Part shown: positions 1 through 64,000 of the stretch, in pieces
Numbering within the stretch: position 1 is the stretch's first letter
How the letters are laid out: each line of letters opens with the position of its first letter
DNA from: Schizochytrium sp. TIO01
Taxonomy: Eukaryota; Sar; Bigyra; Thraustochytrida; Thraustochytriidae
Reading direction: 5' to 3'
DNA length: 64,000 nucleotides
Assembly (NCBI GenBank): GCA_004764695.1
Contig: SMSO01000006.1
Span: 1,344,859 to 1,408,858, forward strand
Notes under the pieces: generated by a model
Databases searched by the model: none
Seen by the model: only the letters and a program-made list of their open reading frames with translations
What the model was told of the DNA's origin: nothing
Made by a program: the position numbers and the translations under genes

Positions 1-3000
1 TTTGACAGTTGAGCCAAAAGACCACTCGGAAAACTGCATTCTAGATACTGCATCAGTGGCACACATACAAAATCTGCGTGGAATAGTTAATACCGTGTCG
101 TGTCATCTATCTAGCAGTCCGCCTTAGTGCGTTTGAGACTGCAGCTGGATCTTCACATTGCAGTTCTTTCATATTTGAGTCATCTTCAAGTTCTTCCAGT
201 TTTTCAACTCGAACACGATGGCCATACTTGAGATAGTAAGCATCTGGATTCATGTATGGAACCAAACTCAAAACTCAGAGAAACAGCTGGCTACCTGTAG
301 CTGCATAGCTACCAAGAACCGTTTCTTGCTGGAATAATGATGCTTTCCATGATGGAATGCAGTGTTTTCAGTAACCAATATCAACTTGAACGCTTGCACT
401 TAGCCTGGTTACCACTCCAACTGCGAGGTAGTACTAGAGGTACCTTGGTACTTACTGTTTAAAGAAATCAATAGGGCAGAAAAGATTAGTTGGCTCATTG
501 ATAAATCCCCAGGCCCAAATCCTATAACTCAAGTTCACTGCGAGAGTCAACTCAGCTTGATATTCAGCTGATGTCAATCATGATTACGTAGCAATCGCAC
601 GAGAGTAGTATAACTTGAGGTTATCTGAGCTAATTGGCAACTTTTCGCTTCTGTGTTTAGCCTTTTACAGCACGTGTTAGAAGCTGAGTAATTACGTCAA
701 TCCATTTACGAGGCAATGCTATACTGTGGCTATATCATATATACTCTGTGGAGGATTTTAAAAAATACATACCCACAGAGACCCACATACGGAAAATGAA
801 TCTCGCATTCATGTGGACTGCTGCTACCAAGGGGAAGCACACCACCCGCAGTAGAAGTGCATTAGCAAGGAGGAGATGTGCCCTTTTAACGAGGTGTGCA
901 CCATCGTGATCATTATTATTATCTTAGGTAGTAAGTATGTGTGCTGGTACATAGTCGTGAGCTCACCTATTATTATTCATCCTGTCACTCGCAAAGGTTA
1001 GCATCATAGTGTTTTGAACCGGGTGCAATCTGTCAGGCTGACATCTGAAAGTTGAAAGTACCTACTAAGATAAATCAAAAGCAAGATTCAGGATTTCATA
1101 TTATACTTCACATATTTATCGGCTGCAGAGTGCCAGCCCGTGAATTCTCAACTACAAGTTGTTTCTTATGGAATTTAAATTTTTAAAAGAAACAACTAAG
1201 AAGTAGTAATGCCAGCTCGAGTTGTTGTCATTAAGATACCGATCCAACTAACACTGAGAGCTAAAACGAGCCTACTTGCAAATGAGAAACGATCTGTAGT
1301 ATCCGTCTAAATTTGGAGAGCAAAGAGCTACTTCGTTCTATTAAGCCGATGGTATGTACATGTAATTAGCACATTTTGATATAAATACGGCACTTTTGCT
1401 CCGTCTATCAAGGTCCTTCAAGTCAGCAGAATTGGAACCTAAGGAATGCAATTTATCAGTACGCTCCCTCCTAATAATGAAAATATCAGTGACATTTTCC
1501 TACTATGAACTGATCATAGAATATGCAACACGGCGCCATGTCTTCGTATGTTATATCAGAGATTTTATTTTTTGTGAGATAGAAAGATCCATTTCCATGG
1601 AATGTCATTAAGACACAAAGTAAGAACGTGAGTATGAATAAATAAATTACATAGAATACACTTTTCAATTTCTTGTTTGTGTTGATATGGGTAGGATGCA
1701 AGATTGCTTTAACAAAACATCTCAGAGAGAGTTGGAGCTAAACCACAACTGCTTTCATATTCCAATACTTTCCTAGTATTTAGCCAACTTCTAAGGTTCG
1801 ACTATTTTCTATCAAGGAGATATGGCATCCGCCTACGTTCATCTTGATGATATTTGCGATGTTGTATTAAGCAACCTAGTTTAGGCAATGCTTTATTATA
1901 TGCAACTGATCTTTCAAAATCTTCTCAAATTTCTGCTGCTAGAAGCTGCAGTCTTTTCTTATCAAAATGCATACTAGTTTTAATCCCCAAAGTTCTGCTG
2001 CATGAAACAAAAAGAAAATGTGAACTTAAAAAACTATACACAAACTGATCTTTTCCTATTCTTAATTTTGGCTGAATAGAATTACAGCTTTTTCTTCGTT
2101 GCACTAACCTCTTTGAAGTTCATCCCCGCATACCCTAGCAGGTACCTAAATAAGTACGCGCGTTGCGCACCCCCAACAGACTATTTGGTTGCAAGTAGGT
2201 ACCTAGAATACGATTCGATATCCCTCCGAGTGATTGTCACGCAGTACTGAATACGATGCTTGTCTAAATACCAATCTGTGCAGCAAGGTCACTTTCTTTC
2301 TTCTGACCCAGTCTCCCCTTGAGTACCCAAGCGCCATAGAGCACATTTGTTTTTCTCCATCTCGTGCCCAGCCTTCGTCAAACACAACCCTCCACTTAAA
2401 AGCCTGCCATCATCCTCGGACATGGTGGATGAAAGACCTCTCTTTCACTAAGATCGGGACCATTTTATACTTTAATATTATCGGTATGGATCATCAGGTG
2501 CCAAGGCGAGCCGTTCTTGGCCGATAACCACCTTAAATAGACCCCCAAAGTAATTGGGTTAACCATGCGTTTGTGCGTGTGTAAGGTGGACCCAGTACCG
2601 CGCCGTCATCTTGGACACGTGAGTAATTTATAATTGATGTATTGCGTTACGAACTCTCGGTCCCGCAGACTTCGACTTTAGACTCTCCACTTCGCTGGCT
2701 AAGCCAGTAAACTCGCTTAAGCGCTGGAGGTCTAGTACTGGCTGGTTTTCCTAACAAGGCGTCTTGACTTCTGTATTTGTAGTGAAGGCGAGTTGCTTAC
2801 GATGGCAATTCTGTAGTTTGCATGGGACCAATTGAAGTTGAGACACTTGCAGTAATGAATTGAGATGATGCAATCAACAATCGCTGCTGAAATGATATTC
2901 ACAACGAGACAATAGGTGCCTACCTACTTACCAGCAACCATCCATGCATCGAGCATGATCATCTAGATGCATGCACATATTCATTCATTCATTTATGCAA

Positions 3001-3382
3001 TCATTGGTGTATTTACTCATGCATACAAAAAACGTGACTGGACGAGACCCATAAGAATTGCTCGCAAGAGACCAAGCGCAGAAATCAGAGTTAAGACGCA
3101 GTAGACATAGTTAGTTTCACTCCATTTTAAGTTGTTTCTTTTCGAATACTTAAATAGCCATCGCGCATACTTCTAAAGTTATTCGCATGTTATCTATCCT
3201 CCATAAAAGTGACAGACAGTGAAAGTGAGAGCTAGTTTATAGTACCTAGTAGTAATCAATGTAACGAGAATGAGTGATCGTAATAAGAGAAAGAAAGGTA
3301 AAAAAAGGCAGAGCAAAACTGGTGTTGGAGCCTGTCTCCTTGGCGTCATCGGCGTCGTCTCTGAGGCGGAGGTGGTGGTGCA
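1..3382. other. gene-free stretch at left edge
   Basis: No reading frame here is longer than about 120 codons, and none shows a recognisable motif or a coherent domain. The stretch is AT-rich, with short ATTC-like repeats near 2975-3005. I see no tRNA-like or rRNA-like sequence. It may hold small spliced exons that cannot be identified by eye. Confidence 0.5.
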
Positions 3383-3727
3383 GACCAAGTCCACGGTGAC
3401 ACGGAGTCTGCGAGTGAGGCTCCATTCAACGGCCGCGTCTAGTACGAGGTCTTTGCCGCGAGGGTGGGTTCTGCAGTGAGGCGCGGCTTGGACATTGACG
3501 TCGGCGTCGTCTCGTTCTCTGAATCTTTCATTCACGAGTTCTCTCGTCCATACAAGCACGACCTTGAGCCTATTGGGCGCGAAGCGAACAACTAGTTTTG
3601 GCTACAACAGTCTCGTGGATTGCGACAAGAATTTTATAACGAACTGTGTGCGGGAATATCTAGCTGGTTTGCAAAAACAGAAATTGCCCAAGAGCACCTA
3701 GTCGGTCTTGGACTCTCGCGTGCCTAA
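3383..3727 (+). pseudogene. coding-like frame interrupted by two TAG codons
   Basis: One frame reads as plausible protein from about 3383 to a TAA at 3725-3727 but is interrupted by TAG at 3440-3442 and at 3593-3595. The last uninterrupted part (after 3595) has ordinary codon use and a protein-like composition, including FYNELCAGISSWFAKTEIAQ. I do not recognise the family. The two TAGs could be nonsense mutations in a dying gene. They could also be the ends of missed introns (both are preceded by CTAG-type acceptor-like sequence), although the frame continues unchanged across each, which argues against sizeable introns. The frame ends 234 bases before the next gene on the same strand. Confidence 0.3.
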
Positions 3728-3961
3728 ACTTAGAACGTAGCTTTTTTGACGTGGATCTCACAAGAGCAAAATCTCCTATAGTTGCCGAATTGTCCAATAC
3801 AGGAAAAGAACACCTGCGTCTGGCAATATTAGTGGCACATTGTTGTTTCTTTGCAAGTGCTAAGCAAATCTGCAAAACGCTTCTGTTCACGGCACTGTTG
3901 AACTTGACGTTGTTACTGTTGCAAAATCGGACATCAGAACTTTGGTAATTGACTAATAACC

Positions 3962-5065
3962 ATGGGTCGTGCAGAACGTCGCAGTGGTCGCAATGAGGAT
4001 GATGATGAAAGCTCGCGTCTAAAGCGCTCCTCGAAGCGGAGCAAGACAAAGAGTCCGTCAAGTGCCTCGGGCTCTGGCTCAAGCAAGCGCAAAAAGCCTC
4101 TTCTTGTTAACAAAACCGTCGTAGGGATGTCAAGATTTTTTCCCCGTGGTTCGGACCTCATCTCGCTGGCCGGATCATTCAAGGTGGATCCGGTCGGAAC
4201 CTCAAAGCGAGTCTGCAAAAAGCTGGTGCTCTATATCTGGCTCCTTGCTGTGCTTATCGCCATTCTCAATCTCGTCGGCTTTGACATTAACCCGCTTAGT
4301 GGCTCGAGCAGAAGCCTTTCCTCTGCAGATGGCGGTGTCATGGATTCGGTAATGCCCGGCTTTCTACGGGGCCAGGCAATTGCGAATTCTGACGCTAGAG
4401 CCAGCCATGCTGGAGGAGATGATGATGACGAAGATGGCGGCGAAGGCGGCGAAGGTGGAGGCGGTGGAGGCGGTGAAGATGATGCCGTCCCAGAAATGCA
4501 ATCCTTTGAGGCTAAAAAGCCCGTCAAACTCAACAAAGCGAAGGAAAAAGAGCTTGCCTGTAAAATGGAGGACTGCATTACCTCATGCAATAAAAAGATC
4601 ACATCGAAATGTGCTGCCAGAAAGACCTGCAAAACAGACCGTGAAAAGGTTTGCCGCAAGCGCTGCATGAAGGCTCGCTGTGAAGAACGTTGCAAGGATG
4701 AGCCGCACTATGGTTATGTCGAACGTGAACAAAAAATGGATAAATGCAAAGAAGGTTGCCAGGGCAGCACAGCACAGCACAACAAGTGTATTAAAGCTTG
4801 TCATGCTGCATTTCAGCCTTGTAAGTCGCGCTGCCACACAGTCTCCAACCGCTACAAGTGTGACCGCATCGATGACAGTGCCCCGCCCCCGCCCCCAGGT
4901 GACGACATGGATGATGAGTCTGCAATGGAGAGTGAATCTGCATCAGATGATTCCGAGTCATCGTCATTTGATGATGGAGAGGAAGAATCCTCCTCGAGTG
5001 CCAGCTCAAGTGGAGGAAGTGGTGGAGGAGGAGCATTCGATGACTTCGATGACGAAGTTATCTAA
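3962..5065 (+). CDS. single-pass membrane protein with Cys-rich domain, unknown function
   Basis: A 367-residue protein of unrecognised family. The start ATG sits in a good context (ACC before it). Residues 1-50 are strongly basic and Ser-rich, which suggests a cytosolic tail. One hydrophobic helix at about 87-106 (LVLYIWLLAVLIAILNLVGF) is the only membrane segment, and with no signal peptide it would act as a signal anchor. An acidic Gly-rich linker (about 150-175) follows. Residues 200-300 then hold about 18 cysteines in CxxxC-type spacings among many Lys/Arg residues, likely disulfide-bonded if lumenal. The C-terminal 60 residues are acidic and Ser-rich. By the positive-inside pattern the N-terminus is probably cytosolic and the Cys domain lumenal or extracellular. 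Function is unknown. Confidence 0.85.
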   Translation: MGRAERRSGRNEDDDESSRLKRSSKRSKTKSPSSASGSGSSKRKKPLLVNKTVVGMSRFFPRGSDLISLAGSFKVDPVGTSKRVCKKLVLYIWLLAVLIAILNLVGFDINPLSGSSRSLSSADGGVMDSVMPGFLRGQAIANSDARASHAGGDDDDEDGGEGGEGGGGGGGEDDAVPEMQSFEAKKPVKLNKAKEKELACKMEDCITSCNKKITSKCAARKTCKTDREKVCRKRCMKARCEERCKDEPHYGYVEREQKMDKCKEGCQGSTAQHNKCIKACHAAFQPCKSRCHTVSNRYKCDRIDDSAPPPPPGDDMDDESAMESESASDDSESSSFDDGEEESSSSASSSGGSGGGGAFDDFDDEVI

Positions 5066-5999
5066 ACCCCAGATAGGTTAACCAACCTTTCGAAGGATGC
5101 CGAAGAGAAACTGTTTTTATAGTACCATGACTGGTCTCTTGGTTTCTTTTCTCAACCTTCGTTTGTTGTTATCACTTCATAAGAATAGCATACGTGGATC
5201 TTACTTCAACGATTAATGCGTGTCGACGCTTTTCAGCTCTTTCTCCCTCCCTGTTGCTACTATTTCCTGGATTCGTTGCTCTTCTCACGTCGTTCTCAGT
5301 CCTGGATTGACTTATTTAGCTTATGTTGACCTATGCAGGACCAATGTCCCACTCGCTTGACAATCACAATCGCATGCTCTGATTTGCATAAATGGTATTT
5401 ACAACACCTGAACAAAACATGGAGCCCGTGCACAATCACACAAATACACACAAAATTATGTGGCGATGCTCCTGTCTTTGAATTTCCCCATTTCGCTCAC
5501 TCCCACCGTAGTAGAGTTCTATTCAAATAGTCCAATATATGGAGCTTTTCTCTACAATTATGATTTTTGCAATTTTACTCGTTTCGATTTTTCTATTTGC
5601 CTATTACGAAGCCTCTGCAGTATGCACAGAGATGCTAGAGCGTATGCCCAAGCCAGTAAATGTTACTTAAACTTTCCCTTACAAATAGCCTTTTAGACTC
5701 ATATCTGTAGCATGATGTTGCCTGAGTTTAGTGAGCGCATTTGAATGTCAGGTTATTTTCTTTAATCAAAGGATTCATTTATGTGATGTTACGATTTATA
5801 AGAGGGACAAGTGCTAGTGATTTGTCAAAAATTAAGATAGCTGAAAATTATATGTTTTTTAATATAATAAGGATTTTGTGTTGGTCAATTTAATAAAAAG
5901 TGCAGCTTCTAGGCCTGTAAATCTTATATATTCTAGTATTCATTGGAGCAAAATACTTGCTGAAATTTTATATTTTAAAACATACGTATTTTTAATTAT
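5066..5999. other. spacer between membrane protein and phosphoesterase genes
   Basis: AT-rich sequence containing the 3' ends of two convergent genes. I see no credible reading frame or structured RNA. It probably contains both 3' UTRs. Confidence 0.5.
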
Positions 6000-7175
6000 T
6001 CATGAAGTTCTGCACGAAAGCCTTTTAGCAAACGAATCATCAAGGGAGCGCAACATGTCCAGCTTATGTTGTTTGGCGGCCTTTACCTTGTTGTAAGAAT
6101 CAGATCCGGGACGAGGGACATCAAACACAATGATAGGCTGTTCGCAGCGATAACGAAGCGAACACGTCGACGCATTAACATATAGACTCTCCCCATCATC
6201 CCACACTCCAAAGTCTTCGTGAATATGGCCAAAAACATGAGCAAGGGGCATCACTCGTGTTTTCATCTCATACAATAAATTCGGGCATCCTGCACGACTA
6301 CCACGGAAACATCGATCACCAAAACCGGCAGCAGGTCCATGGGTCAATAGAATGTCCGTATCCTCCGGGATCTTTTGCCAATGCTCGTAAATCTCCTCGT
6401 TGGGATCCATCTGAAACGCCCAGTTTGAAAACCTTGGAGTAACTGGCGAACCATATATCTTTAGCCCTTCGACCTCAACTTCAGTTCCGTTTAAATAAGT
6501 ATATTCTCCCTCCTCAACAAATGAGATTGCATCATCAACTGTCTCTGTTGGTGACAGGCTACGTGCAAATGTCTTCTCATTCTTTCTATAAAATTCCCGA
6601 TCAAGAGTGACATCATGATTTCCAGCAATGACCACTTTATTCTTATGCGGTTGCTTTTCCATCCACTCTCGAAACGCCCGCAGCTCCCGCATTGAGCCAT
6701 TTAGTGTCAAGTCTCCACAATTTACAAGCACGTCACCCTCAGGCAAGACCGCATCTTCCATCGAGGCGTACTTTCCGTGCATATCCGAAACACAAACAAA
6801 GCGAACCACATCTTCGCGCTCATACGTGAATCTGCTGCCCGTGCTCCCGTCATAGACGCGCTTCCCTAGAGGATGCTCCCGGTAAATTACGCCGCTGTAT
6901 GAACCTATGAGCTGTCTCGAAGGAGCCTCGGGTTTACCTTTTTGCACGTGCCTCGCAAAGAGTGCTCTGAGAGCATCAGCCTCAGATTTGCGATAATTAT
7001 CTGGCCTCGATACCTTACTTTTCCTCTTTCCATTACCTTCGCTTCCAGCAGAGACCAGATCACCACGAGAGTCATTGTTGCCTCTCTCTCCGTCTTCGTC
7101 CTGGAGGCTAGTGTGTGCCACGTGCAAGAAACCCTCGGTCACCTCCGATGCCTGCGAGCTAAAAAACGAAGACAT
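6000..7175 (-). CDS. MPPED-type metallophosphoesterase
   Basis: A 391-residue protein of the calcineurin-like phosphoesterase superfamily, closest in motif pattern to the animal MPPED1/MPPED2 (239AB) group. Metal-binding motifs appear in order: SDMHG (Asp131, His133), NCGD (Asp155), GNHD (185-188), LLTHGP (278-279) and FGHIHEDFG (316-319). The last motif keeps the histidine that, as I recall, mammalian MPPED2 replaces with glycine, so this copy looks catalytically complete. These enzymes are metal-dependent phosphodiesterases with poorly defined physiological substrates. The first 120 residues are a low-complexity extension without signal peptide. The frame is open upstream to a TTG at 7193; I chose the ATG at 7175. 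The gene is divergent from the Sfi1-like gene, with about 470 bases between them. Stop is TGA. Confidence 0.88.
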   Translation of the reverse strand: MSSFFSSQASEVTEGFLHVAHTSLQDEDGERGNNDSRGDLVSAGSEGNGKRKSKVSRPDNYRKSEADALRALFARHVQKGKPEAPSRQLIGSYSGVIYREHPLGKRVYDGSTGSRFTYEREDVVRFVCVSDMHGKYASMEDAVLPEGDVLVNCGDLTLNGSMRELRAFREWMEKQPHKNKVVIAGNHDVTLDREFYRKNEKTFARSLSPTETVDDAISFVEEGEYTYLNGTEVEVEGLKIYGSPVTPRFSNWAFQMDPNEEIYEHWQKIPEDTDILLTHGPAAGFGDRCFRGSRAGCPNLLYEMKTRVMPLAHVFGHIHEDFGVWDDGESLYVNASTCSLRYRCEQPIIVFDVPRPGSDSYNKVKAAKQHKLDMLRSLDDSFAKRLSCRTS

Positions 7176-7648
7176 TTGTCGGTACGAATTCAAGCAGAAC
7201 GCTTAGTCCACTAATACCAGCTTGTCTCCTCTCGAATCTCGCCTCGCAAGCAATGCACCTCACGAGGACGCTTAGAGTTCTAATCGCAACTTCGCAAAGA
7301 TGTTCCTTACATTTATCTTCTGTGCCGTATTCTGAGCATCGAATCCCATTCTTTTTCATCTTATAAAGAGAAGGAACTCATTTACAAACTTACGAATTTA
7401 CTAGTGAGATCTTACAGGGACACGTAAAATACCAACAAGAACAGCACTAATGGAACGGGAAATGAAGCGACCCTTGTAAGGGCCGTCATAGAAATTTGCC
7501 TGTTACGATTGACATTACCACAACAAAAACTTGCGTGCGTGCATAAATATAGATTTGGACAAGGCTGCACGGAGCGAGGATTTCGAGGGAGGTATAAGGG
7601 ATCCTGGGGATGAGGTGAAAGCTGACATCGTGTTGTGTTATACTTGAC
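7176..7648. promoter_or_regulatory. shared upstream region of two divergent genes
   Basis: About 470 bases lie between the start codons of the minus-strand phosphoesterase and the plus-strand Sfi1-like gene, so both promoters and 5' UTRs must be here or overlap it. I recognise no specific regulatory motif. The assignment rests on gene orientation alone. Confidence 0.4.
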
Positions 7649-8710
7649 ATGCATACCCTTTCAGCAACCAGTTGTAGACTTGTTGGCGGAAGACGAGCTG
7701 CTCAGAACTGGAGATTTGAGCCACATTTTCGTCAAGAAATTGAAGATGTACATGGATTCATACAAGCATGTGAGCGTATGAAAGAACGAAGAGCACGCCC
7801 ACGTCCAGTGAAGATCCCTGTTAAAGAGCCCAAGCTAGTAGCACCACCAGTAACGCCGCAGAGGGAAGTGGTGGTGGTAGAAGCGAACGATCGCTTGCTG
7901 AGACGCGCACTTCTCCGACAGGTCTTTGGTGTCTGGCGTGAACAGTGCGAAAAGTTGAGACTTAGACCTCAAGTCACGCGAAAAGCTAATGTACAACGCT
8001 GGAAACTTATGCGAACATTTTTCCTCGCGTGGTATGCAGCTCTTCAAGAGAGACGAATGATGAGAGATCTCTTACGACGATGGGCCAAAGAGGCACACTC
8101 AATACGCGCATGTCATATGGTCGCACTAGAAACACTCTTCCAGGCACTCCTCAAATCCCTTCTTCGAACCGCACTTGAAAAATGGAATGCTTTTGTTGCA
8201 AGGTCTCGGGACCGAGAACTGTCGCTACAGAACTTGCGCCAAAAATGGATGGTTTGGAGAAAATTCGTACACGATGCACAGGAAGAGCGGCGCCAAGCTG
8301 CGTCTATGATGTATCAAATTATTTACAAGGGTGTCCTGAGACGGGCATTTGTAAGATGGATTTTGTTCTCACCGCATAAAGTTCGAGAGCGTCGCCCTCC
8401 TTGTGATTACGTAAGAGAGAACTTCCGTGCCTTCGAGACACCTCCCAGCACAAAAACGCAATACATTGTACGCCCTCCAACAAACTTGTCCTTCCACGAT
8501 ACCCCTTCTGAGATCCTCAAAATGCGGTTACATGATTCCTTTGGACTACTTGAGCGTCCCCAGTTTCTGTCTGCTCGCTTATCATCTGCATCACAACATT
8601 TCTACGAATTGTGGCATGAAGACGAGATTATTTTAACAAACTCATTTCGAAAAGACAGAACCCCACGTGCACGGAACCCCCACCGTGAATCGTCCTCATT
8701 TTGGATTTAA
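7649..8710 (+). CDS. Sfi1-like repeat protein, putative centrin-binding
   Basis: A 353-residue basic, helix-rich protein. Between residues 85 and 240 it has about five repeats with the Sfi1 pattern, a hydrophobic cluster followed by Phe/Ala-x-x-Trp: LLRQVFGVWREQC (Trp96), LMRTFFLAWYAAL (Trp128), LLRTALEKWNAFV (Trp179), LRQKWMVWRKFV (Trp203) and VLRRAFVRWILF (Trp237). In Sfi1 each such repeat binds one centrin, and the protein forms a long helix at centrosomes, spindle poles or basal bodies. This is much shorter than yeast Sfi1, so it is better called a Sfi1-domain protein than an orthologue. The C-terminal 110 residues are Pro- and Ser-rich with no recognised domain. It ends 172 bases from the convergent EF-hand gene. 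Confidence 0.75.
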   Translation: MHTLSATSCRLVGGRRAAQNWRFEPHFRQEIEDVHGFIQACERMKERRARPRPVKIPVKEPKLVAPPVTPQREVVVVEANDRLLRRALLRQVFGVWREQCEKLRLRPQVTRKANVQRWKLMRTFFLAWYAALQERRMMRDLLRRWAKEAHSIRACHMVALETLFQALLKSLLRTALEKWNAFVARSRDRELSLQNLRQKWMVWRKFVHDAQEERRQAASMMYQIIYKGVLRRAFVRWILFSPHKVRERRPPCDYVRENFRAFETPPSTKTQYIVRPPTNLSFHDTPSEILKMRLHDSFGLLERPQFLSARLSSASQHFYELWHEDEIILTNSFRKDRTPRARNPHRESSSFWI

Positions 8711-8882
8711 AATAACTTACTATTATTTACTATAAAGATTTTTAATACACAAACAGGTTTCCAACAAATAAGTCGCAAGACAATGGCTTACAGAGTGAGC
8801 GAAGTGACTTCAAAAATTAAAGATCTGAAAAATCGCATATTTTAGAAAAGAACCCTGAAACTCAGCTATCATGTTTATTAAT

Positions 8883-11800
8883 TTACAAGGGAATATTCTT
8901 TCCAGAAAGGTGAACAGCCCTTTCCAGGGGACCGTCCTCACCTTGTTTCCTATTCTTGTCTTTCGCTACCTTACGAACATACTTCTTGTCAATCTGTTGA
9001 GCCCATTCTTGCGCTTGAGCAGCAGCGCGGAATTGGTCTTCCATTGTGCGAAGATTTGCCTCGCGGCGGTCCACAGATGCTTGTTGGGCTGCAAGCGACT
9101 GAGCCTGAAGTAACTGTTGCTTACGTTCCCAAGCAAGGTGTGCCTCTTCGTTTTTTCGAGCCATTGCTTCTTGGGCCATAGCCCGAGCCATCTCTTTAAC
9201 TTCATCTCGGTGAATTCGTCTTTGACTATCAGTTCTGTCATGATCAGCAACCAACGAAGCATACTGACTCGTCATATGTTCGACGTCTTGATCCACCTCC
9301 TCAAGCCGGCGTTTAATATTATCCTGCACAATACGAACGTCTTGCTGCCATTCTTTGTTTTGCTTTCCTCCCTTTTGACGAGGTGTAGCTGGGGGCGCAG
9401 GCTGATGTGGCTTGTTCACCCCGCCCTTTGCAAATTGTTTGCCTTCATTTCCTTTGAAGACTCCTTCGGCATCTCGCTTCTCTTTCCCAATATCTACGTT
9501 TGTCGAGGCTCTCAGACCTGCAGCAGTAGCTCGTGGTTTTAGTGGATCCCTTCGAGGAACCCTGTCCAGCCAAGGCTGCGATGGTTCGGCAAGGAGCAGG
9601 GCTTCGTACAAAGTCTGATCAGGTAAACGTCGATTAGGGCGCTGTGAACCGCTTCTTCGCGCCCATCGGCGAATCTTACGTTGTTCGTCTCGCGTTGGTA
9701 ACCATCTTCGTTCACGAGCCATCTGCATCCACGGCCGTTCGGGGTGGATATCGAAGATTTGCTCAAATCGATTAGAGAATCGTCCTGAATTTTCGTATCC
9801 AAAGTTAACTTCGTCCAAGTCTGGAGGAAGTCCGTACTCGTTCAAGCCAATATCTTTGAGCCATCTATCAATTACGATTTGCTCGTCCTGAGACATCCAC
9901 ATTTTGGTTGGCGACTTTGGCCAATTGCCAAACCGCCGGCGCGACGGAGATCGCGGGGCTGGCGAAGCTCGTTTAGGAGAATCATCCATAGAAGACTCGC
10001 GATTTGAGCGAGAATAACCTTGATTTAAGTAAGCTACCCCATTTGGTTTTGTTGCTGTGGAATCTTCCACAGTGTCAACGTTTGACAATCGAGCATCACC
10101 CATACCTGGAATCTCAACAGTGGGGATTTCTTTTTCTAATTTTGTACCATTACCCCGACGTCGTTCAGGGTGGAACTCCTCACGAAAAGGTTTCCTGGAT
10201 ACACGTTTTGGTAATCCCTTTGGCGTCCTCTTCTGATTTGTAGTTCTAGCCTTTGAAGCGTCTTGCTCCGATTTCGTAGGCTCATGAACTGCAATGGCAC
10301 CACTTAAAAGAAAAAACCGACCAGCCTTGAAATCAGCGCTATCGTTCATTGCGAGTGAGTCAAAGACATCCATCTCCCAACCGCCACCAATACGAACACG
10401 AGTTTTGTTCATCACAGCTCTTACAGGTTCAACAGGAGCCTGGACTTTGACGAATTCTCCAGATGGTAAAACAGTTCCTAGTACACCCATGAAACAAAGT
10501 CGATAATAGCATTGATTGGACGGAGCATCAAGTCTTAAAGATACTGGAATCCCAACTTCGCCTTCTGATACCTTTTGCATAGACTCTACGTCGATCGAGC
10601 CTATATGAGTCCACGATTGATCACTCACTACAGCTCCAGGAAATGAGCTTACGGTTTCCGCCGAGGTCCCCTTCGTACTTGCATCTGTTTCGTTACTTTG
10701 CTGTTCGACGGCAAGTGGGGCATAGAACTGATGGCAGGTGCTTGTAGTTAAAGACCAGTTCACTTGATGAGGAGTATTCAACCGTTTTCGCAGCAACTCC
10801 TGGAGTCTGAGGCCGCCAACATCAGAAAATGTAGATCCTCGTATTTCAACATCAGTTGCAAGTAAGGTTGGCTCACTTCCGGAGATTCGCTCTGCTGCTC
10901 TTTTCTCCCCTTCTTGAGAACCTTTTTCAATCTCAAATTCATGGTGACGACCGTGTTGCCATACTCGCCCCTTGGCAGCAGACTTGTAAGCAGCACCGTT
11001 CAAAAGCTGAGCGCGTCGCTGAGCAAGACGCTCCTCTCGCTGGTTGTTTGAAATTGGTGCAACGTAAGCCAACAACCTACAATAAAGCTGAAGAACTAAG
11101 CGGCTTTTAGGGGTAGCGACAGGTGGTTTCTCTTGGCGTAAAATACGTATGTTGCCCATGCGAACCCCTGATTCGACCTCCCCGTCATCGTATCGAATTG
11201 TATAGCTTGTTTGCGCGTGATCTCCTCGATTCTCTTCAATTTTCATTATCTCTCCAGGGTACCACAGAGAGCCTCCACCGTACCTTACCTCAACAAGTGC
11301 ACCAACCTTCGCTTCAGCCATCGCTGGTGCTGCGCGACAAGCCTCTGTAAACTGCACGGCATCACCAGCTCCTTGAAGCAACATCCCTGGGGCATAACCT
11401 GAACACGCAGTGATGCTTTTGTTTGGCCCACTCAAATTCTTTTCATCATAGTCGGAGTCGGAGCCGGAGTCACTCTCCCAATGCTGCTCACTGGCAAGGC
11501 CTAGACCTTCAAGCATTGCAAGAGGGTCAACTCCATGTCTACGTCGATGCAAAAATGGTTGCAGAAAGTTGAAGAGATCCGATTCTCGAGCCTCGAGTCC
11601 AAGTTCATAAAGCTCATACGAAATTACTGACACAGGTACAGATCTTTGTCGCTCGTCTATTTTCTGCAGTAAAAGCTTTTCAAGCTGGCCCCGTTTCTTC
11701 TTCAAAAACATCTTGATGCGCCTATTCGGGTCTTGCTGTTCTTTTCCTTGTGCCCTGTAGACTTCATTCAAACGAATACGAGCCACTTCCGTGAGATCAT

Positions 11801-14800
11801 CAATGCATTGATTGACTTCGATGGTATCTGGGGCAAGAAAAATTTGCAACTCCTGAGAAGTAAGATCAAGCCTGAGCAGTAAGGCATCGCCCACACCAAA
11901 ACCATTCTTGCTGATTCGCGCAAAACGATTCATACTGCGCACACGCGATGCGGAATACCCACGACAAATCAGCTCCCCACGACTATTTACGCCAACAAAT
12001 TGATCTCGCCCGGAACGATCCACTGACGCGATACCCACGACGACATCATGGGACATGTGTTTAACAAAAACACGCCATACGTGGATTCCACCATCGAAGC
12101 TCGAGTCGCAACGAGCCAATTGAAAATTTGTCGGTATCTTAGTATCAGAAAACTTCGTAACAGACCCCGAAACACCTTTTGGGGTAGTACGACCCCTTTC
12201 ACTGCTTTCATTTTGTATTGGAACTTCCTCAATCCAATCAAGCGGAATAGATCTGATCTCGCCAGTGTTTTCGAAACGAACGTCATATGAACCATCTTTA
12301 TGATCGCATAATATCGACGCCTCATAAAGTGTCGCTCCTCCTCCATAGCGAACAAGGACATTGCTGTGCACACCTAGTTCGCGAGGTCCTGGCAAAGAGG
12401 GGATATTCTCAGATAAATCTGTTGTTTGTCCTTGCAAATTGACAAGTAAACTGGCCATGAAACCGTTGGCCGTGAAAGCCATATGAGTTGAGCTTAGAGC
12501 CTTAGAAAATACTGGATGATGAAACTCTGCGCGATTCATGCATTCGATGTAGAATCGTTTATAGTTGACACTCGACTTTCGACGGCTGTCTTTGATTCTT
12601 GATTGTAAAGTAAGGCGTAAAAGTCCTACATCAGCACTATCATACCCAAGAGCGAATAAAGATTCCTCGAATTCAAACAGAGTAAGTGTATCATCGTTTG
12701 TCTCGTCGCGAGACCGAAAGGTCTCTAAAACTGGCAACCCACTTCGAGCTGCCTGGCGAAGGAAGTCCATGACCCGCGCAAGCTCAGCTTCTATGGCCCC
12801 AGCAGATACTTTTGTACGCCCCGACGGCGATAAAGCCTGGAAATCCTCCGGTTTGTCAGTTATAAATCCTCCACTCGCCTTCGCCGGCAATTTTTCAGCG
12901 TTCTCATCTAGGTTCAGTCCACGAAGTACAACTTGAAATGCATCCGAAAGGGCCGGGCCCACATGAAGCCAGATGTCATGTTGGCGTGCAGCTTTTAGGT
13001 ACGTGCATGAGAGCTCGTTACTTTGCATCACAGCAGGGTCTGGATCTCCTGTTGTTGGCGCAGCAAGCCTTGCCTCGAAATAAGGGCCTGTACCCAGTGC
13101 CAACCAAGGTGGTTGTCTGACAGCCTCGATAGCAGCACGAAACTTTGTCAAGAGAGGGCCTCTGATGCGTAATTCCTGCTCAATCTCCTCATCACTTAAT
13201 TCTAAAAGTGTCTCGCCGTCAAGCGCGAGCGCCATAGCTTCTTCAATAGGTAATTCAAGACTAGACATTAACTGAACCACATCGGATGTTCCCCACTGGT
13301 TAATGGGCGCCTCGTTTGGACGAGGAAGCATTGTGTCATTCACTACAAGCCGCCGGTAGACACGATGATTGTGCGTTGCAGATGTGATATGAGTGTTGGC
13401 ATTGCCATGACGCGAGCGAGCTGAATAATGCAAGTACGCTGTACGAAAGAGCAGTGCCTGAAGAGCGATTTCGTTCTCCAGTCGGAGCTCTTCAAGAGCT
13501 TCCATAAGGTCAAGCTCAAGTAAAGCCTCTCCGTCAATACCTTGATGTTCGAAAGGTAAAGAGGGAAGGCCACATGCTGATGCAAACTTACTTACTTGCT
13601 TGACTGTCCATTCTTCTGGATCTCCATCACCTGCAACAAGACCAGGATCTAAGGCATCAACGCTAAGTAAACGAAGCAGTTCTCGTTTTACCTTGCGTGC
13701 GACGATGGTGCTACCCGTGCCAAGTACGGTAAGCATATCATGATCATTTCCAAGAGGGAAAACATAACATTCGGTCATACCCAAATGTGTTCCATGGCTA
13801 ATTCGACTTTGAAACCTAGTTAACCCGATGCTTTCGAGAAAATCCAAAACCCTAGACTGTGTCGAAAAAAACATAACGTTATTCAAACGTCCAAGAGCGT
13901 GCCGCGTGGCATTTTCTTCAACATTGCGTAGACGCTGAGCTTCTGCAGCCTCTTCTGCCCGTAGTGCTGCTTCCTCTGCCATGCGAGCGGCCGCCATTTC
14001 TGCTGCATGGATTCTCTTTGCTATCCGGAGTCTTTTTTCCATTGACTTTGCGGAGGTTGATGTAGATATATTTTGACGAGAATTCGAAGAGCTTCCTCGA
14101 AATTCTTCTATACTCGAGTTAGATGGTGAAACAGCAGTACCAACGGCTTGGTTAGAAGTTTCTTGTACAAATTTGGGAATAATGACGCGAGCTTTTCGAG
14201 CACAATAAACTTTTTCTTTGACTGCCGTGGCATTTCGTTGAATGAAACTCGCGTTATTCACACGAGCAGCATGTGCTCGCCGCTGGGCTTGCCATAAAGG
14301 TCCATGTGTCTCGATTTCTGACTCCACCTTGCATAGAATTGCTTCAACAGCATATCGTGCCACACTCTTTGCAGCACGACGAGTTTTTTCGGATTGTCGA
14401 GATCCAAATACTGCCTGCCAAGTCTGACGCTTTGCTTCAGCATTTTTATTTAAAGTGAGACCGGGTATTGCAGACCTTTTGATACCCAGGAATTCAAAAT
14501 AGTCAACCTGGCCATCTTTAGATTCGTCTAGAGTTTCTGTGAATTGACGAATCACCCTCGCGTCGAATTCCTCATGGTGCGCAAAGATATCAGAAATAGC
14601 AAGCTCAAACTCTTCAAGGCTGATGGTTCCGTTGTTGTCCATGTCAAAATGGCTGAAGACATCAGATGCTTTCACTCCACGTTTACCAGATTCCAGTAGA
14701 AAGCTTTTCAGTTCTCGGCGTAACTTTCGAACTTGCTGAACAATCTCCTCATCGCTTCGTGCATCTTTGGATACTGGAACTTCTGGGTTTTTTGCTGCAG

Positions 14801-17800
14801 ACCAATATCGAAGAAATGCGTTATAGTCTATGTGCTGATTACGATTCGATGATGTACTGCGAGCTGTGTCTCCCCCGTGCCATGGTATACCACCATTCAC
14901 GCGAGACATTAATTGGCGTAGTTGCATTTCGCTGCACTCAAACCCAAGCTCCATTAGAGCTCGGTGAAATTCCTCCCATGTCACTGAGCCATCTCCATTC
15001 GTGTCAAAGTATCGGAATGTTTCTTTCAATGGAATGTTCATACTCTCCGCGCTCGCGATAAACTCTTGTAAGTCAGCCTCGAGGGTTGCAATTGGATCAT
15101 CAATTACAGTATCACGAAGTTCCATTGAAGGACTTCCTGGTGACATTGGTGACATGGGACCTTGCCCTCCCGGACCATTACCCCCGTGTCTCTGGCTTTG
15201 ATGAGATTTACGAACAATAGCAGCTTGAATGAATTCAAGGTAGTGAATTTTACCATCATTTTGTAGATTTAAGACATCCAAGAGTTGCTTCATTTCTGAA
15301 GGATCGAGGCGAATGCCAAGTGCTGTCATTGCACACCGAAAGTCGCGTTGGGTAATGGTGTTACTTTGATCAAGGTCAAAGTGCTGGAACGGGTTCATTA
15401 CAGCGTGCCGATCAAGGCGACGGCGTGCAACTTGGAGTTGCGCCTTCTGCACGGCAGACCTTAATGCCGTGGCTACTTCAGCAGGCTCAACTTGTTTCAC
15501 AAACTCTTCATAGTCAACGAGCCCATCATTGTTTGCATCTAAATATCGCACAAGTTTCTCGAAATCTTGCTCTTGTAATTTTAAATCAAGTTTTCGCAGA
15601 ACTTGCAAAAATTCTACACGATCAATAACCCCATCTTGCCTATAATCAGCTTTCATAAACAGAGACTTTATTGAGAAAGCAGATGAAACTTTACCATCTA
15701 CTTTAGCTTCTATATGAGCTGTCTTGGGGCTCATTACATCCGAGCGATATTCATGACTCCTAGCTAACCCAAGTCGAATTCGCTTAATTATACGCAAAAG
15801 AGCTGCTTGCTCCTCTTCAACGCCAATCATTCTCAAGAAACTAGTGTAATCGATATTTCCATCAAGATGCGCAACACCGTACTCTCGCATGATGCTCTTT
15901 AGTTGCTGTTGAGAAAAGTGCATATTGAGCCGCAAAAGACCGGCTTCAAGTTTTGCCATACCTATTGAGCCTGTATTGTCATTATCAAAGAGACGGAAGC
16001 AGGATCTATCGTTCGAGCCACGGGCCTGAGCATCACGCAGCACTGTTCTAAGATTTGCTAAGAAATCTTTAATTTGAACTTTACCCAAATCATCGAACGA
16101 AGATGGAGAGGTTCCCATGACCTTTTGAAATTGTCCTATATCAATAAAGTTCCTTCCTGGAACTTGAAAGTACTTCATGAGGAGGTTGTTCTGTTGATCA
16201 GAGAGTTTAGTATTAATAAGTCTTTCAAGCCCATACTTAAATTCATCTGGTTTGATTAGCCCATCGCCGTCAAGATCAAAGTGAGCGAACGAATCTATGA
16301 CACTAACTGGATGTTTGGGATGATTTGCAGCAGCTTGGACGAGTTCTCGAAGGTGGTCGAGTATTTTTTCTGTGGAGTCAACAAGTTTCTCTTCACGTGA
16401 TGTACCTGGAATTACCGAGCGTGATGACGTCGGAGACATTAATTTAGATTCTTGCATAAGCACGCGGGAACTCCCTGGCACCATTGGGCTGGGCGGGCCA
16501 AAAGTCTTTACATGTTGCAGCATGTCAATTGGTAGATTGCCATTGCCCTGTGAAATCTCATGAAAAAGGAAGTGATACTTTACAAAAGTCTCCTTTTTTA
16601 CTTTATGCAGAAGGCGATACCCAATGGCTTTTTTCAGATCTTCTACAGAATAAACAAGATCCAATGATGCCAGAGCCTTGAGAGCATCGGAAAGGCTAAT
16701 GAGGCCCTTTTTGCTTGCATCATACTTTTCAAAAGCCTCACGAACATGTTTGAGACGACCCTGAGCGTACGCAAGAGAACCCCTAAACTTGGCGCGAAGC
16801 TCTAGGCGGTCTTCAATCGCCTTTTGAAATGCATTCTTCTCTATGAGCCCCACCTGAGGCCCTTGGAACTTTTTCATAATCATTTGGGTTGTGCGAAAGC
16901 TGATAGTGATAGGAAACCCGAGCTTAATGAGGGCATTTCGAAGCTCGATGGTACTCATCAAATTATCATTTGTCTCATCAAACACTTTAAAGCACGTTTC
17001 TGCTGGAACGTTCTCTGCAAGTGCGTTTGCTATGATATCAACGAGATGATCAAAGGTGCTCTCAGCAACTTCATTTTCCTCACTTGGCTCCAGGGAATCA
17101 AGCCAAACATCCGGACAAAGGAGCGCAAGCAATAAAGAGTATTTTACTGTATGCTGCATGATTATATCTTTGTGCAGCGTACCATATGCCTGCTCAATAA
17201 CTTTAATCGCCTGAACTTCATCGCGATCGACTCGGGAAAGATCAAATCCTAACTCTAAAAGAAGCTCTACATAATGCTCGATAGGAAGTCGGCACTGATC
17301 AGATGAGTCTATGACCTCGAGCAAGGCCCGCACATTCAAACCGTCACGCCGTGCGTTAGCGAAAACTTCGCTTGTTTCTCGAAGAATCTGCTCAAATTTG
17401 GGATAAGGAGGGTTTCGGGATGGGAAGAATGCAGCATTTTGAACTTGAAGCAAAACAGCTGGCCTCTGTATAACAGCATTATAGAAGGATTGAAAGTTGA
17501 TTTTTTGCTGTTGTAAATGTTCTGTAGATTCAAACATGTCCATCAACATATGTACTTGCCGCGTATTAAGGACAGTTCCCAATTTGGCAATGCCAGCAGC
17601 AAATTCTTTCCGGTCAATTAAGCCGTCGCCATCTTTGTCAAAGTGCCCGAAGGCATTTTCAGGCTGAACTTTACCTTTCTCAATTCCACTTTGAATTGTA
17701 TAACGAAGCCTTTCGAGAGCAGCTAGAGACATACAATTGTCTCTATCTTGCTCTTTATCATCCCGAGACCCGTCTTTCCACACATCTGGAGCTAAAGAGA

Positions 17801-18947
17801 TTAGAAATTTGCGATACATGATTTTCCCATCCACAAGAGATTGCGGTGATCTTTTATTGATAATGTATGATAATGTTGCAGGAGTCAGATTTCGAACGCC
17901 AAGGCTTGCCATAACTTGAGCAAAATTATCCACAGGAATAAAATCGTCAAATTTGAGATCAAAGGATTCAAAAAGGATTCGGAAATCAATTTGATGCTCA
18001 AGCGCGAGCCTTACAGCCGTGAGCATATCCTTAACAAGACGGTCAACCAGATCATCTGAGATGTCTTGCATTTCATTAGTCGGTAGCATGGGCTGTTTTA
18101 GTTTCTTCTTTTGCTGCTTTGTAATAGTTTGAGCGTTCTTCTTAGGTGCTTTTCTTTGCGTCTGAAGTTTCGAAAGCTGCTCATTGGAAACATTTGCCAG
18201 ACGTAATAGTTCCTCGAAAAGATCAAAAGAGCATATTTGACGTGGAGAAAGTGATGATGTTGATTCAGTAACGGCTGAATACTCTGAAGTCGTCATGGTG
18301 TTATTCTTGAGTTTTTGCAAAAGCTTGGGCACGTCGGAAACTACAAGGGGAGACACACTTTCAAAGACATTGTGAACTAATTTGTGTCGAGCTTCCATAA
18401 AGGTATGGCTTTCATCACTGTGCAAATTCGTTTCATCGCCTAAAAGTTGGAAATACGCCGCTAGTGATGGGTTCGATATCAGCTTCTCCCAACTGATGAA
18501 CTCATTGGTAGAGTTCAATAAATCCTGTTGCCAAAATATTTGAAGCATATCTTCTTTGGGAGGAATAGGCCACTGAGGCTGCATCTCCTTCAAGGCCTTG
18601 ATAAACTGATCAATGAAACAATGCTGATCACCAATATATCCTCGTAAAGTCTTGTCTACAGCGTGTCCTGAATTTGCGTGTCCCTTCAAAATGGCTAAGA
18701 TGTCATCCCAAATCCGTTTGCTTTCTCCTAAGGGTAATATGTCGCTACCGAGAACTTCAAACTTCTCCTCGGCTGGGCTAAAACTATCAGCGAAAGTAGT
18801 TTCAACAAGAAAAGAGGCTTTGCTGCCTTCTTTGTCTTTTATCTCAGCGATTCTCACTTTCACATATTCACGGGATCGGGCTGCGATAGCAGACTTGCGA
18901 GCGTCCCTACACTCTACAACATCACCCCGGGTAAATCGAGTGTTCAT
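8883..18947 (-). CDS. giant multi-EF-hand protein with SAM-like and Tudor-like segments
   Basis: A single uninterrupted frame of 3,354 residues. I count at least fourteen EF-hand-like loops at about residues 300-1480. Canonical ones include FDKDGDGLIDRKEF (about 432), FDLDGDGLIKPDEF (about 887), FDTNGDGSVTWEEF (about 1312), FDMDNNGTISLEEF (about 1432) and LDESKDGQVDYFEF (about 1472); several others are degenerate. Two SAM-like regions follow (about 1776-1836 and 1883-1943), then two Tudor/agenet-like segments built on VRYGGG (about 2196 and 2549) around a SPRY-like stretch. The C-terminal 150 residues are a charged Gln/Ala-rich coiled coil. This suggests a large calcium-responsive scaffold; the function is unknown and I do not recognise an orthologue. 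The frame continues upstream to a GTG at 18998, but the first ATG (18947) is the safer start. No intron is evident over 10 kb. Confidence 0.88.
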   Translation of the reverse strand: MNTRFTRGDVVECRDARKSAIAARSREYVKVRIAEIKDKEGSKASFLVETTFADSFSPAEEKFEVLGSDILPLGESKRIWDDILAILKGHANSGHAVDKTLRGYIGDQHCFIDQFIKALKEMQPQWPIPPKEDMLQIFWQQDLLNSTNEFISWEKLISNPSLAAYFQLLGDETNLHSDESHTFMEARHKLVHNVFESVSPLVVSDVPKLLQKLKNNTMTTSEYSAVTESTSSLSPRQICSFDLFEELLRLANVSNEQLSKLQTQRKAPKKNAQTITKQQKKKLKQPMLPTNEMQDISDDLVDRLVKDMLTAVRLALEHQIDFRILFESFDLKFDDFIPVDNFAQVMASLGVRNLTPATLSYIINKRSPQSLVDGKIMYRKFLISLAPDVWKDGSRDDKEQDRDNCMSLAALERLRYTIQSGIEKGKVQPENAFGHFDKDGDGLIDRKEFAAGIAKLGTVLNTRQVHMLMDMFESTEHLQQQKINFQSFYNAVIQRPAVLLQVQNAAFFPSRNPPYPKFEQILRETSEVFANARRDGLNVRALLEVIDSSDQCRLPIEHYVELLLELGFDLSRVDRDEVQAIKVIEQAYGTLHKDIIMQHTVKYSLLLALLCPDVWLDSLEPSEENEVAESTFDHLVDIIANALAENVPAETCFKVFDETNDNLMSTIELRNALIKLGFPITISFRTTQMIMKKFQGPQVGLIEKNAFQKAIEDRLELRAKFRGSLAYAQGRLKHVREAFEKYDASKKGLISLSDALKALASLDLVYSVEDLKKAIGYRLLHKVKKETFVKYHFLFHEISQGNGNLPIDMLQHVKTFGPPSPMVPGSSRVLMQESKLMSPTSSRSVIPGTSREEKLVDSTEKILDHLRELVQAAANHPKHPVSVIDSFAHFDLDGDGLIKPDEFKYGLERLINTKLSDQQNNLLMKYFQVPGRNFIDIGQFQKVMGTSPSSFDDLGKVQIKDFLANLRTVLRDAQARGSNDRSCFRLFDNDNTGSIGMAKLEAGLLRLNMHFSQQQLKSIMREYGVAHLDGNIDYTSFLRMIGVEEEQAALLRIIKRIRLGLARSHEYRSDVMSPKTAHIEAKVDGKVSSAFSIKSLFMKADYRQDGVIDRVEFLQVLRKLDLKLQEQDFEKLVRYLDANNDGLVDYEEFVKQVEPAEVATALRSAVQKAQLQVARRRLDRHAVMNPFQHFDLDQSNTITQRDFRCAMTALGIRLDPSEMKQLLDVLNLQNDGKIHYLEFIQAAIVRKSHQSQRHGGNGPGGQGPMSPMSPGSPSMELRDTVIDDPIATLEADLQEFIASAESMNIPLKETFRYFDTNGDGSVTWEEFHRALMELGFECSEMQLRQLMSRVNGGIPWHGGDTARSTSSNRNQHIDYNAFLRYWSAAKNPEVPVSKDARSDEEIVQQVRKLRRELKSFLLESGKRGVKASDVFSHFDMDNNGTISLEEFELAISDIFAHHEEFDARVIRQFTETLDESKDGQVDYFEFLGIKRSAIPGLTLNKNAEAKRQTWQAVFGSRQSEKTRRAAKSVARYAVEAILCKVESEIETHGPLWQAQRRAHAARVNNASFIQRNATAVKEKVYCARKARVIIPKFVQETSNQAVGTAVSPSNSSIEEFRGSSSNSRQNISTSTSAKSMEKRLRIAKRIHAAEMAAARMAEEAALRAEEAAEAQRLRNVEENATRHALGRLNNVMFFSTQSRVLDFLESIGLTRFQSRISHGTHLGMTECYVFPLGNDHDMLTVLGTGSTIVARKVKRELLRLLSVDALDPGLVAGDGDPEEWTVKQVSKFASACGLPSLPFEHQGIDGEALLELDLMEALEELRLENEIALQALLFRTAYLHYSARSRHGNANTHITSATHNHRVYRRLVVNDTMLPRPNEAPINQWGTSDVVQLMSSLELPIEEAMALALDGETLLELSDEEIEQELRIRGPLLTKFRAAIEAVRQPPWLALGTGPYFEARLAAPTTGDPDPAVMQSNELSCTYLKAARQHDIWLHVGPALSDAFQVVLRGLNLDENAEKLPAKASGGFITDKPEDFQALSPSGRTKVSAGAIEAELARVMDFLRQAARSGLPVLETFRSRDETNDDTLTLFEFEESLFALGYDSADVGLLRLTLQSRIKDSRRKSSVNYKRFYIECMNRAEFHHPVFSKALSSTHMAFTANGFMASLLVNLQGQTTDLSENIPSLPGPRELGVHSNVLVRYGGGATLYEASILCDHKDGSYDVRFENTGEIRSIPLDWIEEVPIQNESSERGRTTPKGVSGSVTKFSDTKIPTNFQLARCDSSFDGGIHVWRVFVKHMSHDVVVGIASVDRSGRDQFVGVNSRGELICRGYSASRVRSMNRFARISKNGFGVGDALLLRLDLTSQELQIFLAPDTIEVNQCIDDLTEVARIRLNEVYRAQGKEQQDPNRRIKMFLKKKRGQLEKLLLQKIDERQRSVPVSVISYELYELGLEARESDLFNFLQPFLHRRRHGVDPLAMLEGLGLASEQHWESDSGSDSDYDEKNLSGPNKSITACSGYAPGMLLQGAGDAVQFTEACRAAPAMAEAKVGALVEVRYGGGSLWYPGEIMKIEENRGDHAQTSYTIRYDDGEVESGVRMGNIRILRQEKPPVATPKSRLVLQLYCRLLAYVAPISNNQREERLAQRRAQLLNGAAYKSAAKGRVWQHGRHHEFEIEKGSQEGEKRAAERISGSEPTLLATDVEIRGSTFSDVGGLRLQELLRKRLNTPHQVNWSLTTSTCHQFYAPLAVEQQSNETDASTKGTSAETVSSFPGAVVSDQSWTHIGSIDVESMQKVSEGEVGIPVSLRLDAPSNQCYYRLCFMGVLGTVLPSGEFVKVQAPVEPVRAVMNKTRVRIGGGWEMDVFDSLAMNDSADFKAGRFFLLSGAIAVHEPTKSEQDASKARTTNQKRTPKGLPKRVSRKPFREEFHPERRRGNGTKLEKEIPTVEIPGMGDARLSNVDTVEDSTATKPNGVAYLNQGYSRSNRESSMDDSPKRASPAPRSPSRRRFGNWPKSPTKMWMSQDEQIVIDRWLKDIGLNEYGLPPDLDEVNFGYENSGRFSNRFEQIFDIHPERPWMQMARERRWLPTRDEQRKIRRWARRSGSQRPNRRLPDQTLYEALLLAEPSQPWLDRVPRRDPLKPRATAAGLRASTNVDIGKEKRDAEGVFKGNEGKQFAKGGVNKPHQPAPPATPRQKGGKQNKEWQQDVRIVQDNIKRRLEEVDQDVEHMTSQYASLVADHDRTDSQRRIHRDEVKEMARAMAQEAMARKNEEAHLAWERKQQLLQAQSLAAQQASVDRREANLRTMEDQFRAAAQAQEWAQQIDKKYVRKVAKDKNRKQGEDGPLERAVHLSGKNIPL

Positions 18948-19819
18948 AGTGATACAGCAGCTGAAAGTACTAGGGTTTGAGGCCAGCTTGGTCCTCACCT
19001 TCGCGCTTGCCAGAAGCCGCCTCTTTCAGTCTCTCTGTTCAGTCTGTAAGTTAAGCTTGCTAAACCAGGCTCTCCTCTCGACACAATAGACGACGTAGCC
19101 TTGGTTGCTGCTGCTACAGCCTTGCGCGGCTTTGGCGACGTCAGGCACCAGCAGACCACTATTGCACGAGAGCAAGACAAGCTCCCGTGACCTCTTTTGC
19201 AAATGTAGCGGCCTTTAGACAACAAAACACAATAATATTCACTAGTTCACAGTATTAGCACCGGGAGTCTTTTAATAGCAGGTTCTTTTTCACGTTAAAG
19301 GCCCATTTGCAATCGATTCTGCGGATCGCCTCTCACGGCTGTCTTTTGCCCGAAAACTCGGGCTCGAGCCCAGGAAGGTCCCATGACCAGCCTGAGAGCA
19401 AAGAGGTGTTACAGTGTAGTGCTCAACGGTAACATTTATATAGAAGGGAAGATAGAAGGAATTTAAAAGAAAAAAGAAAAAAGAAAAAAGGCTTAAAATA
19501 CACAGCAAGTAAAGGAGAAATTCTAGTCATTGAAGAACCAAAGAAACCAAAAGGCGCCAATCGGGCTCTAAGTACTGTCGAAGAGGAACCTAGTTTAAGC
19601 ACCGATTTATTTACGCTAAACAAAAACTTGATGCTTGCGATTAGCTTTAGGGTATAGCTCGATAAGTGCAGTGACTCGTTCGCAAAGGACCGCAAAAGCG
19701 ATTGGAACTTGGCAGCACAGCAAGTCGACCAGTCTTGGCGGGTTGCAAGACTTGAAGAAGCAAAAGAAAATCCAAAAGGCGAAAGAAGTTGACAGCGACA
19801 GGCGAGTGGTGCTGTAAAT
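18948..19819. other. spacer between the divergent EF-hand and acidic-protein genes
   Basis: The first 250 bases are relatively GC-rich and probably carry the EF-hand gene promoter and 5' UTR. From about 19433 the plus strand is open in the same frame as the next gene but is broken by a TAG (before CTCGATAAG, near 19658) and a TGA (19790-19792). The translated segments look protein-like, including the 18-residue stretch WNLAAQQVDQSWRVARLE. They may be extra 5' exons of the gene at 19820 whose splice sites I cannot place, or decayed sequence. Confidence 0.35.
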
Positions 19820-20331
19820 ATGATAACCTCCGTGGAAAGCAAGCTCTCAGATGCTAACATTGAGATCGATGAGGGAATGGACAAAATTGAAGGTGGGGTA
19901 ACAGCAGCATTGCAAAAGGTAAGTGTCACCAGTGTTTGCTGATAGTTAACTCAAAGAGCTATTGACAGTAAACTGACACGACAGTTCGAGTTTTGCACGA
20001 ACTTTTCTATGGCTGTATTCTACTCATGTAGCTTAAGCGCTTAATTGACTTTAAGCAGTACAACAGCGCGTATGATCTCTGCAAGGTTATCTTGAAGCAC
20101 GAGCCGAAGAACAGTTTGCTCTTAGAATACAAAGATGTTTTAGAGCGTGCTAAAGTTGAACTCGCGGATGATACGGAGTCTGAGTCCGAGTCTGAATCTG
20201 ATTCAGATTTAGACGACGGGGACGAGGAAGATAGCATGGACGAAGAGAATGGTGAGCCAGATGATAATGACGACGAGTCTGATTATGAAGCATCCATATC
20301 ACGCTCGAGGGAATCAAAGCTTCAAAGATAG
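19820..20331 (+). CDS. small acidic TPR-like protein, two exons
   Basis: This gene is only visible after splicing. Exon 1 runs 19820-19918 (ATG, 33 codons). An intron of 113 bases (19919-20031) begins GTAAGT, has a pyrimidine-rich 3' end and closes in TAG. Exon 2 (20032-20331) continues in frame to TAG. The product is 132 residues. Residues about 28-70 form one helix-turn-helix of tetratricopeptide type, with signature-like residues in YNSAYDLCKVILKHEPKN. The remainder is a Glu/Asp/Ser-rich acidic tail. This layout recalls glutamate-rich TPR-like small proteins, but I cannot name an orthologue. The start is uncertain because in-frame sequence upstream also looks coding; a longer protein with further 5' exons is possible. 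Confidence 0.55.
19919..20031 (+). other. GT-AG spliceosomal intron, 113 bases
   Basis: The donor GTAAGT is at 19919-19924 and the acceptor TAG at 20029-20031, preceded by a T-rich tract (TTTTCTATGGCTGTATTCTA). Removing it joins two frames without shift. Within the intron the reading frame meets stops, as expected. It is the only intron in the window supported at both ends by sequence. Confidence 0.6.
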
Positions 20332-21151
20332 CTCTGCGATTTCCATTTCGGCATAAACATTGCTGCCCTTGGTTTCCTCATTCGTTTATAAATATCTCCT
20401 GAGAAATATATAATTCTTCTTGGTTTTTGGCGGAAAAGCGCACCTTTGTATTCAGATCGACTTCCAAAACATAGAGATCCACAAGAACAATTAAAACAGA
20501 AATACATGAAAAACAAAGAGAATCCGGTCTTAATTTCAAGGAAGCGCAAATAAAATCAACAAGCCCTGAGAGTGGTGGGAAATGAACAACTAAAAATTGA
20601 AAAGATCAAATCGAAAAGGCAAGAATGCTCTGCTCTTTGCCTCAATCGCTGAGGGCATTGAACGTGCATATTTGAGAAACCAGCATCCTCATCATCATTG
20701 TCGTCATCATCAAAATTTTAGCAAGGAAGTTTTCTGCTCTTGCACGAGATACACGGCCGGCCGTGTCGTGATTGAACGTGCTTGATAATTATGTAGTTGC
20801 CATCGCCCCAGCCTCGCAAGACAGAATGAGCTCTGGATTAGTGGAAAATGTCCTCGACAGAATATAGCACATACACCCTCTCACTGAGCGCCATCAGGCA
20901 ATCTTATAAATTTCAACAAGGCTATTTGAAGTAATTCAAACTTTCAAAGCTCTTATAAGACTGAAATAAAGTTGATTGCAGAAGAGGGTGCCAATGTGAA
21001 AGGCGCGAGCTCCCAGGATGGTTGTGGCGATGATAGGTGCATTGAATGATGATGACAAAGATAATAAATTGATGAGGGGACGTTGGTAAACAGTGGTAAC
21101 GGTGCTGGTAACTAGACTCTATATTGCAAAAGGTATCTATAATATGATTGC
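20332..21151. other. spacer before the uL10m-like gene
   Basis: AT-rich sequence between two genes that converge. No credible reading frame, repeat array or structured RNA was seen. Confidence 0.45.
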
Positions 21152-22096
21152 TTATTCTTTTCCTTGCTCCTCCTGCCGCAATGCACGGACCTTGGCGAGG
21201 GTGGAAGCGATGTTTTCTGGGATCTTGCGGACAGTTGCGACGGCGGACTGGGCGGGTTTGAGAAGAGGGGTGCGGATGGCTCCGAGCTGGTTGCGCATAC
21301 CTGCGACAACCTTCGCCTGAAACAGCTGGTGCGGGGTGAGTCCCTCAACATCGGGGAGCGCCTTGGACTCCTTCTTCAGGAGCTCCACAAGAGCGTCGAC
21401 TCCACTACGCGTAAAGAAGAGGTTTGAGTTGGCCTTGCCTTCGTCGTGAATGAAGCCTCCCACAACGAGGTACTTCTTCGCCTTGTAAATGTCATTCTTC
21501 ACATCCGAAATCGGCACGATATCGTTGAACTTCTTAAGCCTTTCCGGAGAGCTCACAAAGCTCAGCAGAGGGTCCTCAAGGTACACCAAGTTCGTGACTC
21601 CCTTGGCCAAGCGCGAAGCAGCCTCAAATCCAAACTCATCCTCAGGAGCCAATTTGCGAGCAGTGACTTTAATCAAACTCGACTTAGCCCTCATGACATT
21701 GAAACCAAGTTCACGCAGCTGCGCCTTGGCAGGCTTCAAGTCACCGGCCACGAAGAAGATCAAGCTACTCTTCTTGAAGACCTCCGAATAGTACTCCGCA
21801 ATCAGGTTCGACCGTGTGAACCTGCGCTCTTCCACCACACCGGCAGAAGAGTCCCCTTCGGGCTGAGAAGCGCCATGCGTCATGACGGAGAAAGGACGCC
21901 ATGTAGAAGCAGCCAAGGCAGGCAAGGCCACAGAGGTAGCGGGCGTAGAAGGAGCCAAAGAAACCGAGCCCACGCGGGACGAGGCCAAGGCAGAGAGGCG
22001 CACAGCGCGGGAGGCGGCCTGCATCATCGTGGCGCGCAAACGAAGACAGGCAACAGGCAGCGATCGAAGTCTGTTCAAGCAATCAACTACATTCAT
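21152..22096 (-). CDS. probable mitochondrial ribosomal protein uL10m (L10)
   Basis: A 314-residue protein with an N-terminal Arg/Ser/Ala-rich, acid-free stretch typical of a mitochondrial presequence. The body follows the ribosomal L10 layout: an amphipathic helix, then SSLIFFVAGDL, a helix ending in LRELGFNVMRAKSSLIKVTA (compare the bacterial pattern of a helix, G-x-x-x-x-V-K-N-T-L), then LAKGVTNLVYLEDP, and late helices with ALPDVEGLT matching the LPs-x-x-eL region. L10 forms the base of the ribosomal stalk that recruits translation factors. Translation could start at 22096, or at the double Met (22027 and 22024), which gives a cleaner presequence. The upstream ATG touches an ATTC microsatellite, so the downstream Met may be the real start. 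The match is by pattern, not identity. Confidence 0.6.
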   Translation of the reverse strand: MNVVDCLNRLRSLPVACLRLRATMMQAASRAVRLSALASSRVGSVSLAPSTPATSVALPALAASTWRPFSVMTHGASQPEGDSSAGVVEERRFTRSNLIAEYYSEVFKKSSLIFFVAGDLKPAKAQLRELGFNVMRAKSSLIKVTARKLAPEDEFGFEAASRLAKGVTNLVYLEDPLLSFVSSPERLKKFNDIVPISDVKNDIYKAKKYLVVGGFIHDEGKANSNLFFTRSGVDALVELLKKESKALPDVEGLTPHQLFQAKVVAGMRNQLGAIRTPLLKPAQSAVATVRKIPENIASTLAKVRALRQEEQGKE

Positions 22097-22126
22097 TCAT
22101 TCATTCATTCATTCATTCATTCATTC
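22091..22126. repeat. (ATTC)9 microsatellite
   Basis: Nine perfect ATTC units directly upstream of the uL10m-like gene; the first possible start codon of that gene lies in the repeat. Imperfect copies continue to about 22140. Confidence 0.95.
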
Positions 22127-22231
22127 AATCATTCAATCACTTATTCAACTATTTATTCACTTATACTCTCATTATTGCCCACTTATGGTCACTCACTTAT
22201 TTATTATACATTTATACATCATATACAATGA

Positions 22232-22306
22232 ATCAATAAGTAAATAAGTCAATAAGTCAATAACTCAATAAGTAAAATAAATCAATAAATAAATCAAATA
22301 AATAAG
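22232..22306. repeat. degenerate AATAAGT/CAATAAGT repeat
   Basis: AT-rich tandem repeats with a unit of 8-10 bases, in the upstream region of the uL10m-like gene. Confidence 0.7.
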
Positions 22307-23007
22307 TACATTGCTTCAGGCATTTGCAAAGCAACCCGCTGCTGCTGCTGCTGCCTCCCATGTGATCAGTCGCCTAGGCCACCGGGAGCGGACGCCAACG
22401 TGGTCCTGGCCTGGTCTTCTTGTTGCTCCCACCGCTGCAGGTGATGGCGATTTCGGTGCCGGCAGAAGAAGTCGCATCTCGCCTCACCTGCTGAGCGAGA
22501 GGGAGCGATGACTGCGGCAGTACAATATAGTAATGGAGTACTACAGCCACTCGTGGCAGGCAGGGAGCTGCAAGTGGGCTACACAGAGCACAAGTGGAGT
22601 ATACTTGCAAACACAATAGAGAATGGAAAGTGCAAACAGGGGACTTTAATTGGCAAATAGACTATTTGTGCGGACACGCACAGAGGTGAACGCGGGGAAT
22701 AAATGTCACCACAAGGAACTTGTGGAACTTGTGGAACGTGTGGAACTTGTGTGGAGTTTGAGTACCTGAAATAGGATGGGTACTTTAAATAAGGACTGAA
22801 GTGGACTTTAGACTCGAAGAAGAGGAGGAAGGACTTGAAGGAGATCAGGGGATTTAGTTGGAGTACTTGCTTGCAGTCACTCGTTTTCTAGGGTTTACTG
22901 CCTTGCGAATAGAGATTAGAAAGGCTTCCGAGCAAAAAAATTAAATGCTGATACTCTTGTGAAAATAATCTTGTTGCTTTATGTTTAGTATTGAGTAGAA
23001 CTTGCTC
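22307..23007. other. unassigned spacer with short direct repeats
   Basis: A GC-richer block (22320-22510) is followed by a run of short imperfect direct repeats around 22720-22760 (GGAACTTGTGGAAC-like). No supported gene. Confidence 0.4.
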
Positions 23008-23849
23008 TTACCATATTCTACTAGTAAAGATCATAAAGCGCACGCTTGTAACAGAGAACTTTGTGGCCATAAATAGCGAGGACAACCTACATCTTAGCTT
23101 GGAATTGTGAATTGAAAAACATCCGTTGATGTCCTGTATCCCTAGCGGACAAGGGATTGCGAAATTCATGTTTCTAAGGAATTCAACTTGTTGCTCCAGA
23201 ACCACGAATCTAGGCTCTTTCGTACTCGCTCATCTCTTGCTAAATTTCCAGATTTTGTGGTATTTAATAAAAAAAGGTTCTAAGACCTCATCCTTTCTAA
23301 CTTCTTTGTGTGCCAGTCGCTTCAAGTAGTATAGTGACGCTCGGTCGACATCAACTTCTCGCTTGTGCATTACCGGTCTTTGCATTAAATCAAGGATGGA
23401 CTGCGGAGTTTGCTTAGTAATTGCAGAAGCACCTCGCGCAAATTGCTGATCTGATGCATCTGCTTTTCCTTGAGCCACGGCTTTGGACACGTCTACGACG
23501 TCTCTTATTTTTTTTGCGTATCGAATGATCGTAAACGATTCAAAACTTTAGTTCACTTTGTTCAGTTTTTCATTTTCTTTCATGAGTTGAACTTGAGGTT
23601 TGAAGCTTCAAAAAAAATATCGTGGATATCTTCCTTGTCAGCATTTATAAGACTCTGCAAACAACTTTGTGCTTTCTCAACATGTATATTTTTCGGCACA
23701 CCATTTGAGTTCTTTCTCTGTGGTGGAGTCTCGGCCTCTGATTCTTCTCCATCACGCTCAGCTCTATATCCACTGCCAGCGTCATCATCAGCAATATTAT
23801 AATAAGCTTCCCCTTCATCTAACGTGAGAGCACCACAGCGGGCTTGCTG
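23008..23849 (-). pseudogene. decayed or misread coding region, unknown family
   Basis: One frame is open from 23849, just after a CTAACAG acceptor-like site, to a TGA at 23582-23580. It reads as acidic protein, including DEGEAYYNIADDDAGSGYRA. The frame ending at 23008 overlaps it and continues its coiled-coil character (VQLMKENEKLNKVN), but is broken by TAA at 23550-23548 and TGA at 23232-23230, with protein-like text on both sides. One frameshift plus two nonsense codons in a single line of sense points to a pseudogene. A multi-exon gene with missed introns is the alternative. I recognise no family. Confidence 0.3.
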
Positions 23850-26800
23850 TTAGTCGAAAGAGTCCTATGAGCCATGCTTTGATAAAATATCCGGCAGTTA
23901 GCTCGCTTCACCTTGTAGAATCACGCTTGGCCTCTGACCGTTTAGCGATGGCAAATACAAATTTGAGAAAAGGTGTTTGCTGCTTGGTTTTGCTCGGTGC
24001 GCTTTTCTTTCTTCTTTTCTATGTCACCTCCAAAAACGTAGAGACCCGATAGAGACTCCATGTGGAACTCTCTATATTCCTTAAGCCATTATTCTCACAA
24101 CCATACTCACTCCATTACTCGTCGAGTCCTTTCTGACCACAACGCAAATTCACACCCGCAAACTTATCGCTAAGCATAGCATAGTAAACTTGGCCACTTT
24201 TCCTCCCTCAGATAACTGTTTCTTCCGGTGCTTGAGCCAGGTATCTGCTTGCAAAACCTACTATTCATGGTCTCATCAACGTTCAATTGGTTAATCATAG
24301 ACTGGATTTTCCACCGGTGAATTGACGATTGGAAAATCTCCAACTTGGGCCAAAATCGAAATCTAGAAGGCAAAGAAACCTTTCTATTCCTCAAGAAAAC
24401 AAAGCATTAGACAAAACTGGTTGCTCCAATGAAGAAGCTGTTCACGCAGGTATTTGGCTATCCGGTGACGCCTGAGAGTTAAAACATACAAAGAAGAAAT
24501 TACATAATTCTGTTCGAAATGCGTTTGTTTCTTCACCGTGGGATCGTTGGGCGCCGCAGATGCGCATAGTCAAAGAGAGGGATCCATACTTCGTTCGCAT
24601 CGACCTTTTCCTTAATGTATTATTGTCATTGTTGCTCTTATTTCTTCGCGCAGCATTCTTTGGCACCATACTGGTGCTATATAGTGACTAGCTAGGTCCT
24701 AGCAGGTATTTCTTCTCTTCTTACTTTGTGTTTTTGCTTCGTTTCGCGTTCATATACTATGACGCCTATAAAGTATAGGCCTATAACTTCTTTTTGCTAA
24801 TGAAAAAAAAATGAAGTGCGTATTAGAAGAAAATATCAGCAAAGGTCTATTCAAGTTGACTTTTGACTAATGAGCGTTACTGAGAGGAAGAGAAAAATCG
24901 AGCAGACTATTTTTTTCCTTTAAGAATTAACAATTCTATTTTTAATCAAAAATATATATATTTTTTAAAAAATATAAACCTAAATATAAATTGGACTACC
25001 ACTAAGATAGTCAAACAGACAAATCAACATATCAATGTACAGTAATAGTAGTAGATGATAGGCAGGCCTACCTAGCTATCGGGTATACCAGCACAAAGAA
25101 CTCGAAGCAATGCAAAGAGATCGAAGTCAATTGTCAATGAAATTCGACAGTGATGGATCGACCTTTGACCTGACGAAGTAAGTATCTATGTATGGTTGAC
25201 ATTGAGGGTGTCGATTGCGTGTCCAGCTGTACTTCTTTGTGTCTGCAGTTGTATTTATGTACAACATTTTGAACTGACCTGCGAGAGCCTGCCTTTCTAG
25301 GATCAATATTTTAGTTTATTTTTCTTTAATGAAGAAACCTTGGATAAATTGATGTATTTTCAACCCCTTCTATAACTCTGGGCCCAAGCAGGGACCAGGC
25401 TTGTCGATTGTCGCTTTCGGAGCAGCGTCTGCTCAACCCATCCTTTTTCGCACTCCCAGTGAGCAAACTTCTACAGTGCCTTCGAACGCGAGTGCATTCC
25501 AGTGCCCTTCATAAGAGGAATAGTACAAACAAAACAATGAAACGAAACGAAACGACCGATTTCCGGCTTTTCAAAGTTTAAGAAGAAAGTAGTACATAGT
25601 TTAAGTAGGTATAGTACATGTTAATAATATATAGGACCTTTCTACCCACACTAGAGCAAACCCAGAATGAATGGAAAACCAGAGAAGTTCTCGCTACCAT
25701 TTGACAAATATCTACTCAACTAACTTTGTAGATCGAGCTGCATTCCTCATGCATTTTCAGCCTGAATGATTCCAGTTTTGAATTCTTTTCCTGGATACTC
25801 CGACCTTGCTCTTAAAAGCTAAGGCCGTACACCTTGGCGTGCTCCACGACGGTTTGCTGTTGTTGCTCACTTATGAGTAGTATAGCGTGCTGCTCTAGGA
25901 TGAAGTCCAAAAGAACAGTTTTGCGTTTTGTGTTGTAGTTCTGCAGTAACTATGTACATGTAGAAAGTCAAGTTGGGCATGCCGCGTGGCGCTGTGATTG
26001 CAGGCGTGGGTCGAGACCAGGTATTCGTGGTATTCGTCTGAAGGGATTGAGGCTTACTGGATAGTTTGTACATGCTTTAGAGGCCTACGTGTATTTGTTT
26101 TTTGTTTGTTTGGTTGGATGGTTCATTTGCTTCCTACGCGAGAATTGAAACACAGAATCACTGCCCCTCCCTTCCCAGCCATAGCTAGTTTTCTTCCCTC
26201 TAGGCACCTGCGTTCCAGGCATAACCCGCACCCTACTAGACTCACGATTCGTGATTTGCAATGCATCGCGAGCCATGATTTGTTGTCATAAGTCATAAGT
26301 CATGAAATTCATGTCATCAGCCATGATTCGCAATTCGTTTGAAGTTTGCAATTCATTCATAATTCACGATTCGCCACTTGCAATTGGTCCTCAGCATTCA
26401 TTCTGAGTTAGGACTTAACTTCAATGACCATGGGCTTCTCTCTCGATTTCCATCAAAACCTCACCTCAGTTTTGTCGCTCGTTTTTACCCGTTCGCTGAC
26501 GTACCTGAGCAGTTTCCACAAACACTTGAGCACGATCAGGTCAACTCCAAGCGCTCCGGTCGAGGTCAAGGCCTTTGTCCGAATGCCTCAGCAGACTGTT
26601 TTGTACGCGAAGGAATGAAGTTACTCAGCGGACAAATTTCACAGTGATTGCGATTCTGTATAACTACTTTCTATAAATACGCCTCTTCAGCCGCTCTTTG
26701 TTGTACTGTTTTCCTTCCTATATCACATTTGCGCGCACCCCACAAGTGAGATATATAGCCGAGATAAAGGGCTGAAAAACCTTACGGGCCGAGCGCTATG

Positions 26801-27950
26801 GGCCTCCTATGCTTAACAGTAGCAATGTGATGGATGGGGAACAGAACGACTGGCGATTGGAACAGGGAAAGGTTGTGAATGTGGGTGGCAAAGGATCGAA
26901 AAGCAACAATGAAGATTGATTGCTCTGGGGTTCTCAGAAGCCTGTCGGTATGCACTCACGAAATGCACGCCGCTTGAAAGACGTTGGCATGATCGATCTA
27001 ATGAAAAACCAAGTAACTTTGATCGAGACATGAAAAGAAGCTTAGCTGTTGCAGCATGTAGCTAGTTCATTATTGTATTATTTGTTTACCTCAAACTGTC
27101 ATCAATTATTATTGCTCTGTTGAATGGGTCAGTGAGGTCGCTTCTGCTGTAGTAAAAGACGAAAGTGAAATAAAGGATACGAAGAGAAACGATCAGAAAC
27201 CCAAACAATGCCATCCTGAGAGATCTCAAAGTTGCGGACGGCAATTGTAAAAGGCTTTGCCAAACCCTTTCAGAAGTAATGATGCAGGCAGGAATAGACA
27301 ATACATACTGACGGTGCCTCAATACATCTATTTATATTGTAGGCCTAGTACTATGTCATTGTTTATTAATTTTAAAATTAACTACTTTTAGAATTGATAA
27401 TTTCTCAAAATATAGAAAACAAAATTAGAAAAATTGATGAACTTGGACGATAAGAAACAGAAATAAAAACTTGTTTTCCCTCCATCATAGGCATAGGGGT
27501 TCCTATTGGTTGGCTAGGTACCCTCGCTGCCCTCTCAAAAGGAAAAGAACTTGAAAGAACTTTTCACAGTTCCTAGCAATTGCGGACTTCGGGCCAAAGA
27601 GATGACCCAACTCGAAGGTCTTTCTTTGCTGTTGTTGTCTCCAGACGGTTTGCTTTTGGAGAAGAGGAGACGATATTGCGTTGCTCTATCTTAGTGCTGA
27701 TATCCCAGTCGTGACCTCTCTCATTTCCTGCTTCCTTCCTTTTTTCAAGCTAGTGTTTATTGAGTAAGTCAGTTCCCTTGATTGATTGCTTGATTGATTG
27801 CTTACTTGCTTTAAGCTTCTGCTATCGCATGTACCATAGGTAGTTGTTATTTGTCAAACGTTTTTATTTCTATTTTCATTTAAAAAGCACATAGGTACAG
27901 GTACTCTTAGATTTTAAACTACAAAATTTGCAAAACTTGCATTTCATAGC
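23850..27950. other. 4.1-kb gene-poor stretch
   Basis: No frame here exceeds 100 codons, and none has recognisable motifs. AT-rich patches occur at 24930-24990 and 27350-27470. A degenerate repeat lies near 26250-26385 (separate entry). I see no tRNA, rRNA or transposon terminal structure. Confidence 0.5.
26241..26385. repeat. degenerate short tandem repeat
   Basis: A run of imperfect units of about 9-14 bases related to CATGATTCGCAATTCGT, together with a local triplication of TAAGTCA/TCATGA. It is too diverged to define a period confidently. Confidence 0.4.
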
Positions 27951-27951
27951 A

Positions 27952-28020
27952 GGTCTAAGACCCGATCGCGGATTAGTTAGACTAACCCGCGACTCAATGA
28001 AATGATTTTTTTTAAATCAT
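27952..28020 (-). ncRNA. candidate Fanzor guide-RNA scaffold: three hairpins at the nuclease 3' end
   Basis: Reading the minus strand from the end of the Fanzor frame, three inverted repeats follow one another. (1) 28020-28002: 7-bp arms ATGATTT/AAATCAT spanning the stop codon. (2) 27992-27966: 12-bp arms TCGCGGGTTAGT and ACTAATCCGCGA with a 3-base loop CTA, fully paired if one G-U is allowed. (3) 27962-27952: GGTCT-T-AGACC. TnpB and Fanzor systems are known to use a non-coding RNA (omega RNA or fRNA) from the transposon end just 3' of, or overlapping, the nuclease gene, with the guide lying beyond the element boundary. Position and structure fit; expression and the exact boundary are unknown. 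A transcription-terminating or purely DNA-level transposon-end structure is the alternative. Confidence 0.45.
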
Positions 28021-29487
28021 GTCCTTGGATAGGTAGCGTAAAAGGATGCCTCTTGCGGCATGGACATCACGGTCTGCTACATGGTTGCACTTGGGATTAG
28101 GGCATTGGAAAATCTTGGATGCCCCGAGGTTATGGTGGAGGGTACCACACTCATTGCATGTTTTGGAAGTGTAACTTTCTTGGCAAAGAACAAGCTTGCA
28201 CCACGGGAACATCTCAGCCTTATGAATGAGAGCCTGGCGGAACCCAAAATGGGACCAACGACACATCATTCGAATAGACTTCTTGGAGATCCGTCGCTCC
28301 ATCCTCCTGCTCATCTTAGAGGTTTCGAATTTGGGCAGGAGAATAACACGATAGTTTTCACAAAGCCAAAGCGCGAGCTTGCGGTGAATCTCAGTGATCT
28401 TGTTCTTGATCTTGAGTTGGGCGCGATAGAAGGCGCGCTTCAAGGGGGTGTTGAAATTGTCTTTATCACTGGATGCAGTTTTCTTTTTATCAATGCTGCT
28501 TTGGATCTTATCAACGCGGCGACAGAGATAGAATATGGTTCTAAAATCTTTCCCTGTGCCCCATTCAATGGCGCGGCCATCGGCGTCATACATCGTCTGA
28601 AACGAGCGAACACCCGGGTCTAGAGCAATGACACCATGGTGCGCCTTGGGTGCCTGGTCCATTGGACGCTTTTTTTCTTCTCGTAAGAAGCAGAAGTAGA
28701 CATGCCCAAGGCGATTCATTTGCACACGCATGGCGTTCGAAATCTGGTCGGGGAACTCTTCTTTACGTGTTCGGAATTCTTTTAGAAAGTTGGAGGTCTT
28801 TGATTTCTTCGCATTCCAGGTACGTGCATTCACTTCGAAAATCTGTGATTCATCACGCTTGGTCCGAAACTTATAAAAAGATTGCTCATGGACTTTCTTT
28901 TGTACAGCGAGCTCTTCGTTTTTGGCTCGTCCCGAGTTAATAGCCTTGAAGAAATCCAGAATCCCGGAATCACGGATAGCCTGTGGGACCTCGCGAACCC
29001 ATTTAGGAGCACCATTACTTTCTTTAGATCGAACGACTTTCTTTTCTCCATAGAGGGCACTATGCGTTTGGGGATTCCCATCTTCATCTACTAAATCCTG
29101 CTTCGTCTTACGATCCTTTTTGATGCACGCTTCTTGATGCAATTTGATGGCTTCTTTCTCGCCCTTCGCCATGTCTCGGTGAAACGCAACGCCAATATTG
29201 TAGGCTCTTCTAGTGACACCAAACCATTTAAGCAACTGTGTACGTTGATCTTTATTAGGATATACCCTAACCTTTCTGGCACGGACAAGGTTATATTCTT
29301 TCTTGATGGTCTTGCGCGCCTTCGTGCGAGCTCGCTTCTTCCTCGCTGCGTCGTCGCCGTCTATTTTGCGCTGCTCGTTTTCCGTGATGCGATGCCACAA
29401 AGACGGTGATGATTCCGAGGAGGTCTTTGGTGAAGGTGTCTGAGTCTCCGGCATGTGCATCTTGGCCGTGTACCACGAGTTTGACAT
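28012..29487 (-). CDS. Fanzor/TnpB-type RNA-guided nuclease of an IS607-like element
   Basis: A 491-residue protein with the TnpB plan: basic N-terminal part (VRVYPNKDQRTQLLKWFGVT, the usual helix-turn-helix entry), then a split RuvC nuclease. Catalytic residues look intact: Asp290 in IALDPGVRSF, Glu388 in LLPKFETSKM, Asp474 in ADRDVHAARG. The zinc-ribbon between the last two is complete (CNECG and CPNPKC). The usual Asn two residues after the last catalytic Asp is His here. The frame is open far upstream, but that part is only a shadow of the recombinase; ATG 29487 is the first credible start, and 29460 and 29454 are alternatives. The start lies one base after the premature TAA of the recombinase and overlaps its C-terminal codons. 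IS607 association points to the Fanzor2 type. Fanzors cut DNA using a transposon-encoded guide RNA. Confidence 0.85.
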   Translation of the reverse strand: MSNSWYTAKMHMPETQTPSPKTSSESSPSLWHRITENEQRKIDGDDAARKKRARTKARKTIKKEYNLVRARKVRVYPNKDQRTQLLKWFGVTRRAYNIGVAFHRDMAKGEKEAIKLHQEACIKKDRKTKQDLVDEDGNPQTHSALYGEKKVVRSKESNGAPKWVREVPQAIRDSGILDFFKAINSGRAKNEELAVQKKVHEQSFYKFRTKRDESQIFEVNARTWNAKKSKTSNFLKEFRTRKEEFPDQISNAMRVQMNRLGHVYFCFLREEKKRPMDQAPKAHHGVIALDPGVRSFQTMYDADGRAIEWGTGKDFRTIFYLCRRVDKIQSSIDKKKTASSDKDNFNTPLKRAFYRAQLKIKNKITEIHRKLALWLCENYRVILLPKFETSKMSRRMERRISKKSIRMMCRWSHFGFRQALIHKAEMFPWCKLVLCQESYTSKTCNECGTLHHNLGASKIFQCPNPKCNHVADRDVHAARGILLRYLSKDMI

Positions 29488-29998
29488 TTTATCTTTCGAA
29501 AAGGTGTTCCAAGAGGTCGACTGCGATTCGCGCAAGTCGGTCGCGGTGCATGACCACAACTTGGCCGATTCCGCCGCGGTCACAGGCGTCCAGTAGGGAG
29601 CACAGACCTTGGCGTTTGAAATTGACCCCGCTACCGATGTCTTTGTAGACGGCGGAAGCATCTGGGTAGGCGCGCTGGAGATCGCCAACCTGGCGTTCGA
29701 GGTCCTCCTTTTGCTTGACCGAGGACACTCTGGCGTAGATAACGGTACATCCAGAGCTGCGTTGCTCGCGGCCGGTGGAACCGCAATCAAAGATGCGCTC
29801 AACATCGTCGCTGGCATAGATGCGCTTGCCTCCGGGGAAGCGCGCGAAGCGCACGCGTCCGCCGTCGGCCCAGCCCCGAAGGGCGCTTGCTGAGACCCCA
29901 AACTTCCTATTGCAGAGTAGCCTGAGCTGTGAAGCGTGGAGAGGTAGTCTGACAAGGATGACGAACTCAGGAGAAAGAGAAAGAGGATGATATATGAG
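29291..29998 (-). pseudogene. IS607-type serine recombinase (TnpA), broken
   Basis: The frame encodes a MerR-like helix-turn-helix (FGVSASALRGWADGG, then PGGKRIY), a linker, and the resolvase domain beginning VIYARVSS, where the Ser of YARVS is the expected nucleophile, followed by HRDRLAR. It then stops at a TAA (29491-29489) after HLFER. Family-typical sequence resumes in the same frame (NVKLVVHGQ, then DLLGIITVFVA and a basic tail) down to a stop near 29291. About 65 C-terminal residues, including the helix needed for synapsis and DNA contact, are lost. No ATG exists in frame between an upstream TAA (30001-29999) and the helix-turn-helix; the only alternative start, GTG at 29854, is inside that domain. 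The gene is therefore probably inactive, unless an upstream exon and stop readthrough exist. It overlaps the nuclease gene. Confidence 0.8.
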
Positions 29999-30019
29999 TT
30001 ATTGGGGTTTCAGGTCTGG

Positions 30020-30330
30020 ATACAGGCAGGAATGAATGTATGATGTCAGTCCGATACACAGGATGTGTCGGACATGAGGGCTTGGTTAGGTTAGGTTAGG
30101 TTAGGTTAGACAGTAGCTGTATATTACTTCAATACTCCCCCCGCAAATCACGCGTCAGCACCTGAAGCATCAAGTAAGCGACTAGCGTGTTTCCAATGAG
30201 ATGGTGAAAGAACTTTGCTGGTTTGTATTCGAGGTTTGCTCCACTTGCAGTGTTTGGAGCTTGTCGGTTCCTCGGCCTCCCCATTTTCTTATCTAACCTC
30301 TACTTCTTATTAATAATCTAACTAAACATA
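30020..30330 (-). mobile_element. possible copia-type LTR retrotransposon 3' remnant
   Basis: On the minus strand, GCGGGGGGAGTATTGAAG (30144-30127) resembles the polypurine tract and LTR start that close many Ty1/copia elements (G-rich tract, AG, then T-x-TTGAA). Before it lie two short open frames ending at TGA, as expected at the end of pol, but neither shows recognisable RNase H motifs. After it lies AT-rich sequence with a 5-unit GGTTA repeat, then a CT-rich run leading into the IS607-like element. No second LTR copy or primer-binding site was found, so this is only a hint. Confidence 0.25.
30084..30109. repeat. (GGTTA)5 telomere-like repeat
   Basis: Five perfect GGTTA units, equal to the TTAGG telomere repeat known from arthropods and differing by one G from TTAGGG. 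It is interstitial and very short, so it is more likely a chance or LTR-internal repeat than a telomere scar. Confidence 0.9.
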
Positions 30331-30476
30331 ATATATGGTTAATATGAAACAATCACATCGAAATATAAGTTATCGAACTTTTAACGTTTTTTGTTGTACT
30401 GCATTAGGATATATACCATACACAAAATTATGCATAACAAAAACGTTTTTCTATAATCTATAACTATATCATGTTT

Positions 30477-30541
30477 GTATGTATGTATGTATGTATGTAT
30501 GTATGTATGTATGTATGTATGTATGTATGTATGTATGTATG

Positions 30542-30571
<30 letters not shown>
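30477..30571. repeat. (GTAT)n microsatellite, about 23 units
   Basis: A perfect tetranucleotide tract of 95 bases. Its reverse complement (ATAC) gives a spurious Thr-Tyr-Ile-His repeat frame. Confidence 0.97.
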
Positions 30572-30572
<1 letters not shown>

Positions 30573-30793
30573 TTATATAAACAAGGAGCCTTCGATGTCC
30601 GTCTGTATAACTGCATTGGCCCATTGAAAAACGAAAGAAAGACGAAAAAACTTGACTTGACCTGACTTGAGTTGAACACTCAATATATATGTGTGTATCT
30701 CATCGCCTGAGTTCAGAATAAAGCACGCCATATCAGGCACCATCGCAGCTCGAGTCGCTGACATCGTCCAGGGCAGTGAAAAACTAAACCTCG

Positions 30794-30839
30794 TAGGTAG
30801 ATAGGTAGGTAGGTAGGTAGGTAGGTAGGTAGGTAGGTA
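30794..30839. repeat. (TAGG)n microsatellite
   Basis: About eleven TAGG units with one imperfect unit at the left. Similar short GTAGG runs occur near 30999-31010. Confidence 0.95.
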
Positions 30840-32148
30840 TAGGTACCTACTATCTCTCTCCAAGCCAAGTAAGGAAACAAAGTTCCAACTTCTTTCTTCT
30901 TGAAAACCAAAACAACAACTTGAACAGGTTTTCTTTCTTTTTGTTGCTATGTCTCTCAATAAATACGCACTACCCACTCGCTAGCCACTTGTATTGGTGG
31001 GTAGGTAGGTACTAGTTTTTCAACAATGAGTGATTTCTTTCTTTTTCAATTTTTTCAATTTTTCGAGTGAATTAAAACGTTTTTAAAAAGATTAGACTTT
31101 TAAAATAGTGAGAAAGAATTAATTCCTACTTTTAAGATAGTTTGGGGTAGCGGGCTTAGTGGGACTGGTATCGGTGTCCTTTTACAGCGAAGACACAGAT
31201 AATCCAAAAATAGTTTTTTATAGTTTAGTGGGTAGAGTATGTATGTTACTTGGTAATGAATGATCTGTGCGAAGCTTTTGCTTGCGAAGACAAACTTCGA
31301 TCGCCGACGATCGCTCGGTCGCGACTCGCTCGGCGCCGTCCGAGGTATAAAGAGAAGGAGGGCCAGTTGCGGGGAACCTGGATCCTCCCCAGGAACACCT
31401 CGCTCGCGCCGCCCAGGCCGCCGGCGGAGGTAGACGCTGCGCAGGACAGGGCAGGACATTCAATTGTCAAGCTCTCTTTCTTTGCTTAATTTCCCTCTCT
31501 TTCTGTCTCTCTGCTTCTCCTTGAGTGGGCCAACAAACGAAGAAGCGCCGTGCTTTTTGGACTCATACCCAAATACATTTGGAGAAGTTAGAGGTTGAAA
31601 CCGAGCAGCAATTCGCCAAGGCAGCCGGGTCTTTGATCAAAAGAAAGCTTCTGGACCTTCGCTCAGGAGGCTCTTGACTTGACTTTGGTCATTGTAGCAG
31701 GTTGGATTAAAATATATCAATCCACTTGAGAATTCGTCTGTGAATCGCCCCTTGCAGGTATTGGCTGCTGGGACTAGTGCACATCTCTCTGTTTAGACAC
31801 AGAAACGTCAAACGCGAGTGGAAGACCGGGAATTTACTGGTGTTTCGAACCGGTTTATTCTGTATCTGTATCTAAATTTAATCCGCCGGACTCGCGTACA
31901 TCTGGAAAAAAAAAAAAATTGCTCAAATTTCCACGTGCGAATCTCGCAGCCGTGTACTTAGAGCTAGGCAGAAATAACAAGTGAGTTAGAAGAACAAGCA
32001 TTGTCCTATAGGATCCTGATCATTTGCTTCGACAGGACTCTCGGTGTCAAGAACGCAGGAAGACGCCACCGCGGGTCTTCCTGCCCAGGAAGGGGGCACA
32101 ATCGAACCCCTTCCTCTAACGCGTGACAGCCGGGGCTCGAAGCGAAGG
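30840..32148. promoter_or_regulatory. upstream region of the PKG-like kinase gene
   Basis: About 1.3 kb without a credible gene. A GC-rich patch at 31270-31450 contains CGATCG-rich palindromes (CGATCGCCGACGATCG). CT-rich sequence at 31480-31520 and a poly-A run at 31904-31918 precede the coding start. The last 105 bases are open in frame with the kinase but start only with GTG. This probably includes promoter and 5' UTR. Confidence 0.4.
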
Positions 32149-35034
32149 ATGGGCTGTGCCTCCTCATCTGTGAACGAAAATCAAACTCCGACTTCTTTCG
32201 AAAAGCCCTCGCAGCGTTCGAGGATCTCTGAAGAACCAACTCGTACCACAGACGCTCCTAGCCCAGCCACAACCAGCCCCACGACAGCAATTGAAAAAAT
32301 CGATTTCACGAACTCGGCATCAGAAGAAATGGCGCACATCGACGACCAGCAAGTCGACCTGGACAGTGAGATGTTGCAGACACGCACGCCCGCCCTCTCG
32401 GACGCCATGGACGTCGATCCGAATGGACCCATGACCGAGACGCTTCTACAGCAGGCCGGGCTTGACCCGGTCCTCGCAAGTATCGCCCGTGAGCTTCGTG
32501 AAGCACCTTTCTTCAAGCCTCACTCCTGGCGCCAGATCCTCGGTATTGTCAGCAATATGGAAGAAGTCCCTTATACAAGCGGCACTGTTATTTGCCAACA
32601 AAATGCCGAGCAGGATGCATTTTACGTGCTCCGTTCTATGCATGACGCCGATGCGTTTTCTATTGACTCAGATCAAGCACAACACATTCCACGCATGTTT
32701 GGAGAGACATGCTTGCGCTACAATGATGTGAAATGGGCCATGACACTCATCGCGCAACGTGACATTACTGTTTTCCGCATCACACCACAAGTCTATCGTC
32801 GTCTAATTGTGCGAGAAGCTAAGCAAGAAGAAAATCATCTGCTCGGATTTTTGCGCAAAGTCCCCCTTCTCAAGCATCTTACAGAGGAGCAACTGGTGGG
32901 CCTCAGCAAAGCTGTGCAGCATGCACACTATCCTGATGGTGATAAAATTATTGCTCAAGGAACAATGGGATCATCTTTCTATTTGATTGAGTCTGGCACG
33001 GTAAAGTGCCTTCAGCACACACGCAAGGGCCCGCGCGAGGTGACAACGGAAGTAAATCGCTATTCTGCAGGTGATTACTTTGGAGAAGGCGCTCTCCTTA
33101 AGGATGCGCCGCGTAACGCAGATGTTGTTGCTATTGGGGATGTTACCTGCCTCGTGCTCAAGCGCGAGGACTTTACTGATCTTCTAGGGTCCCTGCAACT
33201 TCTCATGGAACGTAACTTCCGTGCCCGAGTTCTCAAGGGTGTTGAAATCCTCTCCAAGCTCACTGATTCAGAACGCGCTGCATTGGCAGAACTGCTCGAT
33301 GAGGAGATTTTCGAACCTGGTCAGCGTATCATCCGCCAAGGAGATTTTGGAGATCGCTTTTACATTATCAAGGATGGTGAAGTCTGTTTTCGTCGCATCC
33401 CCGACGGGCGGAACTCCTCGGCTGCAAGCCCATCAGATGATAACCAAAATGCCGCCGCTGCAGCGGCGGCTGCTGCTGCAGCGGCAGCCATGGCAGCAGC
33501 CAATGCATCTTCAGGTTCCTCAAACTCCGGCATGTCAGTGATTCCACCTCCGCCGCCTCCACCTCCTGCTGTCCCTGCCTCGTTTCAAGATGGCCCCTTT
33601 CATGAGTCTACACCCGATCCAGCTGTTGCCGCAGCAGCCGCGGCTGCTGTTGCAGCAGCTGCAGCCATGTCTTCAGCTAGTGTTAACGGTTTTCCACCCC
33701 AAGCTTCTGTACCCCCGCCACCTCCACATATCCCTGGTGGCTCCACCCCACCGATGCCGCTGTCGCTGCCAGTTTCGGGATCCCCATCACCGTCGCCCGT
33801 GCCCTCTCCTGGTCAGCAGCAATTCGCAATTGCCGAACCCAAAGAGGAAGAAATTGGTCGACTTTTCTCAGGTGCGTACTTTGGTGAAGGTGCTCTCCTC
33901 ACAGCTGCGCCACGTAGAGCCAGTGCCTATGCGGTGGGTCACGTAACCTTGCTGAGTTTGGAACGCTCGCAATTTGATGAAATCTTTGATGAATCACTAC
34001 AAGATCTTCTTAATCGAGATTTCGAAAAACGAAAGACCGAAGATACTGATACTAATGTGGAATTTTCTGATCTCGAGCAGCTATCAGTTCTTGGAGCTGG
34101 TAGTTATGGTCAGGTTCTCCTTGTTAACAACAAAGTTACTGGCCGTACCTATGCTCTCAAGACTATGGCAAAAGCTCGCATTGTTCAAATGGGTCAGCAG
34201 AGTCATGTGCTTAACGAAAAGCACATTCTTGAATCTACAAATCATCCGTTCATTGTTAGTTTGAAGCAGTCCTATGTCAGTCCGGACCATGTCTTTGTTC
34301 TTTTAGAAGCGGTTCTCGGTGGCGAGCTCTTTGCTTACATGCGCTGTGCTGGTCGCCTTCGTCTCAAGGATGCAACATTTTACATTGCTCAAGTCATTCT
34401 AGTCTTTGAATATCTTCATTCAAAGAATATCATCTATCGCGATCTTAAACCAGAGAATTTGTTGGTGGCAGCAAATGGTTATCTTAAATTCACAGACTTT
34501 GGTCTCGCCAAGGTTCTTATCAACGATCGTAAGACTTACACTCTTTGTGGAACCCCAGCCTATGCTTCACCTGAAGTTTACTCCTTGGCGGGGCATGGCA
34601 AACCCGCGGATTGGTGGACACTTGGCGTGCTTACCCACGAAATGCTTTCGGCAACCACTCCTTTTGATGGAAATGCTGAGCAAATTTTTGCCAGTCTTGA
34701 GGAATACTCCAGGGCTTATCCGAATATTCGACTTCCCCGTGGTTTATCTGGCGATTCTGCGGATTTCACTTTGCGCCTTCTTAACCCAAATCCAACAAAG
34801 CGACTTGGTTGTTTGCCCAGGGGCAACGGTGCTCGCGATGTAAAGTTGCACCCTCTCTTTCGTAATTGCAATTTCTCCCGGCTCCTACGCTTGGAGACCA
34901 AACCACCTTTTGAACCGAAAATTGATTCTACCTTTGACACGAATAATTTCTACACACCCGCTCTCAAGGGTAAGCCTATCAAACTGGATAATGTAGATCC
35001 GAAATCTATTCGCATTGGTGAATGGGAGTTTTAA
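32149..35034 (+). CDS. PKG-like cyclic-nucleotide-regulated AGC protein kinase
   Basis: A 961-residue serine/threonine kinase. The ATG at 32149 gives MGCASSS, a classic myristoylation (Gly2) plus palmitoylation (Cys3) signal, which supports this start over the open GTG upstream and predicts membrane attachment. Three cyclic-nucleotide-binding folds follow: a degenerate one (about 121-221), one with FGEGALLKDAPRNADV (about 238-354), and a third (about 364-621) split by a roughly 150-residue insert of poly-Ala and poly-Pro before FGEGALLTAAPRRASA. The kinase domain (641-904) is complete: GAGSYG 649-654, Lys671, YRDLKPEN (Asp765), DFG (Asp783), Thr798 in TLCGTPAYASPE, and an AGC tail with FDTNNF. 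Regulatory and catalytic parts in one chain match cGMP-dependent kinases. The Thr/Ser that usually follows the phosphate-binding Arg in cGMP-selective sites is Asn in one site and Arg in the other, so the ligand is uncertain. Confidence 0.92.
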   Translation: MGCASSSVNENQTPTSFEKPSQRSRISEEPTRTTDAPSPATTSPTTAIEKIDFTNSASEEMAHIDDQQVDLDSEMLQTRTPALSDAMDVDPNGPMTETLLQQAGLDPVLASIARELREAPFFKPHSWRQILGIVSNMEEVPYTSGTVICQQNAEQDAFYVLRSMHDADAFSIDSDQAQHIPRMFGETCLRYNDVKWAMTLIAQRDITVFRITPQVYRRLIVREAKQEENHLLGFLRKVPLLKHLTEEQLVGLSKAVQHAHYPDGDKIIAQGTMGSSFYLIESGTVKCLQHTRKGPREVTTEVNRYSAGDYFGEGALLKDAPRNADVVAIGDVTCLVLKREDFTDLLGSLQLLMERNFRARVLKGVEILSKLTDSERAALAELLDEEIFEPGQRIIRQGDFGDRFYIIKDGEVCFRRIPDGRNSSAASPSDDNQNAAAAAAAAAAAAAMAAANASSGSSNSGMSVIPPPPPPPPAVPASFQDGPFHESTPDPAVAAAAAAAVAAAAAMSSASVNGFPPQASVPPPPPHIPGGSTPPMPLSLPVSGSPSPSPVPSPGQQQFAIAEPKEEEIGRLFSGAYFGEGALLTAAPRRASAYAVGHVTLLSLERSQFDEIFDESLQDLLNRDFEKRKTEDTDTNVEFSDLEQLSVLGAGSYGQVLLVNNKVTGRTYALKTMAKARIVQMGQQSHVLNEKHILESTNHPFIVSLKQSYVSPDHVFVLLEAVLGGELFAYMRCAGRLRLKDATFYIAQVILVFEYLHSKNIIYRDLKPENLLVAANGYLKFTDFGLAKVLINDRKTYTLCGTPAYASPEVYSLAGHGKPADWWTLGVLTHEMLSATTPFDGNAEQIFASLEEYSRAYPNIRLPRGLSGDSADFTLRLLNPNPTKRLGCLPRGNGARDVKLHPLFRNCNFSRLLRLETKPPFEPKIDSTFDTNNFYTPALKGKPIKLDNVDPKSIRIGEWEF

Positions 35035-35828
35035 TTCTATCAAAGCTGTTCTTGGATATAAAACAGTTGTGTATGGTAGGGCTTCTTAAGGAAAGGATGC
35101 GTTTTTCTTTTCTTGGGGTATAAACCTGTCGTTCCAAATAAGGTTGAACCGACTAATTATACGGCTGGCTACATTATTGCCTAAAGATCCGAAATTTATA
35201 CCAGCTTTTGTCATGTGAGTGGCGTTCAAGTAACCAGAAATGTTTCAAGGAAACTCGACTTTAGTTTCAATCCAAATAAATATTGGATGCGAGTTCATGA
35301 AGGCCCTTCTAACATTTATGTGTTATCAAGCAAATGCTATTCCAGTGTAGTTACCAAAGAATAAGCGCGGCAGAGAGTGGCGTCTTAATGTTAAAAACTA
35401 AATAAAATATTTGTCTATTCCCAGCTGTTCCGAAATCTTCGGCCCAACTACCAGGCTTGTAATATCGACCCAACTAGCGAGAGGCGCAGTTTTAGTACCT
35501 CTCCTCCCCCCCCCAAAAAATTAAAAATAAAATAAATGAGGCATACAAGTCCAAGATAATAATCCTTTCTAATTAAATGCTCAGAACTAGAGAATACAAC
35601 AATGACTTTCAAAGAAGATTGGCGTCAAATAAGATCAGAGTTATACTACTGGGCTACTACTCAAACTGGCCAAATCCAGAAAAGGTGATGTTGAAAAAGA
35701 CGAGCTCACCCCAAGCTCATCACTATAAATCCTAGCACATATTTCATTTGAAATAAACTAGGTACAGCAATCAAAATTAGCAACGATGCTCCCTAAATGA
35801 CACACCGAAGTTCTCGTGTAATCAAAAA
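35035..35828. other. spacer between convergent kinase and OFD1 genes
   Basis: AT-rich 3' flanks of both genes with C- and A-homopolymers near 35506-35520. No gene seen. Confidence 0.5.
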
Positions 35829-38800
35829 TTAAAAGCCAAAGTCTTCAGATGAAGATCCTGTTCCCGCCCCACTTTGACTAGGGACAGAAATTTCATCATC
35901 AATATCACTCTCAGAGAGGAGTGAAGAATGTGGTGTTACAGGTGACAGAACTCCTGTTCTTGCTGTCAGCCCTACAGAAGCAGAAGCACCTGTTGTAGAG
36001 TCCATTTTGTCACCGCTACCTTCGCTTCCTTGATCAGACTCCTCGTTTTCAGCAGCCGCCAAAGCGTTTTGTTCTTCTAGCTTGGCCTTTGCCTTCTGAC
36101 GATACTGTTCGATAATAGAATCATTCTCGCGTTGCTTAGCCCGCATTTCAGCTTCCTTTGCTTCTCTTTCTGCATCTTCACGAGCTTTTGCTTCAGCAGC
36201 TGCACGTTCTTTCGCTGCTTCTTTGGAATCTTCGCGGCGCTTTACCTCATCCGCAAGCCGCCGCTGGGTCTCTTCCATACGGCGCACACGTTCACGCTCA
36301 CGCTCTTCCTGTAGTTTACGCTGACGTTCTTGGGTTTCACGAATAGCTCGAATTGCATCTTCTTCACTCAAATCTACGACTTGGGCTTGATCTTCAGAAG
36401 CTTCCGAAGCGAAAGACTTGGCCGGGCTTGGCAGAACTACAAGGGGCGTTCTTGGCTGTTGCTGTGGGGTGTCATTTCGTAAATCAGAGATACGGAGTGG
36501 TGAACCTGGTTGTCGCTGTATTGATCTGGACGAGCGAGAAGAAGGAGGGGACTTCGCAGAATTCGAGTTTAGCGATGCCCTTGGCTGGACAATTTGAGGA
36601 GACGAAGATGCAGAGTTTTTTCTTCCCGTGTTCGACCGGGAGCTCTCCGCCAAAGAGCGGCCGGACACATTTGCAGAGTTACTACGGAAGGCAGTGTCAA
36701 CATGCAGTGGGCTTGAGGAAGACGATGAAGTTGATGAGGATTCTAACCTTGATTCAGTTGTTCCTGGTGAATTTTGTTCCCGCGTGCTCATGTCTCTTGG
36801 CACTCTTGCATTGGAGCTCGCGTGAGACATAGAGTCAGTTTTGGGGGATAAAGACGATGCAGTCAAGGTGGCTTCCCTTCTATTGCTATCGATTTGCAAC
36901 AAAACCAGAGGATCTGAAGCGGACGGCTTCGATGCCGGATCTACAACTGGCATTTTCGATAAAGCTAAATCTGAATTACCCGATGGTGGGGACATGGTTT
37001 CAGCTTCTTTCAGTGAAACAGGTTTCTTATGCACGCCATCTGCATTGACCTTGGCCAAGTCTGAGCGACTCGATCTCTCAACATCCATACTCACTTTCTC
37101 GACAGCTGTAGTGTCTTCCCCCGCAGAGGGTTCCCTAAAACCTGATGCGCCCCCCTTCTGTGGAGTTTGGTTTTTTATCTCAGCTAGATATTCCTGAAGC
37201 TTTGCAAGTTGTAGAGCCACATCAGAGGATGCGGACGAAGCTGCTGTATTGTAAGGTAAGAATGGCATATGAAAGGGGCTATAGGAAGGCATCGCCATAG
37301 GCATTGACATTGTCATTGATGGTGGCGGCACAGAAGAGGGCGGTGCAGGCATGGGTGCTAGCGGGGGGGTTTTGGGTGCTGGCTCGTTGTAAGGTTTAGG
37401 GTTTGCAATTTCCTCATCCAGAGCGTGACGAGCTTGCGACAGAAGACGGCGGAGGTCTGCGTTCTCCGTCTCAAGAGCACGCACACTTGATTGTGCTGTC
37501 TCCGCCCTAGTCCGATATCTCTCCAATTCCTCACGGGCTTCGAGCAACGCATCATTCAGGTCAGCAGTATGTTGAAGATGTCTCCCCTCAACCTGTGCCA
37601 ACGCCTCGTGAAGATTTGCTTCAAGTCGGTCTTTATCACGCACTAGAACGGCGTTTTCGTTTTCAAGTTTACGAATGCGAGCGGCACTTTCCTCCCTGCT
37701 CTCATGAATTTGGCCTCGAAGCTCGTCAATAAGCCTTTGTTTTTCTTTCAAGACATCTGCACCTTCTATCAATTCCATCCGGGAGCGGAGCGCCTCAAAG
37801 TCCCGGGCTTGCTCAATACTTGCTGTGTGAACGCGATCATGTCTTTCCCGCTCAGATTTTGCCGTTTCCTTCATGAATACGAGTTGGTCATCTAATGCAC
37901 GAGCGCGGACAAGAGCATCATCTCGGGCATGCGTCATTTCAAGAAGGTCTTTTTTAGCCTTCTCTAAATCTGCAAATACTGTGGATGCTGCTTGTACCTC
38001 ACTTGCATGCATAGATTTTGCTCGAGAGAGCGCCGCTTGCTCTTCCCGAATAGAGAGTTCTTCGCGTTGAACTCTTTGCTCACGTTCTTGATAATCTGAG
38101 AGTACTGACTGCCTATAGGTACGAATTTCGTCTTCATATTTTCGCTTCAAGTCAAGCTCAAGTGTGCGCAGTTCTAGAAGTCGCTGTTCTAATTCAGCTC
38201 TCATTTTTTCAAGGTTTTTTTCAGATTGTTTGAGTGCTTTCCTCTCAATCTCCAGTTCACGACGTTCCTGAGAGGATTTAGCATCAGATGTTGCGAATCG
38301 TTGCAAGAGCTTCTGTCGCTCCTCAAAAAGCGCAGCCTCCATATCGGCATGCTCACGGCGCATTGCTTCTTCAAGTGCGCGCTCTCGCTCGGAGATTTGT
38401 GCCAGACGTCCCTGAAGTTCTTTGCGCATACTATCACGTTCGCGCCCAATTTCCTTGCGCATCAAGGCCCTCTCCTGCATTCGCATGGCAGCGAGCTCCG
38501 ACTCTTGGAATCGTTTTAACTCGCGACGGATGTGCTCCTCAGCACGTTTATCACAATCTCTCTGGTACCTAATCATGCGTTCTTCTTCTGATCGTCTTGG
38601 AGCTAAGCTTTCGCGCTCTAGCTGCAATGCATAACGTTCGTTGATTCGGTTTAGCTTGCGGTCCAAGACGCTGATGGCAGTATCGCCGTCAAACCGCTCG
38701 CCATCTGCTGTTTGTGTTCCAGAGTCTTTACAACGAGTTGTTTGAGGTGCGGGTCTACGACTCAACATTGGCAAATAAATATCACCTTGACGACCGAGGA

Positions 38801-39467
38801 CTTCTTTAAGAAGTGGTATTCTTTCTACTTGCGTTTTGAGATGCGACTGTGCATTCTGTGATAGATTACCCTCGCCACGACTGTTTTCGTCTTGGCCTTC
38901 ATCGTCGCTGGAGCTACTCCGCCTGGATTCTTCATAGTGAAGAATTCGGCTAAGCTCTGCCCTCGACAACGGAATGCGATCCCCGAGACCATCTTCTGGT
39001 ACGAACACAGAGAGCGTGTACATGCAACCTCGCGATTCCAGGTAATCCGCCACGAGACTCTGCAAGATGTGTTCTTCCAGCTCGTCCTCGGGCCCGCTTC
39101 CATCCTGCAAACGGTTTTGATGCGATTGTCTCTTGAGCAAATCTCCATTTTCGCCTTGCAATTTATCAACGACTTGTGCTCTCAATTGTGCTTTTAGAGA
39201 TTCAACCGTGCCTGATTTCCTCAAGCTCTCAAAAAGGCTGTTCTTCAGCTCCTCAGCGCTCCAGTGTGCTGGTAATGGGTCCGCAGCTTGGCTGCTTCCA
39301 CGCCCTGAGGAGGCATCTCTGCGTGTCGCTGGACGGCCCTCCCACCCAGAGGGTGACTGCCCGAGCGACCCTCGCCCACCAGGCCTCTGTGCGCTCGCAG
39401 AAGGGCGCATGCCACGTTGCGACGGAGATGCGCAAAACCGTTTTGGTGCTCCTGCATTAGTTAGCAT
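35829..39467 (-). CDS. OFD1: OFD1 homologue, LisH and coiled-coil centriolar protein
   Basis: A 1,212-residue protein. After a 65-residue Arg/Ser-rich leader, the N-terminal block has the characteristic OFD1 arrangement: a first helix pair ELKNSLFESLRKSGTVESLK, then a LisH motif in SLVADYLESRGCMYTLSVF followed by PEDGL (about residues 67-175). Human OFD1 reads very similarly ([25 protein letters not shown], from memory; shown here only as pattern). Residues 240-690 are continuous Arg/Glu-rich coiled coil; a Pro-rich hinge is near 700-735; a Ser-rich middle and a second charged coil (about 1030-1130) precede an acidic end. OFD1 caps distal centrioles, sits in centriolar satellites and is needed for ciliogenesis in animals, so its presence implies basal bodies and a flagellate stage. 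Confidence 0.85.
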   Translation of the reverse strand: MLTNAGAPKRFCASPSQRGMRPSASAQRPGGRGSLGQSPSGWEGRPATRRDASSGRGSSQAADPLPAHWSAEELKNSLFESLRKSGTVESLKAQLRAQVVDKLQGENGDLLKRQSHQNRLQDGSGPEDELEEHILQSLVADYLESRGCMYTLSVFVPEDGLGDRIPLSRAELSRILHYEESRRSSSSDDEGQDENSRGEGNLSQNAQSHLKTQVERIPLLKEVLGRQGDIYLPMLSRRPAPQTTRCKDSGTQTADGERFDGDTAISVLDRKLNRINERYALQLERESLAPRRSEEERMIRYQRDCDKRAEEHIRRELKRFQESELAAMRMQERALMRKEIGRERDSMRKELQGRLAQISERERALEEAMRREHADMEAALFEERQKLLQRFATSDAKSSQERRELEIERKALKQSEKNLEKMRAELEQRLLELRTLELDLKRKYEDEIRTYRQSVLSDYQEREQRVQREELSIREEQAALSRAKSMHASEVQAASTVFADLEKAKKDLLEMTHARDDALVRARALDDQLVFMKETAKSERERHDRVHTASIEQARDFEALRSRMELIEGADVLKEKQRLIDELRGQIHESREESAARIRKLENENAVLVRDKDRLEANLHEALAQVEGRHLQHTADLNDALLEAREELERYRTRAETAQSSVRALETENADLRRLLSQARHALDEEIANPKPYNEPAPKTPPLAPMPAPPSSVPPPSMTMSMPMAMPSYSPFHMPFLPYNTAASSASSDVALQLAKLQEYLAEIKNQTPQKGGASGFREPSAGEDTTAVEKVSMDVERSSRSDLAKVNADGVHKKPVSLKEAETMSPPSGNSDLALSKMPVVDPASKPSASDPLVLLQIDSNRREATLTASSLSPKTDSMSHASSNARVPRDMSTREQNSPGTTESRLESSSTSSSSSSPLHVDTAFRSNSANVSGRSLAESSRSNTGRKNSASSSPQIVQPRASLNSNSAKSPPSSRSSRSIQRQPGSPLRISDLRNDTPQQQPRTPLVVLPSPAKSFASEASEDQAQVVDLSEEDAIRAIRETQERQRKLQEERERERVRRMEETQRRLADEVKRREDSKEAAKERAAAEAKAREDAEREAKEAEMRAKQRENDSIIEQYRQKAKAKLEEQNALAAAENEESDQGSEGSGDKMDSTTGASASVGLTARTGVLSPVTPHSSLLSESDIDDEISVPSQSGAGTGSSSEDFGF

Positions 39468-40372
39468 TTTATTTTAAGGTCACGCAAGAACTGCATAATG
39501 AGGAAACTATTCCCTCTTACAATGAATTATTCTCGAGGTACACTGAGTTATACAGAGCTCCACTATGGGTAAAAAACAGAGACATGAACGAACTACTAAA
39601 GAGGCTGTTATTAGCGGCGGAAAGAATAGTCCTCGCGGTGATTTTGCAGTCGTCGATGGACTTGAAGGTCTTGGCGTTGTGGTTGTATAGAGAAGTGAGT
39701 CGCTAACTTGTGGTGATGGAAAAGGGGCCAATTGTTCAGACGTGAGGAGAACTGCATCCTGGACTTTTTTATTTTTTTTCTTCTGACAGCGCAACGAAAG
39801 CGTTCACTTGGGTCCAGAGCGTACCTTTTTTATTTTTATTTTCTTGGGAAGACATGTGGAGATATTTGATAAAACTGATGCGCTTTGTTTGAAGCTCGCT
39901 GCAGGCCATAACTTTGGAGGATAGTGTCGCGTTTACATATGAACAGGCAGCAGGGATGTCAACCGAACATTAAAATGAAAATCCTGAAAGCCTCTTCAGT
40001 CTGTCCCTTGGTACTTTATCAAGTCAAAAGCTGTGATCAACCTTATTGCTTCTGTGAATAGCTTATATAAGAGCAATCGCAAAGTCACAATTAGAACTGG
40101 ATTACATCAATTACTTTTGAAACATGAATTTCACAACCTATCTGTGCGCTCTCACTCGATCAGCATATATTTATTTGGAACCCTTGAGTATAAGCATCAA
40201 GGAAACTATTGAATCCGATCAAAATGCAGAACATGTGTCAACAGCTCGGGCTTGAACATATCTTTGTCTTGCAATTAATTAATTGATGGCACACACGCCA
40301 TGAATGTTAGCTTTCAAAATCTATTCTTCTGGTTGGGTAAAAGAAGGACCCGATGCCATTCTGAGAACTAGA

Positions 40373-40400
40373 ACAAAACAAAACAAAACAAAACAAAACA
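40373..40400. repeat. (AAAAC)n microsatellite
   Basis: Five to six AAAAC units in the region between OFD1 and ORC5. Confidence 0.9.
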
Positions 40401-40535
40401 CAACAACGCGCAAAAACAGAATCATACTCCTACTACTACTACTAAGAACAATGAACTATGCAAATTGATTTTTTGAGTTTTTAATTAATATATAATAACA
40501 ACTTGAATAGTAATAACAATGAGTAATAGCAGCGA

Positions 40536-40536
40536 C

Positions 40537-40579
<43 letters not shown>
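40536..40579. repeat. (AAT)n microsatellite
   Basis: About 14 perfect trinucleotide units, 430 bases upstream of the ORC5 start codon. Confidence 0.95.
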
Positions 40580-40580
<1 letters not shown>

Positions 40581-41004
40581 GGAATGAAAAGTGGCCCAAC
40601 AAGGGTAGTTGAGGCACTTAACCTAACGACGGCTCATCTCATCTCATCTCGTGTTTGAGATTGAGATAGAGACAACTAGGTAGTTAGAAGTGCCTGTATA
40701 GCGGTATCTCCTAGTAGTCTTTGTCAACAATCCAGATTGAAGAGCGCCCATTGGTAGACGTGCTCGTTGTGAGCGGCGTGTTGCTCCTGAGGAGCCTTCA
40801 CAGCAGCAGGCACGCTTTGAAATCGAGCTAGATTTGTTCGACGCTCCAGATTGATAAATTGCTGGACGTTGCTTTGTTCAAAGCTTGAATTTCAAACTTT
40901 CTGAAACTCACGAACTCAAAAATTCAAATCAGAATCTGAGTTCGTTCAAACCTCAAACCAAACGAGACAGGCTCGGAGGGGAAGGTCTTGCACCTACGCC
41001 TGCA

Positions 41005-44000
41005 ATGTCGCAGACCCCTACGCGCCCAGAGGCCTCACCTCCTTCTGTCCGCTCCGACGCGCCCACAGCCTCCTCTAACCTTGGCAACGCACAAGACAGC
41101 GTCCGTGACCATTCTCAACAGGATGACAAGGCCTCGCCTGCTGGCGCTCAAGCTGGCCAGGAGCCCTCCGAGGAGGGCGTTCACAGCTCCTCGAGGGTTC
41201 TGGAGACCCGCTCTTTACGTATGGAGGACTCCCCTTTCTCTGTGAACCAGGACCTGCGCCGCAAGGAGGTCCGAGCGGCGAATCGGAGCATGCGGCGGCA
41301 AAGTCTGCACTTCGCTCCCACGGTGGTGCCTGCTAAGCTGAGCGTGACCGACTTAAAACCAGCTTTCAACAAGATCTTAAAGATGCTTCGCGACCGAGGC
41401 TGGAAAACTCCACGCACCGCAAACGGCTGGGCATACCTCAAACCGCATGTGAAGAAGCCCACGGTCGGTGCCGAGGGCATCGACATGTGGGATACTGCGG
41501 AAGGTGTGTTGCAGCACCTCATCGAAGAGCGCCACGTCCAATACGACGGTTTCTTTGAAGAATTTTTTCAGCAACACCCTGACCAGCTTGCAATTATGAG
41601 CTCGCCACCAAGGTCTGAGGATGAACACTCTTCTGTTATTCACGAGCTGCTCCAAGATGATGAGGACCAAGAGAATAACAAGGAAGATGAGCCTGCCGAG
41701 AACGCATCAGGAGCGAAGGCAAATACGGATACGAAGAAACCCAACGAAATCGAATCTCATGATGCAGAAAGTATCGGGACTTCATTGAGGGAGAAGACCA
41801 CCAAACGAAGGAGAAGGTCAAGCGGGGGACACTGGGAACCTGGTCGTGATGGAGGCACCGGAAGCGAAGATGAGGGAAGAGCAGAAAGATCGAGGAGGCG
41901 AAGGTCAACGCACGGAATTCCCAGCCCAGGATCTGACGAGCAAGAACTTGGAACATGGGCATGGACGGCACTAATCAGTGAAGGATGGCACCATACAAGA
42001 GGTGACACCCTACACGCGTGGTGCTACCTGAAGCCAGAGGTCCGTCATAAAGGTGATGGTGTCCAGGATGAAAATATGTTTATGGGCGAGCGAATGCTTG
42101 GCCGCTATCTGCTAAACCACCGCCCAGACCTTGTCGACGCATGGCGCCTTGAAAAGGAAGCTGCAGAAGAGGCTCGCCAGGAAGAAAAAGAGATGAATCT
42201 TGCTGGCAAAACCCGTCGCAGACTGAAATCAAAGATGAAAAATTCGAAGGGTAGTATTGTAGGGATCCAGAAGAGCCGGGGAAAAAATAATTCATCATCA
42301 CGTGGTAAAGGCAAGAAAAAAAATATTTCTCGCCGCAAGGCCCAGAAAAGGCGCTCCCAACCTTGGTTTAAGAACTTCAAGTTTAATCGAGATGTCAAAT
42401 TTGGGACTCTATGGCCTCGCATTCTTAGAGATAAATTCAACTGGAAATATTTTCGCTTGCGTGGGGTTCGTGGACTCACGGGTTCGTGGGCATATGCTCT
42501 TCCCGAGGTAGCAAGTGTCACGGAAGGCAAAATCGGGGAGAACATGTGGGTTGTCGAAAGTGAAATTGTTGAATATGTTAAAAATAATCCTGAATTGGCT
42601 GCAAAGGCAGAAGCTATCATCTTGGAGCAGCTTCGTCGAGAGTTTGGAAGTGATGATGATGAGGATGAGGATGAGCACGAGAATGAAGACGAGGATGAAG
42701 ACGAGGATGAAGATGATGATGAAAAGAGTGTCAGTAAAACTTCCAAGCGAGCGGCATCTCAGAATAAAAGTACCACGAAAAAACGCCGACCCTACAACGA
42801 ATTGAACGATGGTGGCTTGGTTGATCAACAAGTAGCAAAAAAGTTCCCTCTTGTATTCGCCGCCACAACGGAGGCCATTTGGGGAGTCTTGCGAACAGAG
42901 CTGTCGTGGCGGCACTTTCCAACGAAAACTCTTCACAGCAGCTGGATGTACTGCCCACCAGATGTCACTCGTGCAACTGCTATCATAGACCAGAATATGT
43001 GGTACCACAGAGATCTTAAAGAGATGGTGTTGAAGAACTCACATCTTGCAAAACAAGTTGAGAGATTTTTCGAAGAGGAAGCTCAAGAGGAAGTCCGCCA
43101 ACGGCAAATGGCGAAAGAGTGGCGAAAGGAAGAAGCTCGAAGACGAGCTGCTATTCAACATGAAGCTAAAAGACGCCAACAGGAACGTGCTAAGGCACAA
43201 ATCCAGGCTGAAAAGGCCGCAAAGGCTTTAGCAGCAAAACGAGAAATAGAGCGCCGGCGTGCTCGAGAACTCCAATCTCAGCTGCTCAAAGAATTAAAGG
43301 ATGAACTCAAGGTTCGTCAGGTTGACACGGCTGGCTTTCAAACTTTGTGGAGCATTCTCCGTTTCGAATACGGTTGGACCCACTTCCCGTATACTGGCCT
43401 CATTAGTAGCTTTGTTTATGCACTACCCGAAGTAACAAAGGCATCTGAGGGTACTATGGACGAAACGATGTGGGCTGACGAAGATAAATTGGTCGCTTAC
43501 GTTCGAGAAAGCCCCATCTGGGCGGAGCGTTGCGAAGCGTCTCTTCGTGAATCTTTACGTGAGGCCTATGCTCAAAAGATGGAAATTACAATGGAAGAAC
43601 TTCTTGAATTGGAGCAAGGAAACACCGCGCCATCGCCAAAACAGAAGGTACAATCTGTGGTGAAGCAAAAACACAACTTGAAACAACAAAGACAAACTCA
43701 GCAACATTCAAAAGATAAAGAGTCAGTTGATCGTGTCTCTGAGACTTTGAAGATTGGTCATATAGACATCACAAATGATCCCAAGATCAGCGCAGGCGCC
43801 TCTGAAGGCAGTGTACAAGCCTTTACCGAGGCAAATGAGCAACACGGTACAGAAGATGAAGACGATCTTCATCCTGTGGAGGAAAGAGAGGTTGAAGAGG
43901 AACACGATATCAAGGACATCGCTGACACGAATATGTGTGATGGTGACCAAAATGATTCCCACATGGAAGACGCCGATGTAGATGATACTAACACCAACCT

Positions 44001-47000
44001 TGATAAATCTTCAAATCACGGTCATTCAATAAATAAAGAAGATGAAATACTGGATGATGCGGAAGTGGATTTTGATGATCAGGAGGACTCTGATGAAGTC
44101 ATGGATCCACGCGAGCGAGCAGATAAAATTATCGACAAAGCAACTAGTTTCAACGAAGTTTTTCCACACCTGCAAAAACTTGGTTGGTCGCAGAAGCCAA
44201 ATTTTGAAGGTGATGGAGGATCGAAACGTTATTTCTTGCCAGGTGCCCTCCCGAAAGAAGCTACACTGGGTAAAGACATGTGGACAGACCCTATGGAAGC
44301 CCTCGATTTCGTTAAGACGGACCCCACTTGGCGAAAGCATCTGCAAGACTTATTCGCAAGCTCCGATTTCCATGACGAAGTTGACTCCTCGTCTGACGAG
44401 ATCGAGCGAGATGACCCAAATCTTCGCATTCGCGCTCGCCGTGTCCTTGACAAGGCAGACTTTAATCAAGTGTGGGACATTCTTAAATCTAGGCATTGGA
44501 AGTGGTTCTACAATACAGGATTAGAGAGCGCCTGGGTATATGCTATGCCTCACGTGAAGACGAAGCGTATTGGAAAGATTGATGTTGATATGTTTGACTC
44601 AGAAGAGAGCCTTGTTAAGTTCGCCAAAAGTGATAGCCATACTCGGCAGCTTTGTGAAGACATGCTGTATGACCTGCTTTATGAAAAGCAACTGCTAGAT
44701 CGTGAGCGCGATGCAATTCATAATGATGATGAAGACCTCATTGATGATGACGAAAATGAAGATGAGGATCAATACAGCGAAGAAGAGGATGAACTATTAG
44801 ATGAAGATGAGGAGCGTGATGCTCATGACTCTGAAGAAGCTGATGATTCCGACGAAGATGATAACAGCCTGCATTCTGCTCTGTATGGCCAAGCAATTGA
44901 ACGAGCACACGACGGAGATCTCCAAAGTATTCTTCTCGATCAATTCAATTGGAAACATGTTAAGAGCACAGACCCGAATTCTGAACTTCAATACTGCTAT
45001 GTCAAACCTGCAGATAAGTATGGAGCACCTGAGACCTTGGACTTTCTAAGTGACATTAAGAACAGGGTCTTAAGCGACGCAAACTTAAGAGAGGACGTCG
45101 CTCGGAAACTCATCGATAAGTGGCGGCGCACACAGGACCCTAATCTTCAAGCTTTGCGGGGCTGGGAGGAGGTTTTTGACCAGTCTAGAAAGCATGCAAG
45201 GAGGAACATTTCCCAAAGCTCTGCTGCGAGATTACGCACGCGTAAGACAATCCAGCACAGCAGCTCAATTGTTTCTTCTTTGAAACGCAGAAGGAGTTAT
45301 TCAAGGAGGCGAAGTACGCAAGGTGCTAATAATTCAAGTCGAGGGCAGGATGACGACGATGATGATCTCGAAGACAACAGCGCAGGAAGCATTGGGGGGG
45401 ACGAGAACGATGTTCTTGGAGGAGCTACATTTAATATGGTATGGCCTATTTTAAAGGAACTTGGCTGGCACTACTATCCTTACAGCGGCCTTGAAGGTTC
45501 CTGGCGTTATGCCCTTCCTGAGGTTGAAAAGGCTAGAGATTGCAAAATCAATGAAAACACTTGGGTAAAAGAAAGTGATGTGGTTGATTACGTTCGGAGC
45601 GACCCTGAATGGGCCGAGAAAGTACGTTCCCATCTCAAAATCGTGGTAGAAAGTAGTGAATCTGGTGATTCGGATTCAGCCAATGAAGCAATCGAGGCTG
45701 GAAGCGATAACTATGTCAGCGATAGCGCCGAGGAAGAAGACCGCGACGATCTCAGCAAAAACAGCCTCGACGAAGATGAAAATAATGAAAGTGCAAATAA
45801 TTCTGAGGATGGCAATGGCGATGAAGGGAGCTCGGATGAAGAAGGCAGTGATGGCGCTTCCTTTCAAGGTGATCTCAGTGACCGCAAAAGCATTATGAGT
45901 TATCTATTGTCTAAGGGTTGGCATCACAAAAAGGGGCGGGGCCTCGTGTCTCATTACTATCTTGCACCGCACGTGAAAAGTAAAACGGATGGTGTTCTTG
46001 GTGAAAGCATATTTGAATCCGAGGAAGCAGTATGCGAGCATTTCATCAAAACCCATCAACCTAAAATCAAGTCCAAAAATCATGGAAAGAAGGCAAGGGG
46101 CACGCGCCAGATGTCAACTGCAAAGCTACCTGCACGATCAGCCAAACGCATCAGGCTTGAATCACCTATTTCTCAAGATACGCAGCGGATTTGGAGCTCA
46201 ATGAAACGAAAGGGTTGGGAGCAAGTGGGTGAATGGTACGTCAGCCCCGATGCTGCCCCAACCAGGAATAGCACAGGGGAGAAGGTTTTCAAAGAGGATC
46301 ACTGCACCGTCTTCCGCTCGCTTAAACGAGCTGCTGCTCACTTTATCATGAAAAACCAGCATACTAGCCCTATTCACGTCAGCCGAGGCATCAAGCGCCG
46401 TCGATCTGAGGTTCAACGTGCCGAAGAAGAGGAAGAAGAGATGTTGAGCGGTGATCATGATGACGAAAATGAAGTAGTCGTAGACTCAGATAACGAGTCC
46501 AACAATATGGACGAGAATGATGAACAAAATGACGACGAGGACGATGAGGATGACGAGGACGAAAATGAAGATGATGAAGACAATTTACCTGATTATATCT
46601 CCGAGGATAACTTTTGGGATGAGGTTTGGCCATACCTTGAAAAGAATGGCTGGAAAAGGATCAAAAACAAAAGGAAAGGGGCCAAACGTGGTTTTTTGGC
46701 TCCTAGCGGTGCTCTCGCAAACGGAGTCAGTATGCGTTTTTCCCGTGTTACGGAGGTTTGTGAGTTTCTTCGTACTCAACAAGAGTTAAGACAACATCAA
46801 AGCTCTCCTTCATCATCTTCTTCGTCAGAGGATGAGGATAGGGTAAGATTTGATGAGTACGTAAAAACACTGCGAACAGTGCAACCAACACAAGATACTT
46901 TTTGGACCACTTTTCACCCAATTATCAAAGCTGCAGGGTGGACGTACAAATACGGAACTGGAATTCACAAAGAGCTATTCTTTGCTCCTGGTGTCACCCG

Positions 47001-49293
47001 TCAGAGGGATGCAGTTGAAGGCGAAACACGAATAAGCTCCTGCGCAGCAATGTGCAAGTGGATTAAACTTCACAGAGCTACGATTGTTCAAAGCTTGAGA
47101 GAGGCACTTCTTACCGACAGTGAAGATGAGGATGAGGATGACGAGGATGGAGTGGATGAGGAAGAGGACGAGGAAGGCGTCGATGTTGACAAGACCAGCT
47201 TGCCAGGGAAATTTCACCCGTCTGAGGTAGATAACAACGGGGTTCGGGTCTCAAATATCATTTCTGACGATGAGTTTGAAGACGCACGGGGCCGCGCTGA
47301 ATACAGTTCTAGACGTCTTTTACGAGATGACGCGAAGGGAGGAACTCATGGGCTTACTCAAAGGGAAGGAGATGCCATGGATCAAGAATCAGATGCTGAG
47401 TTAAGTAATCATGACTACTTTGGCCGCGAAGATAACAATATTGTCAACGGTGAAAGTGATGATGACATATCTCATGCTGGATCTGAAAATGCGCATCGCA
47501 ACCCAAACAGGCTTCGCCGATTGCAGCGGACTGGCCTTGCGAAGCGCTACATTCACCCAAGTGGTAGAGAATTGCATGAGGAATACGAACGTACCCGAGA
47601 CGTAACGAGCAAACTGAAACTGCAGTGGCTAGGTCGCGAAGAGCAAATCGACTTCCTCGCGGGGCTTATGGGCCCACGCCACATGCAGACGTCCCACATG
47701 CTTTTACATGGTGATACAGCCACAGGGAAAACTGGTGTAATTCGCGCGCTGATAACTGCGCTTGAATATCCTTTTGCCGCCGTAGACTGTGCTGAATGCT
47801 ATGCACCAAGCATTTTGTTCCAGAGACTTCTCTCTCAGATGCCTCGAAGCAGAACAGAAGCAATCGACTCTATGCAAAACCAAATTTTAGATGCATCTGC
47901 TGCTACTAATACTACAAACGATAGGAGCAGGTCGAACGACCCTGCCTCAGGCTTTGGGCACGAGGAAACATATGAGGATCGCAAGAACCGCAATATCGCA
48001 GAGAATCGCGCAGTACTGGAAAGCCTAGGCATTGTGTTGTCTCCTAATCTTCAAGAGAGAAGTGGGGTACAGGGAATGGACTCTGAGCCGTATGTGGATG
48101 ACGAGGAAGCAAGAGACAGTGATGAGCCATCTGAGTTGGGTGAAGGTGTTTCACTCCTCTCTCGCAAGGTTCAAACGCTTGAGCGCTGTGTTACTATGCG
48201 CGACTTCGTGCTTGAGGTATCGCGACGTTTGCAGCCAGCTCGTGAAGCAAAAGAAACATTTTACTTGCTTCTTGAAAATGCTGCTCGAATAGAAGAACTC
48301 AGCTCGAATCTGCTCCCAGCCCTCTTAGAGTTAGAAAGGTCTTCTGGGTGCAATATTTGTATTATTATGACTTCTACAGAGCTTTCTGAGTCTATGAGTC
48401 TAGTTCTGCATAACGTCCCAGTTTGCTTTGTTTGTTTTCCTGCATACTCACAAATGGAGCAACGCAAAATCATAGCGCTTCAGCTGAGCAAGAAGGTTGG
48501 TAAACAGTATAGCGAGATGGTGGTGCGGCAGGTTGTCAATGCGGTGGTGCAGACCTTTACATCACAGGTGCGCGATCTTCGTGAAATGTCTCGCATTTGT
48601 TTTGACCTTTGGGAAAAGGTTGTATCTAAACCAGGTTTTGCAGAAAATCCGCAAGGAATTTTGCGTGTTGCGCTTGAAGGCCGTGTTGGCCTAACCTTTA
48701 AGATGCTGTATCATCATGACTTTGAGCTTGATCCACGTGCTGAAAACCCAACTGATGGTGCCCTAGAGCGTTGGGAACGTGATGAGGTAAAACGAGCTGC
48801 AGATCTACCTTACGATTCAAAGCTTGTTTTGTTGGCATCCTTTCTAGCGTCATACAATAGTCCGGATCACGACCGTGTTCTATTTGGAAATGCAAGAAAG
48901 CTATCGCAACGCCAAAAGCATGGCGAAGCTTTGACTGCGCGAAACATTAAGAATGCAAACGCAGGCCAACGGCTGTTGGGCCCCAAGGTCTTTCCTCTCG
49001 AGCGACTTGTCAATTTGTACCGCGCTCTTGTCAACATGATTGACTCTAGTGCACCTTTGTCAGATTCTACAAACTCAAGTAATAAGCAAAATATGTCATC
49101 AGCTTTGCAGCGCCAACCGACAAGGCAGCTTCATAAGCAAGTGGCATCTTTGATTAGTGCTGGTCTTTTGACTCGCGTCTCGCGCCAAGATGAATTGGAC
49201 ATGGTGAAGCTGAAATGTAATGTTCCAAATGAGTTTGCCGAAGCTCTTTCTGAAACGGTGAAGCTTGATCTGCTTAAACTTCTCGAAAGCTAA
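41005..49293 (+). CDS. ORC5: ORC5 fused to a 13-module N-terminal repeat array
   Basis: A 2,762-residue protein in one frame. The last 560 residues are ORC5: LGREEQIDFLAGL, Walker A GDTATGKTG (Lys2242), a Walker B position where Glu2424 (YLLLENA) replaces the usual Asp, and the ORC5-specific C-terminus (LLASFLASYN, then LLGPKVFPLERLV). ORC5 is an AAA+ subunit of the origin recognition complex that loads MCM helicase. A human-type ORC5 is about 435 residues; the extra 2,200 residues hold about thirteen copies of a 70-residue module, best seen as VWPILKELGWHYYPYSGLEG, then a W-x-Y-x-x-P-x-V motif and ENTW. Modules start near residues 115, 314, 459, 616, 776, 1046, 1150, 1296, 1474, 1622, 1724, 1868 and 1963, separated by Asp/Glu- and Lys/Arg-rich linkers. 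Start ATG 41005 is chosen over the TTG-opened frame at 40885. Confidence 0.88.
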   Translation: MSQTPTRPEASPPSVRSDAPTASSNLGNAQDSVRDHSQQDDKASPAGAQAGQEPSEEGVHSSSRVLETRSLRMEDSPFSVNQDLRRKEVRAANRSMRRQSLHFAPTVVPAKLSVTDLKPAFNKILKMLRDRGWKTPRTANGWAYLKPHVKKPTVGAEGIDMWDTAEGVLQHLIEERHVQYDGFFEEFFQQHPDQLAIMSSPPRSEDEHSSVIHELLQDDEDQENNKEDEPAENASGAKANTDTKKPNEIESHDAESIGTSLREKTTKRRRRSSGGHWEPGRDGGTGSEDEGRAERSRRRRSTHGIPSPGSDEQELGTWAWTALISEGWHHTRGDTLHAWCYLKPEVRHKGDGVQDENMFMGERMLGRYLLNHRPDLVDAWRLEKEAAEEARQEEKEMNLAGKTRRRLKSKMKNSKGSIVGIQKSRGKNNSSSRGKGKKKNISRRKAQKRRSQPWFKNFKFNRDVKFGTLWPRILRDKFNWKYFRLRGVRGLTGSWAYALPEVASVTEGKIGENMWVVESEIVEYVKNNPELAAKAEAIILEQLRREFGSDDDEDEDEHENEDEDEDEDEDDDEKSVSKTSKRAASQNKSTTKKRRPYNELNDGGLVDQQVAKKFPLVFAATTEAIWGVLRTELSWRHFPTKTLHSSWMYCPPDVTRATAIIDQNMWYHRDLKEMVLKNSHLAKQVERFFEEEAQEEVRQRQMAKEWRKEEARRRAAIQHEAKRRQQERAKAQIQAEKAAKALAAKREIERRRARELQSQLLKELKDELKVRQVDTAGFQTLWSILRFEYGWTHFPYTGLISSFVYALPEVTKASEGTMDETMWADEDKLVAYVRESPIWAERCEASLRESLREAYAQKMEITMEELLELEQGNTAPSPKQKVQSVVKQKHNLKQQRQTQQHSKDKESVDRVSETLKIGHIDITNDPKISAGASEGSVQAFTEANEQHGTEDEDDLHPVEEREVEEEHDIKDIADTNMCDGDQNDSHMEDADVDDTNTNLDKSSNHGHSINKEDEILDDAEVDFDDQEDSDEVMDPRERADKIIDKATSFNEVFPHLQKLGWSQKPNFEGDGGSKRYFLPGALPKEATLGKDMWTDPMEALDFVKTDPTWRKHLQDLFASSDFHDEVDSSSDEIERDDPNLRIRARRVLDKADFNQVWDILKSRHWKWFYNTGLESAWVYAMPHVKTKRIGKIDVDMFDSEESLVKFAKSDSHTRQLCEDMLYDLLYEKQLLDRERDAIHNDDEDLIDDDENEDEDQYSEEEDELLDEDEERDAHDSEEADDSDEDDNSLHSALYGQAIERAHDGDLQSILLDQFNWKHVKSTDPNSELQYCYVKPADKYGAPETLDFLSDIKNRVLSDANLREDVARKLIDKWRRTQDPNLQALRGWEEVFDQSRKHARRNISQSSAARLRTRKTIQHSSSIVSSLKRRRSYSRRRSTQGANNSSRGQDDDDDDLEDNSAGSIGGDENDVLGGATFNMVWPILKELGWHYYPYSGLEGSWRYALPEVEKARDCKINENTWVKESDVVDYVRSDPEWAEKVRSHLKIVVESSESGDSDSANEAIEAGSDNYVSDSAEEEDRDDLSKNSLDEDENNESANNSEDGNGDEGSSDEEGSDGASFQGDLSDRKSIMSYLLSKGWHHKKGRGLVSHYYLAPHVKSKTDGVLGESIFESEEAVCEHFIKTHQPKIKSKNHGKKARGTRQMSTAKLPARSAKRIRLESPISQDTQRIWSSMKRKGWEQVGEWYVSPDAAPTRNSTGEKVFKEDHCTVFRSLKRAAAHFIMKNQHTSPIHVSRGIKRRRSEVQRAEEEEEEMLSGDHDDENEVVVDSDNESNNMDENDEQNDDEDDEDDEDENEDDEDNLPDYISEDNFWDEVWPYLEKNGWKRIKNKRKGAKRGFLAPSGALANGVSMRFSRVTEVCEFLRTQQELRQHQSSPSSSSSSEDEDRVRFDEYVKTLRTVQPTQDTFWTTFHPIIKAAGWTYKYGTGIHKELFFAPGVTRQRDAVEGETRISSCAAMCKWIKLHRATIVQSLREALLTDSEDEDEDDEDGVDEEEDEEGVDVDKTSLPGKFHPSEVDNNGVRVSNIISDDEFEDARGRAEYSSRRLLRDDAKGGTHGLTQREGDAMDQESDAELSNHDYFGREDNNIVNGESDDDISHAGSENAHRNPNRLRRLQRTGLAKRYIHPSGRELHEEYERTRDVTSKLKLQWLGREEQIDFLAGLMGPRHMQTSHMLLHGDTATGKTGVIRALITALEYPFAAVDCAECYAPSILFQRLLSQMPRSRTEAIDSMQNQILDASAATNTTNDRSRSNDPASGFGHEETYEDRKNRNIAENRAVLESLGIVLSPNLQERSGVQGMDSEPYVDDEEARDSDEPSELGEGVSLLSRKVQTLERCVTMRDFVLEVSRRLQPAREAKETFYLLLENAARIEELSSNLLPALLELERSSGCNICIIMTSTELSESMSLVLHNVPVCFVCFPAYSQMEQRKIIALQLSKKVGKQYSEMVVRQVVNAVVQTFTSQVRDLREMSRICFDLWEKVVSKPGFAENPQGILRVALEGRVGLTFKMLYHHDFELDPRAENPTDGALERWERDEVKRAADLPYDSKLVLLASFLASYNSPDHDRVLFGNARKLSQRQKHGEALTARNIKNANAGQRLLGPKVFPLERLVNLYRALVNMIDSSAPLSDSTNSSNKQNMSSALQRQPTRQLHKQVASLISAGLLTRVSRQDELDMVKLKCNVPNEFAEALSETVKLDLLKLLES
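41349..47095 (+). repeat. thirteen diverged protein-coding modules in ORC5
   Basis: Approximate module limits: 41349-41570, 41944-42150, 42379-42600, 42850-43060, 43330-43530, 44140-44350, 44452-44660, 44890-45110, 45425-45630, 45870-46060, 46175-46370, 46605-46790 and 46890-47095. Shared features are a W-x-x-L/I helix, an invariant-like G-W or N-W, a G-L turn, a Tyr/Trp-x-Tyr before P-x-V, an Asn/Asp-x-W or F, and a hydrophobic helix ending the module. Copies 3, 5 and 9 are the most alike. Copies 8, 11 and 12 are degenerate. DNA identity between copies is low, so the array is old. Confidence 0.75.
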
Positions 49294-49839
49294 AACTCCG
49301 TGCCGTAAGGAAAGTGAAGTGACATAATTAATCAAACTCTCATTATAATTAATATTTTGATTGATTATAAACTCGTTCAGCCCCATATGTATATATATAT
49401 TGGTTCGTTTGTTTGTTAGCAAGGAGAGTAATGATAGATAGTGGAATCAAGCGCTATAATTTACGTTGTTTCTTTGTAGGGCAGTTCCGGAAATATACAA
49501 ATAAGAAATATTTTTTTTTTTTTTAAATTTCATAGAAGCCTCTTGTGTGAATGTTATACAATGGAACTTGACAAACACAAGCAACCCCTCCCTTCCGACG
49601 TTTCACGCGCGCGATAAGACAATTTTATAAAAATTATAACATGAAAATTTACATACGGGCCAAAGTTCAAATAATTGGTACTAGAGGTTATAAAGCAAGG
49701 ACAATACCAGGTCCTGCTTCTTACACAAATTCCGTCTATAAATATAAAAGAAGATTTTTTGGACACGATCTCACTTTCCACAGAACAATTATTGCATGCA
49801 TCACAAGAGGTTCTGTCGCGCAGTGAGTTTTGTTTTGTT
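49294..49839. other. spacer between convergent ORC5 and DENN genes
   Basis: AT-rich 3' flanks with a TA run near 49388-49400 and a T homopolymer at 49510-49524. No gene seen. Confidence 0.5.
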
Positions 49840-52800
49840 TTACCCAAGGGATGTTGGTGGCTGAGCGCTCTTTGGCCGCGGAGGTATTTGTTCTGGAGAG
49901 AGGCCTAAATCAACTCCCATCAGGGCATTTGTAGAGTCTTTCCCCTGAAGAGTTCCTGATCTTCGTCGGATCGCAGTATTAGCGAAAAGAGGTGAATTGC
50001 GACGCATACGTGTCCTGGGCAAAGATGCAAATGCTGCCGTCGTAGAATCTTCTGGAGAGGCAGTGCCATCGCTAGTGGAGACCCGAGAAGGTAGAAGTGG
50101 CGAATCCGGCTGCCAAGCATCGCGGGGGGATGATGCTGTCGATGAATTGTCATCGCTTGTACGCACAGCAGCAAGACGGTTTTGAAGTTCTTTGACAAGT
50201 TGCTTACTCTCAGTAAGCTCGCGTTCCAAAGCATCAATACGCGTCCGTGACTGCTCCGTCTCGTGTCTACGTACAGATTCAGTCGCAGCAATGTGTGATA
50301 ACAAAGTGTCGGTGGCGTCCTCCGATGCAACTTGAGCTTGGGATTCTTGCCAACGCAATGCACGAATACGGGCAGATGAGTCTACGTGGTTGGCCTCATC
50401 GGCATCTCGGCTTGATAACGACGTTGCAGATTCTGTATAATGGATGCCATTTTGCAAGACAAAGGTATCATTTACTGAGGATAAAGTCGAGCCAGACACC
50501 ACCCTAACAATATCTCCAAATGATTTAGACGGTGGGACCTGATAATCAGCACCGGATTGGTTCAACCCTGGTGTCCGGCAGCTGCCATCTTCGCTAAACT
50601 CTGTTCCGGCGGATGACGCCTCTTCAATACCTGATCGATGACGAATATTTATTAGTGCAAGGGATGTAAGCTTTGCGCATCGAGTTTCCGCGCGATTATG
50701 GCGCATAGGTTGGTGTGGAAGTGTTGCCACTGTACTAGCGAGCACCAAATCCCGGCGTAACGGTGCTAAGCGTCCAGCGTGGTTCGGGTTATCAGCCCAG
50801 GTCCCCGGGACACCGCGATGAAATTTATCCAAAGAAATCTTACATACTAATGGTGGTTTTTCACAAAGCTGGGGCCGTTGTAAGAGTGATCGCAATTTTG
50901 CTGTGCGAGGATTGTCAGGACTCGCGGGCACGCTATCTTCTTCAACAATGAATCGAGGAATACCCATGTGATCCAGGGCCTCGCGAACTTTGGTAACTGA
51001 TGTAAACAACTCGTTCATTTCTTCTGGACTGAAGATAACCAGACGATCTATGGCAAGGCGTGTAGCTGACATAGAATATCCCAAACCAGTGAGCATGTCA
51101 TTGAGCATTCGAGCAAGGGGTGACATCTTGCGTTTGACAGGGTGCACGGATTGCTTACGCCAGATACTCACAAGGCGATCAAAAAGGGTCGGGTTGTAAG
51201 CAGAAACCTGGCGGGTGATGAGGTCACAGAACAATCGACGAGAAACAAAGGAATCCACAAAGGATTGGTAAGCCACAGGCAAGTCCGCCACAAAGGTAAC
51301 CGGGTCAAATCCTCGCTTAGTCGTCATAGTCCTAGCTGTCGAGCTAGCACTGCCAAGGCTACTGAGACTGCAAGTACTTGCTGATGAGCTAAGGTGCGAG
51401 CAAGACGTCACAGGACCCATCACATTTGGACTTGTTCCCCGTCCACGAATAGAATGTGAGGTAGTAGACCCCAAGGATGCAGTGTCAGACGCATCTGCAT
51501 ATGGAGAAGTTGATGAAGAGCTAGAAAGAGGGACTAGATGGAATTTCAGGTGCGAGAAGAGAGTCAAATACAATTCGAGCATTGCAATACGAACGTGGTC
51601 GATCCACACACGTTCATCCGCAGATTCATCGAGAATATTCGACTCCGTTGATGAATTAGACGTTGCAGAATTCTTGCTTCCACTTTGTGCAGAATTTACA
51701 GAATATGGGAAAGAGAATGCAGTGCTTCCTGAGTAAGTACTTTGTGTTGTAGTCGAGTTCTGCTTACCAAAGCCGTTGTGGTGAGGGACCTGGAGATTTT
51801 GCCGTGTTTGCGAGGGGACACTACTAGATGCTGAAAGATTTGGCGAGCCTGCACGAGGTGATGTGCATGGGGAAGTTAAAGTGTCAGGAATAATTGTTGA
51901 AAGCTGGGCCAAGAGATTTGTTCGAAGGGGCTCTGGGATGGTTGGAACAGGCTTAAGGGCACTTACGTCAGTCTCTTCATCTTCGGTATCATCATGGTTG
52001 AGGTGTTGCTGGTGAAAATTGTTTGATGATGATGAGGTAAGCCGGCGAAGCAAACCGGGTGTCCTGGATACAACTTCATATTGACCGGCATCAATGTTTG
52101 CTAAAACAAAGCGCTTCGCAGTTTGCCGCTGATACGCACAGTTTGCATGCAAACGCAACTTGAATTCGCCCGTGTCAGTACAGCACACACCAACAAGAAA
52201 AGGGGAGGAAGCCTGAAGCATGTGCCATTCAGAACGAGGCAAAAGAGGTACATATAAACTTTGCCAAACGAACGGAAACAGAATGGCCCTAAACGCTTCA
52301 GCTATGGGAACAAGACGTGAAGCGTCTGTACTGTGAAGAATAACGGAGTCCTCCGCGAGCAGGTGCTCTAAGATTTCTAGCACAAGTTTTGGCCGAAACG
52401 ATTGAAATAGAGTAAGAAAGCAGCGATCATCTACCATTGGAAGGTGGCGCATTCGAGGTGTACAGATACATAGGCGTCGTTTGAAAATAGGAGAACGTTC
52501 CCAAGTCATGCGCATGCAACGATCTGATGGGGGCACTGGAACTTCTGCGATGAGTGAGCGTACGAAAGGTTCTATGATAACATGGTTGCACAGGTCACGA
52601 TCGCAGAGACTGGCGAGTTCAAGAAGAGCAGTCTCCATAAAGGTCATCACTGGGTGCCGAGAAACCGCACATATATATTGGTTTGCATCTAGCACTTGCG
52701 TCACACTACAATATAATAAAACACCGGTAGCATCAGGAAGAACAAACGAACATGTAGAGACCGTATTACCCCCTACATATGATGGACGCTCTTTGCTATT

Positions 52801-53682
52801 GGCACAAGATGTTGCACCTGCTGACATCGTGGAGCCCGCGGATTTCTGTGTTGTTGAAGAGAGTGGCGGGCTGCTGGTTTCAGCCGACCCTTTAAATTGC
52901 GAATAGTATTTTGCAGTGGTCAATGGCTCAGTCAAAGTGCCAAAGATATCTCTCAGACACATGAGGAGGAGCGCTTCGGGAAATGTATAAGGTGCAACTG
53001 CAGGGAAGCGCTGCCTAACCCAAAAGTTCTCTGCATGGAGCTCCACTACGCAGAAGAAATCAATCACTCGTGACTGTGCCATTACTGTCTTCGTCGACGT
53101 CATCGTTGCTGATGTTTCTGACGTGCTCGCGCTTGCCGACGAGGCTGCGCTCGTCGTGGCCCTGCGTGTCAGTGCATGGGTCGCTCCCGCTGGCATTCCC
53201 TGCTGCCAGCGTTGTCGTTTGCCCCCTGCTGCGCCGGCCCAATCGCAGCCTCCGGTGCTGCTGCTTTTGATCAAGCTTTGTCCTACTGCTATGTTCTTCC
53301 CACTTGCTTCTGATTGCCGCACTTGCCCTACTACTTGCAACTTTGCCTGAGACTGAGATTCCTGCTGCTGCTGCTGCTGCTGCTGTCGACCTTGCTGTTG
53401 TTGCACTGCCCTCGGAGACCTGCTTTGCCCCGCACTCTCTCCTGCTAGGGCATCTCCAGTTTCCACAACCTCTAGTTTCGAGGCAATGCTGCTTTGCACG
53501 GCCTCTTCTGCATAACTATTATTTTCGCACACGCTGCTCCTTAATGAGGAAGTGGTACCGCATGGGACGGTTAGAGTCTCTTCATTTTCTTGATAAGTAT
53601 CTAGCCCCCCCAAGGCCTCTCGAAACACACCTGCTGGCGCAGACGCATGCTTTATTTTCCCAATCTCGTGTATTCCACCCAT
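49840..53682 (-). CDS. DENN-domain protein, probable Rab GEF
   Basis: A 1,280-residue protein. After a Gln/Ser-rich, low-complexity leader (about 1-200), residues about 204-315 match the upstream DENN part (VIDFFCVVELHAENFWVRQR). The central DENN is at about 341-498: PVMTFMETALLELASL, FRPKLVLEILEHLLAEDSVI, then LFPFVWQSLYVPLLP and PFLVGV, which are highly typical. A long Ser/Thr-rich insert follows, then a downstream DENN-like helical part (about 687-844). A short coiled coil lies near 1140-1190, followed by a Ser/Pro-rich tail. DENN proteins exchange GDP for GTP on Rab GTPases in membrane traffic. The leader contains a poly-Gln tract coded by a CAG-type repeat (53358-53400). I cannot assign a DENND subclass. 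Confidence 0.85.
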   Translation of the reverse strand: MGGIHEIGKIKHASAPAGVFREALGGLDTYQENEETLTVPCGTTSSLRSSVCENNSYAEEAVQSSIASKLEVVETGDALAGESAGQSRSPRAVQQQQGRQQQQQQQQESQSQAKLQVVGQVRQSEASGKNIAVGQSLIKSSSTGGCDWAGAAGGKRQRWQQGMPAGATHALTRRATTSAASSASASTSETSATMTSTKTVMAQSRVIDFFCVVELHAENFWVRQRFPAVAPYTFPEALLLMCLRDIFGTLTEPLTTAKYYSQFKGSAETSSPPLSSTTQKSAGSTMSAGATSCANSKERPSYVGGNTVSTCSFVLPDATGVLLYCSVTQVLDANQYICAVSRHPVMTFMETALLELASLCDRDLCNHVIIEPFVRSLIAEVPVPPSDRCMRMTWERSPIFKRRLCICTPRMRHLPMVDDRCFLTLFQSFRPKLVLEILEHLLAEDSVILHSTDASRLVPIAEAFRAILFPFVWQSLYVPLLPRSEWHMLQASSPFLVGVCCTDTGEFKLRLHANCAYQRQTAKRFVLANIDAGQYEVVSRTPGLLRRLTSSSSNNFHQQHLNHDDTEDEETDVSALKPVPTIPEPLRTNLLAQLSTIIPDTLTSPCTSPRAGSPNLSASSSVPSQTRQNLQVPHHNGFGKQNSTTTQSTYSGSTAFSFPYSVNSAQSGSKNSATSNSSTESNILDESADERVWIDHVRIAMLELYLTLFSHLKFHLVPLSSSSSTSPYADASDTASLGSTTSHSIRGRGTSPNVMGPVTSCSHLSSSASTCSLSSLGSASSTARTMTTKRGFDPVTFVADLPVAYQSFVDSFVSRRLFCDLITRQVSAYNPTLFDRLVSIWRKQSVHPVKRKMSPLARMLNDMLTGLGYSMSATRLAIDRLVIFSPEEMNELFTSVTKVREALDHMGIPRFIVEEDSVPASPDNPRTAKLRSLLQRPQLCEKPPLVCKISLDKFHRGVPGTWADNPNHAGRLAPLRRDLVLASTVATLPHQPMRHNRAETRCAKLTSLALINIRHRSGIEEASSAGTEFSEDGSCRTPGLNQSGADYQVPPSKSFGDIVRVVSGSTLSSVNDTFVLQNGIHYTESATSLSSRDADEANHVDSSARIRALRWQESQAQVASEDATDTLLSHIAATESVRRHETEQSRTRIDALERELTESKQLVKELQNRLAAVRTSDDNSSTASSPRDAWQPDSPLLPSRVSTSDGTASPEDSTTAAFASLPRTRMRRNSPLFANTAIRRRSGTLQGKDSTNALMGVDLGLSPEQIPPRPKSAQPPTSLG

Positions 53683-55442
53683 TCTGAATTGGACCGATTT
53701 CTCCAGCCAATTTCTTCACCAGCCTTGCAGGATGTATTTGATTTTAGTCCTCTACGTGTTCGCTGCAATCGATAATCACTCGATCAGCAAATCAATCTTG
53801 ATCAGGAAAAACTTTTACGCAAAACCAAAAAAGGTGAGAAAAAAAAGAAACACAGAGGGGTATAATAATAAATCGAGACCAAGACGAAAGGAAAACTAAA
53901 GAAAAGAGGCAGAAAAATCAAAGACGAAAACGAATCGCGAGAATCAGGAATGCTCGTTAAGATCAAGTCAGACGAGGCAGTGAAGAAGCGACAAAGTTCT
54001 TCGCTTGTGCTCTTTCACTCTCTTTCAATCCTTCTCAATTTCCTACTTTTCACCCCTTCAGCTCACTGGTCACTCAAGACTGAGCTATTATGGTGGCAGG
54101 TGTTTAATTCTCTTTTTCTTTTTCTTCCTTTTCCTAGCCTTTTCCCTAGTACTCGCTAATTAATCGAGCGAATCTAAGGATGTCCTTTTTTAATTTATTT
54201 GCCCGTTCGTTCTCGTTTGCTCCTTCCTTCCTTCCTTCCTTCCTCCCTTCGATGCAAACAACACAAAGAGCTCTGTCGACGGAGGGATGTGGCCTGCAGC
54301 TTCAACTGCCGCAGTCTCCCTGATCCACCGATGTTGGCCTGATTAGCAGTTTGTAGTACCTGTCCGTACTCGTGGCGAGCCTATCTATTCTAATAACCAG
54401 GTGAGGTGGGAGAAGGGGTGCACGAGGGGTGCGCGGTTCTTGGCGCAGTCTCAACTGCCTCTACTTTACGGCTGATAAGCTACTTAATATGTGCTGGGCT
54501 GGGTCTCTTGCAGGTTTGCTTTTACCTTTCCGAAAGACTCTCTTTGAGGTTTGCTGAGAGGATCGACCCCAGCCTTCTTGGGCAAAATCGCTGGTACGAT
54601 ATCAGTATGGGATTGAAGTTAGGCACTGATAGGTGCGCGAAGACCAGGAGTCCGAGGGACCACGTTGGAGTCCCGCACGTGCAACTCCAACTGAGCAGGG
54701 AGTCTGGAATAGGGAGATAGCGTGGACCTTCGAAGGTAGAATATAGGGCGCGTGTGCCGTGGACTGCCTCCTCAGTACAGCTTGTACCCCTCTAATTGCT
54801 AACTGCCGAGCGAAATTGTTCACAAAAACGTGTTCAGACGAAATGGAGCAAATATGTCGAAGCGCGAGGTCCTTGCAAGACAGTCCGAAGGGAAGGTAAC
54901 AAAATTATGTCCCTTGTATTTTGCAGCACAGACTGCTTTCAGAATGGAACTAGGTGACGGTTTCAACTGCGAAACCTGGGAGAAAAACAGGGAAAGTACG
55001 ATCGATACCCACGCAGGCGCGCCACTTATCTTTGAGGATGTAGAAAACCCTTTCCGCAAGTAATGCGCTGGTAACGCTTGAAATTGCCTGCTGCGATGCC
55101 AATGTTCTGGGATAGAAGTCGATGAACGATGTCTAAAAATCTGGACAAAAACGTCCTGATCTTCACTTTCTTGCTGCCCTGTGTTGTCCGTAGAACCTTA
55201 TCTTTCACAGCAAAACCCAAATCTAAATAAAATAAATCTTCTCAAAGCCTGATGATCTCTGATTTAATTACTGCACCCGGCAGCAGCGGCGGCGTCCTTG
55301 CAGGGGGGAAGCCTCCTCGTAGAGATGGCAAATGGTCAAATTAACAAAAAAAAATAAAGGAGACTTTAAGAAGGCACTTTCGTGTAGTCGGCCGTCTCGA
55401 TGCCTGATGCCTGTGTTGGCCTCTGCCAGCGTTTTTCTGCCT
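53683..55442. other. gene-poor region upstream of the DENN gene
   Basis: Includes the probable DENN promoter (53683-54000, A/G-rich), a (TTCC)n tract at 54221-54249 and spacer. A 77-codon plus-strand frame at 54830-55063 is not convincing. Confidence 0.45.
54221..54249. repeat. (TTCC)n microsatellite
   Basis: About six TTCC units. Confidence 0.9.
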
Positions 55443-55605
55443 TCAGTGGTCGGCGATCCTTCTCCACGCCTCCCTGTGCGTCCCACGCGGTTGCTTCAGG
55501 GTCTGTCCAAGCAAGGCGGGCTTCGCGAGCCCAGTTTTTCGAGGGATCGCTTGCTGGCGATCTAAAGAGCGCCTCTCTTTAAGGCGCGACTTTAGTCTAT
55601 TTAAA

Positions 55606-55839
55606 CTAATCTGCGGTCGCGTGTCGCGAGTTTTTCGCAAGCTCTGGCGAGCCCGGGTGCCGCCGGCGCCTTGCGGGTGGGCCTGGCAGGTTCCCAGCCT
55701 CACCTCCGACCGCTTCTGTCGCGCTCCAGGGCCTTCCTGGCGCGCCTCGCGCGGCCCGTGATGCTGCTGCTGCTGATGGTTCTTTAGAGATTGATTCTGC
55801 TGCTTGACTGACTGACGCTCCATACTCCTCTTCTGCCAT
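55606..55839 (-). other. possible first exon in a GC-rich patch
   Basis: A 77-codon frame begins MAEEEYGASVSQAAESI at 55839 and runs into a GTGAGG donor-like site at 55703, after which the composition changes to Arg/Pro-rich text typical of non-coding GC-rich sequence. It could be the first exon of a spliced minus-strand gene, but I cannot find a matching acceptor or downstream exon. The surrounding 55.5-56.5 kb is much more GC-rich than the rest of the window, which creates long random frames. Confidence 0.2.
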
Positions 55840-56840
55840 TCTCTACAGTATACGCAAGTCAACTATACATTCCCTGCAAGTGCTTTATACGCCCGCTTAC
55901 TATACAACAAACCCTCCCAAGTGGGCTATCCGCGCCCGCTCCCACTGCTACCTTTTACGCTAGGCCCGAAGTAGGACTCCGCCCGGCGCAAAGCGCGAGA
56001 GGAAGCGCCCAGGAACCTGTCGCCTCCTCTCGCAGGCCGCCGAGAGGCCGCAAATACCTGCGGGAAGACGCCCCTCTCAGCCGCTCCCTCGCCTCCAGCA
56101 GCCTCCGCCGCCTCCTTCCGCGCGCCTCCCTCGCCGGCGGCGGCCTTTCGTGCCTCGTTCTCGCAGGAGGGAGGGAGTCCCATCATGGCGCCTCTTCGCC
56201 CTATTTACCCTCTTCCTTAGGAGTCCCTACGCCCTCTCTAGGAGCCTCCGGGCCGCGCTAGCGACGCACCTACCGTAAACTATAGGCCCCCGCGGGAAGA
56301 GAGGAACCAAGATGGAGAGTCGATCGTCGCGGAGAAACTAAAACACCCGAAGAAACCTTGCGCGCCAGGGTTGATACGGGTATAAGCAGGGGGACAGCCG
56401 GGCGGGGCAACACAGCGCGGGGGGAAGTTTTGCCGTGAAGGGACACATGGGGTCGATACGCGCAGGTCCCGTTACGGCCGGATACATGGAGGCGGCCTGG
56501 TAGACTGCGCAACCCGCGCGGTGCGGACATTAACAGAATCAGGACGTAAGAGTGGTAGCAGGTATGGATCCTGGCGCGGGGTCTTGTGAGAGGGGAGGGA
56601 GGCAGAGGGGAATAAGCAGAGAGGGAGGAAAACAGCGTTTGTGGAGCTGTCTCTTCTGTAATGTGTGTGTATATGTATGTGTGTGTGAAGGGAGGAAAAA
56701 GGAGTTCTGGCGCCATTACATAATCCTCTCTTTCGCTGCTGCTTGGGATCCCGAGCTCCTTTGGACGCAGGCCGTAGAGATCCGTGTGGACTGCGCTGTC
56801 GGCGGAGGGAACGAGGTCCTTCGAAATGGATGGCCTCAAC

Positions 56841-56900
56841 GAAACGAAATGAAACGAAATGAAACGAAATGAAATGAAATGAAATGAAATGAAATGAAAC
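56841..56900. repeat. (GAAAT/GAAAC)n repeat
   Basis: Twelve pentanucleotide units mixing GAAAC and GAAAT. The minus-strand reading gives an artefactual Phe-Ile-Ser-Phe-His repeat frame. Confidence 0.95.
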
Positions 56901-57057
56901 AAAGCACAGCAAAACACAGGAGGGCGTCAGTCGCCTTTGATCCCACAGAACTGTAAGCTACAATCAACTTTGCGTATCTGAGCAGTGAGTGGCATTGCTA
57001 TGAGGGAGTGAATGGCATCGTGGCAGTGTCAGCAGTCTCTACGCATTGCCGAAGGTG

Positions 57058-57105
57058 AACGAGTGAGTGAGTGAGTGAGTGAATGAAGTGGATGGATGGA
57101 TGAAT
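57058..57105. repeat. GAGT/GGAT tetranucleotide repeats
   Basis: (GAGT)5-6 followed by GAAT and (GGAT)3 units, all imperfect versions of a GRRT tetranucleotide. Confidence 0.85.
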
Positions 57106-58263
57106 GTAACAGTGGATGCCAAAGAGGGCATCGAAGAGTGAACGGTCAAATTGCAAATTGATTCTTGATTCTTTGAATCCAGTATGCACATGCACACTCC
57201 GAGGTCTACACTCGAAGGCGCAACCGTTGAGGGAGTCGAATGAATGGCGGGAAGGGGGGGAACTTGGCTTCACCCGAATCACCTGTGCACTAGTCGGGCT
57301 TAGAGAAATACTTGGAGTCCAAGTTGGCGGGCCTTGGTTAGGGAGGAGGGGAAACAGAGCAGATGCTGCACTACGACACTCTATCCACATTGAAACACAA
57401 AACTAGGGAATCCAGAGCTAGGGAATCCAGAACTAGGTCCTGCGCTGTGCCTACTGAGATGAGAGATCGGATGCTATTGAGAACGCCATGGGCCACTGAT
57501 ATATAATTACTGGAGTTTTTACCCAAGAGAGGCATTGATAGGAGCACCTCTGACGAGTGCGAGAGCCCACGGACTGTTCCAACCAACATCAATGAAATAT
57601 ATCAGTGAAGCAGGATAAGTACTGCGGTTGTGCACATAAATGAAGCATAAGCTAGTAGTAGTGATTTTTGTTTATACTGTATAGGACAACATGCACTATG
57701 ATCCGTCCTCCTAGGTGGACAGTCAGTCTATTGGTCGTTGGTAGTTATTATTCGAATATCAGGTTTATATGCGTGATAAATCCTGCTGCGCAAATCCTAG
57801 CCAGCTCTAAAGATGAGCTTCCCGCTTAGTTTTATCGCCTACAGGAATGTAAAGTTCTCTAGCCTATCTTCCGATGTAAGAGGTTAGTTTAACAACGAGG
57901 AAAGTCAAGGATTCAACCGTCTGGATTATGGATTGTCATGATGCTTATTGCTTTTACACCAACCAACAAAAACAAAGACAAGAGAAATCAAAAAGATCTT
58001 CATAGGTGGGAATAGAAAAAATAAACGAAGTTCAACGCGGGGGTTCTAATCATTTTGACATAAGTTGTAGAGTTTCAAAATCGGGTTTATTGTTTCATCT
58101 TGCAAAGAGTGTAATGCATATACTAGTATTCTATTGCTAAAAAGATTCAGCCCGTATCATTTTGTTTTGTGTGATCAAGATGGGAAATAAAACGCGTAGT
58201 GGTTTATTATTGCTAATAGAATTTAGCGAAGAATAAGAGAAGAATGACTTGAAAATAGAGCTG
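57106..58263. other. gene-free spacer
   Basis: No frame with recognisable content. The sequence becomes AT-rich after 57600. The motif GGGAATCCAGA-CTAG is directly repeated at 57406-57436. Confidence 0.45.
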
Positions 58264-58560
58264 GCAGTAGTTTCTTCTATTTAAAAAAAAAAAAATAATT
58301 GAAATTAAAGAGGGTTCTAAACTCTGCATGCATGCTTTTGTTATTTATATCTTATTGTCAGTTTCGGGGAGAAGGACAATCAGAGGAAGTGTTCGATTAA
58401 ATCCTTCTACTTCTTGTAACATAAAGAGCTTGCAGCAGTTTCTTCTATTAAAAAATAATAATAAATAAAAATTAAAGAGGGTTCTAAACTCTGTATGCAT
58501 GCTTTTGCTATTTGAATTTTATTGTCAGTTCGGGGGAGAAGGAAACTCACAGGGAGTGTT
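58264..58560. repeat. 130-bp direct duplication
   Basis: Unit 1 (58264-58393) and unit 2 (58432-58560) align end to end. Both start GCAG-AGTTTCTTCTATT, share ATTAAAGAGGGTTCTAAACT, continue GCATGCTTTTG and end in an AGTGTT. They differ by scattered substitutions and small indels, mainly in an A-rich tract. The gap between them is 38 bases. Confidence 0.85.
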
Positions 58561-61500
58561 AGAGTTATCTACTTTATTGTATTAAGCGAAAAGGTTCAGT
58601 ATTTCGAAACATGTCACAAAATGGGGAGAGTGATCTCTCATTTGCATGAAAGCGAGCGTAAAGAGTTTGCGACGAACAAAAATCTTCGAATAGCCACAAT
58701 TCGTGCGTCACTACACAATGCACGTATAAGGTTGTCTTTGAGCAACTAGTAAGAAGAATCAATATGAATAGTTTGTTCAACCCTATTTTGGACCTACAAG
58801 ATAATCAGATACCTAAAATACTGTTGCCGTTTGGGACGCTGTTGTCATTCCAACCATACCGGTAGAAAATATTTAATTTATTTATAATCTGGTTGCAAGT
58901 TGGAACATCTACGTGTAACCTGCAGTTCGGTTCTATAAAGTTTGTTGCGAGGAGGGCACAAAATGCTATTGAATGAAATATCAGAACGAACTTGAACTAG
59001 TTTGTTACAAAATCTTAAGTTTTGTAAAATTGACCAAATGTCCTTGTCTCGGTTGTCGTGAGATCATCTGATTTGGCTATTGTGCACAACACAAGTTCAT
59101 CACGGAAAACATCTTTAGCGAGAAAGCCATCAAGGTGAAGGTCCGCCCTGGCGTTTGGTTTTGCCTCGTTGGTATCCATCGAGCTTGAATCGTCCAGCCC
59201 AAAAGAGAGTGGCGCTGAGCGCTAAGTTGTCCTCGAAGAGGAAATGGTGGTTAGTTCTGTCAGTTCTGTCATATTCTACCCGTCTTCGTACACTGACCCC
59301 ATAAAGATATGTAACTCTGATACTAGTATACCATCTCTGTTTCCGGTACATCAGTGCGTTACGTTTCAGACCGCTTCACACTACTATAGGGTATATATAT
59401 CCAAAACTGTAGTAGTATATCGTTTTAAAAAGAGAAACAAACTCACACCAGAAAGAGCCACCGCGGACCCGATTCGACGCAAATCATTCCTGTAGGGGCA
59501 CTGAAAAGAGCAAAGTTACGAGATCATTTCTCGACTTTCGACATTGCGTGCTGTTGGGTTAAAGGTGATGGGATCTTTTCTGTTTTCGACATTGCTCCCA
59601 TCCCCGGCACTTGTAGATGGTGCGAGCTACAACAACTAGTTCGGCGTGAGCAACGTCATCTATTTGCCTATGTACCCTAAGTAGAATCCTAAGTAGAATC
59701 CGTGCAAAAGATAAATACTGGTACTTGAGTTTTTCACACTATTAATTCAGGCTAGCATATGTAGTTTGGATTCGAGCTGACTTCGTGTAAATAATACTGT
59801 CTTTGAGAAAGACCTCAGGTTTCGAGCTGAGCATTTAGAATTTTATTGTTACTTTTAAAATATAATCAATAAATGATATGGATAAGTTCATTCCAAACCA
59901 GAACAAAGCATGCGAGAGCTTGCATAGGCCTCCTCCATAGTATATAATCACTCACCGCAAGACTTCTGTTAGTATCAGAAAGTAGAGGTATTAAACATTT
60001 GCAGTTGGCAAGCGTTGGGGAGCCCCTCTATTTTGATAGGTTCTTCCGACGTCGGCAGCCCTAGTGAGTAGCCTATCAAAGATTATCTTGCTGGAATTGA
60101 TACAGAACCATGAACTGACGTTGATCATCCTGTGCGTCAGTCATTAGAGTGAGCTCTATCATTATAGAACTGACCCACGGCTCTCGATAGCAATTCTGCA
60201 GGATTAACTGGGGATGGACATCGACGTTCTAAGACTGCACCGTGTACAAGAACAACGTTTGCTTTAGGAATGTTATGATAGATGAAGATCATATATATAT
60301 ATATATATGTATAAACTTATGAACTTGAGATCTTGGCAATGTCTCAACCTATTTGTGGCACTTCCTTTCGAATGCTAAATTACAACATGTGAGTAAGAGT
60401 CTCTACTCTCTGGACACTATGCCAGATCATTGAAGGTTATCGTGACATTTCCTGAAACTCTGACTCTGGATTCATTGTATCCAACGATCAGCTAATAATG
60501 TTGAAATAACAATCTATATCTTTTCGCGTGATTTATCGTTATATGTAGTCTAATATAGTCCAACATGTACTAGATCACCAACCCCAAGCCCGATTAAGGC
60601 TAGTTCGGACACTCAGGAAAGACAAAAAGAAGACAATCGAATAGCTCCTGAATTTGGACACCGGCTTGTCTACATACATTGGTCAGTTCGCCTGAAATCC
60701 ACTTTCTGAGTTCAACAACAACAACAACACTTTTGCCTTTCTCTTTTCTCTTTCAGCTGTAGTAAATGACTCTCTTAATTATTTACTTTTAATTATTTTT
60801 AATTATAATCATTTTTTTCTTTTTTAATTAAAGAATCGAAAAAGAAAAAGAAAATAGATCAACTGGTAAAAAGGAAAAAAAAAGAAAAAAGAGAAAAAAA
60901 AAAAATCTTACTGATACAAGCGTGTCGGTCATCAAGTCAGCGCAATTCAGTAAATCGACCGCAGTGTGACATGGTGCTTGCAATTGAGCGCACACCTTTT
61001 TGGATATCCTCCATGAGTTCAAGTTCAAGTTCAATAAAGTTTGAGTCAAAGTCTAAGCGAATTGATTGTTACAAGAGCACGAACCTTGGAGCTATATCAC
61101 CCATTGTTTACGAGTTGTTTTCTGCAAAACGTCATGATATTGTAGAGCGATACTTTATGAAAAGGTGCGAGGTCCTTTGTCAATCGTTCAATACTCAGAC
61201 GCGGATCTCGTCAATCACTCTCACTGTTACTGTTAGACTTGTATTCTCAACCCGCGTTGTTGACGAGATGAGTGAGTTTGTGAAGATCCACGTTTCGTCT
61301 GTTCTGAATCCCGGTAGTCCTTCGCCATGATCCTGGATAGCCGTTTCCGCCGCAGCCGCAAAGGTGCCGCATGAGTTGAGCTTGGGAGCCTTTCCACCCC
61401 CTCGCCCTTTGCTCCGCAACAAAGTAGGAACTCGACGCTTAAAAGAAACTAAAATCAAAAATTAAAGTACTAGTAGTGAAGATATAAGTTGGTGCTGCGC

Positions 61501-64000
61501 ACACCCCATCAAACATCATGCCTGCACTTCGCAGGTGATGTCTTAACTTGAAGTAATGCTGGTAGAGCTCTTCGTGGTACGGCTCTGCGGCCTCCATTGC
61601 AATCTCGGCGCTGTTCAAGGAGCCGAGTCACCTCATTCAATCGTCGCAGATATTGCCTAGGTCGCACCTTTCTGAGATTGTGCGCTGAACGTTTAGCCGC
61701 ACGTTTACGTGCGCACTTGCCTTACTCCTATAGCACTACTCCAGAAAACCCGTAGCCTTGCCGTTGCATTGCTAACCAAGTTGAATACCTTCTGTCTGTC
61801 AAGTTTTGCTTGTCGTTGGAGTTTCTAACGTCTTCTGGGTGTTTCCCGATTGGTTTACGTCGATCACCGTCTTTGCGCAGGCAGAGTTGCGCATCCACCA
61901 GCCAGCCTACAATTAGCCTTGTCCCGGACTCGGATCGAGCATTCTCCGTGGATCTTTCCAAAGATTGATCACAAAGCCGGAAGCGACGGCTGCTCACAAT
62001 GAAGCGCTGCTAGCTTGTAGTTTCAAGTACCTACCTACTTCACAGTACCACCAAGGTGTCGGAGTTCTGCGGAGTCTCCTTTCGATCACTCTTTTCGTTC
62101 CAGTCGATCCGGCACCATTAACAGAAGGAGCTGAAGATCGAGTTAGCGGACTCCACCTCGAGTCAGGAAGGGCTGCGAGCTTGGTACGACGGCTAGCTTT
62201 TGCCTTCTCCTCCTCCTCTTCGTCCTCTTCGGGCTTTCAGGCGGTTCCAACAGGTCAGGTGGGCCCGTGCCCTCGCGCTGAACGTTTTGCCGCGCCTCTT
62301 TGGCCACCATAAAGGTGCCTCTTCGATCCCTCAAGTCACTCAGGTGAGACGTGCCGGCGATCTTGCCGGCAATCTAGCAGCAGCACCTGCCTCCTACTGC
62401 CCAGGCCCAGCACAGAGAGCAGCCAGGAAGATAGACGGCCCTTGGAGGTGGGTATCGTGTCAACAGGCTTCGTGCTTGCGAGGTATCTTAAGGCCAGCGA
62501 CCCCCGTCGACTTTGAACAGGCGATGGAAGACCATCGAGCTCAATCAAGATAGTGGGAAGCTGCGCCATGGTCCGGATTCGGAAAGCGCGGAGATCGCGA
62601 TTGGGTGCGACTTTCCATCTTGAGTTGATCAACTCTCGTTCCCAAATTGAGAATGCTGGGAACAAATACATGCTGAATCTGCCTCGTCTTGCTCTGGCTG
62701 GCAAAGACGGTCCAAGGCTTCGCTTGTCCTTTGGTTACCTTCATAGCTCGGGTCCTTGCTTTTATGTATCTCTGGTTTGTCTCTATCTGGCTGAAGATCT
62801 TCAGTGAATCAACCAAGTTCCACCGGGAGACGGGGCAATTTGAGTGTTGTTTCTAGAGCTCTGCGCTGCACCTCCCGGCGACTGCAAAGAAGCCTGTGTT
62901 TGCAAACTCGAAGTCAGCATCCCGAAGATTGCACGATCTTTTCATCGCAGAAGGTTGAATCGACTCTTCGAGCGCCCTTTATTGTTACCAACACGGGAGG
63001 AAAAGCAGAGACAAAACCTTTTATCTTATCTTCCTTCTCGTCTTATTATTTGGGTGGTTATATGATTGAGGATGATATTATACGTTTTCGCTAAAATAGT
63101 TCGAACAGAAAAACTTTTGAGTGCTAAGAATTTTTTTCTTTCTTTTAATGCTGCTTCTATATGTAACCTGTTTTCGCTACTTCCACTACCCTTGATGACT
63201 TTCAAGTTGTGTAATTCTGTCGATTACCTCTGCAGTATCCGCTAGTCAGCACGCACTAATCGTCCTCAGCACTTCAATTAAAGCATTCCTCGTTTCTTGT
63301 GAGAACTTTGACTTTGATCGATCGAGTTTGGGTTGTGCTTTCTTCTTGTAAAATAACAAGACGAGGGTGAAAAAGAAGTGTTTTTACTAAAAAGCTGTTC
63401 CCAGACTTGAGATCGTGCTGATATGTGAAATAACGGCAGATGGCACAGGGCAGAGCAAGATGGGAAAGGCTGCGAGTTGCAACGAACCCCTTTCTCAAGG
63501 TGGTTCTTTGATTAGACACAGTTTAGTGAGCGTCAAGCACGGAGATGCTGCGATTCAGAACGGCTGCTGGTCCTCCAGGATGTTCATTGTCCACTGCTCG
63601 CATACTGGTGTTAAGTGCTGCCGAAAGATCTCCCGTTCACTGCTCAAGGTCGAACCTTGATCGAGGCAGACATTTTTTAAAATTAAAAATAACTTTAACC
63701 ATTGACCATTTTAAAACTTTTTCTTTTTTTTAATAAATAAAAAGAACAGCACATCCAGAAGGTAGCGATATGAATGAACATCTTCCTTCCTAGCAGGTAA
63801 GGTATCTATTTACCTTGCTAGCGGTATTGTTCCAAGTGTTCCAGCAAACTTTTTAGGTTTCTTTTAAAGTGGTTCTCGCTGGTTCTTTGTATGCAGAAGC
63901 TAGTGCCGACTCTTTTCAGGTTCAGCAGACAAGGACGACGCGAACTTCGTTTTGGGCATGTTTCATAAATTCTTGAACCACTTACTGAGATATAGTTTGT
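58561..64000. other. gene-poor right end
   Basis: No gene can be supported across 5.4 kb. Observed items: an (AT)n tract at 60292-60308, A/T homopolymers at 60780-60905, and a moderately GC-rich stretch at 61500-62900 that yields several overlapping frames of about 60-120 codons on both strands, none with a family signature. One minus-strand segment near 61530-61725 reads as a basic helix (AKRSAHNLRKVRPRQYLRRL) but has no start or domain. Small spliced genes cannot be excluded. Confidence 0.4.

Follow-up and report, generated by a model that had tools for sequence, protein, structure and literature searches.

In canonical IS607 elements, such as those of Hydrogenophilus, Thiodictyon, Thermus, Campylobacter (ISChh1), H. 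pylori, lactobacilli and Streptomyces, TnpA is followed by TnpB on the same strand. A partial overlap of both genes is stated in the part of PMC9956272 that was available; in ten canonical pairs the overlap comprised only 4-29 nt, and the TnpB frame was closed 0-117 nt upstream of its start. For two-ORF, RAGATH-18-associated IS607 loci of bacteria, the accessible part of PMC11061315 reports that 30% of the TnpAs are pseudo, the nuclease being kept beside a broken transposase. Eukaryotes and giant viruses harbor Fanzor2/IS607-type elements, which in the available sections of two descriptions (Bao and Jurka, 2013, PMC3627910; Yoon et al., 2023, PMC10711439) lack terminal inverted repeats and show a RuvC signature of DPG and E-x6-C, an HTH, a zinc ribbon and a serine recombinase partner. 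An overlapping reading frame is not described for them in these sections; Aurantiochytrium is absent from the main text of both papers, and thraustochytrids from that of PMC10711439. The nearest prokaryotic relatives of the nuclease studied here (~30% identity) are the cyanobacterial 'pro-Fanzor' IS607 TnpBs of PMC10711439; a term search of its main text found no mention of a nuclease frame over TnpA. Many of these TnpBs have lost the zinc-ribbon cysteines (consensus of alignment A3). In the literature searched, no earlier report of a nuclease overprinting a recombinase was found.

The locus analyzed here lies in a window, i.e. the whole stretch of DNA that was analyzed, of 64,000 nucleotides from Schizochytrium sp. 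TIO01. It shares the gene order and strand arrangement of canonical IS607, the listed features of the Fanzor2/IS607-type elements, including ends at which no terminal inverted repeats were found, and, with the pseudo-TnpA loci, an intact nuclease next to a broken transposase. Unlike the latter, as far as PMC11061315 describes them in the part available, its two frames share DNA over most of TnpA. The following features were assigned:

27884..27903, minus strand: right flank, presumed natural guide (function inferred from the available part of PMC10711439)
27904..28011, minus strand: hairpin-bearing right end, conserved in 14 copies; presumed scaffold of the omega RNA
27904..30400, minus strand: whole IS607-type element, left end ~30400, right end 27904, set by comparing 16 copies whose flanks differ
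28012..29487, minus strand: nuclease of Fanzor2 type (DPG, E-x6-C) from ATG (MSNSWYT), 491 aa, from its ORF, domain matches and motifs
29291..29488, minus strand: recombinase remainder past the stop, overlapping nuclease codons 1-65 (frame comparison)
29488..29817, minus strand: putative nuclease-frame extension overprinted on the recombinase, from the open frame here and from depletion and selection in relatives
29489..29491, minus strand: in-frame TAA of the recombinase, at which the nuclease frame sees only a Glu/Asp difference
29492..29907, minus strand: recombinase body before the stop, containing the catalytic YARVSS (Pfam Resolvase, 1.1e-15)
29590..29598, minus strand: PYW motif in the overprinted frame
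29863..29865, minus strand: upstream nuclease-frame ATG site, ACG in the window copy, ATG in 8 sibling copies
29908..30202, minus strand: 295-bp insert with the end of a copia polyprotein, a polypurine tract and a ~227-bp LTR (genomic matches)
30203..30284, minus strand: recombinase (TnpA) codons 1-27, with an ATG at 30284 shared with full-length siblings
30399..30401, minus strand: CAG flanking the left end, seen in 12 of 15 copies; a proposed target/TAM, with crossover at AG

The nuclease matched the Pfam families Cas12f1-like_TNB (1.8e-13) and HTH_OrfB_IS605 (6.2e-9) and scored 90.0 bits against the prokaryotic NCBIfam model guided_TnpB (NF040570), below the cut-off of 100. Its best PDB match by sequence was 'TnpB-like protein L79' (9b0l, 1.5e-18), which we take to be a mimivirus protein. 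As the original prediction had stated, Asp290, Glu388 and Asp474 are present, and both zinc-ribbon halves are kept, with four cysteines. The role of Glu388 as catalytic glutamate did not hold up: in the Fanzor fingerprint given in the available part of PMC10711439 this residue sits six positions before the zinc finger, which points to Glu437 (E437 SYTSKT C444). Both glutamates are invariant in a four-sequence alignment. The DPG motif of RuvC-I lies at residue 290 in all 14 full copies, and the catalytic signature is undamaged in every one of them. The zinc finger (C444, C447, C462, C467) is followed by R473 D474; its second half reads C-x4-C, as against C-x2-C in the Fanzor2 pattern found in the available part of PMC10711439. 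The host setting is eukaryotic, with copia elements and a cNMP-binding protein kinase gene adjoining the element. With DPG, Ealt, a C4 zinc finger plus RD and a eukaryotic host, the nuclease has the sequence features of a Fanzor2 protein, and RNA-guided DNA cleavage is its putative activity by family membership.

Two lesions disrupt the recombinase of the window copy, the TAA and a copia fragment that had previously been missed. The TAA (29491..29489, minus strand) and the family-typical sequence resuming after it were correctly recognized before. A one-off sequencing error, named in advance as a possible refutation, is ruled out, as 6 of the 16 copies aligned, among them that of the window, carry the TAA, and so does L051. 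The gene had also been said to lack an ATG, which is wrong: the ATG lies at 30284, and codons 1-27 were split off by the 295-bp insert. This insert corresponds to the 3' end of a Ty1/copia element and has 41 genomic matches, 5 being copies of the Fanzor element; a complete copia with a 1636-aa open frame is present at L052. A spliceosomal intron was rejected, since GT-AG ends were absent by eye and the insert matches copia LTRs. The recombinase of sibling L002 reached 143 bits with the NCBIfam IS607 model NF033518 (cut-off 110) and 2e-19 with Resolvase, MerR_1 staying below its own cut-off; the serine recombinase with N-terminal HTH typical of IS607 is thus found in this sibling and broken in the window copy. 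Termination-reinitiation at the TAA beside the nuclease ATG was left as a weak candidate and cannot be general, because in the four aligned insert copies the recombinase stops earlier, after 51 or 60 codons.

A search of the 64-Mb genome (37 contigs) revealed 14 full-length intact nucleases of this IS607-type Fanzor2 family, 8 of which are adjoined by a full 232-aa recombinase. That the nuclease might prove to be one of many identical, recently inserted copies had been named in advance as a refutation, and this applies in part: recent copies are numerous, but they are 91-97% like it and not identical. The copies are mosaics: L001 and L006 show 0 differences in 138 recombinase codons and differ at 50 sites in the nuclease. 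Losses of both kinds are seen in this genome, with either the recombinase or the nuclease dead. The element reaches past 27952..29998, the span first assigned to it. Its right end reads TA[AG]GAG in all 15 copies having that end (L005 included), and 12 of 15 copies carry a CAG no more than 11 nt upstream of the left end (background of 0.147, p 3e-8); the AG dinucleotide at both ends is proposed as crossover. The consensus of the right end folds at -30.0 kcal/mol (14 copies); double-sided covariation was absent from the 14-copy comparison, as was an Rfam match, and the right flanks all differ among the 15 copies printed. By analogy with the family, the nuclease and the right-end RNA would cleave the unoccupied site beside CAG, after which repair would bring the element back. 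Judged from its sequence, the window locus is a non-autonomous copy of a young, recently active IS607-type Fanzor2 transposon family.

Upstream of its ATG, the nuclease frame stays open as far as 30009, which had not been seen before, and relatives of the element were analyzed for overprinting. Among 189 loci found, 80 were kept, 75 of them cyanobacterial by title; searches of viral contigs with the window protein or A1, and of genome contigs with the window protein, were unproductive. Of loci with similar 6-mers a single one was retained, which left 43 of 68 in a first frame count and 45 in start-codon counts. In the 43-locus count, observed stops came from all loci and the shuffle expectation from 35, the other 8 having stops in the recombinase match; the early frame counts exclude L110, L115 and L133, whose offsets differ. 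The subsequent count covered 51 de-duplicated bacterial loci (46 cyanobacterial by record title, all 51 carrying DPG) and 34 viral-contig loci, seven loci on contigs not found before having been added to the viral set from a second set of 44. It omits loci without a recombinase match (bacterial L086, L107 and L134; viral L180, L195-L199 and L238), L092 (too far) and one further bacterial locus with offset 0. In all 51 bacterial and 34 viral loci counted, the nuclease frame is +1.

Past the HTH, 5 stops were observed in the +1 frame of the 51 bacterial loci against 189.0 expected from synonymous shuffles. The 34 viral-contig loci had 57 against 182.9, and two DLG loci (ordinary TnpB) account for 40 observed and 43.5 expected of these. 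No depletion was detected in ordinary IS607 (150 stops against 145.6) in the ten pairs used out of 14 regions, L138, L141, L142 and L148 being left out for want of an annotated TnpA-TnpB pair; stop O/E was 1.08 in nuclease genes and 1.01 in other ORFs. In 23 disjoint pairs of relatives dNN/dNS and dSN/dSS were both 0.33, versus 1.12 and 2.86 in the nuclease control. At codon level, W107 and W146 are each present in 98% of bacterial loci (20% and 18% expected) and in 97% and 93% of viral loci (24% and 23% expected), and the motifs PYW and SWFS are kept in the nuclease frame. Stop depletion and amino-acid selection in the second frame show, at the level of sequence, that in these relatives (mostly cyanobacterial bacteria, and viral contigs) the +1 nuclease frame across the recombinase catalytic domain is protein-coding and selected; one DNA stretch would therefore encode two proteins. 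Within the recombinase core, 11 of the 51 bacterial loci have a stop in the recombinase frame and 2 in the nuclease frame. With recombinase-frame stops occurring and nuclease-frame stops rare in this cyanobacterial-rich set, a dead recombinase next to an open nuclease frame is an expected outcome. The asymmetry is absent from the 30 DPG loci of viral contigs, 7 having an early nuclease-frame stop in the recombinase core and 5 a recombinase-frame stop.

In Schizochytrium sp. TIO01 itself, the first nuclease-frame ATG after the insert is at 29817, from which 601 aa are encoded in all; the upstream ATG that 8 siblings keep is lost in the lineage of the window copy. All 16 own copies have PYW; among eight damaged copies or relics the stretch was readable in 7, and each of these has it as well. 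Relic recombinase frames were uninformative. Taken alone, the open frame of the own family is not significant, as 11-15% of shuffles lack a stop (five copies), and the overlap selection is mixed, with dNN/dNS 0.91 and dSN/dSS 0.15 from non-independent pairs (controls: +2 dNN/dNS 0.65, nuclease dNN/dNS 0.54). The second AUG lies in the nuclease frame in all 10 insert-free copies whose recombinase ATG is in frame, not counting L016 (one-base shift) and L010 (without a recombinase ATG). Leaky scanning to this AUG was left as a weak candidate, since the recombinase AUG is in a context that counts as strong for initiation. From the open frame and the kept PYW we infer that the extension is translated here; the start would be an ATG near the beginning of the recombinase gene or one deeper inside it, and the nuclease would measure ~600 aa.

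Taken together, it is likely that the window holds a non-autonomous IS607-type Fanzor2 copy with a broken recombinase, moved in trans, whose nuclease frame overprints the recombinase; the overlap would help to explain how the recombinase breaks while the nuclease stays intact. It may be, though we put this more tentatively, that in the ancestry of Fanzors the catalytic half of the recombinase gene was overprinted and the nuclease thereby extended by a long N-terminal region, and that this double-coded region locked both genes together, was carried to eukaryotes and viruses, is still translated here and survives recombinase death; modern Fanzor N-terminal extensions may partly descend from it. 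Translation of the nuclease frame through the recombinase gene would mean that the starts annotated for pro-Fanzor and some Fanzor2 proteins may be off by 100-190 residues and that a conserved part may be missing from cloned proteins. A long same-strand overlapping gene pair would then lie inside a transposable element, constraining the evolution of both proteins and offering a source for Fanzor N-terminal extensions. Overprinting would also be a testable reason for copies with dead recombinase and open nuclease frame in the Fanzor lineage.

Alternatively, +1 frameshifting could link the overlapping frame to the recombinase, so that an HTH-nuclease fusion would be made rather than a product of an internal start. 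This would agree with the uniform +1 offset, with a frame that opens at the HTH-coding part or just after, and with 20 of 39 loci whose first ATG at or after residue 40 lies outside residues 40-43. We consider it quite unlikely, because nuclease-frame ATGs at recombinase residues 40-43, directly following a stop-rich position, number 24 codons over 40 loci (some having two) against 9.7 expected, and the first ATG lies 0-89 nt from the recombinase start in 33 of 37 loci with a defined start (of 45). Support from Shine-Dalgarno sequences, which precede 6 of 45 first and 3 of 95 later ATGs (p 0.03), is weak and counts against the overprinting reading. A simpler account, ordinary decay, holds that a young copy had its recombinase lately broken, that the nuclease is intact for lack of time, and that the open frame is chance in GC-rich DNA. 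The 91-97% similarity of the copies, the shuffle result in the own family, the frequency of dead TnpAs in IS607 (available part of PMC11061315) and the reverse loss in L017/L021 (recombinase open, nuclease with stops) fit this account, as does pooled dN/dS, which is the same for nuclease (0.319) and recombinase (0.315). It is tenable but somewhat doubtful, leaving unexplained the stop depletion, the frame-specific selection and the conserved PYW and SWFS of the relatives, and PYW in the own copies and relics.

Selection keeping the nuclease after transposase loss is not established; dN/dS, which the original prediction had proposed to compute for the nuclease, is equal for both genes. Private nuclease changes in recombinase-dead copies (10 S, 17 N) are nominally fewer at N sites than neutral (p 0.04), but 14 of the 27 sit in mosaic copy L006, without which 4 S and 9 N are left. 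This nominal constraint and the undamaged catalytic signature are what a host-adopted nuclease, retained by selection after loss of its transposase, could draw on. Such adoption, also raised originally, is extremely improbable: the locus belongs to a multicopy mobile family with complete transposon ends, unrelated flanks and full-length autonomous siblings, rather than being an immobile, fixed, selected single locus. Mobilization in trans fared best of the three options offered, with gene conversion possibly sharing in the spread. Doubly broken, insert-bearing copies occur at five sites, and the flanks of four, used as queries, match no other insert-bearing copy, on which ground segmental duplication was rejected. 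Gene conversion without transposition could have put the broken 5' module onto elements already at those sites, as the copies are mosaics and most insert-bearing pairs show 0-3 differences in the recombinase body versus 28-50 in the first 1300 nt of the nuclease. This is unlikely as the whole explanation, since L003 and L015 resemble each other throughout the element (3 differences in the recombinase body and 6 over the first 1300 nt of the nuclease) yet have unrelated flanks. Insert-bearing copies at unrelated sites are most simply explained by movement in trans, the broken form using recombinase made elsewhere, plus some block exchange among the mosaic copies, for which gene conversion may have been a helper.

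The window carries, on the minus strand, one copy of an IS607-type Fanzor2 transposon. Its nuclease matched the Pfam families Cas12f1-like_TNB and HTH_OrfB_IS605, and its closest PDB relative by sequence was the TnpB-like protein L79 (9b0l, 1.5e-18); the score against the prokaryotic guided_TnpB model was below the cut-off (90 vs 100 bits). It harbors the DPG motif and a Glu positioned six residues ahead of the zinc finger, which PMC10711439 describes as the Fanzor fingerprint. Glu388, originally proposed as catalytic, does sit at the canonical TnpB position, but this fingerprint points to Glu437 instead. The nearest prokaryotic relatives were mostly cyanobacterial (75 of 80 loci kept, from 189 found) and about 30% identical. 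In many bacterial DPG nucleases the zinc-ribbon cysteines are lost (consensus TSKTVSWTGE in alignment A3), while the Ealt glutamate is kept (L055-L135, A2/A3). The recombinase of the sibling copy L002 passed the NCBIfam IS607 transposase cut-off. Copia elements and the genes neighbouring the element attest the eukaryotic character of the genome, and its large genes with few introns would fit a thraustochytrid-like protist. The features of the element are:

Features of the window element
about 30400 to 27904, minus strand: whole element
30284, minus strand: recombinase ATG, followed by 82 bp of recombinase before the insert
between these 82 bp and the remainder of the recombinase, minus strand: insert, 295 bp
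29491-29489, minus strand: TAA in the recombinase remainder
from ATG 29487, minus strand: nuclease, 491 aa
3' of the nuclease, minus strand: right end with hairpins

The order is thus left end, recombinase, insert, recombinase remainder, nuclease, right end. The recombinase had been described as lacking an ATG; one is present at 30284, separated from the remainder by the insert, which consists of the end of a Ty1/copia polyprotein, a polypurine tract and an approximately 227-bp LTR. A query around the insert had 41 genomic matches, five of which are copies of the IS607-type element; the copia locus L052 has a 1636-aa open frame. Elsewhere in the window, a long (TATG)n array (30470-30571) lies some 70 bp outside the left end, an uninterrupted 1004-aa ORF (32020-35034) combines cyclic-nucleotide-binding domains with a protein kinase domain (PKG-like), and an intronless 3380-aa open frame (8883-19025, minus) appears by eye to abound in EF-hand-like motifs.

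Upstream of its ATG, the nuclease frame of the window element continues without a stop for a long stretch (665 aa in total), running over the recombinase gene in +1. Taken by itself, this open frame was not significant for the eukaryotic family: 11-15% of shuffles of five copies were also free of stops. Among the bacterial relatives, 43 loci left after de-duplication had 30 +1-frame stops in TnpA, every one at or before residue 59, and about 120 were expected beyond residue 60 (synonymous shuffles, 35 of those loci). The observed/expected ratio of stops over TnpA was 0.19 in the +1 frame and 0.89 in the +2 frame, with 1.08 for nuclease genes and 1.01 for 75 further ORFs from these loci as controls. 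Past the HTH, 5 +1-frame stops were observed vs 189.0 expected in 51 bacterial loci (46 named as cyanobacterial), and 57 vs 182.9 in 34 viral-contig loci, where L237 and L243, ordinary TnpBs as judged by their DLG motif, account for 40 observed and 43.5 expected. Ten annotated ordinary IS607 pairs, used as control, had 150 stops vs 145.6 expected, their TnpB frame closing 0-117 nt upstream of the TnpB start; in the non-DPG Calothrix element L150 the frame is open for only 2 codons upstream.

Selection on the +1 frame was analyzed by an overlap test whose idea (NN/NS classes) follows OLGenie. Over the TnpA core, 23 disjoint pairs of relatives gave dNN/dNS 0.33 and dSN/dSS 0.33 without any stop-creating difference; the controls gave 1.12 and 2.86 (nuclease +1), 1.69 and 0.77 (nuclease +2), and 5.94 and 0.71 (TnpA +2). 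The TnpA core showed half the synonymous divergence of the nuclease (pS 0.109 vs 0.215, 53 non-independent pairs). The +1 product retains P-Y-W and S-W-F-S in the relatives. At residue 107 (L129 numbering) W is found in 98% of bacterial (n=45, 20% expected) and 97% of viral loci (n=29, 24% expected), and at residue 146 in 98% (n=47, 18% expected) and 93% (n=30, 23% expected), respectively. By these sequence comparisons, the relatives use the +1 frame to encode protein. In the window's own family the test was mixed (dNN/dNS 0.91, dSN/dSS 0.15; dNN/dNS of the controls 0.65 and 0.54), and dS was 0.038 in the recombinase vs 0.087 in the nuclease. PYW is present in all 16 copies and in 7 of 8 damaged copies or relics, the seven with a readable stretch; the second motif is SWY, within MSNSWYT. 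Since the frame is coding in the clade and PYW is kept, we infer that the overprinted extension is translated in the window's host.

The bacterial loci contain 24 nuclease-frame ATG codons at TnpA residues 40-43 (40 loci) vs 9.7 expected, shortly after the stop-rich position 37; counting from residue 40 onward, 19 of 39 loci have their first ATG within these residues. With the tnpA start set at the earliest start codon in the open frame, which could be done for 37 of 45 loci, 33 of these 37 have their first nuclease-frame ATG 0-89 nt inside tnpA; Shine-Dalgarno support for these ATGs is weak. Ten insert-free copies of the own family have the recombinase ATG in frame, and in every one the next ATG belongs to the nuclease frame; its position is +124 in eight copies and +172 in the other two, L002 and L007. 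The window lineage is without the +124 ATG, and its first ATG past the insert, at 29817, gives 601 aa.

IS607 ORFs have been described as 'overlapping or separating' in PMC9956272. No report of nuclease-frame overlap with TnpA was found in the limited literature library searched; term searches of PMC10711439 (main text), PMC10432273 and PMC11061315 gave no mention in the text covered.

The TAA at 29491 is a single conservative change (Glu/Asp) in the nuclease frame, so the nuclease loses little when the recombinase is lost. In the TnpA core, recombinase-frame stops occur in 11 and nuclease-frame stops in 2 of 51 bacterial loci, which fits a nuclease frame outliving the recombinase. Among the viral DPG loci (n=30), 5 and 7 loci have such stops, those of the 7 all at or before residue 98, which adds nothing to this reading.

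The genome (64.06 Mb, 37 contigs), in which the window occupies G000:C5:1344859-1408858, was searched for the further copies whose comparison had been suggested. By tblastn, 101 matches were obtained, of which 14 span all 491 nuclease residues without a stop (91-100% identity); L015 and L016 are damaged at the 3' end, and many other matches are decayed relics. Eight full copies (L002, L004, L005, L008, L011-L014) encode a 232-aa recombinase from its ATG, five (the window copy L001, L003, L006, L007 and L009) carry the TAA, and L010 is without the recombinase 5' part. The in-frame TAA recurs: 6 of the 16 aligned copies have it, and so does L051. The reverse situation, an open recombinase with two stops in the nuclease, is seen at L017/L021 (G000:C33:4614414-4615885).

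The insert was found in L001, L003, L006, L015 and L051; when the flanks of 16 copies were searched against the collected loci, none was common to insert-bearing copies (L051 as target only). The recombinase body differs at 0-3 sites between these copies. Within the nuclease, counted over its first 1300 nt, there are 6 differing sites between L003 and L015 and 28-50 in the remaining pairs. L003 and L015 are alike throughout and have unrelated flanks; the simplest explanation is that both arose by transposition from an element that was broken beforehand. Among the others the 5' module may have been spread by gene conversion, as the members of most insert-bearing pairs resemble each other more in this module than in the nuclease; L001 and L006 have no differences over 138 recombinase codons and 50 differing sites in the nuclease. 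Blocks of linked differences are shuffled among copies; in L001-L016, dense blocks at element positions 1029-1090 and 1599-1642 look as if patched in from more diverged family members.

As the copies are mosaic, pairwise dN/dS is no measure of the time since inactivation. By NG86, pooled dN/dS came to 0.319 among 14 nuclease copies and to 0.315 among 15 recombinase copies, counting the dead ones. Private nuclease changes numbered 13 S and 16 N in recombinase-intact copies (p 0.003) and 10 S and 17 N in recombinase-dead copies (nominal p 0.04 vs neutral 79% N); 14 of the latter 27 are in L006, mostly clustered, leaving 4 S and 9 N without it. Since over half of these changes are in L006 and mosaicism blurs dN/dS, the claim that selection kept the nuclease after recombinase loss is not established.

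Of 15 copies, 12 have CAG at most 11 nt upstream of the left end (background 0.147, p 3e-8). At the right end, 15 copies read TA[AG]GAG, and the flanks beyond it differ. By analogy with ISXfa1, for which PMC10711439 gives a GG crossover and a GGG TAM, we propose AG as the crossover and CAG as the TAM for this family. The left flank of L002 (185-783) and the right flank of L016 (356-952) hold older short derivatives of the family adjoining these young copies, about 0.6-0.7 kb long and 77% alike, with left- and right-end parts and the interior mostly missing.
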